Positions 1 through 64,000 of a stretch of 64,000 nt of DNA are shown here, piece after piece (positions within the stretch are counted from its first letter, which is position 1; every line of letters begins with the position of its first letter). The notes below the pieces were generated by a model that saw nothing but the letters and a program-made list of their open reading frames with translations, was not told the DNA's origin and ran no database searches. A program made the translations under genes and the position numbers. This DNA comes from Ricordea florida (taxonomy: Eukaryota > Cnidaria > Anthozoa > Corallimorpharia > Ricordeidae), in NCBI GenBank assembly GCA_949710005.1, contig OX453272.1:41081957-41145956 (forward strand), written 5' to 3'.

Positions 1-23
1 AAAATTGAACTACAACATTTATA

Positions 24-194
24 CAGTTGAACCTCATTATCTCTAGCTCGGTTATCTCGAAGTCTCCGAACTCAAACTCATTTCCCTTGGATTGTTTTTT
101 CAGTCATTTACAATCGGTTATCCTGAATCCCCGCTATCTCGAACTTATTTTTCGTTTCCTATAAGAATTCGAGACAGCGAGGTTTGACCGGCTG
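24..194. mobile_element. Tc1/pogo-like MITE in intron 2 of lectin copy 1
   Basis: A 171-bp element begins CAGTTGAACCTC and ends with the imperfect inverse GAGGTTTGACCGGCTG. It is flanked by TA on both sides (22-23 and 195-196), the target duplication expected of the Tc1/mariner/pogo superfamily. The outer sequence is typical of pogo/Tigger ends. No coding capacity. Sequence after it resumes the intron shared with the other lectin copies (compare 22505-22560). Confidence 0.6.
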
Positions 195-250
195 TAGAAG
201 CTGTTTTTCCACAAGTAACCGCTGGCGCAACGGGCTCACTAATAAACAGG

Positions 251-491
251 GCCGGGTTGTTCGAAGCAGGGTTAAGGTAACCCAGGGTTAGCGCAAAATG
301 TGATGCAGATATGACAGCTAAAAAGCACATTCGGTATAATTATTTTTAAAACAATTTGATGATTGTATACTCTGAAAAAAAAATACAGAAAGTTATGGGA
401 GAAAATGCTTTTTAAGAGGCGGCAAAAGACACCCGTGTAAAAATTTAACCCTGGCTTAGCGCTAATCGGCCTTCGCACAACCGGCTTCTGA
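251..491. mobile_element. MITE with GGCCGGGTTGTTCGAA-type ends
   Basis: A block absent from the equivalent intron of copy 3. The left end GCCGGGTTGTTCGAA is mirrored by TTCGCACAACCGGC near 470-486, and both sides carry inverted GGGTTA/TAACCC and TTAGCGC motifs. Exact borders are uncertain by a few bases. It is a non-autonomous foldback element, superfamily not assigned. Confidence 0.5.
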
Positions 492-1192
492 TGATCCAGT
501 GCATAAATCACATAGTCATAACTCACACAAAAGGTTCAGTTTTAGCAAATTTTGAAAGTCTGGAATTAAAAAAAAAGTTAAGAAGGAGAGGAACAAAAAG
601 AGAAGCAATCAGGTCAGTAAAAGGTCGAGTTTAATAACTGAGGAAAAAAATGACCAATTATTCATGAAATATTAAATAAATGGGACGAGAAGAATTAACC
701 TGCCCCATGTTGTGAACAGTTGGAAATTCTACTTTGTTAGGTTCAGCCCCTGCGCGATGGCGGACCTCGTCCGTTAAGTTTTGCCCGGCTTACAAGTCGT
801 GTTGTTTTTTGTACCCTTTTCCTTTGAATGTTTTTTGTGGAACTCCACACGGTTGTAAGTAATCATAACCTGATTGATTTCATCGTATTTGCTTACTCTT
901 TGTAACTTTCTGTATTTGTGTTTACGTTATAGCAAATCTTGCTTACTTAAGTACCACCGATGCGCGAATATTTGACACAGCTTCCATCGGAACAAGAGTA
1001 TTGGAGTGAAGATATTTCTATTCTATCGAATCACGAATAATCTGTAGGAACCGATAACTACACCACCAAATATTGTGCCCCTTCACAGTCCACTGACTAC
1101 GTTTGCCGTTGGGTAAAACTGCCCATTGTTTTGTAAAACTGTAGTTGCTGTTTATTCAATATTTGTCTTCCTCTTCCTATTTTTCTCTGTAG
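492..1192 (+). other. Intron 2 (3' part) of lectin copy 1
   Basis: Non-coding sequence leading to the acceptor TTTTTCTCTGTAG before 1193. Parts match intron 2 of copies 3-5 (for example the GACTACGTTTGCCGTTG segment near 1097). The roughly 190-210 bp MITE found at this place in copies 3, 4 and 5 is absent, which makes copy 1 an unoccupied-site allele of that insertion. No other feature seen. Confidence 0.6.
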
Positions 1193-1735
1193 TTCATCCA
1201 CATGTTTCTCTTGATCCGGGACCTATTTACGTCAAAGAGAGAAGCAACATCTCCCTTCCAAAGTGTCACGTGACAGGTTATCCATCTCCAGTGGTGACAT
1301 GGAGCAGAGCGGTTGGTCAGTTACCCCAGGGGAGGGTACAGAGTAAAGATGGTCAACTCAAGATATTTGATGTTCAGAAAGCAGATTCTGACACTTTCTT
1401 CTGTAAAGCGTCCAACCTCCTGGGAGATGCTGTAAGACACACTTTTTTGACAGTAGTCTCACTTCCTAAGTTCACTGTCAAGCCTCCTTCTAATATGACA
1501 GCATTTATCGGCCAGAATCTGACGTTAAACTGCAGCGCTACTGGTGATCCACAGCCAGTCATTGGGTGGAAGAGACACGGAGCACAACTCCCCATGGGGA
1601 GGGCCCGCAGGAATAATGGTAGGTTGATCGTAAGAGATGTGAAGGCAGAGGATGCTGGGACATACATATGTGTGGCTGTGAGTGCAGGAGTGTCTGACGT
1701 GGAGGCTGTTACTAACATTAAAGTGAATTACAGTG
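1193..1735 (+). CDS. Lectin copy 1, exon 3: two I-set Ig domains
   Basis: This exon encodes two immunoglobulin domains (Ig2, Ig3) of a collagen-Ig-fibrinogen membrane lectin; its exons 1 and 2 lie before the window. The exon runs from an AG acceptor at 1191-1192 to a GTGAGT donor at 1736. It starts with two bases of a split codon and ends with one, so both flanking introns are phase 1. Ig2 shows [17 protein letters not shown] and [11 protein letters not shown]; Ig3 shows [19 protein letters not shown] and [11 protein letters not shown]. These are the Cys, Trp and D-x-G/F-Y-x-C signatures of I-set folds. The frame is open throughout. NMT and NLT sequons suggest extracellular glycosylation. It pairs with the fibrinogen exon at 2620. 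Confidence 0.85.
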
Positions 1736-2619
1736 GTGAGTCAGAGTAATGGGTTCCTGGTTGAATGTAAGATGTAATAAGAATTTTAACTGCTTTACTG
1801 TCTAAAGTTAGCTGTTTCTCTTTACCAAAGCAGTGGTGTTTCTCGCAATCTAATTGGCTTTTGAGACTCGGAATATCGAAGGAAGTAGTGGTAAACATAA
1901 GACAACAAAAACAACTATATAGTTTACATCTAAAATTTTCCAAATGGCTTGAAATCCGTGTAGGAGTACGTTTTCGGCGAAACCGACGTAATAAATGAGC
2001 AAAGAATCTAAATTTAAGCCTCACGAAAGAATTTTTCCACATCGCCAAGGAAAAACCACGGATGTTTCACCAATGGTACTTCAATAACATTGATAGGAAC
2101 AGTATGAAGTCTGTAACGGGACTCTACAAGCACCACACATGCAGGTCATAAAGTCCATTACAGCAGTTACACCAAAACACTGGAAAAGTTCTTGTAGAAG
2201 ATTATCTTCGCTCGCCGTCTCTGTCACATGGCGATCAAAGTTTTCCGCGTTAGTTTCACAACGGCAAAGCACAGGTTCACAATTATTACACTCTCGATGT
2301 CTTAAACTTCACACACATTTTAAAAATATCCCAATGCGGATTTAGATCCTTTATTTCGTCGGTGTCGTTAGCTACTTACCATTTCATATCCAACACGCGC
2401 TCTTGGAATAATTGCTAACTATTGAAGTTTATGCTACTTATCGATCGTGATTTAAATGCTCGGATCCTGACCAGCTAGTATGTAATTTGTAAGGAATAAT
2501 TTTAAAATTCAATTGCGCTTTGCTCATTAGAAAAGGTTCTCTTTAAAGAGCCCATTTACTTTTCCAATTGGTCAAATCATTGATGTCTTAAAGCGAGACG
2601 AATTACGTTGTTATTGCAG
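1736..2619 (+). other. Intron 3 of lectin copy 1
   Basis: An 884-bp phase-1 intron from GTGAGTCAGAG to TTGTTATTGCAG. Much of it is repeated in intron 3 of copies 4 and 5 (for example 1980-2400 matches 39010-39460 and 52615-53050), showing duplication of whole gene segments. No gene recognised inside. Confidence 0.7.
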
Positions 2620-3242
2620 ATTGTTCGTCTCTGTTTAAAGCTGGCCATACTCAGAGTGGAGTGTACTCTGTAGACCCAGATGGTCAAGGAGCCTTCAATG
2701 TCTACTGTGACATGCGCACTGACGGTGGAGGTTGGACTGTGTTTCAGAGAAGACAGGATGGATCTGTTGACTTCTATCGGGGATGGAACGACTACAAATC
2801 AGGCTTTGGTCAGCTGACTGCTGAGTTCTGGTTAGGAAACGACAAGATCCACAGACTGACGGCCAGTAGAGCCAGCTCTCTACGAGTGGAGCTGGAGGAC
2901 TGGAGCGGAGTAAGGGCGTATGCTAAATATGGCAAGTTTAGTGTTGGTGATGAACAGGCAAAGTATCGACTGACAGTTGGCTCATATTCAGGATCAGCAG
3001 GAGATTCGGTAGCATACCATAATAATATGGCGTTTAGTACCAGAGACAGAGATCATGACGCGGACATCAGCAACTGTGCTGTACGATGGACTGGTGCCTG
3101 GTGGTACAAGCGCTGCCAGTACTCTAATCTAAACGGTCAATACTTAGGAAACAAACATGACCTCAAAGGAGTCCGCTGGAATAAATTTAGAAGCAATTTG
3201 TCTCTAAAGTTTAGTGAAATGAAACTGAGGCCGTCACTTTAA
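2620..3242 (+). CDS. Lectin copy 1, exon 4: fibrinogen-related C-terminal domain
   Basis: The terminal exon encodes a complete fibrinogen C-terminal (FReD) domain and stop. It begins with two bases that complete a GAT codon with exon 3, giving [10 protein letters not shown]. Hallmarks: [46 protein letters not shown] (the calcium-site region), SNCAV, GAWWY and SNLNGQYLG. In ficolins and tachylectins this domain binds acetylated sugars. The 60 C-terminal residues differ strongly from other copies, with KRCQY after GAWWY and NKF after VRW, while the first 133 are nearly invariant. No break is visible, so copy 1 is likely functional if its 5' half is intact. Confidence 0.9.
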
Positions 3243-4088
3243 AAAGTGTTTAACTGTAATCACAGCACACAACTTAAAAATTTTTTTATAAGAAGCAGTC
3301 CCATGTGAACTTATCATTTTAAGTAACTGTGTAAGTAATTCTCCACTTTAATTGCTGTGAATCTTAGCGGGAAATAACACTCTTTGTGACTGACCTTGTA
3401 GAGGTTGTACACTTTATAAATGTGGTAATTTTGAGAAGACGCAGTAGATCAGCTGCGGTAGTTGAAACAAATTTTTGATATCATCATTGACATTATCATA
3501 AATGGTCCTAAATAGAAAAAGACAACACGGACCCAAGTCGCAAAATAATTTTGTCCTCTTATGTTGAATATCTTGGCATTTACCATTGAGGAACATATTC
3601 ACGTAACTTAGTTGTTCTTAACCCAGACAAGAAACACTGGTTCAAGTTGTGTCTTGATAGCGTTTCGTCTTTGTTTTTAGTGCATATGACATTCGCGTTT
3701 AGAACAGAACGTTGAACTCAGTATGAATACAATTTTAAAGAATGTTTTACTCTCTTATTTCTAACTGTAGTATACGAGATTTTAATCTTTATAAGGAAAT
3801 ATAGACCTCACTGTTGTTGATATTTTAAATCAAAGCTCGGACCGTACTTTATATTAAATTTGGCCGCAAATTGACTTGAAATAAATGAAAAGTCCTTCTT
3901 AATTTACCGTGGACGGATTCTTTGAAGTGGAGCAAAATTGAACCCTAAGATTGATCAACAGTATTTGTAACTGTTCAATTTAACGAAAATCGAATGTGGT
4001 TTAGCGTTGTCTGTACTCTTATCGACAACGAGTACGTTTCATCACAGTGGTCAAAATGTTGTGGACTAACGAGGCGCAGCCGAGTGAG
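3243..4088 (+). other. 3' flank of copy 1, repeated after every complete copy
   Basis: Sequence from AAAAAGTGTTTAACT onward recurs after the FReD exons at 24992, 40256 and 53879. It presumably includes the 3' UTR, but I see no clear polyadenylation signal to place its end. The homology stops at about 4088, where a Penelope-like relic begins. Confidence 0.5.
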
Positions 4089-4255
4089 CGTTAGCCCTTC
4101 GTCGGAGCGATTCGCTTCGACGAAGGGCTAACGCTCGAAACGTCAGCACCTCCCTTTTACCTTACGGTGGTATAACTTACTTAATGAACTCGTTTGATTT
4201 ACCCAATTCTATGTGGTCCATGTTCCTGGTTTGATCGACGCCCGAAAATGTTACG
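4089..4255 (+). mobile_element. Penelope-like terminal relic with hammerhead-like motif
   Basis: It opens with a perfect-looking inverted pair: GCGTTAGCCCTTCGTC is mirrored by GACGAAGGGCTAACGC at 4119-4134. The plus strand then reads CGAAACGTCAGC. GACGAAGGGC...GCTCGAAACGTC has the layout of a hammerhead ribozyme core (C-U-G-A-N-G-A, helix II, GAAA, GUC) but with two substitutions in the first box. Such motifs are characteristic of Penelope-like element ends. It replaces the stretch that in other copies carries lectin exon 1, joining the 3' flank of copy 1 to the middle of intron 1 of copy 2. Confidence 0.45.
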
Positions 4256-4440
4256 TTAATACGCTATTTGGCTCCTGTACAAACACGGAAGTGGAACTTT
4301 ACTATTTTAGAATAATTAAAGACTCAAGATCACAAACATATTTGCTATCATTTGTAGGGTAAAATCAGCATCTATTGTATTCTAACGCGATACCCGTCAG
4401 GGGTTTTGTAGATTCGCCTTAATTTCCTTTTAACACAGTT

Positions 4441-5628
4441 ACAATTGTTGCTGGCGAGCCTTAGCGAGACAGCACACTATTTGAGAGGGTCAGCGGTGTT
4501 CCATATCATATGAGCGGTGAAAAATCTCGATTTTTCGGATGTCAGATTCAGGGCATGCGCAGTTTGGCGTTCTCGTTGTGTGACGTCACAATGATTTCTT
4601 CTGCACATTTCTTCACACTTCACGTCTTGCTGGCGGTTGACAAGTTCGGAAGAGTTGAAAGGGAGGGTTATTTCTTATTTCGATTGCCTACATGTTTCTA
4701 AATGCCCGTGGGAAGTATTCATCAAGGTCACGATCAGTTTAGTAATGAATCGCGAGGACGACAGGAAGTTTTAATGAGTTTGTCTGCCTTACTATGCGAC
4801 CACTTTAGGCCAATTCAGCAATGGAGGTGTGAAGAAATCGATTGCGTCTTGCTTCATGGAAATGATTTGTTCCTCGATGCACTTCAAATGGGGCCATTGC
4901 CAGATAAAGAGACTTGCCCTCTGAGTAAATTACTGCCTCCAGCTTGCCTGTCTTCAGAGATATTCGTGAAAGGTCAATTGGAAAACAGATCTGTAGTTGA
5001 AGTGAGTTCAGAGCGCATCAAGGGGAAGCACGAGGTTACTAGTTCGCCCGTTGAGGCTAAGGCTAAATCTTTGACCGTTTAGTCACAAAGTCTGTCGCCC
5101 GAGGAGGCACAAAAGTCGACCTTAGAATTTATGCAACTGTTTTGTTCCCAGAATGAACTGGACTTCTTTGTTATTGTTATTACCTTCTTGAAGTCACTTT
5201 TACCTTAAATACCTGAGAAGTGTTTATACCAAGATATATCTTACAGGTACAGTGAGCAGACGCTTAAATGTCATAATGAATGTACCGGTATTCTCCGAAA
5301 TAAATTGTTCTTTCTTTTCTAATACTGATGTCGCAGTTTCAATTATGTCCTAACAGTATTTCACACCATTTACATTACATACACTTCTTTTGAATTCAGA
5401 ACTTCCCTTTAAAAATAACACGATAATTGTAGAAATGTTCCAAAAACACGCTTTGAAAACATACCAAAGCGTTAGAGCATAAATAAACAGTTGCCACCAT
5501 ATTTCCTTCCAAATACCACCATCTTTTTAGTACGGGAATATCCAGAGAATCTTGAACTAACCTAATTTTCTTCCCTCCTCTATTCCAAACCACTTTCCCT
5601 CACCAGCACTCACTTTCACGTTGAAATT
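4441..5628. mobile_element. Unclassified insertion in intron 1 remnant of copy 2
   Basis: Intron-1 sequence shared with copies 3-6 is interrupted here: it matches up to about 4440 (AATTTCCTTTTAACA) and resumes at about 5629 (TTATAAGATTATAAACTG). The 1.19-kb insert carries the short ORF at 4702-5082. I could not define terminal repeats, so the class is unknown. Confidence 0.5.
4702..5082 (+). pseudogene. Fragment of a transposon-borne protein with HQG...F...SRGRQ motif
   Basis: A 126-codon open frame starting MPVGSIHQGHDQFSNE. The pattern GS-x-HQG-x-x-x-FS-x-x-SRG-x-Q-x-x-x-x-SL-x-AL resembles the N-terminus of papain-fold or C76-type peptidase-like proteins carried by some eukaryotic mobile elements. 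Here the position after RGRQ where a catalytic Cys normally sits reads EV, so it is probably inactive. The first in-frame Met was taken. It lies inside an insertion in a dead lectin copy. The family assignment is from memory and tentative. Confidence 0.3.
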
Positions 5629-5990
5629 TCTAGTTATAAGATTATAAACTGAATACGCATAGGGTTTGTTCCTTGGGCAGCACTGGGACATCGCCAGTAT
5701 TAAACTCGTGCCTTTAACATCTTTGTTGGAGTAGGTTTTCTTTGTTTTCTTTTTTATGTGTTATGATGAGGGCATCTGTTCGATTTCTTTTCAGTGTAAC
5801 GTCATTTAATGATGACATTGTCCATAGCCGACGAAGGAACAACCACATTGATCCTGCATGCGATTAACGATGACGGTGAAAATACTGTAGTTTGTTGTCC
5901 TTTGCTAAAATAATGTTTTTTGCACAAACCCCATAAGCTGCATAGCTCTATCGTATTTACTCGAGTAAACGTCGCGGCTCTTATTAAATT

Positions 5991-6435
5991 GGGGCCAGAG
6001 GAGAAAAAGGAGCCCGGGGAAGAAGAGGTCAAAGAGGATGGCATGGTAAAAGTGGACAACAAGGAATTATGGGACCTGTAGGCTTAAAAGGAGAAACTGG
6101 ACTCAAAGGTGAAAAAGGAAACACTGGGGCGCGTGGCATGCCGGGAATAAAAGGGGAGCCTGGCGAGTCGATTTCTGCTCCTGTTGTCATTGCTGCTCCT
6201 TCGTTAAAGACAGTCAATTAAAGCGAGTCTGCGTTATTTCAGTGTTCAGTCAGCGGTAACTCTGAGCCCGCAGTAGCATGGACCAAGCAGGGTAGCCAGA
6301 CGGTCATAAATGGATCAACGGCCTCACGTGAACTGCATTTAATGAACACGACAGCAAATGATTCAGGGTTGTACCAGTGCACAGCGACAAACATCTTAGG
6401 AAAGGCGAAGGGCTTGGTGCGACTGACTGTGAATG
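5991..6435 (+). pseudogene. Lectin copy 2, exon 2 remnant (collagen plus Ig1)
   Basis: It encodes Gly-X-Y repeats and an Ig1 domain matching exon 2 of the intact copies, but is broken twice. The 5' half of the exon, its acceptor and some of intron 1 are missing: intron sequence ending CTCGAGTAAACGTCGCGGC runs directly into GGGGCCAGAGGAG. A TAA stop at 6219-6221 replaces the GAA of the conserved V-N-E-S. The collagen is the short variant ([11 protein letters not shown]). The donor GGTAAG at 6436 is still present. No exon 1 exists for this copy; its place is taken by the Penelope relic at 4089-4255. Confidence 0.85.
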
Positions 6436-7595
6436 GTAAGACAGAGTAATGTGATATCGTGTTTTGTTCTTTTACATTATTACGTTTTTCAAGGAAAAGG
6501 AAAGAGTGATGAAAAAAGTAAGTTAATATTCTGATTCATTTCAATGTGAATGCAAAAGAAATTGAAAAATGCCTCCCTCGACGCAACGTTGTGGTGCAGC
6601 CCTGTAAGAGCTCGAAAGTGTTTTTCCTGAGGCCACGAGAGTCCAGCTATTCCAGCAAGACAGTAATTCACTAGAGGGAGTGATGTGGGAGAAGGGGACG
6701 GGGACTAAAAGTTTCCATTTTTAGTTTTTGGGACATACAGCTGGGTAAAAAGAGAAGATAATTAACATAATTAGCCATTGCTTTATAACATGGTTATAAA
6801 TGGTACATATGATATAGCCCTTGGCGCGCATGCTTAATGATGCAAGGTACATCACGATCAGTCAAGTGTCAACAAACCACTTAAATTCAAAGATAATTGA
6901 CAACTTGTCTTTAAAACAATGAGAAATAAAAATGAACTTTGAAACTGTCACAATTCTTTAATGTCAAGTTCAAAAGATTTAAACTTCAAATTTGACAAAA
7001 TGTAACATAAACTCAAGTCGCAATCACTTTGCATAATAAATCAAAATTTTAACCCTTCTAATTTCTTAATTCGCAAAATAGTAGTCAAACCCGCATCTTG
7101 TCGAGTTTTTTATCCGGGACCCAGTAAGAAGCATATAATTCTGTTAGACTGCTGTTGAGAACTGGAAATGTAGCTCAAAAGTTGTTCTTATTGCGAAAGA
7201 CTGTACCAAGCTTTGCAAAAAAATCCTCGTTGCAGTGGCGTGACTGAATGGCCATGTTAAGTGTCTTTAACTGAAGAACTGAGCGTTGATCCCTTTTGTG
7301 CCACATTGCTTAGTAGCCCTGTGCATGCTAGTAAATTGAGTATATATGAAATGAATAATATATTTGGATTGCGTTTGAAAACGCAATTTAAAACTTTACC
7401 CTCGATGTGCGAACGCAATTTTATCAATTGTGATCCACCTGAAGTAAGAACAGGTATAACGGGAGTCAAGCACGTGACCTAGCGGTTACCGGTGCGACGC
7501 TTTTCCAGCTGTGTTTATAATGTGAGAGTAAAATCTACAATTCTTGTATCTGCTGTTTGTCAAGATTTGTCTTTCTCTTGCAATAGTTTCTGTAG
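6436..7595 (+). other. Intron 2 of pseudogene copy 2
   Basis: About 1.16 kb between the donor at 6436 and the acceptor TTTCTGTAG at 7595. Apart from its first bases it shares little obvious sequence with intron 2 of the other copies. I recognise no gene, RNA or mobile element in it. Confidence 0.4.
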
Positions 7596-8706
7596 TTCAT
7601 CCTCGTGTTTTTCTTGATCCGGGACCAATTTACGTCAAAGAAATGACCAACATCACACTGCCAAAGTGTCACGTGACAGGTTACCCATCTCCAGTTGTGA
7701 CATGGAGCAGAGCGGTTGGTCAGTTACCCCAGAGGAGGGTACAGAGTAAACATGATCAAGTTAAGATATTTGATGTTCAGAAAGCAGATTCTGACACTTT
7801 CTTCTGTAAAGCGTCCAACCTCCTGGGAGATGCTGTAAGTCACACGATTTTGACAGTAGTCTCACTTCCTAAGTTCACTTTCAAGCCTCCTTTTAAGATG
7901 ACAGCATTTATAGGCGAAAATCTGAGGTTAAACTGCAGGGCTACTGGTGATCCACAGCCAGCCATTGGTTGGAAGAGACAAGGCGCACAACTCCCCGTGG
8001 GAAGGACCCACAAGAATAATGGCGCGTTTATTATTAGTGATGTGAAAGTAGGGGATGCTGGGACATACATATGTGTGGCTGTGAGTGCAGGAGTGTTTGA
8101 CGTGGAGGCTGTTACTAACATTCATGTGGAAAAAAAAGATCGTGACCCAGATGGTTAAAGAGCCTTCAGTGTCTATTGTGACATGCGCACTGACGGTGGA
8201 GGTTGGACTGTGTTTCAGAGAAGACAGGATGGATCTGTAGACTTCTATCGGGGATGGAACGACTACAAATCAGGCTTTGGTCAGCTGACTGCTGAGTTCT
8301 GGTTAGGAAACGACAAGATCCACAGACTGACGGCCAGTAGAGCCAGCTCTCTACGAGTGGAGCTGGAGGACTGGAGCTGAGTTAGGGCATATGCTAATAT
8401 GGCAAGTTTAGCGTTGGTGATGAGCAGACGCAATATCGACTGACAGTGGGCTCATATTCAGGATCAGCGGGAAATGCGTTAGCACACCATATTAATATGG
8501 CGTTTAGTACAAAAGACAGAGATCATGACACAGAAAGCGGAAACTGTGCTGTCGTATTTACTGGTGCATGGTGGTACAGCCATAACTCAAATCTAAACGG
8601 TCAATACCTGGGAAACAAAGATGAAAACAGAGTAGTCCGCTGGCATCATTTTAGACGCAGTTTTGTCTCTTAAGTTTAGTGAAATGAAACTGAGAGCGTC
8701 ACTCTA
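7596..8706 (+). pseudogene. Lectin copy 2, Ig2-Ig3 fused to decayed FReD, intron 3 missing
   Basis: Ig2 and Ig3 are open and well preserved up to about 8130 (VEAVTNIHV). The sequence then passes through an A-rich joint directly into the FReD at DPDG, with no intron and without the first 17 or so FReD codons. The joint keeps the frame, but the next codon is TAA where intact copies have CAA. Further damage: TGA at 8378-8380 in WSG, a one-base loss at GCTAATATGG near 8395 and a shift near 8665. The FReD tail still differs from other copies (WWYSHNSN, lacking the usual Cys). It was probably made by a genomic deletion, since other introns of this copy remain. Confidence 0.85.
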
Positions 8707-8715
8707 AAAAGTGTT

Positions 8716-8717
<2 letters not shown>

Positions 8718-8748
<31 letters not shown>
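8718..8748. repeat. (TAA)n microsatellite
   Basis: About ten TAA units directly after the FReD remnant of copy 2, at the 3' end of the Penelope-like element. It may be the insertion target or tail of that element. Confidence 0.8.
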
Positions 8749-8972
8749 TCCTCGCGAAGCGAGGCCGAAGGCCGAGCGTAGCGAGGTTACTAATCGTGTC
8801 GCTTTCGGTCAGACCACGTGGCTCGCAAGCGCGAGTAAATCGAGCCGAGAGTTTTTATATATGTATATTTATATATAAAGTGTAAAAGTTGATTAATCGT
8901 AAAACAGTGCTCAATACGTGAACGTAGAGCGAAGTAGTTGTTGCGGGAGAAAAAACACACAAACAAACTACA

Positions 8973-9024
8973 GGTTTATCCCTACAAGCCTGTTTCGTGG
9001 TTGCCCACTCGTCAGGGGATTTGG
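8973..9024 (-). ncRNA. Hammerhead ribozyme, type I, minimal helix III
   Basis: On the minus strand: helix I AUCCC (9020-9016), core CUGACGA (9015-9009), helix II GUGG-GCAA-CCAC (9008-8997) with a GNRA loop, core GAAA (8996-8993), a 2-bp helix III CA/UG (8992-8991 with 8986-8985), cleavage triplet GUA, then helix I partner GGGAU (8982-8978). Self-cleavage would fall between 8983 and 8982. All core residues are canonical. It sits 70 bases downstream of the Penelope ORF on the same strand, as known for these retroelements. Confidence 0.85.
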
Positions 9025-9094
9025 TAGGAATGTCCTTTACCATCGCTTATATACAAAATAGTTATATTTACATAATAATAGAGATCGTTAAGTT

Positions 9095-10711
9095 TCAGGT
9101 ATTGCGTAAGAGGGTTTTGTTTCTGTGGCGGCAAGAAGACACAAGCTCATTACGTTTGTTTAGCGTGGATAGTTCGGGTCGGCAGATGATTAGGAATTTT
9201 TCTTTGAGGCAGAGGTTACATCTTTTGCTTGAGCTGTTATATGGCGAGTGTGAAGACAGGATCCGCCAGGAAATAAAGTGTTCAATGTTGTTGTCTTTAA
9301 GGGTCCATATGTGTTTGCTGAGTTCGGTGGAGTTTCTGTGTTTAACGTGGCGGAAAGATGCGGTGTGGTTTCTGTATCTCGTTTTGAAGTCGTTTTCCGT
9401 AAGTCCGATGTAGGTTTGGGACGTCTTGTTGTCTTTGCGCGTAACGGTGGCTTGGTAGATTACCGATGGTTGTAGGCAGTTTCCGTTGAGCGGGCAATTG
9501 TTCTTTTGTCGGCAGTTGCATGTCTTTCTTTCTTTAGTGTTAGCGGCGGTAGCATCGTTGGTTTGTGTAGATGTGGTTAAGATGCGTTTATTATGGTTGT
9601 CGATTATTTGTTTAGTGTTGTTCATGCAGCTGTAACTGATCTTGATGGTGTTGCGGTTGAAGATTTTGCGGAGCTCGTGGTCTTTTGGGAAGTGCTTATC
9701 TATTAGAGCGAGGAATTTGTGTCCGATGTTAGTACTTGTGTTCTTGCTGAAAGGGGGGTTGTACCACAGGATGTTACTGCGTTGACGGTTTTTACGCTTG
9801 TTAGGTGTGGGTGGTTCGTAGTGTAGGGTGTAGCTGTATCCGCTTTCGTTGAGTGCTTTCTGGTATGGGGGGGCGGCTTGGTCAAAGGATGCTTTGTCGG
9901 ATGATAGGGATGATAGTCGTTTGTTGATGCCAGGGGGAATGTTCTTTGTAGTGATTGGCGGGTGGTTGCTCTCGCGGTGGACGTACTGCAGTGTGGTATT
10001 CGGCTTTGTGAAGGGCTTATAGGTGTTTTGGTTGAGGTTGAATGTGACATCCAGGAAGTTAATTATCTGCTTGTTAGCTTCTATGGTAATGCGTAGTCCG
10101 TTGTTTTTAAAGACCCGGCATATTTCTTTCTTGATGTTTTCTGTGTCTCTAGGTGTGGTGTTAGTGGTCGCCAGTCCGTCGTCTCGGTAGAGTCCTACGT
10201 TAATATTAAGGTGTTGCAGCTGGGATAGGAGAAAACTGCCTACAAGCTCGCATGTTTCCGCGCCGTCGTAGCTGCCCATTGTGACGTCAAATGCTGCGTT
10301 GCCTTTCTTTTGCCAGGGTTGTTTCTTGTGGATTAGGATGGAACTTTTAGCATGGATTATGATGTTTCTTTCGTGTGTGGTGATGTTGTCGTGGGCTGAG
10401 GCGAAGTCGAGTGCTTTGTTAAGGAGGTCTTGGCTGATTGATGGGTAGAATTCTTCAATGTCGAAGCAGATGAAGTTGAGGTGATGTTTGTCTTTGATGG
10501 CTTTGAACCAGTCGATTACAGATGCGGTGTTTTTCCATTGATTAAAGTTGCATTTTCTTGCGATGTTACTGTTGATACGATCGAGAATCCTTTTGCTGAC
10601 TTTGCCTATTTCGGATTTCGTTGGGTTGATTAGTCTGCAGGTCGGTTTGTTAGCGAAGTTAGGCTTGTGGTCTTTAAGTGTTACGAAGGCGTCTATTTCG
10701 GCTGTAGCGAA
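9095..10711 (-). CDS. Penelope-like reverse transcriptase / GIY-YIG endonuclease, N-terminus missing
   Basis: The frame is open from the AT repeat at about 10711 to the stop at 9095, more than 530 codons. The first in-frame ATG is only at 10279, inside the RT domain, so the true start is lost. RT motif A is FICFDIEEFYPSI (around 10460-10420). The catalytic box is GLYRDDGLA, followed by NFLDVTFNL. C-terminal features are a Cys-rich CNCRQKNNCPLNGNC and the GIY-YIG-type TYIGLTENDFKTRYRNH, the endonuclease used for integration. No internal stop or frameshift is seen in the remaining part. Confidence 0.85.
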   Translation of the reverse strand, partial: FATAEIDAFVTLKDHKPNFANKPTCRLINPTKSEIGKVSKRILDRINSNIARKCNFNQWKNTASVIDWFKAIKDKHHLNFICFDIEEFYPSISQDLLNKALDFASAHDNITTHERNIIIHAKSSILIHKKQPWQKKGNAAFDVTMGSYDGAETCELVGSFLLSQLQHLNINVGLYRDDGLATTNTTPRDTENIKKEICRVFKNNGLRITIEANKQIINFLDVTFNLNQNTYKPFTKPNTTLQYVHRESNHPPITTKNIPPGINKRLSSLSSDKASFDQAAPPYQKALNESGYSYTLHYEPPTPNKRKNRQRSNILWYNPPFSKNTSTNIGHKFLALIDKHFPKDHELRKIFNRNTIKISYSCMNNTKQIIDNHNKRILTTSTQTNDATAANTKERKTCNCRQKNNCPLNGNCLQPSVIYQATVTRKDNKTSQTYIGLTENDFKTRYRNHTASFRHVKHRNSTELSKHIWTLKDNNIEHFISWRILSSHSPYNSSSKRCNLCLKEKFLIICRPELSTLNKRNELVSSCRHRNKTLLRNT

Positions 10712-10770
10712 TATATATTTATATATATATATATATAAATATATATATATTTATATATATATATATATCT
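10712..10770. repeat. AT-rich microsatellite truncating the Penelope element
   Basis: Alternating TA with a few TTTA interruptions. Coding sequence of the retroelement stops abruptly at its edge. Confidence 0.85.
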
Positions 10771-12780
10771 ATATTTTAAAGGTGTCCGTTCGCAGGCCAG
10801 GTTACCTGGCAACATTACTTCATGTGAATTTCCGCCATTTCGAATTCCGTGAATGATGTTTTGAAAATAATGTGCATTTTGTGGAAGCCGATTTCACTAA
10901 CCCTGGAAGTACATCTCAGCAAGAAGATCTCCGAGATATACAAGAAAGAGCGGCGAGGGATCGTCGTCGAGTAAGTTTGAATGCCGCAAAAATCAGCGCA
11001 CGGGAAGCGGCGACTCAAAGAATAGATTAAGAAACTACGGTAGGGACGATAACAAGAGACATCGCGGCAGAGACAACAACTGCTCGCTCAAAAAAGGCAA
11101 AGAAACAGCAAGAAAAAGGACCAGGAATGCAATCAAGTTAGATGGGAAATTGAATTTGTTATAGATAGTAACAAAAACTCGTTTTAGCTATACAGGACAT
11201 GAGAGACTTAGAACGGAAACCGAGAAGGAACGACTTCAAAAAGATTGAGATACACTGGAAAATATGATAATCACAAGGCAAACTGCAATGAAAACAGATT
11301 CAGAATTTAAGGAAAATCATGGCAACAGCGCACAGACAGAATCAGAGGACGAACGAGGAAACAGATTACCATATCGTCGTGAAAAAAGTTTCAGGAAAGG
11401 GGAAACAGAAACCAACCGCAAAGAAATGAAAGATGACAGTCACGTAATATTTATACTGCAATGAGAATGCAGGTAGGTATTTTTCGTAGTGAAACGATTG
11501 CCTTCCGTTTTTAAAGAAATTCCCAATACAGAGGTTGCAGTTGTGATAGCAATTATTTATAATTATGTGATCTGATATAATTGCAACAGTGAAAATATAT
11601 TGTAGATTTGTTTGATGTAGCACTTTATGTTCAGCATTTTCAACAGAAAACATACCAAACAATAAGTGACTGGTTCTGCAGTATTATCAGTGATCAGTGC
11701 AAGTATTTGTAAATAAAGCAGTTGTCATTACTGACTTCTGAGTAGTATTTCTCTTTGCTATATTTCTTTCCTATATATATGTATTAAGTAATTACAAGGT
11801 TTCGTGGGGACAAACAAGTTCCATAGCCATTTCAAAATGGGTTTTTACCTTTGAGTTCCAAGTATCCCTGGGAGTTACTCTCTTAGCCCCTACCCTTTTC
11901 CCACAAATGAAAAGTTAATTTAAGCCCTATATTGCAAAATTAGGCGTAACATCTTAACCTTTTTCCTTAATGCTGTTTAAATCATTTTTATGATGTCAAA
12001 TACAAATATTTAATGACAACCACAATACACAGTTGACCTTTTTCATTAGAAAAACTCTATAAGGGAGAAACTGAAGTTTGTAATGCTAAAATTTTTAGTG
12101 ATCTTTCTTATATATTCATTGCAAGGGTGCTGTATGTAATAACAAGTCTTTGAAGTTTCCTAAATGGCCTATACTTTCAGTCATGATTTTCCACACTAAC
12201 TGTATGGACAAATAACTGCACTAGCATGATTGCCACAGGTAAGAAAATGGTAAGGGAAAAAAATTCTTCAAGGTCAGTGAAAAGTCAGGGAATTTCAAAT
12301 CAACTAAGGGAAAGTTTAAGTATTTGAGAGAATTAAGGGAAAAGTGAAATTTAAGACTACTAATTTATTTCTTGCCAATTTAGTGATGGTTTGGTGTGGT
12401 CAAGAATGTGACATGAAATGTGTTGGATTGGTAGAATTAAATGGCTGATTACCTGATTTTGGGTATCCAAGAAAATCAATCCTTCTTCCATAACCTTGTT
12501 ATTTTAAGAAACTATAAATCCATGTACACTGTATGTGAATTTCGGAAAGCATATTAAATAAATGGGTGGAGAGGTAGGCTGTTAGGAGAGGTTGGAGGCC
12601 ATTACCAGGACTAATTTTGGACTTTTCTAATTTAGTTGGAAAGGGAAATTTTACATTTGTCAGGGAAATGTAAGGGAATTTCAAGATCCTGTGGCTGTGC
12701 AACCATGACTTGATTATAAGTCTAAACTGAAGAATAAATGGTATTGTTCATAGTTGAGTAATTTTTACCACCTCTGATAC
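10771..12780. other. No gene recognised
   Basis: AT-rich sequence of presumed mobile origin. A plus-strand stretch at about 10930-11140 reads as Arg/Glu-rich protein fragments (ERAARDRRRVS, SAREAATQRI) broken by stops, reminiscent of a decayed transposon protein N-terminus. Nothing else could be assigned. Confidence 0.4.
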
Positions 12781-12994
12781 AAACCCTATTCAGAATAAAA
12801 CTGTATTGCTTGTAGTAGCAGAGGAACCTTTTCTCAGAACAGGACATACACCCCCACCCCATAACAGTATATTATGTTTAACATAAAAAATAACAATACC
12901 AGAAATTATAATAATAATAATAATGCAATAACAATAATCATAATAAATACAAAAAATGAGAAAATACAAAAAGTGATAATGATTTAGTAACCGA

Positions 12995-13201
12995 AGTAAA
13001 TACATAAATTGGGGTCTTATCCCTCATGAAAAACTATTATGAGTTCTTTAAAAACTAGCTTCGCGAGGTTTTGCGGGAGTCGTATTTCTAGTAGAACAAT
13101 AAGTAAATACATAAATTGGGGTTTTATCCCTCAGGAAAAACAATTACAAGTTCTTTAGAAACTAGCTTCGCGAGGTTTTGCGGGAGTCGTATTTCTAGTA
13201 A
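12995..13201. repeat. Tandem duplication, two units of about 107 bp
   Basis: Two near-identical copies start at AGTAAATACATAAATTGGGG (12995 and 13102), each ending with AACTAGCTTCGCGAGG and GCGGGAGTCGTATTTCTAG. Point differences show it is not a very recent event. Short (AAT)n runs lie on both sides. Confidence 0.75.
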
Positions 13202-13339
13202 TAATAATAATAATGAAAACTACATATCTCATGTTACAAATTTTATAAAAAAGGAGTGTGAACAAATGCCAAAAATGAAGTAATAATACAATATAGTATT
13301 ACGTTAAATGCAAAGATTGTAATTATAGCTTAGTCTACT

Positions 13340-13553
13340 AATAATGGTAATTGAACTAAGTCAGGAGCGAATCATACGCGTGATTTCAAATATCGAACGA
13401 GCGCGCATTCGCTCCTGACTAAGTGGAGTGCAATTTGGTTTGAAATCATACGCGTGATTTCAAATATCGAACGAGCGCGCAGCGTGAGTTCGATTTGAAA
13501 TCACAAGTATGATTTCAGACCAAAATTGCACGACACGAAGTTCAATTACCACT
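13340..13553. mobile_element. Foldback element with two internal direct repeats
   Basis: Outer ends GGTAATTGAACT and AGTTCAATTACC are inverted. Inside, AATCATACGCGTGATTTC with its following CAAATATCGAACGAGCGCGC occurs twice, and GTCAGGAGCGAAT is mirrored by ATTCGCTCCTGAC. No coding capacity. It lies next to the Crypton-type gene and could be unrelated to it. Confidence 0.5.
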
Positions 13554-15136
13554 TTATTACACCCAGTTTTGAAATCTCACAATTTAATAGTCCTAATACA
13601 ATTTTTTTGTTAGACAACTGCCAATATTTTATTGATCTTGTGGCCGGATTTTTAGAAAAAAAGCGGAACCGGAAACGCCTTCACATTTCAATACTGAAGT
13701 CATCTGTCAAAAACTCAGTCGAGCGTAACAAAGTCAAAAACATTTTTCATTCACTTCAAGCACGGTGCTCTAGAGAGCAAAACGCAGTCTTAACTTCAAC
13801 CTTTAGTCCTCGTCGTCGTCTGACTCAATGATGTAAGCTTTTCCTTTTTTCTGTGGTTGCGACTGGGAATTTTCGTTGTCTCTGGAGAAGAAATTGAAAG
13901 TACAGCCAGAGTAATAATACGAATTGACGGGAATATCGGCACAACTGGACGCTGCCATGCGGTACTGAAAACGCGAAGGAAAAGTGGGTGGAAATCCCGA
14001 AAAACTTGGTGGAAATCCAGCTGCCAGGAAATCAGGACTGGAGCCCATGGTCCGAGGCATTTGGCCTGGTTGTTGGACGTGATGAATCGGAGCGAGTGGA
14101 ACTCGCTGGTTTTGGATTGCCATTGCTTGACCCGTGGCTGTACTTGCAGTATCGTTAGGGACTTTGTTTGACACTTCTTTAAACCCACTGATAATGTGAG
14201 ACAACTCTTTCCTTTGATTCTCGTCTACTTGGTCGTAGTCGTCCAGCGAAGATTCACGTGCATGGCCTGTTATTTCACAGATGACATTTCGCGGTTGTCC
14301 AGAATTCTTTAGTTTAGAAACGAGTGTTTTCCTCATGCTGTGGTTTGTCAACTTCTTATTTGTCTTGAGACAGGAGGCCATGGATTTCATGATATTGCCT
14401 ATGGTGTTTTGTCCCATTCGGATTTTGGTGTACCAGACATTTGTTGATTTTGGACGACTGATAACGCTCAGATAGAGTGGCCCCGTGTTCTTTATTTCTT
14501 CGGGTCGCTTTGACAACCAAAGCTTGAAGAGCCGCACTGGATCGTTCTTTCCGCCATCCGTACTGTACATAACTTGTGGTGTGGTTCTTCGCCTGATTGT
14601 CAGACCGCCACTTCGTGTTTTGGTGAGACCTTCCCGGAACTCTAAAAGTTCAGTGCCATCTTCTTGCTGTCTGATGATAAAGTCCTCCACGTAAGCATCG
14701 TAGTGTTCCTGGCGACCTCGTAATCCCAGTTGCTCTGTTAAGTTTTTAAAGTTGACATTGGTCAACACCCTACCATTGAAGTCTCGCAACTGACCTTTTT
14801 CCCACAAGGCTGACTCTTCTGCTGGTGAAAGTGGCTGGGCTTTGTTTGGCCTTTTTCCTTTTCCCTGCTGGCGCAGAGAAAGCGCCTTTGCGTTGAGGGT
14901 TTCTTGTGACGCACGAAACTCCCTCGATTGCACGATGCTCACCGGGTCAGGGCTGGAAATAATTTTCGGACATTCACCGGTCAAGATGACCGGCCAAATA
15001 CATTTTAGCTCGGACATACCTCGTTTCTGGCCGGACAAATATAACATGTAATTTTCCCCTAAATTATATAATTTTTTTAACGAGGACTAGTGAGCAGCAC
15101 AAAGGAGAACTTTGTAGTTGTAACTATCAGTTTTAA

Positions 15137-15183
15137 TTCCGACGCGTTTCGTTTTAAACGCAGACTTCTTCAGGGAATGAATG
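15137..15183 (-). ncRNA. Hammerhead-like motif with degenerate helix II
   Basis: Minus strand: helix I strand AUUCC, core CUGAAGA, then a segment including GUCUGCGUUU, GAAA, a tiny CGCG loop, triplet GUC and helix I partner GGAAU. Core boxes and helix I fit a Penelope-type hammerhead, but I cannot form a good helix II. It may be an old Penelope terminus inside the TIR element. Confidence 0.4.
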
Positions 15184-15334
15184 TTACAACTTAGGATAGC
15201 ATATATATACACAAAATAACGCTACGTAATACACACGTGTAAGCGTGAAACTTCCCGTGGTAATGACTAATAGCATATACATGCTGTAGGCGTATGTTAC
15301 GAAAAACGCCTAAATTGCGGAATTGCGTGTTTTA

Positions 15335-15386
15335 TATTTTGGGGGCCAAACGATTAGCGCTAATCGTATGGCCCCCAAAATATAAA
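15335..15386. repeat. Long palindrome TTATATTTTGGGGGCC...
   Basis: TTTATATTTTGGGGGCC on the left is the inverse of GGCCCCCAAAATATAAA on the right, around the self-complementary centre CGATTAGCGCTAATCG. It would form a strong cruciform or hairpin. It is part of the TIR element's interior. Confidence 0.75.
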
Positions 15387-16795
15387 ATATTTTTAATTTG
15401 AGACCGGAAGTTCGCGAACCCCGCGCCCGATGTCTGTTTCAATTCGTGAATTGTAAGTAAACAACAGTTTAATTCAGTTCAGTTCTACTTCATTTTTTTA
15501 GATCAAAGTTCCGCAATATAGCGAGGTGTATACCGGTAGTAAACAACAGCATAGAAACTTTAGTTCACTTCAATATGATCGAGTGTGACCGGTCAACTTG
15601 ACCGGCAAGGCCAACGTTTGACCGGTCAAATCCCCAATCAGGCCGGACATTGTCCGTTGACCGGCCGTTATTTCCAGCCCTGCGGGTAGTTTTTTTCCTT
15701 TAAATACCGTTGAATGGCACTCTGCATGACTTTCAGAGATTCCGGTTCGTTATCATCTCCGTCCTTCTTTTTTACCTCGGCGTAGAACTTACTGAGGACC
15801 TTGTCAAGTTCTTCCGGAGCCATTTTTTCAATACATATATTTTCAACATGGCGGGACTGGCACCAGCTTCTAAACACGTTCATCCACTGTTTTGTGGAGC
15901 GACAGGTATTTTTATTCAAAGAGACTGACTTGAGCTCTTCTATTGCTTCACTCGAAACCACAGGAAACCTGGAAACATCTACTTCTGCTGTTGGCACAGG
16001 GTTTGTTGCTGTCTGGTTTTCATTTGTTTCTGTTATGTTGGAGTGTGGACCAGACGAATTTTGGGCCGACGTCGAGGAAGAATTGCCAAAATATTCATCA
16101 AAATAAACACTGAAATTTGGAAACTCGCCAAAATTTAGGTCTTCATCCAACAGGAGCTCATTGTCATCATTTAGGAACTGTAAGTAATTACATTTATCCA
16201 TTTTTGTAACGAAAACCAAACTTTTGTCAACAAAAGTTGCAAAATTTGTCACTCAGGGTCTTTCTGTCTTTCATTTTGCAAAAATTTGATTTGTTCATTT
16301 CAACAGGCCTGTAAATTTGATTGGTTGTTATATTTTTGTGTTTATTCTCATTGGCTGAAAAAAAGATGCGATTTAGAGCCTAAGATAGTGGGATTCGTGA
16401 ATAAATCACACTGCTGTGGCCAATCAAACTGCAGGGATCACCTGTGATTTCAAAATGGATGTAATAAATAAAAGAATATTTAAAACGTTCGGTGTTTATT
16501 AACGTGTTGGCGCTATTCTTATAGCGTAAATTATAATATATGACCTTTGTCTTTGGGACCTGCTCACGCAGGGGGTGGGTATTAGGTTAAGAAATTCTTC
16601 TAAAAAGCTTTCCGGTCTTGTTTTTCTAATAAAACCCTTATATTTAATCTAACAGACAAGCATCGCCTATTGTGGCATCTATCTAGGAAATCCTGCACCG
16701 TTGTTAATTCTGGCTCTGAGGCTCCATATACCACTAGTGCGTATGTGACATTAATTGGGTAAAACTATGGTCTTAAATAAAGAGTCTACCTCAAG

Positions 16796-16915
16796 CTAAC
16801 TACACCCCTCCTTCTGTAAAGATCTTATAACATATAAATATTTGTTGGCCTTACAAAGCTTACTTTTAACATGCTTATCAAATCTACAATCTTGCTGGAA
16901 ATTAAGACACGAGAC
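16796..16915 (-). pseudogene. Non-LTR retrotransposon reverse transcriptase fragment
   Basis: The minus strand reads FDKHVKSKLCKANKYLYVIRSLQKEGCS. This matches the post-catalytic region of many LINE polymerases (pattern K-H-V-x-x-x-x-x-K-A-N-K-x-L-Y-x-x-R-x-L-x-x-x-G). Only about 35 codons survive; upstream reading runs into a tandem repeat. Confidence 0.5.
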
Positions 16916-16924
16916 AGTGAGTTC

Positions 16925-16992
16925 GGGGCACTCTGGTATGTCGGCACTCTGGTATGTTGGCACTCTGGTATGTCGGTGTGGCACTCTGGTAT
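16925..16992. repeat. Short tandem repeat GGCACTCTGGTATGTC
   Basis: Four imperfect units of about 16-20 bases (GGCACTCTGGTATGTC/TTG). The repeat adjoins the LINE fragment. Confidence 0.8.
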
Positions 16993-18050
16993 CACGTCAG
17001 TATACATATCAGTTTGTCTCTAGCTTCTTTCGGAAAACAAGCTCCTTGCACTTACTGGGGTTATGTTTCATTAAGTTAATACTAGACACATTCTAAAAAC
17101 TTATTAACAAGTTCAGCTGCTGCGTCATTGTTCTTAAAAAAAGGAGCAAGAATTTTGCAGTCATCAGCATATTTAAATCAGAAGTTTCCTCCCTTCTACC
17201 ACTGTCGCCTCAGTGCGCATATGTGTGGCTTTAACATGCTACATTTTGACGTTGTCATTTCAAGCCACATCCCACAACCCTACCATTTTTCATCACATTG
17301 ATTTGTTATAGGGTTTTATTATAGAAAAGAAATTTTAATTAACAAGTACTTTTAACGATAGCGGCAATTGCATCTCTAGAGGGACACTGTCTATTTTTAA
17401 GTACAATCTTATTCTAGTCTTGAGGTCTCTTCAACATAATATTCGCTTTAGGTAATAGCATGCAGTTGAGTTTACAAAAACAGAACACGTGAACATTTGT
17501 GCACTAAAGAAATAATGAACAGCAGTATATAGAAAACTAAAGAGAAAAATGAATAATTACATATGAAAATAATAATGGGCAATCGAGGTGCAATTACTAG
17601 CTCAGCTATCATTCTCAACTTAAAATACAAATCATGGTACACTGGAAAGGATATTTGGCGAAATTGCATTCAGTTAAATTAAGTTAAATTAAGTTAAATA
17701 TGGCCGAACGTAGAGCCTGAAATGTACACTTCCTTCGCGGCCCGAAAGGCAACGCTCACATTGTAACGGATCCACTTTGGTTCTGCCGGGCAAAGATTTT
17801 TTACCATAGGTGGATTGGTCTTTCGTTCGCACTGCAGGTGCTATCCGTACAGGATTTGTACCGCTTATCTGCGGAAGGTCTTATCTGCTTCAGAAGCATA
17901 CAGCGTGTTTTATCCGAAACGCAATTTTTAAAGATTCGTGCATTCTGTGGGAATACACGTAACCGCTGTCTTTTGGTGATTATGGACCGGTATAATGATA
18001 AACAAATGAAAATACGAGTACCGCCTCAGTGTGAACAGGTGTAAAATCTA

Positions 18051-19139
18051 AACTTGCACGGATGTAAACCGCCAGAAAGTGACTTGAATCAAGTCAAAAG
18101 TGTTTCTTACTTTACCGTGGACTGATTCGTTGAAGTGAAGCAAAACCCAACCGTAAGATTGTGTTATATAATAGGTTTTATTCCACTGTTAGGACTGCGC
18201 ATGTGAAGTTACACGTGGCATTCGGATATTAAAAATAAAAGAAAAGTGAGTTGCGTTTACTTGTGTCCTCCATAATTATTATCCGTTTACAACAGATTGA
18301 TTAACAATATTTATGGCTGTTTAATAACTAACTCATGGGTTTTCTAAGAACCCGACATTACGTGTATACTTTATTTGCTTAACAGCCAAAAGCATGGAGC
18401 TCCGCAAATTAAGCAAATACCAATGTGTGCTCTACCGACTGAGCTAAAACACTGTATTACGTTAGCTTCTGTGGCCTTTTTCCATGAATTTTAAATTTCC
18501 TGAAAAATGTTAAAAACAAGTCAACATAAAAAAGAAAAGAAGAAAAATGGTTTGCTGCTGTAACTTGACTCAAATGAAATCTGAGTTCCATTGATTTATG
18601 GAGGAAAACAAGGAAGCACAGTAAAGTGAACAGTTGTCAAGGCTTAAACAGAGCAAGAAATAAGAACCAAACGGATTCTTGTTTTTGTGGAAACATTGCA
18701 GGATGCAGGTCGAAAATAACACAAAATCATCATGAAGCCAAAGGTCACAAAACCGAAGATAATCGCGTACACAAAATATACAAAGAAGAAGCAACAAGAG
18801 ATCATGGTAGTTTTGAACTACAGTGTTTACATGCGACAACGTGTAAAATAATTTTATCAACATTTCCTTCCTGTGCATTAGGTGCAGACATGTTTCAAGC
18901 CGTTAAATAAGGTCGGAGGGTCACTAGGTTTCACTGCTCTTACTCAGATTACCTTCCGAAATTCGCCTTTGAGATACTGAAAAACAAGTCTTTCTAAAAG
19001 ACCATTGTTGTCTATACTTTGATATCCAGTGACGATTGATTTCGGATATCAAATGACTCGGTGAAGCAGCATTCTACCTCAGTGTTATCAGTTCAACAGG
19101 AGTTTGCTGAGTGAACGGGACATCACTGCAATTACCAAC
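18051..19139 (+). other. 5' flank of lectin copy 3
   Basis: This segment recurs upstream of copies 4, 5 and 6 (for example ATATCCAGTGACG...GATTTCGGATATCAAATGA and CTCAGTGTTATCAGTTCAACAG just before exon 1). It probably holds the promoter and 5' UTR, but no TATA box can be placed with confidence. A minus-strand TAGCTCAGTCGGTAGAGC at 18429-18446 is a tRNA box A-like relic, repeated in decayed form upstream of other copies. Confidence 0.45.
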
Positions 19140-19338
19140 ATGACTGTTCAGAAGAACAATTCGTCTTGTTCACTAGGTACTCTCATTTCTGTTATGTCGG
19201 TTCTGTTTTACTGTGCTGGGTTTATCAGAGTTGAAATGAAGTTGAACCAGTATGAAGAGAGAATGAACGCTGTTGAACAAGCCGTGAAGACCAGAGTGAC
19301 AACAAACAGAGCGAGTGACTTGATCCCCAGTACAAACG
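19140..19338 (+). CDS. Copy 3 exon 1: membrane anchor and coil
   Basis: ATG in context AACATGACTG, then M-T-V-Q-K-N, a hydrophobic stretch [18 protein letters not shown] and a charged heptad-like segment ([20 protein letters not shown]). A short basic-poor N-terminus before the helix and no signal cleavage pattern suggest a type II orientation. The donor ACG/GTGAGT lies at 19339. The same Met is conserved in copies 4, 5 and 6, which supports this start over upstream alternatives. Confidence 0.8.
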
Positions 19339-22300
19339 GTGAGTTGATCAATGAATGTTATTCTCTTGACCAAAAAAGATCTGGACAACAAACAGATCAA
19401 CTCAATAACAGTACACAGCTACACAGTTTGCAAACCAACTTTCTTTGTAAGGCATGTTAGATATGCAGTAAATAATATTAAGAGTTTTTGAGTCAAATGT
19501 GAGCATTTTTACGGCGGCCTCGTCCTCGCAATGAAATAACATTCGGTGAGCTAAAGATTCTTTATTTGCTTTGTGGCTAGTCTCCTTCGCAGCCGTTTTT
19601 TGGAATGTCACGCAACGCTCCCTGCGTGACATTCCAAAAAACGGCTGCGAAGGAGACTACTTTGTGGCGGAAGAGTGAATTACGATCAAGCACAGTGAAC
19701 ATGATACGCTATTTGACTTCTGTACAAATAAGGAAGTGGGTTGGTACTTGTTACGATATTTAAGGACTTATAATCACAAACATATTCGCTATTATGTGTT
19801 GGTTAAAATCAGCATCTGCTGTTTTCCAGGGCGATACGAGGGTTTTGTAGAGTCACCTTAATTTCCTTTGGACATAGTAGAGTGCCAACACAGCATGTAT
19901 AGTTCGATTGTTATAAGATTATAAACTGAATACGCATAGGATTTGTTCCTTGGGCAGCACTTGGGCATCGTTAGTGTTACTCGTGCCTTTAACATCGTTG
20001 TTGGAGTAGGTTTTCTTTGTTTTCTTTTTTTGTGTTATGATGAGGGCATCTTTTCGATGCCTTCTCAGTGTAACGTCATTCAATAATTGCATTGTCCGTA
20101 GCACAAACCGGAACAACCACATTGATCCCGTCCAGTGATTAACGATGACAGTAAAAATACTGTAGACTGTTGTCCTTTGCTCAAACAATATTTTTGCTGG
20201 TCCTCACAAGCTGCATAGCTTTAAAATATTTACTCGAGTACAAGGCCCGATTCTGATGCCGTACTTTTCATGAGCCGAACCTAATTCATAGAATTAAGTA
20301 CATGAAAAGTTCGGCATCTGAATCTGGAACGGCTCAGGCGTTCTATTCGCCTGGCTTGGCCGGGAATTTCCACTTTGGAACGACCTTGATTTAGACTCCG
20401 AACTTTTCATGTGCCGAACTTAATATATAAATTATTGTTTGTGGGATATTTTTAAAACCACTGACAATATTGATTAGTTTTCGTGCAACTGTATTAGGAA
20501 CGACTGTGGAACGGCTAATTAAGTTTATGGTCTGAATCAACAGGCGTACTTTTGTTAATCTGAATCGGTCCAAATTCGAATTAAGTTCGGCTCATGAAAA
20601 GTACGGCGTCTGAATCGGGCCAAGAGTCGCGGCACCAATTAAATTTTTCGTGCGTAAAAGGGGGCGCCTATCTATCTATCTCAAAATTTGACTCCACAAA
20701 GAAATCTTCTCTTGTAATTCAACAGAATGTTTTCTTTGTTTGATACGAAAATTATTCCAGTGAAAGAAACAACAATCAAAACCTTCGTTTAATTATCGTC
20801 AAATTTTGCTGTTGTCTTCTTTCTCTGAATCTATCAGCTCCAGACTTGGTGGGAACGCCTCTTCTACATCTGAATCTGTGCATTCAAAAGGTTTGCATGT
20901 GGTTCACTCAAGATATCCAACTGAGCCTCACCGGGGCCATCAAGGGCGCGCTTAGTTGTGGGACGCGCTTATTCGAGTAAATGCAGGTTACTTTTGTTGT
21001 ACTCAGGCTTTTGTTGGCTGGCAAACCTGCTAACCAAAGTATGATTTGAATTTCTGAATTTTGGAACGACCGGATGATTCATAGTGCTTCCCAACTTGTT
21101 TTATAACATGAAGGAGTGTCTGGAAAGAGCGGAGACTGTGGGAAGAAAGTTTTACACTTGCTAGTCCTGCTTGATCAAACCATGACTGTTCATAAAAACT
21201 CCTAAAATAATACTTTCTGTTCAAAGAAAAAACTTTGAGCAGTCCAAGCGACATTTTGTGATTCTTGCCTTGTTTGGATTTCTTCTTAATTAAAGACATA
21301 GCCAGGTAAAACCAATTATATTTTATTACCAATTATATTTTTTGTTTAAAAAAAGAGGGAGCATCATACAGCAATCGCAGACAAAGACGGCAAGTTGACT
21401 CAACGAGCAACACATCGGCTTCTATAAGCAAAACAGAATTTGTTATGTTTATAAACAAACTTCTGTCAGATTGGAAACTACAGCTGTGCCAGACTAAAGG
21501 AGGAACGTGTGCTTCAGGTCCTCAAGGCCCTCCAGGTCCTCCAGGGCCCAGAGGAGAAAAAGGAGCCCAGGGAAAAAAAGGTCCCAAAGGAAAAAAAGGA
21601 AAAACGGGAAACAAAGGAGACAGAGGGCTTGTGGGACCACATGGTAAAAGTGGACAGCAAGGGATTATGGGACCTGCAGGCTTAAAAGGAGAAACTGGAC
21701 TCAAAGGTGAAAAAGGAAACACTGGGGAGCGTGGCATGCCGGGAATAAAAGGGGAACCTGGTAAATCGATTTCTGCTCCTATTGTTATTGCTTCTCCTTC
21801 GATAAAGACAGTAAATGAAAGCGAGTCTGCGTTATTTCAGTGTTCAGTTAGCGGTAACCCTGAGCCCACGGTAATATGGACAAAACAAGCTAGCCAGACA
21901 GTTATCAAAGGATCAGCGGACTCACGTGGAGAGCTGCATTTAATGAACACGACAGCAAATGACTCAGGCTTGTACCAGTGCACCGCGACAAACATCTTAG
22001 GACAGGCGAAGGGCTTGGTACGACTAATTGTGAATGGTAAGACTGTGTAATATAGTATCGTGTCTTTTTCACTATCTTTCATTTTTAAAATAGACGGCAA
22101 TGCGCTATGAGAAAGACAAGAAAATTTCCTGATCTTTAACTCTTTGTTTAGAAAGGACGGCAAAATTAGCCTTTTTTCAGTATTATCAGCCAGCAAATAT
22201 TCAGTGCCAATTTGCAAAACTGCATACCTTCCAAATCCTTAGTACGGCTTTAATGCAACTGCAATCATTATTTCACTAAAAAACCATATAAACAGGCACC

Positions 22301-24991
22301 TGACTGTATTTTGATCTCTTTTTGGAAACACCTCAATTCTTACAGCCAAACAACACTAATTTAGCTGTATAACGCGAACACAACCTAACAATTGATAAAA
22401 AAATAGAATGCTTCCCGAAAACTCACCGAATTTTGAAATGGCGCCATGTTGGACGTATTGAGCTTATTAATTTGATAACTGTGTCGGACTGGTATGCAAG
22501 CGATGTTTCACACAAGCAACCGGTGGTGCAATGGCTCACTATTAAACTGATGATCTATTTCGTAAATCAACGTAGCTCGTGTAACTCTAAAAGAATGAGT
22601 TTTATGGTTCAGTTTTAGTGACCTCTTTACCAAACTTGAAACGAACACAGTATAGAAGGATAAGAAACAAAGTTAAGTCAGTCAGGAGACATGCCAAAGT
22701 AATCTTGGAGTATCTAATTAATGGAACTAAAAGAATGAAGCTCTCCCTTTAATTTCCCTTCAAATGATGCGCCAATCCAAAGTCACGAATTTTTTTTTCG
22801 CTCACTACTTGTGCAGGAATTTTTTTTTCAGGTGAACCCCTCTGCACGAATTTTTTTTACTACGTGTGAAAAAGTCACAATTGGACCTTCCTTGTGCTCG
22901 AATTTTTTTTTTTTACCTTTTTCCTTGCATGAATTTTTTTTCTTGGCACTTTCCCTTGCATGAATTTTTTTTTGTTTTTTTCCCCACCCCCCCATCACTT
23001 TTCTAATGGTCCGTCCCTAACACCATATGCCTTATTCCAAAATGGCCGCCTTTTATATATTCTTTAGTTTTTATTTCAATTAGACCTTGATGCCTCGTTC
23101 AAGGTAAAATGTTCTTTTGAATTTTAGCTTCAGAACGATGCATCAAGGGAGAATTTAAATAAAAATAAAAATAAAAATAAAAGAAAAAATAAAAGAAATT
23201 TAAATGGCGGCCATTTTGAAATAAGGTGTATACGGATTATACCTGCTGTTTACTCAAGATTTGTCTTCCTCTTAGCTTGCGCGCTATTTTAATTTTTCTC
23301 CAGTTTATCCACGTGTTTTCCTTGATCCGGGACCTATTTACGTCAAAGAAAGAAGCAACATCTCCCTTTCAAAGTGTCATGTGACAGGTTACCCATATCC
23401 AGTGGTGACATGGAGCAGAGCGGTTGGTCAATTACCTCAGGGGAGGGTACAGAGTAAAGATGGTCAACTTAAGATATTTGATGTTCAGAAAGCAGATTCT
23501 GACACTTTCTTCTGTAAAGCGTCCAACCTCCTGGGAGATGCTGTAAGTCACACGATTTTGACAGTAGTCTCACTTCCTAAGTTCACATTCAAGCCTCCTT
23601 CTAATATGACAGCATTTATAGGCGAGAATCTTACGTTAAACTGCAGCGCTATTGGTGATCCACAGCCAGTCATTGGTTGGAAGAGACACGGAGCACAACT
23701 CCCCGTGGGGAGGGCCCACAGGAACAATGGTGGGTTGATCATCAGAGATGTGAAGGCAGAGGATGCTGGGACATACATATGTGGGGCTGTGAGTGCAGGA
23801 GTGTTTGGCGTGGAGGCTGTTACTAAGATTAAAGTGAATTACCATCAGGGTAACGTGTTCCTGGTTAAGTGTAAGATGTAATACGAATTTTAACTGTTTT
23901 GCTGTCCAAAATTAGTTGTTTTTATTAACGTTGTCATTCCCGCATGGAAACTCGGAATCTTTAGTAATTTTTCTTCAAGATAGAGGGAAACAGTGGCACA
24001 TTATTTGCTCATCTGCTAACCGGCGAGATTAGAAATCAGAGAAAATAATTGTTTCACTATATAGCAATAGAGCAACCTCAGCCACTCTAAAGAGACGGTG
24101 AAACTTTATTGCTAAATCAGGTAGTTAACAGGAGACAGTGAGCAACACAAAGTTCATTTCGTTATAAATTTAGAATGTGCCGACGTTGCTAATGCTACGC
24201 ATCTTGATCTAAATACCCGGGTCCTGACCAGCTATTGCCAAGGAGCAATTTCAAAAACAAATTGTGCTTTACACATTTGAAACGTTTGTCTTTGAAGAGC
24301 TGAATTTTTCCAATTAGTCAAATCAATGATGTCTTAAAGCGGGACGAATTACGTTGTTATTGCAGATTGTTCATCCCTGTTCAAAGCTGGCCATACTCAG
24401 AGTGGAGTGTACTCTGTAGACCCAGATGGTCAAGGAGCCTTCAGTGTCTACTGTGACATGCGCACTGACGGTGGAGGCTGGGCTGTGTTTCAGAGAAGAC
24501 AGTATGGATCTGTAGACTTCTATCGGGGATGGAACGACTACAAATCAGGCTTTGGTCAGCTGACTGCTGAGTTCTGGTTAGGAAACGACAAGATCCACAG
24601 ACTGACGGCCAGTAGAGCGAACTCTATACGAGTGGAGCTGGAGGACTGGAGCGGAGTAAAGAGGTATGCTAAATATGGTAAGTTTAGCATTGGTGATGAA
24701 CGGGCGCAGTATCGAATGACAGTGGGTTCATATTCAGGATCAGCAGGAGATGCGTTAGCATACCATAATAATATGGCGTTTACTACAAAAGACAGAGATC
24801 ATGACCAGTACAGCAGCAACTGTGCTGTAAAATACACTGGTGCATGGTGGTACGAGAGCTGTTATTACTCTAATCTAAACGGTCAATACTTAGGAAACAA
24901 ACTTAACAGCAAAGGAGTCAACTGGTATCCATTTAGACAAAATTACTTGTCTCTAAAGTTTAGTGAAATGAAACTGAGACCATCACTTTAA
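19140..24991 (+). CDS. Lectin copy 3, intact: membrane collagen-Ig-fibrinogen protein
   Basis: Join of exons 19140-19338, 21356-22036, 23304-23849 and 24366-24991, giving 2052 nt and a predicted 683 aa. Order: type II membrane helix (about residues 12-29), short coil (31-52), Cys pair (111, 118), 28 Gly-X-Y triplets (121-204), Ig1 (205-293), Ig2-Ig3 (294-475), FReD (476-683). All introns are phase 1. The collagen should trimerise the chain and present three lectin heads outside the cell. The closest known design is the cnidarian ficolin-like proteins; the role in microbe or symbiont recognition is inference. Weak points are an acceptor without a good pyrimidine tract at exon 2 and a GTAACG donor at exon 3. 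Confidence 0.8.
19577..19659. mobile_element. 83-bp hairpin MITE with 8-bp target duplication
   Basis: It is almost wholly palindromic: TAGTCTCCTTCGCAGCCG is mirrored by CGGCTGCGAAGGAGACTA with arms of about 37 bp and an 8-base loop. It is flanked by CTTTGTGG at 19569-19576 and 19660-19667. The other lectin copies have a single CTTTGTGG here, so this is an insertion unique to intron 1 of copy 3. The 8-bp duplication suggests hAT or a related superfamily. Confidence 0.85.
20243..20621. mobile_element. MITE with about 40-bp inverted ends (GGCCCGATTC)
   Basis: The left end GGCCCGATTCTGATGCCGTA with the following CTTTTCATGAGCCGAAC is mirrored at 20583-20621. A third, internal copy of the TTTTCATGTGCCGAACTTAA motif lies near 20405. 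It is inserted in the CTCGAGTA...GTCGCGGC part of intron 1, which is continuous in other copies. Probably Harbinger-type. Confidence 0.7.
21356..22036 (+). CDS. Copy 3 exon 2: collagen (28 triplets) and Ig1
   Basis: The frame is open from the acceptor to the GGTAAG donor at 22037. It encodes a Ser/Thr/Arg-rich spacer, [15 protein letters not shown] with two Cys suited to inter-chain bonds, Gly-X-Y repeats from [16 protein letters not shown] to GIKGEPGKS, then Ig1 ([29 protein letters not shown]). The acceptor is AAAAAAAG/AGGGAGC; the pyrimidine tract and the upstream CAG/TAG present in copies 5 and 6 are lost. Splicing here deserves RNA confirmation. Confidence 0.8.
22788..22972. repeat. Array of six GAATTTTTTTT T-tract motifs
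   Basis: Six copies of (G/C)(A/G)NGAATTTTTTTT, several preceded by CTTGCATG or GCACG, spaced roughly 20-45 bases apart. The array is present only in intron 2 of copy 3, replacing the short CTACTGACAACTGACTACG segment seen in copy 5. Confidence 0.7.
23023..23234. mobile_element. MITE shared by intron 2 of copies 3, 4 and 5
   Basis: The left end CATATGCCTTATTCCAAAAT with GGCCGCC is inverted at the right end (GGCGGCC, ATTTTGAAATAAGGTGTATA). The interior is AT-rich with (AAAAT)n. The same element lies at about 37376-37562 and 47650-47836; copy 1 lacks it. Confidence 0.75.
23304..23849 (+). CDS. Copy 3 exon 3: Ig2-Ig3
   Basis: Acceptor TTTTTCTCCAG, then an open frame from [10 protein letters not shown] through Ig2 ([24 protein letters not shown]) and Ig3 ([28 protein letters not shown]). 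The exon end differs from other copies: NYHQ and donor G/GTAACG at 23850 instead of NYS and GGTGAGT. Frame and phase 1 are kept. Confidence 0.85.
24366..24991 (+). CDS. Copy 3 exon 4: fibrinogen-related domain
   Basis: Acceptor TTGTTATTGCAG, then [19 protein letters not shown] and the full FReD to TAA at 24989. Calcium-site region [17 protein letters not shown]. Copy-specific residues: KYT, ESCYY after [16 protein letters not shown], and one extra codon (FRQNY). Otherwise it is near-identical to copies 1 and 5 over the first two thirds. Confidence 0.9.
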
Positions 24992-25550
24992 AAAGTGTTT
25001 AACTTTAATCACAGGACACAACTTAAGAATTTCTTATCAGAAGCAGTCCCGTGTGAACTCATCATTTTAAGTAACTGTGTATGTACTACCTACTTACTCC
25101 GGTAATTCTCCACTTTAATTGCTGCGAGTCTTAGTGGAAAACAACACTCTTTGTGACTGACCTTATAGAGGTTGTACACTTTATAAATGCGGTAATTTTG
25201 AGAAGACGCAGGAGATCAGCTGCCGTAGTTGAAACAAATTTTTGATATCGTCATTGACATCATCATAAATGGTCCTAAATAGAAAAAGACAACACGGACC
25301 CAAGTCGCAAAATAGTTTTGTCCTCTTATGTTGAACACCTTGGCTTTTACCATGAGGAGCATATTCACGTAACTTAGTTGTTCTTAACCCAGACAAGAAT
25401 CACTGGTTCAATTTGTGTCTTGAGGGCGATTCGTCTTTGTTTTTAGTGCATACGACATTTGCCTTTAGAAGAGAACGTTGAACACAGTATGAATACGATT
25501 TTAATGAGTGTTTAACTCTCTCATTTCTAACTGTAGTATACGAGATTTTA

Positions 25551-25830
25551 TTATATCTCTCAGTTGGTACGCGCGCTGTGATTGGTCAATTTAGCGGGCC
25601 GTACTTCACTGTACGGCCCGCTAAAGTTTGTTTTGGTCGCCAAAATGACTCCAGAGATATAATAAATATCTTATTAACCTCGTTTTCTCGGTCCGTACTG
25701 TAAAATATGGATCCTCGTTTTTTCCCGTCGATTTATGGCCCGCGCGCTTCGCGCTTGGGCCATAAATCGACGGGAAAAAACTCGGTCCGTATTTTACAGT
25801 ACGGACCTCGAACTCGATTAATAAGAGGTA
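25551..25830. mobile_element. Two adjacent palindromic MITEs after copy 3
   Basis: The first runs TTATATCTCT to AGAGATATAA with an internal hairpin AGCGGGCCGTACTTCACTGT/ACGGCCCGCT. The second runs from TTATTAACCTCG to TTAATAAGAGG with inverted CGGTCCGTACTGTAAAATA / TATTTTACAGTACGGACC and a central GATTTATGGCCCGCGCGCTT hairpin. Both are absent from the same flank of copies 1, 4 and 5. Confidence 0.65.
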
Positions 25831-26589
25831 TTTAATCTTTATAAGGAAATATAGACCTTACTGTTGTCGACATTTTAAATCACAGCTCGGACCGTACTTT
25901 ATACTAAATTTTGCCGCAAAGTGACTTGAATTAAATCAAAAGTGCTTCTTAATTTACCGTGGACGGATTCTTTGAAGTGGAGCAAAACTGAACCGTAAGA
26001 TTGATCAAGAGTATTTGCAACTGTTCAATTTAACAAAAATCGAATGTGGTTTAGCGTTGCCTGTACTCTTATCGACAACGAATACGCGTCATTACAGAGG
26101 TCAAAATTTTGTGGACTCACGAGGCACAGCCGAGTGAGACCACGACAATTTTTTTTTACCACAATACCAACGTTAAAAAAAACGTCAAAGAGAATGTTTT
26201 TTTTTTTGTTAGAGCGTGACCAAGATCGTGACACAAAGAAAGAGCAAGCGTTGTCTATTGAACTTTCTCGCAATCTGATTAGTTTATTCCCCAAAATGAG
26301 CGTTTCTGATTGGCTATTGCTTTGCGTGACTCGAGCAGCGTTGTCTAGACTCTTATCGACAACGGCAAATTAGCCAATCAGATTGCAAGATTGGTTGTAA
26401 TTGTGGTTAAAAAAACTAGTTGTTTTTCTTGGAACCTGATATTAAGTGCATAACGGCGTAAAACATGTATCTTCGCAAATTAACCAAATACCGATGTGTA
26501 TTCTACCGGTTGAGCTAAAACACCGTCAATTACTGTGGCCCGCTCCAATAATTTTCCTGAAAAAGGGTTCAAAAACAACAATAGCAAAA

Positions 26590-26925
26590 AGAAAAACAAG
26601 AGCCGACGACGTAACCGTAACTTCGAGTGATATTATTTGTATGGTTACAAACCTGAATCTACTTCTACTTACACCTTTAACCACTTTCTTTTGATAGCGA
26701 AATTTTTCATCTTTCAAGCTAAACAAGCGAATCACCCCCCATCTTTCGAGGCCTTCTATATCTCCCTCAATGATAAAACTCGCAGCGAAAAAGAAGTCGC
26801 TATGAGAAACAACAAGCTTAGGAAATATACATCAAAATGGACAACACTTAGTGTATAATTATCTATTCTGAGCATGTCAACTTGCGCACGTCTGCTTCAT
26901 CCCTTCTCGTCCATAATTTATAACC

Positions 26926-26965
<40 letters not shown>

Positions 26966-27196
26966 TTCCGTGTTTTTTTTTTGTTTGTTTTTTTTTTACC
27001 TACAATACAGGAGAGTAATATCAATAATTAATTTAATTTTAAATTTAGTGTAAGGCTGAGTAATGTTGTTAATTAGCTCCGAAAAATATATATACCATTG
27101 TAATGTATGTATTGTATTGTAGCGTAAATTTCCTTCTGTATGTTGTTCTGTCATGTTTAAATGCCAAATAAAGTAAACTTAAAAAAAAAAAGAAAA
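26590..27196 (+). mobile_element. 5'-truncated L1/Tx1-type LINE with poly(A) tail
   Basis: The plus strand encodes LLIAKFFIFQAKQANHPPSF and EKEVAMRNNKLRKYTSKW then a stop at 26859, the pattern seen at the C-terminus of L1-like polymerases. A 3' untranslated part with (AT)n at 26931-26962, AATAAA and an A-tract tail follow. The copy at 55165-55760 is the same insertion, duplicated with the flank. Confidence 0.55.
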
Positions 27197-27199
27197 AAT

Positions 27200-27530
27200 A
27201 ATAATGACAATGAATTTATATAGCGCACTTTTTCATATGAATATGTTCAAAGGCGCTTTACACTTTTATTGGGTGAGATCGGACGTCAGCATGTAAAGGC
27301 GCCTCTGGCTGCCGCTATCAGTCTACATATGATATCACCCACCCACCCAACCCATGCATGAATATTGTCTGATGAAACCAGACGTAGAGATAGACCACCA
27401 CACCGGGAACTACGTTCCCTACTCCTTTCGAACAGGGTGTAGGTTATTAGGAACAAGTGTTGTGAGACGGGTCCTACGCTTTATTGTCCTTATCCGAGAA
27501 GACCAGAAAGTCTACCCATTTACAGATGTC

Positions 27531-27587
<57 letters not shown>

Positions 27588-27655
27588 AAGGGTTTGAACC
27601 CGCAACCTCACGTACGGTAGTCCGGTGCTCTACCAACTGAGCTAACCGGTCGGCG
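27200..27655 (-). mobile_element. tRNA-derived SINE
   Basis: On the minus strand the head reads TTAGCTCAGTTGGTAGAGC (box A) and GGGTTCAAACCC (box B), with a partial CCGAC/GTCGG acceptor stem but no matching anticodon stem, so it is not a working tRNA. The body contains TTTATATAGCGC and AAAGGCGCTTTACA, a pair common in invertebrate SINE tails. The same SINE occurs at 55765-56233. Confidence 0.7.
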
Positions 27656-28275
27656 TGGAATTGAACGTAAAATTAAAAAAATAAAATTAAATAGTGGAAC
27701 GTGACTTAAATGAAATCTAAGTGCCATTGATTTGTCAAAGTAAACAAGGAAGCGCAGGAAAGTCAAAACCTGTCAAAGGAAGAAAACAGAAAGCAAATAA
27801 GAGAACGAAACGGATTCTTGCTTTTGCGGAAACATTGCAGAAAGGGAATTCGAAAATAACAGAACAAAACTGCACATAAGCCAAAGGAAGAAAAGCAAAG
27901 ATATTTAAATAGACAAAGAAAAAGCATTAATGTCCTTACTCCGACTAGAAATGGTACTTTTGAATGCGACAACGTGTAAAATAATTTTATCAGCATTTTA
28001 TTCCTGTGTATTACGTCCAGACATGTTACATGCCGTTGAATAATGTCGGAGGGTCACTAGGTTTCACTGTTATAAACTCTGATTGAATTTTGAAATTCGC
28101 CTATGAAATACTGAAAAACAAGTCTTTCAATAAGACCATTGTTGTCTATAGTTTGATATCCAGTGACGGGTGATTTCGGATATCAAATAACTCGCTGAAG
28201 CAGCATTTTTACCTCAGTGTTATCAGTTCAACAGTAGTTTGAGTGAACGGAACATCACTGACTGCAATCACCAAC
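27656..28275 (+). other. 5' flank of lectin copy 4
   Basis: It matches the flanks before copies 3, 5 and 6, including ATATCCAGTGACGGGTGATT and TTATCAGTTCAACAGTAGTT next to exon 1. Promoter and 5' UTR are expected here but cannot be pinpointed. Confidence 0.45.
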
Positions 28276-28474
28276 ATGACTGTTCAGAAAAACAGTTTGT
28301 CTTGTTCGCTCGGTACTCTCATTTCTGTTATGTCGGTTCTGTTTTACTGTGCTGGGTTTATCAGAGTTGAAATAAAGTTGAACCAGCATGAAGAGAGAAT
28401 GAACGATTTTGAAGAAGCCGTGAAGAGCAGAATGACAACGAACAGAGCGAGTGATTTCACCTCCAGTACAAACG
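28276..28474 (+). pseudogene. Lectin copy 4 exon 1 (open, but gene is dead)
   Basis: It encodes [20 protein letters not shown] and the rest of the membrane helix and coil, with a good donor ACG/GTGAGT at 28475. The exon itself has no defect. It is called pseudogene because exons 2, 3 and 4 downstream each carry a stop. Confidence 0.75.
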
Positions 28475-28983
28475 GTGAGTTGTTGAATCTTATTCTTTTT
28501 ACCAAAAAAAGATCTGGACAACAAACAGATCAACTCAATAACAGTAAACAGCTACACAGTTGCAAACTAACTTTCTTTGTTAGGCATGTTAGATATGCAG
28601 TAAATGATATTAAGAGGCTTCAGCACCAACTTTGAGTCAAATGTGAGCATTTTTACGGCGCCCTCGTCCTCGCAATGAAGTAAAACTCGGTTAGCTTAAG
28701 ATTCTTTATTTGCTTTGTGGCGGACAGAGTGAATTACGATCAAACGTAATGAACATGATACGCTATTTGACTTCTGTACAAACATGGAAGGGGGACGGTA
28801 GTTGTTAGGATATTTAAGGACTTATAATCACAAACATATTCGCTACCATTGGCAGGTTAAAAAATCAGCATCTGCTATATTCTAGGGGGATACTCGTTTA
28901 GGGTTTTGTAGAGTCACCTTAATTTCCTTTTAACATAGCAGTATACCAACACAGCATGTACAGTTCGATTGTTATAAGATTAT

Positions 28984-29624
28984 TAAATAGATTTAGGCAA
29001 GCCTAAAAGCGGAGCTCCTCACACAGACCCTCACACATTGAAAATGCTGTCATTAAAGTTATTAAATACGCCTGCAGCTGGTGTACGCAACTACTTAAAG
29101 AAGATTCAATAGCTGAAATATCTAGCTCGCGACTCAACGGAAAGCAGCTCTTTAACAAATGAAAAATAGACACTCAGCTTTATGCTTATGTTCCTCCAAA
29201 AATGCTTGAAAACTTGTAGGAAGAACTCAGCTTTATGCTTATGTCCCTCCAAAAACGCTTGAAAACTTGTAGGAAGAAAAGTTTTCCTCCAAAACCGCTA
29301 TGAATAATCCGTTTCTTCAGCAAAACATTGTAGACTGCTGTAGACTGTTGGCTGTAGGTTGTGTAGCCGCGGCAAGCCGCGAAAAGCGCACGAAAAACAA
29401 AGCCTCGTTTCGGTTTAAGACCTTCTAAATATCCCGTATGACTATGGCCGGCATGTTGGGGCAACGTCGTCGTCGTCGTCGTCGCTAGGCGCACGCGCCC
29501 GCGAGCCATGCCGCTAGCCACGATGATCATGAAAACTCAAACGCATGGTTTTCTCAATTTCTATCCTCGCACGGTAATTATGGGGCTCCGCTCTGCGGCT
29601 CTTCGGGCCGCTGTGGAGCTCCGC
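28984..29624. mobile_element. Helentron-like non-autonomous element in intron 1 of copy 4
   Basis: Inserted between GATTA and TAAACTG of an intron continuous in copies 3 and 5. Near the left end is AGATTTAGGCAAGCCTAAA followed by AGCGGAGCTCC; the right end is GGAGCTCCGCTA preceded by a hairpin (GCGGCTCTTCGGGCCGC). An internal left repeat matching a terminal right repeat fits Helentron-type asymmetric ends. (GTC)n lies near 29468-29485. No protein recognised. Confidence 0.5.
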
Positions 29625-30701
29625 TATAAACTGAATACGCATAGGGTTTGTTCCTTTGGCAACAGTGGGACATTGCCAGTATTAAACTCGTGCCTTTAAC
29701 ATGGTTGTTGGAGTAGGTTTTCTTTGTTTTCTTTTTTATGTGTTATGATCGATGTGGGCATCTCTTTGATGCCTTCTCAGTGTAACGTGATTCAAGGATC
29801 TCATTGTCCATAGCACCAAGGAACAACCACATTGATCCCGTTCAGTGATTAGCGATGACGGTAAAAATGCTGTAGATTGTTGCCCTTGCTCAAACAATAT
29901 TTTTGCACGACCTCACAAGCTGCATAGCTTTATAGTATTTACTCGAGTAGCCCGGGCACCAATTAAATTTTTTGTGCGTCAAAGGGGGCGCCTGTCTAGG
30001 GAAAACGCTTGTTCAAAATTTGACGCAACAAAGAAATCTTCTCTTGTAATTCAGCAGAATGTTTTCTATGTTTTATACGAAAATTATTCCAGTGAAAGAA
30101 ACAACAATCAAACCCTTCGTTTAATTATCCTCAAATTTTCCTGTTCTCTTCTTTCTCTGAATCTATCGGCTCCAGACTTGGTGAGAACGCCTCTTCTGCA
30201 TTTGAATCTGTGCATTCAAAAGGATTTGCATATGGTTCACTCAAGATATCCAACTGAGCATCACCAAGGCCATCAGGGGCAGCGCCTTTTGATGTTTTGT
30301 CGCCAAATGCGATGCTTCGTTGTGGGCCGCGCTTATTCGAGTAAATAAGGTTATTTTTGGTGTACTCGGCTCTTTCTGGCTGACAAACCTGCTAACCGAA
30401 GTATGATTTGAATTTCTGAATTTTGGAACGACTGGATGATTCATAGTGCTTTCCCAAGTTGCTTTATAACGTGGAGTGTCTGGAAAGAGCGGAGACTATG
30501 GGAAGAAAGTTTTGTACTTGCTGGGCCTGCTTGATCAAGCCATGACTGTTCATAAAAACTCGTAAAATAGTTTCTTTTCAAAGGGAAAACTTTGACAAGT
30601 CTAAGCGACATTTTTAGTTATTCACCTTGTTTGGATTTCTTCTTAATTAAAGACATAGTTCAGGTAAAACCAATTATATTTTATTTCTTTTGTATAAACA
30701 G

Positions 30702-31383
30702 AGGAAGTATCATACAGCAATCACAGACAAAGACGGCAAGCTGACTCAACCAGCAACACATCGGCTTCTATAAGCAAAACAGAACTTTTTATGAAAATGA
30801 ACAAACCTCTGTCAGATTGGAAACTACAGCTGTGGCAGACAAAAGGAGGAACGTGTGCTTCAGGTCCTCAGGGCCCTCCAGGTCCCCCAGCGCCCAGGGG
30901 AGAAAAAGGAGCCCGGGGAAGAAAAGGTCCGAAATGATAAAAAAGGAAAAACGGGAAACAAAGGAGACAGAGGGCTTGTGGGACCACATGGTAAAAGTGG
31001 ACAGCAAGGGATTATGGGACCTGCAGGCTTAAAAGGAGAAACTGGACTCAAAGGTGAAAAAGGAAACACTGAGGAGCGTGGCATGCCGGGAATAGAAGGG
31101 GAGCCTGGTAAATCGATTTCTGCTCCTATTGTTATTGGTTCTCCTTCGATAAAGACAGTCAATGAAAGCGAGTCTGCGTTATTTCAGTGTTCAGTCAGCG
31201 GTAACCCTGTGCCCACAGTAATGTGGACAAAACAAGGTAGCCAGGCAGTTATTAAAGGATCAGCGGACTCACGTGGAGAGCTGCATTTAATGAACACAAA
31301 AGCAAATGATTCAGGGTTGTACCAGTGCACCGCGACAAACATGTTAGGACAGGCGAAGGGCTTGGTACGACTGATTGTGAAAG
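30702..31383 (+). pseudogene. Lectin copy 4 exon 2, stops plus frameshift
   Basis: Collagen and Ig1 as in copy 3, but the collagen reads into TGA-TAA at 30935-30940 followed by a +1 shift, so the Ig1 half is out of frame with the start. The first of the two pre-collagen Cys is Trp here (LQLWQTK). The donor AAAG/GTAAGA is intact. The Ig1 half remains open in its own frame. Confidence 0.85.
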
Positions 31384-32198
31384 GTAAGACAGTGCAATAT
31401 AGTATCGTGTGCGCTATGGAAAAGACAAGAAAGTATTCTGATCATTTCAAAGAGAATGTGGCACACGGAGTTGTGGTCCAGCCCTGAAAACTGTTTCCCT
31501 ATAGCTGATCTTTCTATCAATTCATTAATTCACTACTATTGAAGGCGGGAAGGTTTCCTTAGAAATAACACGCAGGCAAGACGACAAATTTGAGCGTATC
31601 TATAAAATAATCCGGCACAGCTATCGAATTTGATATTAAACATGGACCAAAAGAAACTATCGGTCAATCAATCCTCTAGTTCCCGTTCAAGTGACATGTT
31701 TATTCTAGCAACCCTGTTCTTTTAATATGGCGGTTATTTCCCTCTATAAAAAAAAATCATTGATTTTGGGTTTTACAGTAGGCTGTACGAAAAGGAAGCT
31801 ATAAAATGGAAATTTAATTCGAAGGAAATATGGGTCAACATTATTCTGCATTGAATTGACAAACCTCATTTCGATTTCTATCTTGAGTCTCTTCTTGTGT
31901 CTGGGTGGACCGTCGAAACATCGAAAGCCTTTATCGTCTTTTGAAGCTGGGAATTTCATGAGTGGCAGCCGTTCAAATAGATACGAAAACTAAGGAAATC
32001 AAATCCAACTAGAGATCCCACAGACTTCCCCGAAGTTAATGAGTTTTTTTAACTCTGTTTAGAAAGGACGGCAAAATTAGTTCTTTCTCACTATTATCAG
32101 CCAGCAAATATTTAGTACCAATTTGCAAAACTGCACACCTTTCAAATCTTTAGTACGGCTTTAATGCAACTGCAATCATTGTCTCACCAAAAACCATA
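31384..32198. other. Intron 2 of copy 4, proximal part
   Basis: Partly shared with other copies (TTTAGAAAGGACGGCAAAATTAG near 32060 matches copy 3 at 22150), partly a private insertion at about 31440-32045 that I cannot classify. No gene seen. Confidence 0.4.
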
Positions 32199-33108
32199 AT
32201 ATATAGATTTAGCCAAGCCTAAAAGCGGGGCTCCCGTTAGTACTTTCATTTCACTTTAAACTGTAAAAGCATTCTAAAATATTGCGAAGGAATTCACAAA
32301 CGTTTTTAACTATAGTTAAGTGTCGAGGTCGGTTAACTTGCTATGATTTTTGTCTAAACTTTCGTCTACCATAAGTACGGTCTTTCTACCTACAAAGTCA
32401 TGGAGTATATTCTACAAAAAACACAAATTATCAATGTACTGTATTCTATTCCTGATGAAATTAACCATTCTTTTTGCGTAAATGTATTTAAAAGATTTGT
32501 ACACGCTACTGGGAAATGCAGGACACAACTCTTGTCATTTTCGTGTTAAAACGAACACCTCGGTAAAATAAATGTTTACTCCAAGCAGGGTGCAAAGAAA
32601 ATTAATTTTAGATTGCCCTTCGGGCAAGCTGTAACCAACATCTACCAGCCCGAAAAACATTTTTCACGAGAATGAAAAAATAATTATTAATTATTCTTTT
32701 CTTAATTACATTGTAAGTTTACAAAATTACTGCCTTCATTTATTCCTTACAATCAGCTGTAGTTACTTAACAAAAGAAATAAATAACCGTAAAAGTGTGA
32801 ACTATAATTAGACCTGGTCCAACGCAACACGTGAATGACTAACATACATTTGAGACATTTTACAATTTAGAAGAACATTTTTTACGAAAACAACGGCGTT
32901 GAAACCAAAGTTCTCAATCGACACATTAGGGACCTTAAGATACTGGACGCGGCGGCCTTGAAGAAGGCGGTCACGTCCGAGAGGGCATGGGTCGTGACCG
33001 CCACCTTAGCGCGGGAAAAACAAACCTTAAGATTTGTTTTGTGTAAGCGGTGGCCGAAACAAGTAACAACAAACAGATTCAGTCAAAGAATCAGGCGGTT
33101 ACGCTGTC

Positions 33109-34268
33109 ATGACGTCGTTTAAGAAGACTCGGGAGTTTTTAACTGGATTTTATTTGACCGAAATCATTTCTGACGAAGAATTCGTGCTCCTCTATGACTG
33201 CAGCTTTTCAAAGAACTTAGAACTACCGTATGAAGACTACGAAAGATTTGACCTCGAAGAAATGGCAGATTCAGAGTGTAGAGCAGAGTTCCGTGTGAAT
33301 AAACGCGACCTACCACGTTTAGCAGAATGTTTACAAATACCTGACACTTTTGTATGCAACCAGGGCTCCGTTTGTGAGGGTATGGAAGCTGTCTGTATGC
33401 TACTTCGAAGGCTTTCATACCCTTGCAGGTATTCAGATATGATAACAAGATTTGGCAGACCAGCCCCCGTGTTGAGTATGGTGACTAACAAAGTAATTGA
33501 TTTTGTCTATAACACCCATGGATGGAGAATCAAGCAATGGAATCATGACCTTCTCAGTCCAGCACGTCTACAAACGTATGCAGATGCTGTGTACGCAAAA
33601 GGTGCAGCCCTTGAAAATTGCTTTGGATTCGTGGACGGCACTATTAGACCAATTGCACGACCAGATGAAAACCAGAGAGTTGTCTATAATGGACACAAAA
33701 GGGTACACGCCCTGAAATTTCAGTCTGTTGCACTACCTAATGGCATCATAGCAAATATGTATGGACCTGTAGGTGGGTAAAACATTTTAATCAACTTTAA
33801 TCAATACCCACAGAGTCTTTTAAAACTTAAAACTGTACACTGTTATGAATTTCAGAAGGCAAGAAGCACGATGCAAGCATGCTGGGTGATTCTGGACTGC
33901 TTCACGAGCTACAGCAGTATGCATATTCTCCAACAGGACATCCTATGTGCATATATGGGGACCCTGCATACCCTTTAAGGGCACAACTGCAAGCCCCTTT
34001 CAGAAATGTAGTTCTCACTCCACAGATGCAGGCATTTAATTCTTCAATGAGCTCAGTAAGGAGTTGTGTGGAGTGGCTCTTTGGTGATATAGTTAATTAC
34101 TTTAAATTTATTGATTTTAAGAAAAACCTGAAAATTGGGCTAAGTAGCATTGGAAAACTTTACATAGTATGTGCTGTGTTACAAAATGCTCTGAGCTGTT
34201 TATATGGCAATCTCACCTCAGAGTTTTTTGATCTACAACCACCTACATTAGAGGAGTATTTCGCTTAA
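33109..34268 (+). CDS. Harbinger DDE transposase
   Basis: Two exons, 33109-33772 and 33856-34268. The donor GTGGGT and acceptor TTTCAG remove an 83-bp phase-1 intron and give GPVEGKKHDASML. The start ATG (MTSFKKTREFLTG) is the first in frame. The catalytic triad is visible: D in GFVDGTIRP, D in YGDPAYPLR and E in SCVEWLFGD, with a V-x-Y-N-G-H-K-R-V-H-A-L-K-F-Q block typical of the family. Total 358 aa, in the usual range. It would cut and join the ends of the surrounding transposon. Confidence 0.85.
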
Positions 34269-34479
34269 TGTATTCCGTAATGATGGGAATGTTTACAACT
34301 GTAGTAGTTTTGTGAGTCAATTATATAAAAGCCACCTCAATGAAAGAACAATCAATCGCTTTTATTGCTGTTAGCATACAAAGAACACAAAGGGATTTCC
34401 ATCCCAAAATACTATCAAGCTTTTTGAAGTGTAGAAGTAAACAAACAAGCGATCTGAAGTAAACATTGAAGTATGTCTC

Positions 34480-35163
34480 TTATTTTTCTGCAATTTTTTG
34501 CATGAGGCCAATCATCAGACTCATGAGTTGATTGCTCTGTTGTTGCTGCTGTTGTTGATTAGCAAGTGTTAACTCGTAAAGCCTTGTTTGCCGCTCGTGC
34601 TCCTCTCTTCTTGCTTTCTGATCTTCTTGTTTCATTTCCCTATCGACTGTTGCTTTTTCCCTCAGAAACTCTACTATGTCATTTCCACCCTTTCTTGACC
34701 TTTTCTTCTTCGGCTCTGACGATCCCTCGCCTTCTCCTTTCCGTTTCATCGTTTCACTCAGCTTTTCGCACGCCCTCTTTCGAACCTCCTCTCCCATGGC
34801 TCTGTCGTCCTCTGTCTTTTTCTTGTTATTAAGCAATAATATATCTTGTTCTTCCGCTGCTTCCCACTTCTCGTTGATCTCCTCCAGGGCTTGGTCCAGC
34901 TCTGTTACCTCCACTTCCACTCCACTATCTCTCCGTTCCTTCTGCATTCTTGCACGATACTTGTCCAGCAAAAGCTTAAGATGCTCCCTCACCGATTTCT
35001 TTGTGACAACAAACCTCAATATGGCATGTGAATTGAGGTTGTCGGCTATTATTTGCCACACTTTTCCTCTTTCAACTGTCCTCGCCTTGTGACGATACGG
35101 TTCTAATAACAAAACCTCCCGAGCAAGGGCAATGTCGTGGTTCTTAGTCCATTCCATTGCCAA
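34480..35163 (-). CDS. Harbinger Myb/SANT-like DNA-binding protein
   Basis: 227 aa from MAMEWTKNHDIALAREVLLL. The N-terminal 90 residues form a Myb/SANT-like (MADF/trihelix style) domain with spaced aromatics (W-T-K, V-W-Q-I-I-A-D-N-L). It is followed by a basic KKKRSRK stretch, a long charged coil, a seven-Gln run and a C-terminal amphipathic helix. In Harbinger elements this partner helps the transposase enter the nucleus and bind the ends. It is divergent from, and tail-to-tail with, the transposase gene. Confidence 0.8.
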   Translation of the reverse strand: MAMEWTKNHDIALAREVLLLEPYRHKARTVERGKVWQIIADNLNSHAILRFVVTKKSVREHLKLLLDKYRARMQKERRDSGVEVEVTELDQALEEINEKWEAAEEQDILLLNNKKKTEDDRAMGEEVRKRACEKLSETMKRKGEGEGSSEPKKKRSRKGGNDIVEFLREKATVDREMKQEDQKARREEHERQTRLYELTLANQQQQQQQSNQLMSLMIGLMQKIAEK

Positions 35164-36056
35164 ACTAAAGGAAGAGAAAGTAGAATTTCAATCAAACCAT
35201 TGGTGCCATTTTTATTAAAACATCGTAAAACACGAGTCGAAGAAAGATGATGAGTATGAAATCCACACATTTTTACAAATAATGCAAAATCATATTGTAG
35301 AGCGGCCCTAAACTGCTACTGACTAGTTTCACAAGATAAAAATCAAGGTGAAAATAAGAAATCAAAACAATATTCTGTGCGGGGAAATTTCCCCAGGTTT
35401 ATCTGCTTATCGGATTGCTTTCTGAAGACTTGACGCTCACCTTTCCCTCTATAAACTCGCTAATACTGAATTATGAAAACAAAATTGAACCAAACAGTTT
35501 AGGAATCTATTTCCTTATCATAATGTTTACAAGTTCAGTGTAAAACATGTTATTTTAAGGGAAAAGTCGAAAAAATAACTCACCTTTCTGAGAGGCCGCC
35601 AAAATGAGCTTTGTCGCCGCCACCACAGAAGAGGAGGCCGTCAAGTGGCGTGACATTTATGCAAATTAGATGTAACACCTTACAAATTTACTTCCGGTTA
35701 CCGTCGACCTAGGCCGCGTTCAGGGTATCTTAAGGTCCCTATTAAATGACAACGTCGACAACGCGAAAAGCTGCCAGTGAAAGCGCTTCATTCTGCAATT
35801 TGCCGCCAAGAGAAAATTCCCGCGGGAGTATTTCTTAGCCGTCGACAGGGGAGATGTTTATATGATTAAAGGCATAAAAATTTGAAATCTTTCATCAGTT
35901 TGCTTCTCATTCAAAAGTAGTGCATTCAGAAGATCATTTTTCTGAAGAAGGTTTGTTTAGAAGTCGGTTTTCCAAGTCAAGTGTCAAGTTTAAGGGAAAG
36001 TGGAAAGTGCGAGTGCTGAGTCACGCATCAGTGAGCAAATATTATGCAGACAAAAC

Positions 36057-36401
36057 TTATGCAAATTTGTGGTCCATAGCACGGAGTCTTTCCACTTCTC
36101 GGCTTTCTTCGCTACAATTTTGTCTGTTTTCCACAGCACGGAGTCTTTCCGCTTCTCGGCTTTCTTCGCTACAATTTTGTCTGTTTTCCACAGCACGAAG
36201 TCTTTCCGCTTCTCGGCATTCTTCGCTACAATTTTGTCTGTTTTCCACAGCACGGAATCTTTCCGCTTCTCGGCGTTCTTCGTTAACATTTTGTCTATTT
36301 TCTCGAGCCCGGACTCTTTCTGCTTGTCGGCGTTCTTCGCTATAATTTCGTCTCCTTTCTCTTTCCCGAGCGCGCCTTCTTTGGCGATCTACTTCGCTCA
36401 T
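36057..36401 (-). CDS. Arg/Glu-rich ORF with 19-residue tandem repeats
   Basis: 114 codons, MSEVDRQRRRARERERRRNY then five copies of a 19-residue unit of the form REAERLRAVENRQNCSEES (57-bp DNA repeats from about 36079 to 36361). Charge pattern predicts a long helix. Similar Arg/Glu-rich N-termini occur on proteins of Helitron-related and other large elements, but no downstream enzyme domain is present here. It is likely a remnant; function unknown. Confidence 0.4.
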   Translation of the reverse strand: MSEVDRQRRRARERERRRNYSEERRQAERVRARENRQNVNEERREAERFRAVENRQNCSEECREAERLRAVENRQNCSEESREAERLRAVENRQNCSEESREVERLRAMDHKFA

Positions 36402-36857
36402 TCTTCCTCAGTTAATTCTTGCTCTCTTTCCCGTTGCTCTTCACCTGAACCCTGTGTTCTGCAAATTATATTTTCTCTGCTATTGTTTGTTGACATAGCA
36501 ATAGAAATTGTTTCGTTTATCCTTTAGTAAAACTTTAACAGTGTAGAGTAGTAATATTGTGTCTCAAAAAGACAATGAACTGAAAATTTCTTTTTCAGTC
36601 GTCAACGCAATTTCCCGCCAAAAATATGCGGGCTACCAGAACAGCTTCCAAATAAATCACGTCACATCGATGAGTTGACACATGAGCCCACAACATGGTC
36701 ATGTGATGCTGGTCAGTGGCTATCCCGTTTTGACAGCTGTCAATTGACGATATTGTGAATGTCCAATATAAAAGATGTGGATTTGCCAAGACAAGCCTGA
36801 GATACGCCTCCCTTCCTTTTGATAGTCTCCCCTACCCTACCCGTACAATCTGTAGAC

Positions 36858-36891
36858 ACGTACGTACGTACGGACGTACGTACGTACGCTC
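36858..36891. repeat. (ACGT)n-type repeat
   Basis: ACGTACGTACG followed by GACGTACGTACGTACG, self-complementary and close to the right end of the Helentron-like element. Confidence 0.75.
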
Positions 36892-37375
36892 GGTCAGTCA
36901 CGTGACAACCAAAAGAAAAGAGGTTGACCATATTCCATGAGTATGGGGCTCTGCTCCACGCGCGCTTCGCGCGCGGGAGCCCCGCTATAAACAGGAACCC
37001 GACTGTCTTTTGATCTCTTTATGGCAGGGACGGCGGAGCTGGGGGGGCTGGGGGGTTCTAGCCCCCCCACTTTTGAGGAGGATGACATTTTATTTTGTTT
37101 AAGCTACAACTTTATACAAGCCTCTTATATATACTTTATTCAAGCCTCTTATACAAGCCAGAAACAAAGTTAAAAGAAAGACGAACAAAAAGTGAAATAA
37201 TCAAGTCAGCCAGAAGTCGTGACAAAGTAATCTTGGAGTATTTAATAAATGTAAATAAAAGAATTATTAAACCTCTCCCGTTCCCTTCAAATAATGCGTC
37301 AATCCTAAAGTCTAGCCAGTCTACAGACTACTGACTACGTTTGCCGTTGCGTGACACTGTACGTTGTTTTGTAAC

Positions 37376-37562
37376 ACCATATACCTTATTACAAAATGGC
37401 CGCCTTTTATATGTTCTTTTGTTTTTATTTATTAGACCTTGATGCCTCGGTCAAGGTAAAATATATTTTTGAATTTTGGCTTCAGAACGAGGCATTAAGG
37501 AATAATTTGATTAAAAACAAAAGAATATTTAAATAGTGACCATTTTGGAATAAGGAATATAC
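37376..37562. mobile_element. MITE in intron 2 of copy 4 (orthologue of 23023)
   Basis: CATATACCTTATTACAAAAT with GGCCGCC at the left and GACCATTTTGGAATAAGGAA at the right. It sits in the same intron position as in copies 3 and 5, hence an insertion older than their divergence. Confidence 0.7.
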
Positions 37563-37614
37563 TTGCTGTTTACTCAAGATTTGTCTTCCTCTTAGCTTGC
37601 TATTTTTTCTCCAG

Positions 37615-38157
37615 TTCATCCACGTGCTTCCCTTGATCCGGGACCTATTTACGTCAAAGAAAGAAGTAACATCTCCCTTCCAAAGTGTCACGTGACAGGT
37701 TACCCATCTCCAATGGTGACATGGAGCAGAGCGGTTGGTCAGTTACCCCAGGGGAGGGTATAGAGTAAACATGGTCAACTTAAGATATTTGATGTTCAGA
37801 AAGCAGATTCTGACACTTTCTTCTGTAAAGCGTCCAACCTCCTGGGAGATGCTTTAAGACACACTTTTTTGACAGTAGTCTCACTTCTTAAGTTCACTGT
37901 CAAGCCTCCTTCTAAGATGACAGCATTTATAGGCGAGAATCTGACGTTAAACTGCAGCGCTACTTGTGATCCACAGCCAGTCATTGGTTGGAGGAGACAC
38001 GGAGCACAATTCCCCATGGGGAGGGCCCACAGGAATAATGGTGGGTTAATCATCAGAGATGTGAAGGCAGAGGATGCTGGGACATACATATGTGGGGCTG
38101 TGAGTGCAGGAGTGTCTGACGTGGAGGCTGTTACTAACATTAAAGTGAATTACAGTG
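37615..38157 (+). pseudogene. Lectin copy 4 exon 3 (Ig2-Ig3) with nonsense codon
   Basis: Acceptor TTTTTTCTCCAG and donor GTGAGT (38158) are intact. In Ig2 the conserved GGGTACAGAGT is GGGTATAGAGT, giving TAG at 37761-37763. Ig3 afterwards is open; its SATGDP is changed to SATCDP. 543 nt, the same length as in copies 1 and 5. Confidence 0.85.
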
Positions 38158-39641
38158 GTGAGTCAGAGTAATGAGTTCCTGGTTGAGTGTAAGATGTAAT
38201 AAGAATTTTAACTGCTTTACTGTCCAGAGTTAGCTGTTTCTGTTTACCAAAGCAGTGGTTTTTCTCGTAATCTTATTGGCTCTTGAGACTCAGAATATCG
38301 AAGGAAGTAGTGGTAGATTATTCATTCAACTGCCAAACGGCGAGTTAAATATCTCTACAGCCACTATTCACCGACATTGAAGAGAATAATTGTTTCAGTA
38401 TATACCAGTGAAGCAAACCCAGCCACATTAAAATGACGGTTTAACTTTATGACAAAAACAGGCCGTTAACAGTAGAAAAACGTTGGCAGTTGCACAAGGC
38501 TTTCCCAGGACGCGTGTCACTATTAACCTCTTTGTAGGTGAATAGTGTTGAATATCCCGAGATAGTGAGCAGGCAGACAAAGTTTATTTTACAATAAATT
38601 TGCAATGGGCTGACGCTGAATATAATGAAGTTTGATTTAAACTTTCAGCCTGGATTTTTGCATTTCTAGCCTTGTGATTGGCTCACTCTATTTTGGTTAT
38701 CAGCTCGTATCGTTTTCACCATATATGGCAAATGATCACGCCAAGTGATGCAAGCTAAACTGAACATTTGTGCGAAATTGGATGAAGGAAGAGTAGCGTT
38801 TATGAGTTTTCTACAGAAGAAATGCAAGAACAAATGGAAAATACCGTACAATACCAAGAAAGCTAAAAACTTTGATTTAAGGTTAATTCGGGCTACCTAT
38901 CTCAAGTTTTCCTCCAAATAAATAAAGGAATTCTAAGTCTTTTATAAGTCGAAATGTACGAAGCTCTTATAAGCATAAAACAACAACAACAACAATAAAG
39001 TTTACAAAAAGTTATAGTAAGTTTTCGGCGAAACCGGCGTTATAAATGAGCAAAAAACCTAATTCGAGCCTAACGGAGTAATTTGTCCACATCGCCAAGG
39101 AAAAACGACGAAAGTTTCACCAACGGTACTTCAATAACATTGATAGGAACTGTATCAAGTCTGTAACGGGACTCAATAAGCCCCACACATGCAGGTCATA
39201 AAGTCCATTACAGCAGTTACACCAAAACACTGGAAACGTTCTTGTTGAAACGTGCCTTCGCTCGCCGTCTCTGTCACATAGCGTTCAAAGGTTTCCGCGT
39301 TAGTTTCACAACGGCAAAGCAGAGGTGCACAATTATTACACCCTCGATGTCTTAAACATTACACACATTTTAAAACTTTTCCAACGTGGATTTAGCTCCT
39401 TTACTTCTTCGGTGTCGTTGGCTACTTACCATTTCATATCCAACACGCGCTCTTGGAATAATTGTTAAATATTGAAGTTTATGCTACTCATCGATCGTAA
39501 TTTAACTACTCGGATCCTGAACAGCTAGTTGCACTTTACACATTAGAAATGGTTCTACTTAAAGAGCTCATGATCACTTAGTTTTCCAATTGGTCAAATC
39601 ATTGATGTCTTAAAGCGAGACGAATTGCGTTGTTATTGCAG
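38158..39641 (+). other. Intron 3 of copy 4
   Basis: Shares long stretches with intron 3 of copies 1 and 5; a block at about 38320-38990 is private to this copy, with (CAA)n near 38980-38995. No gene recognised. Confidence 0.5.
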
Positions 39642-40255
39642 ATTGTTCAGCCCTGTTCAAAGCCGGTCATACTCAGAGTGGAGTGTACTCTGTAGACCCA
39701 GACGGTCAAGGAGCCTTCAGTGTGTACTGCGACATGCGTGGAGGTTGGACTGTGTTTCAGAGAAGGCAGGATGGATCTGTAGACTTCTATCGGGGATGGA
39801 ACGACTACAAATCAGGCTTTGGTCAGCTGACTGCCGAGTTCTGGTTAGGAAACGACAAGATCCACAGACTGACGGCCAGTAGAGCCAGCTCTTTACGAGT
39901 GGAGCTGGAGGACTGGAGCGGAGTAAGGGCATATGCTAAATATGGCAAGTTTAGCATTGGCGATGAACAGGCGCAGTATCGACTGACAGTGGGCTCATAT
40001 TCAGGTTCAGTAGGAGATGCGTTAGCATACCATAATAATATGGCGTTTAGTACAAAAGACAGAGATCATGACACGGTCAGCAGCAACTGTGCTGTAGAAT
40101 AGACTGGTGCATGGTGGTACAAGACCTGCCATCACTCTAATCTAAACGGTCAATACCTGGGAAACAAATATGACGACAAAGGAGTCCGCTGGTTTGAATT
40201 TAGAAGCAGTTTGTCTCTAAAGTTGATTGAAATGAAACTGAGGCCGTCACTTTAA
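39642..40255 (+). pseudogene. Lectin copy 4 exon 4 (FReD) with nonsense codon
   Basis: Complete length apart from a 9-bp in-frame loss after YCDMR (TDG missing). The Trp codon after NCAV is TAG at 40100-40102. After the stop the tail is still readable as WWYKTCHHSNLNG and is again different from all other copies. The final residues are [11 protein letters not shown]. Confidence 0.85.
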
Positions 40256-41632
40256 AAAGTGTTTAACTTTAATCACAGGACACAACTTAAGAATTTTTTA
40301 TAAGAAGCAGTCCTGTGTGAACTCATCATTTTAAGTAACTGTGTATGTACTACCTACTTACTCCTGCCAGTAATAATTCTCCACTTTAATCAGTTGCTGT
40401 GAGTCTTAGCGGGAAACAACACTCTTTGTGACTGACCTTGTAGAGGTTGTACACTTTATAAATGCGGTAATTTTGAGAAGACGCAGTAAGTAAGATCAGC
40501 TGCGGTAGTTGAAACAAATTGTTGATATCGTCATTGACATCATCATAAATGGTCCTAAATAGAAAAAGACAACACGGACCGAAGTCGCAATATAATTTTG
40601 TCCTCTTATGTTGAACATCTTGGCATTAACCATTGAGGACCATATTCACGTAACTTAGTTCTTAACCCAGACCACCCAAGAAACACTGGTTCAAGTCGTG
40701 TCTTGACAGCGTTTCTTCTTTGTTTTTAGTGCATATGACATTCGCGTTTAGAACGTTGAACTAAGTATGAACTGATACGTTTTTAGAAAGTGTTTAACTC
40801 TCTCATTTCTAAATGTAGTATACGAGATTTTAATCTTTATAATAAAGGAAATATAGACCTCACTGTCGTCTATATTTTAAATCACAGTTCGGTCCGTACT
40901 TTATACTAAATTTGGCCGCAAAGTGACTTGAATTAAACCAAAAGTGCTTCTTAATTCACCGTGGACGGATTCTTTGAAGTGGAGCAAAATTGAACCGTAA
41001 GATTGATCAACAGTATCTGTAACTGTTCAATTAAACAAAAATCGAATGTGGTTTAGCGTTGTCTGTACTCTTATCGACAACGAGTACGCGTCATCACAGT
41101 GGTCAAAATGTTGTGGACTCACGAGGCACAGCCGAGTGAGTCCACGACAATTTTTTGTTTTTTACCACAATAGCAACGTTAAAAAGGCGTCAAAGAAAAT
41201 GTTTCTTTTTTTTTCTCAGAGCGCGACCGAGATCGTGACACAAAGAAAGAGCAAGCGTTGTCTATAACTTTCTCGCAATCTGATTGGTTTATTTCCCAAA
41301 ATGAGCGTTTCTGATTGGCTATTGCTTTGCGTGACACATTGACTCGAGCAGCGTTCTCCAGACTCTTATCGACAACGGCAAATTAGCCAATCAGATTGCA
41401 AGATAGGTTGCAATTGTGATAAAAAACTACTTGTTTTTCTCGGAACCTTATATTAAGTGTAGATATACTTTATTTGCATAACAGCGTAAGACATGTACCT
41501 CCGCAAATTAACCAAATACCGATGCGTATTCTACCGGTTGAGCTAAAACACCGTCAATCACTGTGGCCTGCTCCAATAATTTTCTGAAAAAGGGTTCAAA
41601 AACAACAATAGCAAAAAGAAAAACAAAAATAA
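40256..41632 (+). other. 3' flank of copy 4
   Basis: Matches the flanks at 3243, 24992 and 53879. It contains a minus-strand box A-like relic (TTCTACCGGTTGAGCTAAAA) near 41528-41547. It ends at the target duplication of the next element. No gene seen. Confidence 0.45.
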
Positions 41633-41641
41633 TTTGCACCC

Positions 41642-42888
41642 TAGCCTGCAGAGCAGGCGTTTTTTAACGAAAACTCGGAGGTACATTGATCGTGGCCGCC
41701 TTCTTGAAAAGCAACGGAAAAGACTAAGGGGGAGGGGGGGTGGAAGGGGGGAGGGGCGGGGAGGCGAGAGGAGAAAACGCCTGCCAGCAAAGCCTATGAA
41801 ATTACCGAACGCCCCCTAATTAGTCGCGCCTGACTACTTTTCCGGAAATGCAAACACAGCCAATGAAAATCGATTTCACTTCTTTTCCGGTAGCCTCAAA
41901 TTACGACTCACGGAAAGCAACAGTTCCCTTTTGTCTGGGTTTCTTAGTTGTTGCCCTAAGAGAACGTTGAATTCATCTTCATGTTTACAGCACAAGTTAA
42001 TCGAACACCTTCTAGGATCTACTGAAAACACAACAAGGGAGGAAAAGAAACCTTTGACCCTTCCATGTTTCTACAGTGTGCCATTCATGGACTGTCAGTG
42101 CGGCAAGATTCTGGTGTGGAGCAGTGTTGCTCTTTTTGAGCCGACCGAGTAAAGGCTTCTCCAAAATTTCTTCTTCAGATCCAAAGATTAGCTGGTATTT
42201 GCCGTTCTCTACATCTTCTTAACTTGCGTCCGAAAGTGATGTACCCGTTAAACCCATCGCAGTTGCTTCGGACAATTGATCATGCACAAACAACGATCAC
42301 TGTCAATATTTCTTTCACCCGCACAAACAACTGAAAAATGAGGCTTTTTCCAAAGCCTGTTGGAAGAACTGCTAATAAATCTTGCCTCGACAACAGCGTC
42401 GTAACCGCTTCCTTTTGTTCCGATCGTAAATTAAGCGATATTCCCAATCCAGCGAGCGCAGAAAGAGCTTTCTCCAGGGCAGAATCGAAGTCTTCCAAAT
42501 CCGGATGAATGAAATTTCGGAAGAATCAGACTAAAATACTCCTCTCGTAGGGCCCGTAAAAAAAATAAATGTCCCCTTGATTGGCAGCTAGCAATCAAAC
42601 ATCCGAAACCGCGCCAATCAGAGTCCCCGTCGATCTGGTGTACGGGTTCGCCAAACGAACAATGGCTGCGGGCAGGCGTATTTTTTCCTCCCCTCCCCCT
42701 CCCCCTCCCCCTCTCCCTCCCCCTCCCCCTCCCCCTCTCCTATTTTAAACCCATCAGCCTCTCCCTTAAAATCAGTTTTTGACTCGTCCCAACTCTCTGG
42801 TAGTTTCAACGTCCAAGATGGCAGGACAAGGTTATTCCTAAAAACATTTTATGGATCGCGCTCCAAAATACGCCTGCTTTGCAGGCTA
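41642..42888. mobile_element. TIR element with 9-bp target duplication
   Basis: Ends TAGCCTGCAGAGCAGGCGT and ACGCCTGCTTTGCAGGCTA, flanked by TTTGCACCC at 41633-41641 and 42889-42897. A 9-bp duplication is typical of Mutator-like elements. The only protein trace is a RecQ-like helicase fragment. Contains GGGGGA-rich (41706-41765) and CCCCTCC-rich (42690-42738) tracts that are mutually complementary. Confidence 0.75.
42280..42498 (-). pseudogene. RecQ-like helicase N-terminal fragment
   Basis: Reads MEDFDSALEKALSALAGLGI, then LRSEQKEAVTTLLSRQDLLA and VLPTGFGKSLIFQLF. LRSEQKEAV resembles motif 0 and PTGFGKS motif I (Walker A) of RecQ-family helicases. Only 72 codons remain, ending before motif Ia. 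It appears to be a host or element gene piece captured by the surrounding TIR element. Confidence 0.65.
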
Positions 42889-42897
42889 TTTGCACCC

Positions 42898-43495
42898 TTA
42901 CCGGTGGACGTGATTTAAATGAAATCTAAGTGCCATTGATTTGTCAAAGTAAACAAGGAAGCGCAGGAAATTCAACACCTGTCAAAGGAAGAAAACAGAA
43001 AGGAAATAAGAGAACGAAGCGGATTCTTGCTTTTGCGGAAACATTGCAGAAAGGGAATTCGAAAATAACAGAAAAAAAACCGCCATTAAGCCAAAGGGAG
43101 AAAAGCAAACATAATTAAATACACATGAATGTACAAAGAAGAAGCATTACTGTCCTTATTCCGACTAGAAATGGTACTTTTGAATGCGATAACGTGTAAA
43201 ATAATTTTATCAGCATTTTATTCCTGTGCATTACGTGCAGATATGTTACATGCCGTTGAATAATGTCGGAGGGTCACTAGGTTTCACTGCCATCAACTCA
43301 GATTGCCTTCTGAAATTCGCCTATGAGATACTGAAAAACAAGTCTTTCAATAAGACCATTGTTGTCTATACTTTGATATCCAGTGACGGGTGATTTCGGA
43401 TATCAAATGACCCGCTGAAGCAGCATTTTTGCCTCAGTGTTATCAGTTCAACAGTAGTTTGAGTGAACGGAACATCACTGACTGCAATCATCAAC
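42898..43495 (+). other. 5' flank of lectin copy 5
   Basis: Same flank as before copies 3, 4 and 6 (GTGATTTCGGATATCAAATG; CTCAGTGTTATCAGTTCAAC). The L1 fragment and SINE of copies 4 and 6 are not present here. Confidence 0.45.
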
Positions 43496-43697
43496 ATGAC
43501 TGTTCAGAAAAACAGTCGGTCTTGTTCGCTCGGTACTCTCATTTCTGTTATGTCGGTTCTGTTTTACTGTGCTGGGTTTATCAGAGTTGAAATAAAGTTG
43601 AACCAGCATGAAGAGAGAATGAACGATTTGGAAGAAGCCGTGAAGAGCAGAATGACCGCAATGAACAGAGCGAGTGATTTGACCTCCAGTACAAACG
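43496..43697 (+). CDS. Copy 5 exon 1: membrane anchor and coil
   Basis: [20 protein letters not shown], hydrophobic to CAGFI, then a charged coil. It has one extra codon (RMTAMNRAS versus RMTTNRAS in copy 4). Donor ACG/GTGAGT at 43698. Same conserved Met as the other copies. Confidence 0.8.
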
Positions 43698-46600
43698 GTG
43701 AGTTGTTGAATCTTATTCTTTTTACCAAAAAAAGATCTGGACAACAAACAGATCAACTAAATAACAGTAAACAGCTACACAGTTGCAAACCAACTTTCTT
43801 TGTTAGGCGGCATGTTAGATATGCAGTAAGTGATATTAAGAGGCTTCAGCACCAACTTTGAGTCAAATGTGAGCATTTTTACGGCGGCCTCGTCCTCGCA
43901 ATGAAATAAAATTCGGTGAGCTAAAGATTCTTTATTTGCTTTGTGGCGGACAGAGTGAATTACGATCAAACACAATGAACATGATACGCTATTTGACTTC
44001 TGTACAAGCACGGAAGTGGGACGGTAGTTGTTAGGATAATAATAATAATAATAAAAGCTTTTTTTATCCTGGAGTAAAATCTATCAGCATTTAAAAAAAT
44101 GCTGGTCTTAACAAGATGTCCAGTAATAAAATCTAAATTAAAATTTCAATACATAATTTACCTTACTCTACTTTTAAAATATATCAACATGCAATTGGTA
44201 TAAAAAATTAGACTGAGCATTTATGATTCTTAATGTCAGTTTCTTTCAGATGTTTAAAGAGTTGTAGTTTAAAAGAAGATAGTTTAGTTGATTTTCTTAG
44301 TTCTGTAGGTAGCGAGTTCCAGTCACTTGCCCCAGCATGTTTGAATGTTCTTCTTCCTGATAGAGTTTTGGCTCGGGGTAGGTCGATAATGCCACTGTTC
44401 CGTAATGCTTTGCCGTGGAGTTCGCTTCTACTGATAAAATAACCTTCTAATTGCTTTGGACAATTTTGCTTATTTACAATTTTAAAAATATAAATAAATC
44501 GAAGAAATCTTCGCCTGTTATATAGTGTTAGTAGCCCCAGGTTGTTTCTCATATGTTGTGTACAGGTAGTTCTATTGGTCTTGAGAATTACTCTCATGGC
44601 TTGGTTTTGTAGTTTTTCTAGTTTGTCGGACAGAGACTTATTACTTTCATGCCATATAATGCATCCGTAGTCAATCACTGGAAGAATTGTTTGTTTGTAG
44701 ATCCTTAGGAGTATCTTACGCTCTAAGAATCCTGCAAGTCTGCCTAGAAGTGCTAATTTAGGTGAGACTCTTTTGATTAGTTCCGTTATGTGGGGTTCCC
44801 AGGTTAGGTGGCTATCGACAGTCACTCCCAGGTATCTGAAAGTGTCTGTTACGTTTAGTTTATCGTTGTTTAGGTAGATTTCAACGCGTGATGTGGGCTT
44901 CTTTGTTGCTAGGACCATCGCTTCCGTTTTCTTTGTATTTGGAATTAAATTGTTTCTCTGAAGCCATGTAGAGATTAGGATATATAATCACAAACATATT
45001 CGCTACCATTGGCAGGTTAAATCAGCATCTGCTGTATTCTAGGGCGATACTCGTTTAGGGTTTTGTAGAGTCACCTTAATTTCCTTTTAACATAGCAGTA
45101 TACCAACACAGCATGTACAGTTCGATTGTTATAAGGTTATAAACTGAATACGCATAGGGTTTGTTCCTTGGGCAACACTGGGCCGTCGCCAGTATTAAAC
45201 TCGTGCCTTTAACATCGTTGTTGGAGTAGGTTTTCTTGGTTTCCTTTTGATGTGTTATGATCGATGTGGGCATCTGTTTGATGCCTTCTCAGTGTAACGT
45301 CATTCAATGATCGCGTTGTCCATAGCATCAAGGAACAACCACATTGATCGCGTCCAGTGATTAGCGATGACGGTAAAAATGCTGTAGATTGTTGCCCTTG
45401 CTCAAACAATATTTTTGCACGACCTCACAAGCTGCATAGCTTTATACTTTTATAGTATTTACTCGAGTAGCCGCGGCACCAATTGAATTTTTCGTGCGTC
45501 AAAGGGGACGCTTGTTTAAAATTTGACGCAACAAAGAAATCTTCTCTTGTAATTCAGCAGAATGTTTTCTTTGTTTTATACGAAAATTATTCCAGTGAAA
45601 GAAACAACAATCAAAAGACTTCGTTTAATTATTGTCACATTTTGCTCTTCTCTTCTTTCTCTGAATCTATCGGCTCCAGAATTGGTGAGAACGCCTCTTC
45701 TACATTTGAATCTGTGCATTCTAAAGGATTTGCATACGGTTTACTCAAGATATCCAACTGTGCCTCACCGGGCCATCAGGGGCAGCGCCTTTTGATGTTT
45801 TGACGCCAAATGCGATGCTCGGTTGTGGGCTGCGCTTATTCGAGTAAATACGGTTATTTTTGTTGTACTCAACTTTTTCTGGCTGGCAAACCTGCTAACC
45901 GAAGTATGATTTGAATTTCTGAATTTTGGAACGACTGGATGATTCATAGTGCTTTCCCAAGTTGCTTTATAACATGAAGGAGTGTCTGGAAAGAGCGGAG
46001 GCTATGGGAAGAAAGTTTTGCACTTGTTGGGCCTGCTTGATCAAGCCATGACTGTTCATAAAAACTCGTAAAATAATACTTTCTTTTCAAAGGAAAAACT
46101 TTGACAAGTCTAAGCGACATTTTTAGTTATTCACCTTGTTTGGATTTCTTCTTAATTAAAGACATAGTTCAGGTAAAACAAATTATATTTTATTTCTTTT
46201 GTAGAAAAAGAGGAAGTATCATACAGCAATCACAAACAAAGACGGCAAGTTGACTCAACCAGCAACACATCGGCTTCTATAAGCAAAACAGAACTTTTTA
46301 TGAAATTAAACAAACTTCTGTCAGATTGGAAACTACAGCTGTGCCAGACAAAAGGAGGAACGTGTGCTACTGGTCCTCAGGGCCCTCCAGGTCCCCTAGG
46401 GCCCAGGGGAGAAAAAGGAGCCCGGGGAAGAAGAGGTCATAGAGGATGGCATGGTAAAAGTGGACAACAAGGAATTATGGGACCTGCAGGCTTAAAAGGA
46501 GAAACTGGACTCAAAGGTGAAAAAGGAAACACTGGGGAGCGTGGCATGCCGGGAATAAAAGGGGAACCTGGTAAATCGATTTCTGCTCCTATTGTTATTG

Positions 46601-49600
46601 CTTCTCCTTCGACAAAGACAGTAAATGAAAGCAAGTCTGCGTTATTTCAGTGTTCAGTTAGCGGTAACCCTGAGCCCACAGTAATGTGGACAAAGCAAGG
46701 TAGCCAGACAGTTATCAAAGGATCAGCGGACTCACGTGGAGAGCTGCATTTAATGAACACGACAGCAAATGACTCAGGCTTGTACCAGTGCACCGCGACA
46801 AACATCTTAGGACAGGCGAAGGGCTTGGTACGTCTAATTGTGAATGGTAAGACTGTGTAATATAGTATCGTGTCTTTTTTCACTATCTTTCATTTTTAAA
46901 ATAGACGGCAATGCGCTATGGAAAAGACAAGAAAATATCCTGATCTTTAACTCTTTGTTTAGAAAGGACGGCAAAATTAGCCTTTTTTCAGTATTATCAG
47001 CCAGCAAATATTCAGTGCCAATTTGCAAAACTGCACACCTTTCAAATCCTTAGTACGGCTTTAATGCAACTGCAATCATTATTTCACTAAAAAACCATGT
47101 AAACAGGCACCTGACTGTATTTTGATCTCTTTTTGGAAACACCTCAATTCTCACAGCCAAACAACACTAATTTAGCTGTATAACGCGAACACAACCTAAC
47201 AATTGATAAAAAAATAGAATGCTTCCCGAAAACTCACCGCGTTTTGAAATGGCGCCATTTGGACGTTTTGAGCTTATTAATTTGATAACTCTATCTTACT
47301 GGTATGTAAGCGATGTTTCACCCAAGCAACCGGTGGTGCAATGGCTCACTATTAAACTGATGATCTATTTCGTAACTTAGTGTAACTAGTGTAACTCTAA
47401 AACAAAGAGTTTTATGGTTCAGTTTTAGTGACCTCTTTACCAAACTTGAAACGAACACAGTATAGAAGGATAAGAAACAAATTTCAGTCAGTCAGGAGAC
47501 ATGCCAAAGTAATCTTGGAGTATCTAATTAATGGAACTAAAAGAATGAGGCTCTCCCTTTAATTTCTCTTCAAATGATGCGCCAATCCAAAGTCTACTGA
47601 CAACTGACTACGTTTGCCGTTGCGTGACACTGTACGTTGTTTCGTAACACCATATGCCTTATTTCAAAATGGCCGCCTTTTATATATTCTTTAGTTTTTA
47701 TTTCAAGTAGACCTTGGTGCCTCTTTCAAGGTAAAATGTTCTTTCGAATTTTAGCTTCAGAACGATGCATCAAGGGAGAATTTGAATAAAAATAAAACAA
47801 ATTTAAATGGCGGCCATTTTGAAATAAGGTATATACCTGCTGTTTACTCAAGATTTGTCTTCCTCTTAGCTTGCGCGCTATTTTAATTTTTCTCCAGTTC
47901 ATCCACGTGTTTTCCTTGATCCGGGACCTATTTACGTCAAAGAAAGAAGCAACACCTCCCTTCCAAAGTGTCACGTGGCAGGTTACCCATCTCCAGTGGT
48001 GACATGGAGCAGAGCGGTTGGTCAGTTACCTCAGGGGAGGGTACAGAGTAAACATGGTCAACTTAAGATATTTGATGCGCAGAAAGCAGACTCTGACACT
48101 TTCTTCTGTAAAGCGTCCAACCTCCTGGGAGATGCTGTAAGACACACTTATTTGACAGTAGTCTCACTTCCTAAGTTCACTGTAAAGCCTCCTTCTAAGA
48201 TGACAGCATTTATAGGCGAGAATCTGACGTTAAACTGCAGCGCTACTGGTGATCCACAGCCAATCATTGGTTGGAAGAGACACGGAGCACAACTCCCCAT
48301 GGGGAGGGCCCACAGGAACAATGGTGGGTTAATCATTAGAGATATGACGGCAGAGGATGCTGGGACATACATATGTGTGGCTGTGAGTGCAGGAGTGTTT
48401 GACGTGGAGGCTGTTACTAACATTAAAGTGAATTACCGTGGTGAGTCAGAGTAATGGGTTACTGGTTGAGTGTAAGATGTAATAAGAATTTTAAGAGTGA
48501 ATGCACACAAAAATCAAGCAAAATCGATAAATCGCGGCCACAACTCAAAACCTAACCTACCCTTATTTTGAGTCTAAAGGAAGATTTTAGTGATATTAAG
48601 AAGGTTCTGGGGTTTATTTTTTGAGTGAGATCGAATTTTGTGAGAAAATCGAGATTTTCGATTTCGACGGTTTGACGCCTCAATTTACTGCGAAATTTAT
48701 TGGTCTAAAAAATTGCCTCGCGACGGCCGAATAAACTTTTTACGGACGATTTTATACTTAATTCAGCAAAATCAAATAGCTGACAGTAATCTAAGAAACA
48801 TTTCCGGATTAAATACGGATTTCGTGACAAGGTTCAAGAGCCTTGTTTAGTAGGTACTTGACAACAGGGTGATTTAGTGGCAAAATTAAACTCCAATTCT
48901 ACATAAGGGGCCATTCTTCAAATAGCCCCAAAATCAGATTTTGAGCTCTAGAGATGTTATATTTCACCATTTCATATATGTTCAATAAAGTTTTTGAGCG
49001 AGCGCCTCAGATTTAGTCGACCAATTTGCTCAATTTCATGTAATTTGCTCCGTGATGCGGTGATGCGATAGTTCAGTTGATCCCGATCATGTTACTTTAT
49101 CACGTAAACAAAGTCACCGATGAACCAGGAATGGGACAACAGGAATTATTTTTGACCATATTTGTTCAAAGTCAGGCTTACCTTGATTAAGAGTTGGGTT
49201 TCCGATCAAAAATTTGCTTCTGGGATGCACTTGTTTTGTCTTTCAAACTCCGTTACGCACGACCTAAACTACCGGTCGTTGTCTATTCAAAACACCGGGA
49301 AAACAATGAAGATAGACCAGAAAATACAGCAGGAACGTATCCCAGCAGCTTAAGAATAATTATTGTTACTTTTGACACAGTCTAGGTTTTAAATGTCCTC
49401 GAACTACAAGCCAAATCCACAGGCTCTTTGACAGCTAGGCAACGTGAAATCAGAGGTTAACGCACGCCGTTGACTGTGTTGCGTGACATCACGCCACTAA
49501 TTGCGTCCCGTATCCTGTCTAAAATAATACGTTTATATCCTGAAAAATTGAAATTTTGAAAGGTGCATCCATTCTTTTTTTTTTAAATAGCACAGTTCGC

Positions 49601-52600
49601 GGTCTGAAACAAGTCTCAAAGAGACAGAAGGCGGGACATGCTTCACATAACTAAAACGCCGGTTGCGTCCTAGATCTCTCTTTGGGAATCAGGACTTTAC
49701 AAAATTAGTCAGGGACGGACAGAAAAGTAACAAGAGTAAAAACAAAGCTCTCCACGAAACGTTGTTGCTGCTTATCATATTTCTTTAGATTGCCTTGTCT
49801 AACTTACTGATTTAGTCGATTTTCCTATTGCTGTTTTTCACTTGTCACATGACATTAATTTGAATTTCCCCCTAATGTTCACACAAATCTTAATCAGGCC
49901 CCATAGTTATAGTGGTAAAACGACCAGGCCAGGATCAGGTCCACTTCGTTGTCAAAACCGGAAAACGTGAACAGTAGCGCAGCCCATAGAACCCGAAACT
50001 AGGAAAAAACCAGGAAAAACCGCCCAAAACAATCAAAAACCAGTAAATTCCATAGTCCTGTATTCTAATTCAATATTTTTTAATTGACAATTAGGTGGGT
50101 TAGCAGAATTTGTGTAGTAAACAATATTTTTCACAGCTGCTAGAGTTAACTTGAATTTAAAATTATCTCTCAAACCATATGGATAGAATACGCCACCATC
50201 GGTAAAACTGGATGATCAATCGGAATGCAAAATTTTCTTCCATGAAGTTTAGATAACAAAACATCTTTGGGTTGACTTGTATCTTTATTACTTGCGTTTG
50301 TCCGCAATCTTCGGATGTTTTCGTTTGATATACCCTGTCTAAATGGGTCACGTCTTTCTTTTTGGGATAAGTAAAGGTCTTTGTATGTCATATATAAATC
50401 ATATCTATCATATCTATCAATTTCATTAAGTGTTTCAATTTTAGTGGTGATATTTGAAGCCGTTGAATTATACCAACAACATATAGGTTGGATCTATGAA
50501 TGGTTAAGAAAAGCAAAATGTTGGAATGTATATATGCCATCCATAGATATTATACGAAATTTAGCTGAAACTGTGAGTCAGGTGGTTTTCAAGGTCCGTT
50601 CTGATAAATTTTCATCAAATTATGATTTTAATTTTTTAGAAGTTTGATTTTTATTTTTGGGGATTTTGATTTTGATTTTTAATTTTAGGATTTTGATTTT
50701 GGTTCTGCTGTGTGTGATTTGCTTGAAGTTATTGAGTTTTCTTATGATCTGATGTTGGGATTTTTATTTTTATTTGTGATCCGATTTTTAAGATTTTTGG
50801 GATTTTTTGATCTGATTTTTGAGATTTTGAATCCGATTTTGTTTTTTTTAAATCTGATTTTGGGGGTTAGTGTTATTTTTCTGGATTTTACTGGTTTTTG
50901 CTGGTTTTGGGCGGTTTTTCCTGGTTTTTTCCTAGTTCCGGGTTCTAGGGGCTGCGCTACTGTTCACGTTTTCCGGTTTTCACAGCAAAGTGGACCTGAT
51001 CCTGGCCTGGTCGTTTTATCACTATAGCTATGAGGCCTGATTAAGATTTGTGTGAATATTAGGGGGAAATTCAAATGTCACGTGACAAGTGAAAAACAGC
51101 AATAGGAAAATCGACTAAATCAGTAAGTTAGACAAGGCAATCTAAAGAAATATGATAAGCAGCAACAACGTTTCGTGGAGAGCTTTGTTTTTACTCTTGT
51201 TACTTTTCTGTCCGTCCCTGACTAATTTTGTAAAGTCCTGATTCCCAAAGAGAGATCTAGGACGCAACCGGCGTTTTAGTTATGTGAAGCATGTCCCGCC
51301 TTCTGTCTCTTTGAGACTTGTTTCAGACCGCGAACTGTGCTATTTAAAAAAAAGAATGGATGCATCCTTTCAAAGTTTCAATTTTTCAGGATATAAACGT
51401 ATTATTTTAGACAGGATACGGGACGCAATTAGTGGCGTGATGTCACGCAACACAGTCAACGGCGTGCGTTAACCTCTTTGATTTCACGTTGCCTAGCTGT
51501 CAAAGAGCCTGTGGATTTGGCTTGTAGTTCGAGGACATTTAAAACCTAGACTGTGTCAAAAGTAACAATAATTATTCTTAAGCTGCTGGGATACGTTCCT
51601 GCTGTATTTTCTGGTCTATCTTCATTGTTTTCCCGGTGTTTTGAGTGGACAACGACCGGTAGTTTAGGTCGTGCGTAACGGAGTTTGAAAGACAAAACAA
51701 GTGCATCCCAGAAGCAAATTTTTGATCGGAAACCCAACTCTTAATCAAGGTAAGCCTGACTTTGAACAAATATGGTCAAAACTAATTCCTGTTGTCCCAT
51801 TCCTGGTTCATCGGTGACTTTGTTTACGTGATAAAGTAACATGATCGGGATCAACTGAACTATCGCATCACCGCATCACGGAGCAAATTACATGAAATTG
51901 AGCAAATTGGTCGACTAAATCTGAGGCGCTCGCTCAAAAACTTTATTGAACATATATGAAATGGTGAAATATAACATCTCTAGAGCTCAAAATCTGATTT
52001 TGGGGCTATTTGAAGAATGGCCCCTTATGTAGAATTGGAGTTTAATTTTGCCACTAAATCACCCTGTTGTCAAGTACCTACTAAACAAGGCTCTTGAACC
52101 TTGTCACGAAATCCGTATTTAATCCGGAAATGTTTCTTAGATTACTGTCAGCTATTTGATTTTGCTGAATTAAGTATAAAATCGTCCGTAAAAAGTTTAT
52201 TCGGCCGTCGCGAGGCAATTTTTTAGACCAATAAATTTCGCAGTAAATTGAGGCGTCAAACCGTCGAAATCGAAAATCTCGATTTTCTCACAAAATTCGA
52301 TCTCACTCAAAAAATAAACCCCAGAACCTTCTTAATCTCACTAAAATCTTCCTTTAGACTCAAAATAAGGGTAGGTTAGGTTTTGAGTTGTGGCCGCACC
52401 TTGCTCGATTTTTGTGTGCATTCGCTCTTAACTTCTTTACTGTCTAACGTTAGCTGTTTCTCTTTACCAAAGCAGTGGTTTTTCTCGCAATCTAATTGGC
52501 TTTTGGGACTCGGAATGTCGAAGGAAGTAGTGGTAAACATAACAGAACAAAAACAACTATATAGTTTACATCTAAAATTTTCAAAATGGCTTGAAATCCG

Positions 52601-53878
52601 TGTAGGAGTACGTTTTCGGCGAAACCGACGTAATAAATGGGCAAAGAACCTAAATTCGAGCCTCACGCAAGAATTTTTCCACATCGCCAAGGAAAAACCA
52701 CGGATGTTTCACCAATGATACTTCAATAACATTGATAGGAACTGTATGAAGTCTGTAACGGGACTCAATAAGCACCACACATGCAGGTCATAAAGTCCAT
52801 TACAGCAGTTACACCAAAACACTGGAAAAGTTCTTGTTAAAACTTATCTTCGCTCGCCGTCTCTGTCACATGGCGATCAAAGTTTTCCGCGATAGTTTTA
52901 ACGGCAAAGCACAGGTGCACAATTATTACACTCTCGATGTCTTAAACTTCACACACATTTTAAAAATTTCCCAATGCGGATTTAGATCCTTTATTTCGTC
53001 GGTGTGGTTGGCTACCATTTCATATCCAACACGCGCTCTTGGAATAATTGCTAACTATTGAAGTTTATGCTACTCATCGATCGTGATTTAAATACTCGGA
53101 TCCTGACCAGTTAGTATGTAATTTGTAAGGAATAATTTTAAAATTCTGTTGCGCTTTGCAGATTAGAAAATGTTCTCTTTAAAGAGCCCACTTACTTTTC
53201 CAATTGGTCAAATCATTGATGTCTTAAAGCGAGACGAATTACGTTGTTATTGCAGATTGTTCGTCTCTGTTTAAAGCTGGCCATACTCAGAGTGGAGTGT
53301 ACTCTGTAGACCCAGATGGTCAAGGAGCCTTCAGTGTCTACTGTGACATGCGCACTGACGGTGGAGGTTGGACTGTGTTTCAGAGAAGACAGGATGGATC
53401 TGTTGACTTCTATCGGGGATGGAACGACTACAAATCAGGCTTTGGTCAGCTGACTGCTGAGTTCTGGTTAGGAAACGACAAGATCTACAGACTGACGGCC
53501 AGTAGAGCCAGCTCTCTACGAGTGGAGCTGGAGGACTGGAGCGGAGTAAGGAGGTATGCTAAATATGGCAAGTTTAGCATTGGCAATGAACAGGCGCATT
53601 ATCGACTGACAGTGGGCTCATATTCAGGATCAGCAGGAGATGCGTTAGCATACCATAATAATATGGCGTTTAGTACAAGAGACAGAGATCATGACCAGTA
53701 CAGAAGCAACTGTGCTGTACTATGGACTGGTGCATGGTGGTACAATATCTGTCGTTTCTCTAATCTAAACGGTCAATACTTAGGAAACAAACATGACGCC
53801 AAAGGAGTCAACTGGCAACAATTTAGAAGCCATTTGTCTCTAAAGTTTAGTGAAATGAAACTGAGGCCGTCACTCTAA
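43496..53878 (+). CDS. Lectin copy 5, intact but with very large introns
   Basis: Join of exons 43496-43697, 46205-46846, 47898-48440 and 53256-53878: 2010 nt, about 669 aa (two residues fewer if the alternative exon-2 acceptor at 46210 is used). Domain order equals copy 3, but the collagen has 23 triplets instead of 28. No stop or frameshift in any exon and all splice sites are canonical. Intron 1 holds a 0.95-kb LINE and intron 3 a 3.9-kb foldback element, so the primary transcript would contain a long double-stranded hairpin. Coding integrity after these insertions suggests either recent insertion or continued selection. Confidence 0.78.
44032..44980 (-). mobile_element. 5'-truncated LINE in intron 1 of copy 5
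   Basis: Minus-strand element ending in an (ATT)n tail at 44037-44054. Flanking TTAGGATA on both sides (about 44031 and 44975) is a target duplication, since copies 4 and 6 have a single GTTAGGATATTTAAGGAC here. It contains the polymerase fragment at 44208-44918. Confidence 0.75.
44208..44918 (-). CDS. LINE reverse transcriptase C-terminal part
   Basis: 236 codons downstream of the catalytic box: [38 protein letters not shown] and [20 protein letters not shown] are the thumb and connection motifs of non-LTR retrotransposon polymerases. The N-terminus including the F/YADD box is absent because of 5' truncation. The end [15 protein letters not shown] is also typical. Not functional alone. Confidence 0.75.
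   Translation of the reverse strand: MVLATKKPTSRVEIYLNNDKLNVTDTFRYLGVTVDSHLTWEPHITELIKRVSPKLALLGRLAGFLERKILLRIYKQTILPVIDYGCIIWHESNKSLSDKLEKLQNQAMRVILKTNRTTCTQHMRNNLGLLTLYNRRRFLRFIYIFKIVNKQNCPKQLEGYFISRSELHGKALRNSGIIDLPRAKTLSGRRTFKHAGASDWNSLPTELRKSTKLSSFKLQLFKHLKETDIKNHKCSV
46205..46846 (+). CDS. Copy 5 exon 2: short collagen (23 triplets) and Ig1
   Basis: Acceptor TTTCTTTTGTAG; a second in-frame acceptor AAAAAG lies 6 bases later. Encodes the spacer, [11 protein letters not shown], Gly-X-Y from [20 protein letters not shown] to EPGKS, then Ig1. Relative to copy 3 five triplets (the [17 protein letters not shown] region) are missing and [14 protein letters not shown] is present. Pseudogene copy 2 shares this short form. 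Donor GGTAAG at 46847. Confidence 0.85.
47650..47836. mobile_element. MITE in intron 2 of copy 5 (orthologue of 23023)
   Basis: CATATGCCTTATTTCAAAAT at the left and ATTTTGAAATAAGGTATATA at the right, around GGCCGCC/GGCGGCC. Same site as in copies 3 and 4. Confidence 0.7.
47898..48440 (+). CDS. Copy 5 exon 3: Ig2-Ig3
   Basis: Acceptor TTTTTCTCCAG, donor GTGAGT at 48441, phase 1 on both sides, 181 codons. Ig2 reads [16 protein letters not shown] and TFFCKASN; Ig3 reads [19 protein letters not shown] and GTYICVAVS. Open throughout. Confidence 0.85.
48495..52427. mobile_element. 3.9-kb foldback element with 1.5-kb inverted arms, TTAA target
   Basis: Left arm about 48495-50047, right arm about 50880-52427, near-perfect inverse of each other from end to end (for example GAGTGAATGCACACAAAAAT against ATTTTTGTGTGCATTCGCTC). 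TTAA flanks both sides (48491-48494 and 52428-52431), and copy 1 has a single TTAA at the equivalent place (1783-1786). TTAA targeting points to piggyBac or Kolobok relatives. The 0.8-kb centre has no recognisable transposase; it is T-rich with (GATTTT)n-like runs at about 50640-50880. Confidence 0.88.
53256..53878 (+). CDS. Copy 5 exon 4: fibrinogen-related domain
   Basis: Acceptor TTGTTATTGCAG and stop TAA at 53876. First 133 FReD residues differ from copy 1 at 8 positions; the last 60 differ at 13. Copy-specific residues: [16 protein letters not shown] after [14 protein letters not shown]. The region FSTRDRDHD and the Cys of NCAV and WWYNIC are kept. Confidence 0.9.
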
Positions 53879-55160
53879 AAAGTGTTTAACTTTAATCACA
53901 GGACACAACTTAAGAATTTTTTTATAAGAAGCAGTCCCATGTGAACTTATCATTTTAAGTAACTGTGTATGTAATTATCCACTTTAATTGCTGTGAGTCT
54001 TAGCGGGAAACAGCACTCTTTGTGACTGATCTTGTAGAGGTTGTACACTTTATAAATGCGGTAATTTTGAGAAGATACAGTAGATCACCTGCGGTAGTTG
54101 AAACAAATTTTTGATATCGTCATTGACATTATCATAAATGGTCCTAAATAGAAAAAGACAACACGGACCCAAGTCGCAAAATAATTTTGTGCTCTTATGT
54201 TGAACATCTTGGCTTTTACCATGAGGAGCATATTCACGTAACTTAGTTGTTCTTAACCCAGACAAGAAACACTGGTTCAAGTTGTGTCTTGACAGTGTTT
54301 CGTCTTTGTTTTTAGTGCATATGACATTTGCCTTTAGAAAAGAACGTTGAACACAGTATGAATACGATTTTAAAGAGTGTTTAACTCTCTCATTTCTAAC
54401 TGTAGTATACGAGATTTTAATCTTTATAAGGAAATATAGACCGTTGTCGATATTTTAAATCACAGCTCGGACCGTACTTTATACTAAATTTTGCCGCAAA
54501 GTGACTTGAATTAAATCAAAAGTGCTTCTTAATTTACCGTGGACGGATTCTTTGAAGTGGAGCAAAACTGAACCGTAAGATTGATCAAGAGTATTTGCAA
54601 CTGTTCAATTTAACAAAAATCGAATGTGGTTTAGCGTTGCCTGTACTCTTATCGACAACGAGTACGCGTCATTACAGAGGTCAAAATTTTGTGGACTCAC
54701 GAGGCACAGCCGAGTGAGACCACGACGATTTTTTTTTACCACAATACCAACGTTAAAAAAAAAAAAAACGTCAAAGAAAATGTTTTTTTTTTGTTAGAGC
54801 GTGACCAAGATCGTGACACAAAGAAAGAGCAAGCGTTGTCTATTAAACTTTCTCGCAATCTGATTGGTTTATTCCCCAAAATGAGCGTTTCTGATTGGCT
54901 ATTGCTTTGCGTGACTCGAGCAGCGTTGTCTAGACTCTTATCGACAACGGCAAATTAGCCAATCAGATTGCAAGATTGGTTGCAATTGTGGTTAAAAGAC
55001 TAGTTGTTTTTCTGGGAACCTGATATTAAGTGGATAACAGCGTAAGACATGTATCTTCGCAAATTAACCAAATACTGATGCGTATACTACCGGTTGAGCT
55101 AAAACACCGTCAATTACTGTGGCCCGCTCCAATAATTTTCCTGAAAAAGGGTTCAAAAAC
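53879..55160 (+). other. 3' flank of copy 5
   Basis: Very close to 24992-26590 without the palindromic MITEs. Includes ACCAATCAGATTGC-type inverted motifs near 54855-54970 and a box A-like relic near 55088-55104. No gene seen. Confidence 0.45.
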
Positions 55161-55164
55161 AACA

Positions 55165-55760
55165 ATAGCAAAAAGAAAAACAAGAGCCAACGACGTAACC
55201 GTAACTTCGAGTGATATTTTGTATGGTTACAAACCTGAATCTACTTCTACTTACACCTTTAACCACTTTCTTTTGATAGCGAAATTTTTCATCTTTCAAG
55301 CTAAACAAGCGAATCACCCCCCATCTTTCGAGGCCTTCTATATCTCCCTCAATGATAAAACTCGCAGCGAAAAAGAAATCGCTATGAGAAACAACAAGCT
55401 TAGGAAATATACATCAAAATGGACAGCACTTGATGTATAATTATCTATAATTCTGAGCATGTCAACTTGTGTACGTCTGCTTCATCCCTTCTCGTCCATA
55501 ATTTATAACCTATTTTTTTATATATATATATGCTTCCCTGTTTTTTTTTTTTTTTGTTTTTTTTTTTTACCTACAATATAGGAGAGTAATATCAATAATT
55601 AATTTAATTTTAAATTTAGTGTAAGGTTGAGTAATGTTGTTAATTAGCTCCGAAAAATATATATACCATTGTAATGTACGTATTGTATTGTAGCGTAAAT
55701 TTCCTTCTGTATGTTGTTCTGTCATGTTTAAATGCCAAATAAAGTGAACTTAAAAAAAAA
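55165..55760 (+). mobile_element. L1/Tx1-type LINE fragment, duplicate of 26590
   Basis: Same C-terminal coding piece (LLIAKFFIFQAKQANHPPSF; stop at 55440), 3' region and A-tract tail. The AT microsatellite is much shorter than in the first copy. Shared with copy 4's flank, so duplicated by segmental duplication rather than inserted twice. Confidence 0.55.
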
Positions 55761-55764
55761 AAGA

Positions 55765-56105
55765 AAAAATAATAATGATAATGAATTTATATAGCGCACT
55801 TTTTCATATGAATATGTTCAAAGGCGCTTTACACTTTTATTGGGTGAGATCGGACGTCAGCATGTAAAGGCGCCTCTGGCTGCCGCTATCAGTCTACATA
55901 TGATCTCACCCACCCACCCAACCCATCAATGAATATTGTCTGATGAAACCAGCCGTAGAGATAGACCACCACACCGGGAACTACGTCCCCTACTCCGTTG
56001 GAACAGTGTGTAGATTATTAGGAACAAGTGTTGTGAGACGGCCGAGTCCCACGGTTTATTGTCCTTATCCGAGAAGACTAGAAAGTCTACCCATTTACAG
56101 ATGTC

Positions 56106-56139
<34 letters not shown>

Positions 56140-56233
56140 TAAGACCCTGAGTGTTTGTCTGGCTAGGGTTTGAACCCGCAACCTCACGCACGGTAGTCCG
56201 GTGCTCTACCAACTGAGCTAACCGGTCGGCGTG
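55765..56233 (-). mobile_element. tRNA-derived SINE, duplicate of 27200
   Basis: Box A TTAGCTCAGTTGGTAGAGC and box B GGGTTCAAACCC on the minus strand, body with TTTATATAGCGC and AAAGGCGCTTTACA. Nearly identical to the copy at 27200-27655. Confidence 0.7.
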
Positions 56234-56648
56234 GAATTAAACGAAAAATTAAAAAATAAAATTAAATGGTGGAACGTGACTTAAATGAAATCTAAGTGCC
56301 ATTGATTTGTCAAAGTAAACAAGGAAGCGCAAGAAAGTCAACACCTGTCAAAAGAAGAAAACAGAAAGGAAATAAGAGAACGAAACGGATTCTTGCTTTT
56401 GCGGAAACATTGCAGAAAGGGAATTCGAAAATAACAGAACAAAACCGCCATTAAGCCAAAGGGAGAAAGCAAGGATAATTAAATAGACAACGAAGAAGCA
56501 TTAATGTCCTTATTCTGACTAGAAATGGCACTTTTGAATGCGATAACGTGTAAAATGATTTTATCAGCATTTTATTCCTGTGCATTACGTGCAGACATGT
56601 AACATGCCGTTGAATAATGTCGGAGGGTCACTAGGTTTCACTGCTATG

Positions 56649-56662
56649 TATTAGATAGTTAC

Positions 56663-56698
<36 letters not shown>

Positions 56699-56766
56699 CT
56701 GAGGGCGTAGCCCGAAGCTGACAGCAATATATCACATATTGCTGCCGGCCGAAGTGACTATCTAAC
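56649..56766. mobile_element. Hairpin MITE upstream of copy 6
   Basis: GGCCGGCAGCAATATGTGAT pairs with ATCACATATTGCTGCCGGCC, with outer TTAGATAGT / ACTATCTAA. A nearly complete palindrome of about 118 bp. It lies directly beside the larger TIR element. Confidence 0.7.
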
Positions 56767-58426
56767 ATATTTACTATTCAATACCCAGTGCCATTGTTCT
56801 CTCTCTGCACTAGATCACTGATTGCAGGCGCCCCTTCTGCTTTGTTCCTGAACGCACAAAAGAATATAATTAGCACTTGTTGATTAGCTCATCTGGGAAT
56901 TGGTGACAAAAACGCCTTGCGGTAGCGTGCGAATATATTTCATTGTGTTTTGTAAGGTCTCTGATCTACTGCAAAACAATGTTCAGTGTTTGAAATGGGG
57001 TCCGTTCCTCACTAATGTTAATTTTTGATATAGAAGCTACAGCTGATTTGCGGTTTGTGTTGCTTGTTTTTCAGCATGTGATGTTGGTTCTGTCCTCCTT
57101 TACCGGTACACAAGAGCCGACACAAAAGATCAAACAATGCATTACAACTAAACGCTGACTCCTAAACAAAGAAAATACAATGCTTATTTCCTGGTGTACC
57201 GGTACAAGAGGACAGAGCCTGTGATGTTTGCCAGCGATTGGCTTGCTGAACAATTCTTAAACAACGTGCAGTGTGCGAAATATGCGGGTACGTTTTGCAC
57301 TAATGATAATTTGAATAGGTCTCTTTGTTTTTTTTTTCGGCGAACCACGCGGAAAAAATAGACAATGAGAAATACCAGAGTATTTGCATATGCATCGAAA
57401 CTTTTCCTTCAGTTATTACCAGACAGGGAAGAAGTGTATGACTATAGCTCTACATCAGACGAGGGTGAACGAGCAAACCACCAGCTTTAAGTGAATCTTC
57501 GCCAGTATTTAGACTTCCGTTTTGTTGTGTTGCTCATTTGAAAAGGAAAACTGTGAGGGCGCACGAAAATAATAATGAGCCTGAAAGATGTCAAGTTCAA
57601 CTTTACAAGGACTATATGGCCCACGTACCTGAAGATGCCCTCACCAATTCGTTTTCTTTGAGGCCTTGAAAAGAGCCAAAAGGACAAATTTGGTACTACA
57701 AGATAGCAGCAGGACGAGAGACGTTGGGCAACGTTGTTGCTCAAGTCATGAAAAGCGCTGGTTTTGAAACCGGGTATTACACCAAGTGAATCATTCATTG
57801 CGAATAACATGCGCTGCTCGATTATGTGACTAAGGTCTTCCTGAGCAGTAAATTCAGGAAACAACTGTTTATAGGTGTACAGATAGGGTTCGATGTTACA
57901 AACTTACTACTTCTTCTTTTAAAAGAAAGGAAAGTGAAATAGTCTAGGGGCGTTTAAAAGGAAGAAGATACGATAAGATTTCCGCACAGGTACCTACTTC
58001 ATTATGCATTTTGTAACTATACTATTTCGTTCTTCGAACACAAGAAATATTTGCACGTGCATTACACCAGACAAGACATCTTCAGCATGCATAATGAAGT
58101 AGGGACCTGTGCGAAAATCATTCCGAAGATACAACTTGTAAAGTTAGAAAGCAGGAGTACGTAGAAAATGAAGGGGAAGGAGAAACCTCTAAAACGAAAG
58201 AGGAAGAAAATAAAATTGTAATCTCTACCAAGAACACCAAAATAAGTGTCAGAAAATAAGAGCATAAGTTGTAGTTTATTTGAATATTGTAACCGTAATG
58301 AAGATGTAGCCACGGAAAATTCCAGAAATTTAATTTAAGAAATGCGTGATGTGGAAAAATAAAAGTATAGAAAAGGTTGTGTCCTCGTGTACAGGTACAC
58401 AAGAGATGATACAAGAGACCAAACAA

Positions 58427-60857
58427 TCTTGGCTTGGCTTCGCGAACGAAGATTTCAAGGGAGTCCACGGCGGGCGCAGGCTCGCTGATGGCTGATAAGT
58501 CCTATGCGTGATAGGCAAACCCGTCCACAGCGGCTGCAGGGGAATGTCGTATCCGGTGTGGGTGCTGTGGCGACCCTGTTCTTCCTTCTACTGCGTTTCT
58601 CCACAAGGGCGGCTCTGCGATTGTTTTCGAAGGAGGAGACTGACTGGTGGATGGTGCGACGCCAAGCCTCTCGGTTAGCGGCAAGGGCTGACCACTGTCG
58701 ATGATCGATGTGGCAGGCTGACAGGGACTTCTTGAGAGTATTTTTGTACCTCTTCTTTGGTGCTCCTCTGTCGCGGTGCCCGGAGGAGAGTTCCCCGTAG
58801 AGAGCGATCTTGGACAAACGATGATCCTCCATCCTGGAGACGTGCCCTGCCCAGCGTAACTGCGCTTTCATCAGCAAGGCCTCTATGCTGGGGACACCCG
58901 CCTGTTCAAGGACTTCCACGTTTGTGACGTAGTCGCTCCAATGGATGTTAAGTATGGAGCGAAGGCAGCGCTGGTGGAATCGCTCGAGAAGTCGAAGGTG
59001 ATGACGGTAGGTGACCCACGACTCCGAGCCGTACAGGAGTGTGGTTAGTACGACTGCGCTGTACACGCTGATCTTGGTAGCTTTCTTCAGATGCTTATTG
59101 TGCCACATTCGCTTGTAGAGTCTGCCAAACGCACTGTTTCCTTTTGCCAGTCGGTTGTCGATTTCCTTGTCGATCTTGGCATCTGAAGAGATGGTGCACC
59201 CCAGGTAGCTGAATTTATGGACTGACTTTAGTTCTGACTGGCCGATGGTGATGTGAGGAGAGCCGTACTCTTCCCGAGGTGCTGGCTGGTACAGGACTTC
59301 TGTCTTCTTCAAACTGATATCCAGTCCAAAGAGCTGCGCAGCTTCTGCAAAGCAGGAGGTTATGCGCTGCAGGGCAGCCTCAGGATGGGCAAGGAGGGCA
59401 GCGTCGTCTGCAAACAGCAGCTCTCGGACCAGCTGCTCCAGCGTCTTGGTGTGTGCCTGTAACCGTCTCAAGTTGAACAAACTGCCGTCAGTGCGATATC
59501 GTATGTAGACGCAGTCTTCGTCATCAAGGTCATCTAGTGCTCGCAGGAGCATCATGCTGAAGAAGATGGAGAAAAGTGTCGGCGCGAGGACGCAACCTTG
59601 CTTCACACCGTTGCTGATGGGGAATGGATCGGAGAGGTCGCTGCTGTGTCTAACTTGACCACGCTTGTTCTCGTGGAGCTGGATGACCATGTTGAGGAAC
59701 TTTGACGGACAGCCGAGACGTTCCAGGATTTGCCACAGACCTTTTCTGCTCACAGTGTCAAACGCTTTGGTCAGATCCACAAACGTTGCGTAGAGACCCT
59801 TGTTTTGCTCGCGGCATTTCTCCTGGAACTGTCGAAGGACGAATACCATGTCGGTCGTGCTCCTATTGGCTCTAAAGCCACACTGACTCTCTGGGAGGTG
59901 TTCGTCTGCGATGTTTGGCATCAGTCTGTTCAACAGTACCCTGGCTAGAATCTTGCCTGCGATGGAGAGCAGGGTAATCCCGCGGTAGTTGGAGCAGTCG
60001 GACTTCTCTCCCTTGTTCTTATACAGGGTAATGATGACTGCATCGCGGAGATCCTGTGGCAGCTTGCCCTGCTCCCAGCAACAAGTGAACAGCTCATGAA
60101 GTTTGGCGTGTAGCGCTGGACCCCCGTGCTTCCAAATCTCTGGTGGAATTCCGTCAACGCCTGCCGCCTTACAACTCTTCAGCTGGTCTATGGCCTTTGT
60201 GATCTCTACAACGGTTGGTACTTCATCCATTTCCGTCTTCACAGGTTGTTGGGGGATGCGAAGAATTGCTAAGTCTTGGACCTTGCGGTCAGCGCCGAAG
60301 GGCGTCTGGAAATGCTCCGACCAGCGGCTCAGGATCGACGCCTTGGCTGTGAGAAGCGACTGACCGTCTGTGCTGCGCAATGGACTCTGGACTTGGTGCG
60401 AGGTGCCATACACTGCCTTTAAGGCTTCGTAGAACCCTCTGTAGTCACCTGTGTCGGCGCAAAGCTGAGTTTCCTCTGCGAGGTCTTTCCACCACTCGCT
60501 TTGCATTTCTCGGAGCTTGCGCTGGAGAATGCTGCATGACTGGCGGAAGGCAGCTTTCTTCGCAGGACAGGACGGTTGAGCTAGGTGGGCCTGGTGTGTA
60601 GATCTCTTCTTCGCTAGCAATACCTGTATCTCCTTGTTGTTCTCGTCAAACCAGTCCCTGTTTTTCTTTGTAGAAAACCCCAAGACTTCTTCTGAAGATT
60701 GCTGTATGGAGGATTTCAGGTGCTCCCAGAACTCTTCAGGGGAAAGATCAGTAGGGCTGTTGGAGTCCTCAAGCCTAGACTGTAGGTTTGCCTGGAAGTC
60801 TGCTTTCACTTCAGCTGACTGTAAGCTGCTGATCTTGAGTTTTCTTTGGGGAGCGCC
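58427..60857 (-). mobile_element. LINE nested in the 57-bp-TIR element, 5' truncated
   Basis: The insert splits a small MITE: ACCAAACAAT precedes it and CAACAATACACTAC follows, giving an AACAAT duplication. The upstream end is cut in frame inside the polymerase ORF, so the endonuclease domain is missing. Confidence 0.7.
58455..60857 (-). CDS. Non-LTR retrotransposon reverse transcriptase with C-terminal zinc finger
   Basis: About 800 codons, open to the truncation point at 60857; the first usable start is a GTG at 60809, so the true N-terminus is lost. RT motifs: YRGITLLSIAGKILARVL, GLYATFVDLTKAFDTVSR (first Asp), GVKQGCVLAPTLFSIFF and LLFADDAALLAH (catalytic FADD). Thumb motifs: KFSYLGCTIS, LLYGSESWVTY and RFHQRCLRSILNIHW. 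It ends with FPCSRCGRVCLSRIGLISHQ, a C2H2 finger common in such elements. No internal damage. Clade not assigned (I- or RTE-like candidates). Confidence 0.85.
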   Translation of the reverse strand, partial: GAPQRKLKISSLQSAEVKADFQANLQSRLEDSNSPTDLSPEEFWEHLKSSIQQSSEEVLGFSTKKNRDWFDENNKEIQVLLAKKRSTHQAHLAQPSCPAKKAAFRQSCSILQRKLREMQSEWWKDLAEETQLCADTGDYRGFYEALKAVYGTSHQVQSPLRSTDGQSLLTAKASILSRWSEHFQTPFGADRKVQDLAILRIPQQPVKTEMDEVPTVVEITKAIDQLKSCKAAGVDGIPPEIWKHGGPALHAKLHELFTCCWEQGKLPQDLRDAVIITLYKNKGEKSDCSNYRGITLLSIAGKILARVLLNRLMPNIADEHLPESQCGFRANRSTTDMVFVLRQFQEKCREQNKGLYATFVDLTKAFDTVSRKGLWQILERLGCPSKFLNMVIQLHENKRGQVRHSSDLSDPFPISNGVKQGCVLAPTLFSIFFSMMLLRALDDLDDEDCVYIRYRTDGSLFNLRRLQAHTKTLEQLVRELLFADDAALLAHPEAALQRITSCFAEAAQLFGLDISLKKTEVLYQPAPREEYGSPHITIGQSELKSVHKFSYLGCTISSDAKIDKEIDNRLAKGNSAFGRLYKRMWHNKHLKKATKISVYSAVVLTTLLYGSESWVTYRHHLRLLERFHQRCLRSILNIHWSDYVTNVEVLEQAGVPSIEALLMKAQLRWAGHVSRMEDHRLSKIALYGELSSGHRDRGAPKKRYKNTLKKSLSACHIDHRQWSALAANREAWRRTIHQSVSSFENNRRAALVEKRSRRKNRVATAPTPDTTFPCSRCGRVCLSRIGLISHQRACARRGLP

Positions 60858-61182
60858 TCAACAATACACTACAGGTAAACAATGACTCTTAAACAAAGAA
60901 AATACAATGGTTATTCCCTGGTGTACTGGTACCCGAGGACAGAACCGAAAATTTCTGTGTGGTGTCCTTGATAATTTCAGACTGCTTGTTAATATTGCAG
61001 CCTAGCTACACACTGCAATATTAAAAATATTGCAGTCTGTAGGCTGCAATATTAAAAATATTGCAGCCTGTTTGTTTTAGCACGTTTAGTATATATTACC
61101 CCTGATAATTTCCCTGCCAACAAAAAGGACCGCCCCCGTTTTCCTCAGACAGTTTTAGCATCTTTCAAGACTGCAATCAGTG

Positions 61183-61214
<32 letters not shown>

Positions 61215-61448
61215 TATTGAATAGTAAATATCAACTCAGATCACCTTCTGAAATTCGCCTATGAGATACTAAAAAACAAGTCTTTCAATAAGACCATTGT
61301 TGTCTATACTTTGATATCCAGTGACGGGTGATTTCGGATATCAAATGACTCGTAGAAGCAGCATTTTTACCTTTACCTCAGTGTTATCAGTTCAACAGTA
61401 GTTTGAGTCAACGGAACATCACTGACTGCAATTACCAACTGTACCAAC

Positions 61449-61647
61449 ATGACTGTTCAGAAAAACAGTTCGTCTTGTTCACTCGGTACTTTCATTTCTG
61501 TTATGTCGGTTCTGTTTTACTGTGCTGGGTTTATCAGAGTTGAAATGAAGTTGAACCAGCATGAAGAGAGAATGAACGATTTGGAAGAAGCCGTGAAGAG
61601 CAGAATGGCAACAAACAGAGCGAGTGATTTGACCTCCAGTACAAACG
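61449..61647 (+). CDS. Lectin copy 6 exon 1: membrane anchor and coil
   Basis: MTVQKNSSSCSLGTFISVMS with the helix to CAGFI and the coil [20 protein letters not shown]. Donor ACG/GTGAGT at 61648. Flanked 5' by the 57-bp-TIR element ending 221 bases before the ATG, which may have displaced the promoter. Confidence 0.8.
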
Positions 61648-63206
61648 GTGAGTTGTTGAATCTTATTCTTTTTACCAAAAAAGATCTGGACAACAAACAG
61701 ATCAACTCAATAACAGTAAACAGCTACACAGTTGAAAACTAACTTTCTTTGTTAGGCGGCATGTTAGATATGCAGTAAATGATATTAAGAGGCTTCAGCA
61801 CCAACTTTGAGTCAAATGTGAGCATTTTTACGGCGCCCTCGTCCTCGCAGTGAAATAAAATTCGGTGAGCTAAAGATTCTTTATTTGCTTTGTGGCGGAC
61901 AGAGTGAATTACGATCAAACACAATGAACATGATACGCTATTTGACTTCTGTACAAACACGGAAGTGGGACGGTAGTTAGGATATTTAAGGACTTATAAT
62001 CACAAAAAATACCATTGGCAGGTTAAAATCAGCATCTGCTGTATTCTAGGGCGATACTCGTTTGGGGTTTTGTAGAGTCACCTTAATTTCCTTTTAACAT
62101 AGCAGTATACCAACACAGCATGTACAGTTCGATTGTTATAAGATTATAAACTGAATACGCATAGGGTTTGTTCCTTGGGCAGCACTGGGACATCGCCAGT
62201 ATTAAACTCGTGCCTTTAACAGCTTTGTTGGAGTAGGTTTTCTTTGTTTTCTGTTATGATGTGGGCATCTGTTCGATACCTTCTAAGTGTAACGTGATTC
62301 AATGATCGCATTGTCCGTAGTAACAAGGAACAACCACATTGATCCCGTCCAGTGATAAGCGATGACGGCAAAAATGCTGTAGATTGTTGCCCTTGCTCAA
62401 ACAATATTTTTGCACGACCTCACAAGCTGCATAGCTTTATAGTATTTACTCGAGTACCCTCGGCACCAATTAAACTTTTCGTGCGCCAAAGGGGGCGCCT
62501 ATCTAGGGGAAACGTTTGTTCAAAATTTGACGCAACAATGAAATCTTCTCTTGTAATTCAGCAGAATGTTTTCTTTGTTTGATACGAAAATATTCAAGTG
62601 AAAGAAACAACAATCAAAGCCTTCGTTTAATTATCGTCAAATTTTGCTTTTCTCTTCTTTCTCTGAATCTATCGGCTCGAGACTTGGAGATCGAGAACGA
62701 CTTCTCTACATTTGAATCTGTGCATTCAAAAGGATTTGCATATGGTTCACTTAAGATATCCAACTGAGCATCACTGAGGCCATCAGGGGCAGCGCCTTTT
62801 GATGTTTTGACGCCGAATGCGATGCTTCGTTGTGGGCCGCGCTTATTCGAGTAAATACGGTTATTTTTGTTGTACTCACCTCTTTCTGGCTGGCAAACCT
62901 GCTAACCGAGGTATGATTTAAATTTCTGAATTTTGGAACGGCTGGATGATTCATAGTGCTTTCCCAAGTTGCTTTATAACATGAAGGAGTGTCTGGAAAG
63001 AGCGGAGCTATGGGAAGAAAGTTTTGCACTTGCTGGGCCTGCTTGATCAAGCCATGACTGTTCATAAAAAACTCGTAAAATAATACTTTCTTTTCAAAGG
63101 GAAAACTTTGACAAGTCTAAGCGACATTTTTAGTTATTCACCTTGTTTGGATTTCTTCTTAATTAAAGACATAGTTCAGGTAAAACCAATTATATTTTTT
63201 ATTCAG
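61648..63206 (+). other. Intron 1 of copy 6
   Basis: A 1.56-kb intron without insertions, the most compact version of intron 1 in the window and a useful reference for dating insertions in copies 3, 4 and 5. Confidence 0.65.
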
Positions 63207-63893
63207 AAAAAGAGGGAGCATCATACAGCAATCACAGACAAAGACGGCAAGTTGACTCAACGAGTAACACGTCGGCTTCTATAAGCAAAAACGAATTTGT
63301 AATGAAAATGAACAAACTTCTCTCAGATTGGAAACTACAGCTGTGCCAGACAAAAGAAAGAACGTGTGCTTCAGGTCCTCAGGGCCATCCAGGTCCCCCA
63401 GGGCCCAGAGGAGAAAAAGGAGCCCGGGGAAGAAAAGGTCCCAAAGGAAAAAAAGGAAAAACGGGAAACAAAGGAGACAGAGGGCTTGTGGGACCACATG
63501 GTAAAAGTGGACAGCAAGGGATTATGGGACCTGCAGGCTTAAAAGGAGAAACTGGACTCAAAGGTGAAAAAGGAAACACTGGGGAGCGTGGCATGCCGGG
63601 AATAAAAGGGGAACCTGGTAAATCGATTTCTGCTCCTATTGTTATTGCTTTTCCTTCGATAAAGACAGTAAATGAAAGCAAGTCTGCGTTATTTCAGTGT
63701 TCAGTTAGCGGTAACCCTGAGCCCACAGTAATATGGACAAAACAAGGTAGCCAGACAGTTATTAAAGGATCATCGGACTCACGTGGAGAGCTGCACTTTA
63801 TGAACACGAGAGCAAATGATTCAGGCTTGTACCAGTGCACCGCGACAAACATCTTAGGACAGGCGAAGGGCTTGGTAGGACTGATTGTGAATG
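63207..63893 (+). CDS. Lectin copy 6 exon 2: long collagen and Ig1
   Basis: Acceptor TTTTTTATTCAG with a second in-frame AG 6 bases later, donor GGTAAG at 63894. 229 codons, open. LQLCQTKERTC, 28 Gly-X-Y triplets ([20 protein letters not shown] onward, with [16 protein letters not shown]), Ig1 [19 protein letters not shown] and [10 protein letters not shown]. Exons 3 and 4 would lie beyond the window. Confidence 0.85.
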
Positions 63894-64000
63894 GTAAGAC
63901 AGTGTAATATAGTATCGTGTCTTTTTTTTAGTTTCTTTCATTTTTAAAAGAGACGGCAATGCGCAGTGGAAAAGACAAGAAAATATCTTGATCATTTCAA

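Follow-up and report, generated by a model that had tools for sequence, protein, structure and literature searches.

A candidate germline library of fibrinogen-like recognition heads in a CniFL-type tandem array of Ricordea florida

Ficolins bind MASP through their collagen region and start complement. In the accessible part of PMC5094078, most CniFLs are described as having a TMD and three Ig domains, species carry up to seven copies, and the adaptiveness of this copy number is called unexplored. CniFLs rise on Vibrio infection in Exaiptasia, according to the available portion of PMC7654579. Biomphalaria FREPs are likewise diversified immune lectins with Ig and fibrinogen domains, and the available text of PMC7588048 describes their IgSF part as variable and the FBG part as relatively conserved. 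For the mosquito FREP FBN8, several sites of the fibrinogen-like head (FReD) have dN/dS >1, and McDonald-Kreitman tests gave no positive selection; FBN8 is one locus compared across sibling species, not a tandem family, and the accessible part of the report gives no pocket-wide pattern (PMC2811201). By sequence, the best PDB match of the head analysed here is the FReD of FIBCD1 (E 2.4e-67), a membrane-anchored lectin that the available sections of PMC3908420 and PMC10825690 describe without a collagen region.

The locus described here resembles the CniFLs of PMC5094078, as far as that source is available, in combining Collagen, Ig and Fibrinogen_C and in having several copies in one species. 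It differs in scale, with at least 17 FReD exons in one array and at least 6 and at least 8 in two other clusters against the reported maximum of seven, and in that selection maps to one face of the head. Compared with FIBCD1 (PMC3908420, PMC10825690, in part), the heads of these three clusters (A, the home array; B; and C) keep the calcium-site Asp, Cys401-Cys414 and His382, lack Tyr431-Ala432 and Trp443, and vary strongly at the S1(2)/S1(3) positions. The pattern mirrors that of the snail FREPs in reverse, as far as PMC7588048 is available: here it is the face of the FBG domain that is variable, with no signal in the Ig exons beyond the null range of the FReD. Snail FREPs have one or two IgSF domains and their variability in the IgSF; here there are three Ig domains and collagen, with variability in the FReD. 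None of the literature matches listed deals with selection acting on the head of CniFLs, which is weak evidence of absence because most subscription journals lie outside that coverage. The array is a concrete, testable candidate for how corals tell partner algae and bacteria apart without adaptive immunity.

Anatomy of the array and its relatives in the genome

The window (the whole stretch of 64,000 nucleotides that was analysed, G000:C1:41081957-41145956) sits inside a ~290-kb tandem array of CniFL-type genes (C1 41.08-41.37 Mb), whose layout is collagen, three Ig domains and a fibrinogen-like head. Gene 5, the only gene that was spliced, has four exons whose phase 1 joins give a 669-aa frame. 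Pfam, run on eight window proteins, found Collagen, three Ig stretches and Fibrinogen_C in this one chain, the domain combination given for CniFLs in the available part of PMC5094078. The coding part of the last exon begins at 53256, past an AG acceptor, and the first nine residues of the open frame (from 53228) are intron. The hydrophobic stretch at the N-terminus, recognized by eye, is a putative membrane anchor, with a cleaved signal peptide as the alternative. The acceptor of the collagen exon in gene 3 is unlike that of gene 5. The exons of gene 5 are:

43496..43697, + strand: exon 1, start Met (ATG), hydrophobic anchor-like segment (by eye) and short stalk; GTGAGT donor, phase 1
46205..46846, + strand: exon 2, with the collagen repeat and Ig domain 1; splice sites AG/GTAAGA; Collagen and Ig_3 by Pfam in the spliced protein
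47898..48440, + strand: exon 3, with the second and third Ig domains; splice sites AG/GTGAGT; Ig_3 and I-set by Pfam, three stretches in the spliced protein
53256..53878, + strand: FReD exon (copy 5) with stop; AG acceptor, open to the stop; Pfam Fibrinogen_C 7.2e-76

There are five FReD copies in the window, two of them broken. Those upstream of copy 5 are:

2620..3242, + strand: FReD exon copy 1, intact
8144..8704, + strand: FReD copy 2, a pseudogene with two stops, two frame breaks and a 6-nt deletion that removes a Cys
24366..24991, + strand: FReD exon copy 3, intact and one codon longer
39614..40252, + strand: FReD copy 4, broken by TAG at a variable aromatic position (the codon equivalent to 405) and with a 9-nt deletion in TDGGGW

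At copy 2 (window 8119-8160) the Ig frame reads straight into the FReD, as if the intron and the 5' end of the exon had been lost. Mobile elements recognized by Pfam lie between the genes:

58458-60857, - strand: reverse transcriptase (RVT_1)
13806-15086, - strand: DUF3504 and phage-integrase-type recombinase
33849-34265, + strand: DDE_Tnp_4 transposase

Between the anchor stalk and the collagen repeat, genes 3, 5 and 6 have a basic site, RQRR or KQRR-Q, noted by eye (window 46205-46260, 21330-21370 and 63185-63260). It resembles a furin site, so the heads may be shed from the membrane.

A search of 538 Mb in 48 contigs returned at least 95 FReD matches in the genome. Relatives were also sought in sets of genome contigs and viral contigs, and none was found there. 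Cluster A has at least 17 FReD exons, counting copy 2, of which three are broken (L013, L020 and copy 2). Leaving out those three, L013 and L020 having internal stops, we used 14 (set A14): 12 heads are open to the family stop, and two (L009 and L014) stop a codon short of the family end and were truncated at that point. Cluster B (C1 44.86-45.06 Mb) has at least 6 FReD exons (set B6), with L023 and L026 partial, and cluster C (C7 4.29-4.37 Mb) has at least 8 (set C8), about half identical to copy 5. Clusters A and B are close relatives, with >80% identity to copy 5, which makes cluster C the more independent replicate. From FReD likeness and nearby Ig-pair exons, clusters B and C also appear to be CniFL. 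A 1797-codon open frame at L026 was rejected, being a run of N. Two cluster A copies 118 kb apart, L004 and L006 (C1:41150917 and 41268721), differ by 0.3-0.6% in their flanks with zero hot-spot change, and are a very recent duplication.

Rates of amino acid change in the heads

FReD variation is concentrated toward the end of the domain, as the earlier note had claimed. Its counts for copy 1 against copy 5 are exact, with 8 differences among the 133 residues of codons 24-156 (frame from 53228) and then 13 in 60, and the site models and simulated nulls given below place the concentration beyond chance. The five variants that it listed (KRCQY, ESCYY, KTCHH, NICRF and an altered SHN) are all present, although two come from broken copies, SHN being the product of the 6-nt deletion in copy 2. 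Its hot spots after NCAV, on both sides of the Cys of WWYxxC and after KGV hold up, and the list missed others: just before NCAV (396-399 in FIBCD1 numbering), in the loop ahead of KGV, and before His382 (381, with 376/378 as well).

Codon site models were fitted with our own implementation, not PAML. For the five window copies with stops masked, M8 exceeded M7 by a 2dlnL of 33.9-52.2 over four topologies, and the three intact copies alone gave 27.2. First-round fits, which included the nine intronic codons, gave 171.7 for A14, 63.0 for B6 and 54.5 for C8; adding L013 and L020 to A14 (set A16) also gave a strong signal (194.9). Redone with coding codons only and trees built without the hot spots, the values were 205.4 (A14), 67.9 (B6) and 73.0 (C8), with omega of 7.7 on 15% of codons, 9.6 on 8% and 6.7 on 17%, respectively. 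Null data were built from the first-round fits (40 runs per set), with no positive selection and with ancestry shuffled in five segments; they reached maxima of 22.7, 13.0 and 15.8. As these maxima are far below the observed values, recombination of the simulated kind fails to explain the signal. The expectation that dN/dS would exceed 1 at the hot-spot codons was thus borne out, with values well above 1 in three separately analysed clusters.

The same holds for pocket residues fixed beforehand from the available sections of PMC3908420 and PMC10825690 (382, 396, 405, 412-415, 431, 432 and 443). As a partition of their own, tested on the first-round trees with the nine intronic codons left in the rest class, they have an omega of 4.97 in A14 (p 5e-14 against omega 1), 2.72 in B6 (p 8e-4) and 3.28 in C8 (p 2e-4). 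Simple pN/pS count ratios are not clearly above 1 at these residues (0.81, 2.20 and 0.93 for A14, B6 and C8) and are 1.46, 0.99 and 0.71 when neighbours on either side are added, probably because multi-hit codons raise pS.

Noncoding flanks gave a neutral yardstick. Median divergence over A14 pairs is 9.1% upstream (65 pairs) and 7.3% downstream (87 pairs), and over all 91 pairs it is 7.9% at four-fold sites outside the hot spots versus 50% at hot-spot codon positions 1 and 2. Hot-spot divergence exceeds that of both flanks in 90 of the 91 pairs, with the hot spots picked from the same data and any flank of no more than 100 aligned bases scored as zero. Only L004/L006, a pair of nearly identical copies, departs from this. 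S1-face codons therefore change amino acids faster than neutral DNA changes. The description of silent sites between hot spots as nearly identical holds only in part: across the 91 pairs the four-fold sites are about as diverged as flanking noncoding DNA, and dS between copies 1 and 5 is 0.05-0.12.

We make no claim of positive selection on the Ig exons. Their 2dlnL of 20.2 (16 of 17 exons, leaving out L041, which has a stop) is significant by chi-square, yet does not exceed what simulations of the FReD set reached (maximum 22.7), a null that is the FReD's and not the Ig exons' own.

The S1 face and the acetyl pocket

Placed on FIBCD1 by sequence alignment rather than coordinates, the hot spots are:

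53651..53653, + strand: before His382 (381); P>0.9 in A14, B6 and C8
53696..53704, + strand: 396-398, the S1(3) His396 position and those next to it; P>0.9 at 396 and 397 in A14, 397 in B6, 397-398 in C8
53720..53725, + strand: after NCAV (404, 405); P>0.9 at 404 and 405 in A14, 404 in B6, 405 in C8
53744..53749, + strand: the two residues before Cys414 (412, 413; S1(2)/S1(3)); P>0.9 at 413 in A14, B6 and C8, and at 412 in C8
53753..53758, + strand: the two residues after Cys414 (415, 416); P>0.9 at 415 in A14 and C8, and at 416 in all three sets
53792..53800, + strand: variable loop before KGV, two residues shorter than in FIBCD1, with the Tyr431-Ala432 columns gapped; P>0.9 at 428 and 430 in A14
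53810..53833, + strand: after KGV (436, 438, 439, 442, 443); P>0.9 in A14, at 438, 439 and 443 in B6, and at 436 and 438 in C8

The sites thus fall in and around the S1, S1(2) and S1(3) residues of FIBCD1, as listed in the available parts of PMC3908420 and PMC10825690, in line with the location proposed by the earlier note. Positive sites are denser from 396 on than before it (16/62 vs 8/147 in A14, 9/61 vs 4/147 in B6, 16/52 vs 11/146 in C8). The earlier part of the domain holds 8 of 24 positive sites in A14, 4 of 13 in B6 and 11 of 27 in C8, and some of these are far in sequence from S1 residues (246, 254, 300, 313, 328, 341-343, 349 and 363). Alignable pocket residues are among the positive sites in 5 of 8 cases in A14 (p 6e-4) and 4 of 7 in C8 (p 0.008); in B6, with 2 of 8 (p 0.08), the enrichment among model-picked sites is weak. 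On this alignment the positive sites appear to gather at the S1 acetyl pocket and its extension.

The fold-keeping residues, WWY among them, stay constrained. His382, Asp395, Cys401, Cys414 and Trp410 are kept in all 30 heads of clusters A-C, Trp409 in 29, and Asp393 in 28, with Glu in the other two. These heads have the calcium site and Cys401-Cys414 of the ficolin/TL5A/FIBCD1 FReD and lack its acetyl-binding S1 set (Tyr405, His415, Tyr431, Ala432 and Trp/Tyr443). All 30 heads, two of them broken, have gaps at Tyr431 and Ala432; His415 is kept in 14 and replaced in 16, position 443 is never Trp or Tyr, and 405 is Tyr in 18. Control FReD exons, taken from elsewhere in this genome, have Ala432 in 17 of 17, His415 in 13 and Tyr431 in 9; these controls are 17 of the 21 other aligned loci, L021, L022, L033 and L083 being of another type. 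In four of the 22 A/B heads a Tyr stands at the adjacent variable loop position, next to the gap, so a shifted-in Tyr is possible there.

The acetyl pocket is thus not intact in clusters A-C, and acetyl recognition is probably not the common theme of their heads; from the loop, shorter by two residues, one would predict that the ligands are not simple acetyl groups. Diversification of binding specificity is probably under way. The earlier interpretation, diversification of ligand specificity in an acetyl-sugar pocket, is thus partly supported: the support extends to the diversification and not to the acetyl-sugar ligand.

The same face recurs in separate clusters. A14 and C8 share 13 positive sites (p 3e-9), and sites chosen in one cluster have pN/pS of 1.17-1.84 in the others versus 0.36-0.58 for the remaining sites. 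Among 18 close control pairs, the replacement share is higher at the rim in 17, L080/L081 being without changes. Two of the 18 were tested, both on C9. L070/L071 has 16.5 replacement changes over 47.8 sites at the A14 rim versus 5 over 157.5 elsewhere (p 0.007 vs silent), and L072/L073 has 9.5 over 47.7 versus 3 over 152.7 (p 0.16 vs silent). The four C9 FReD exons gave a 2dlnL of 23.6 with 14 sites at P>0.9, which, placed by eye, lie mostly on the same rim (381, 388, 396-399, 404-405, 415-416, 431, 438 and 443-444). The C9 group is only suggestive, as this value is barely above the A14 null maximum of 22.7, a null that is not C9's own. This recurrence from cluster to cluster suggests that selection has repeatedly targeted the S1 face.

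Readings of the variation

We think it likely that the CniFL tandem array is a germline library of S1-face recognition specificities, mostly without the classic acetyl contact. The predicted receptor would have a hydrophobic anchor at its N-terminus, followed by a short stalk, a collagen repeat and three Ig domains, with the fibrinogen-like head at the C-terminus. Such a common scaffold, probably oligomeric, would present S1 faces that differ from gene to gene, and the array could serve as a set of specificities against microbial, symbiont or other cell-surface ligands. The heads, about thirty in number, are similar and vary at only a few listed positions, so that ligand arrays could read out the binding of each variant. 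A broader version is more speculative, and we hold it only tentatively: several FReD clusters that were duplicated separately (a related pair on C1, one on C7 and one or two on C9) would have made the same rim hypervariable, those on C1 and C7 after losing the acetyl contact, giving antibody-like germline tips on a fixed collagen-Ig stalk that tell symbionts, pathogens or non-self apart.

The most serious competitor, to which we give perhaps one chance in a few, is that the varying face is not a sugar site and instead evolves as the contact surface for a host partner or an antagonist, as in self, gamete or colony recognition or in escape from microbial inhibitors. The loss of the classic acetyl contacts in clusters A-C and the large Ig-domain array on C15 of the same genome speak for such a contact. 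The varying sites coincide, however, with the known carbohydrate-binding face of homologues; the C9 exons also match, and two of those four keep His415 and Tyr431. The rise of CniFLs on bacterial infection in Exaiptasia, as far as PMC7654579 is available, likewise argues against this reading.

Somewhat less probable is the retention of ancient variants while gene conversion homogenises the remainder, in place of recurrent selection for new residues. The copies arise by duplication and are mosaics: divergence in the 5' and 3' flanks is uncorrelated (rho -0.19, p 0.31, in the 30 of 91 pairs with enough sequence), and L001 and L010 differ by 3.1% downstream and by 21% over 100 aligned upstream bases. 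Unequal exchange or conversion therefore also shuffles the copies, which speaks for this explanation. Yet silent sites outside the hot spots are about as diverged as the flanks and not further homogenised, the tracts would have to be a few codons long, and keeping old variants would itself require selection for diversity.

Local hypermutation, or a mutagenic retro-element (DGR-like) that writes the hot-spot codons, seems improbable. In its favour, the changes are packed into sharply defined spots, frequently with two or three to a codon, and in A14 third positions are about four times as diverse at hot spots as elsewhere (0.31 vs 0.07). Within the A14 hot-spot codons, however, third positions vary less than first (0.52) and second (0.45) positions, in the same order in B6 and C8, and the third base of codon 404 is A in all 14 A14 copies. 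We read this as protein-level selection and not as raised mutation alone; conserved codons also stand between the hot spots, and the changes are not limited to one base. Relaxed constraint, by which surface loops of redundant duplicated heads drift neutrally, has in its favour the three broken copies of 17, the two that stop one codon early and the tolerance of loops to change, but is the least credible explanation given omega of 6.7-9.6, hot-spot change at about six times the flanking noncoding rate, and an effect that persists when the set is limited to near-intact copies (A14) and is seen again, at the same columns, in a separate cluster.

Two other gene groups were noted in the same genome. 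On contig C15 (~6.94-7.64 Mb), Ig-pair exons form a large array; they share ~30-34% identity with the CniFL Ig exon, many sit in open frames of roughly 380-440 codons, and they may possibly be another recognition family. There are also 61 GFP-family matches; one of these exons has fluorescent proteins, of coral origin, as its best PDB matches, and taken with the CniFL architecture this indicates a coral. Most of the 61 are on C11 (~9-19.7 Mb), many with stops.
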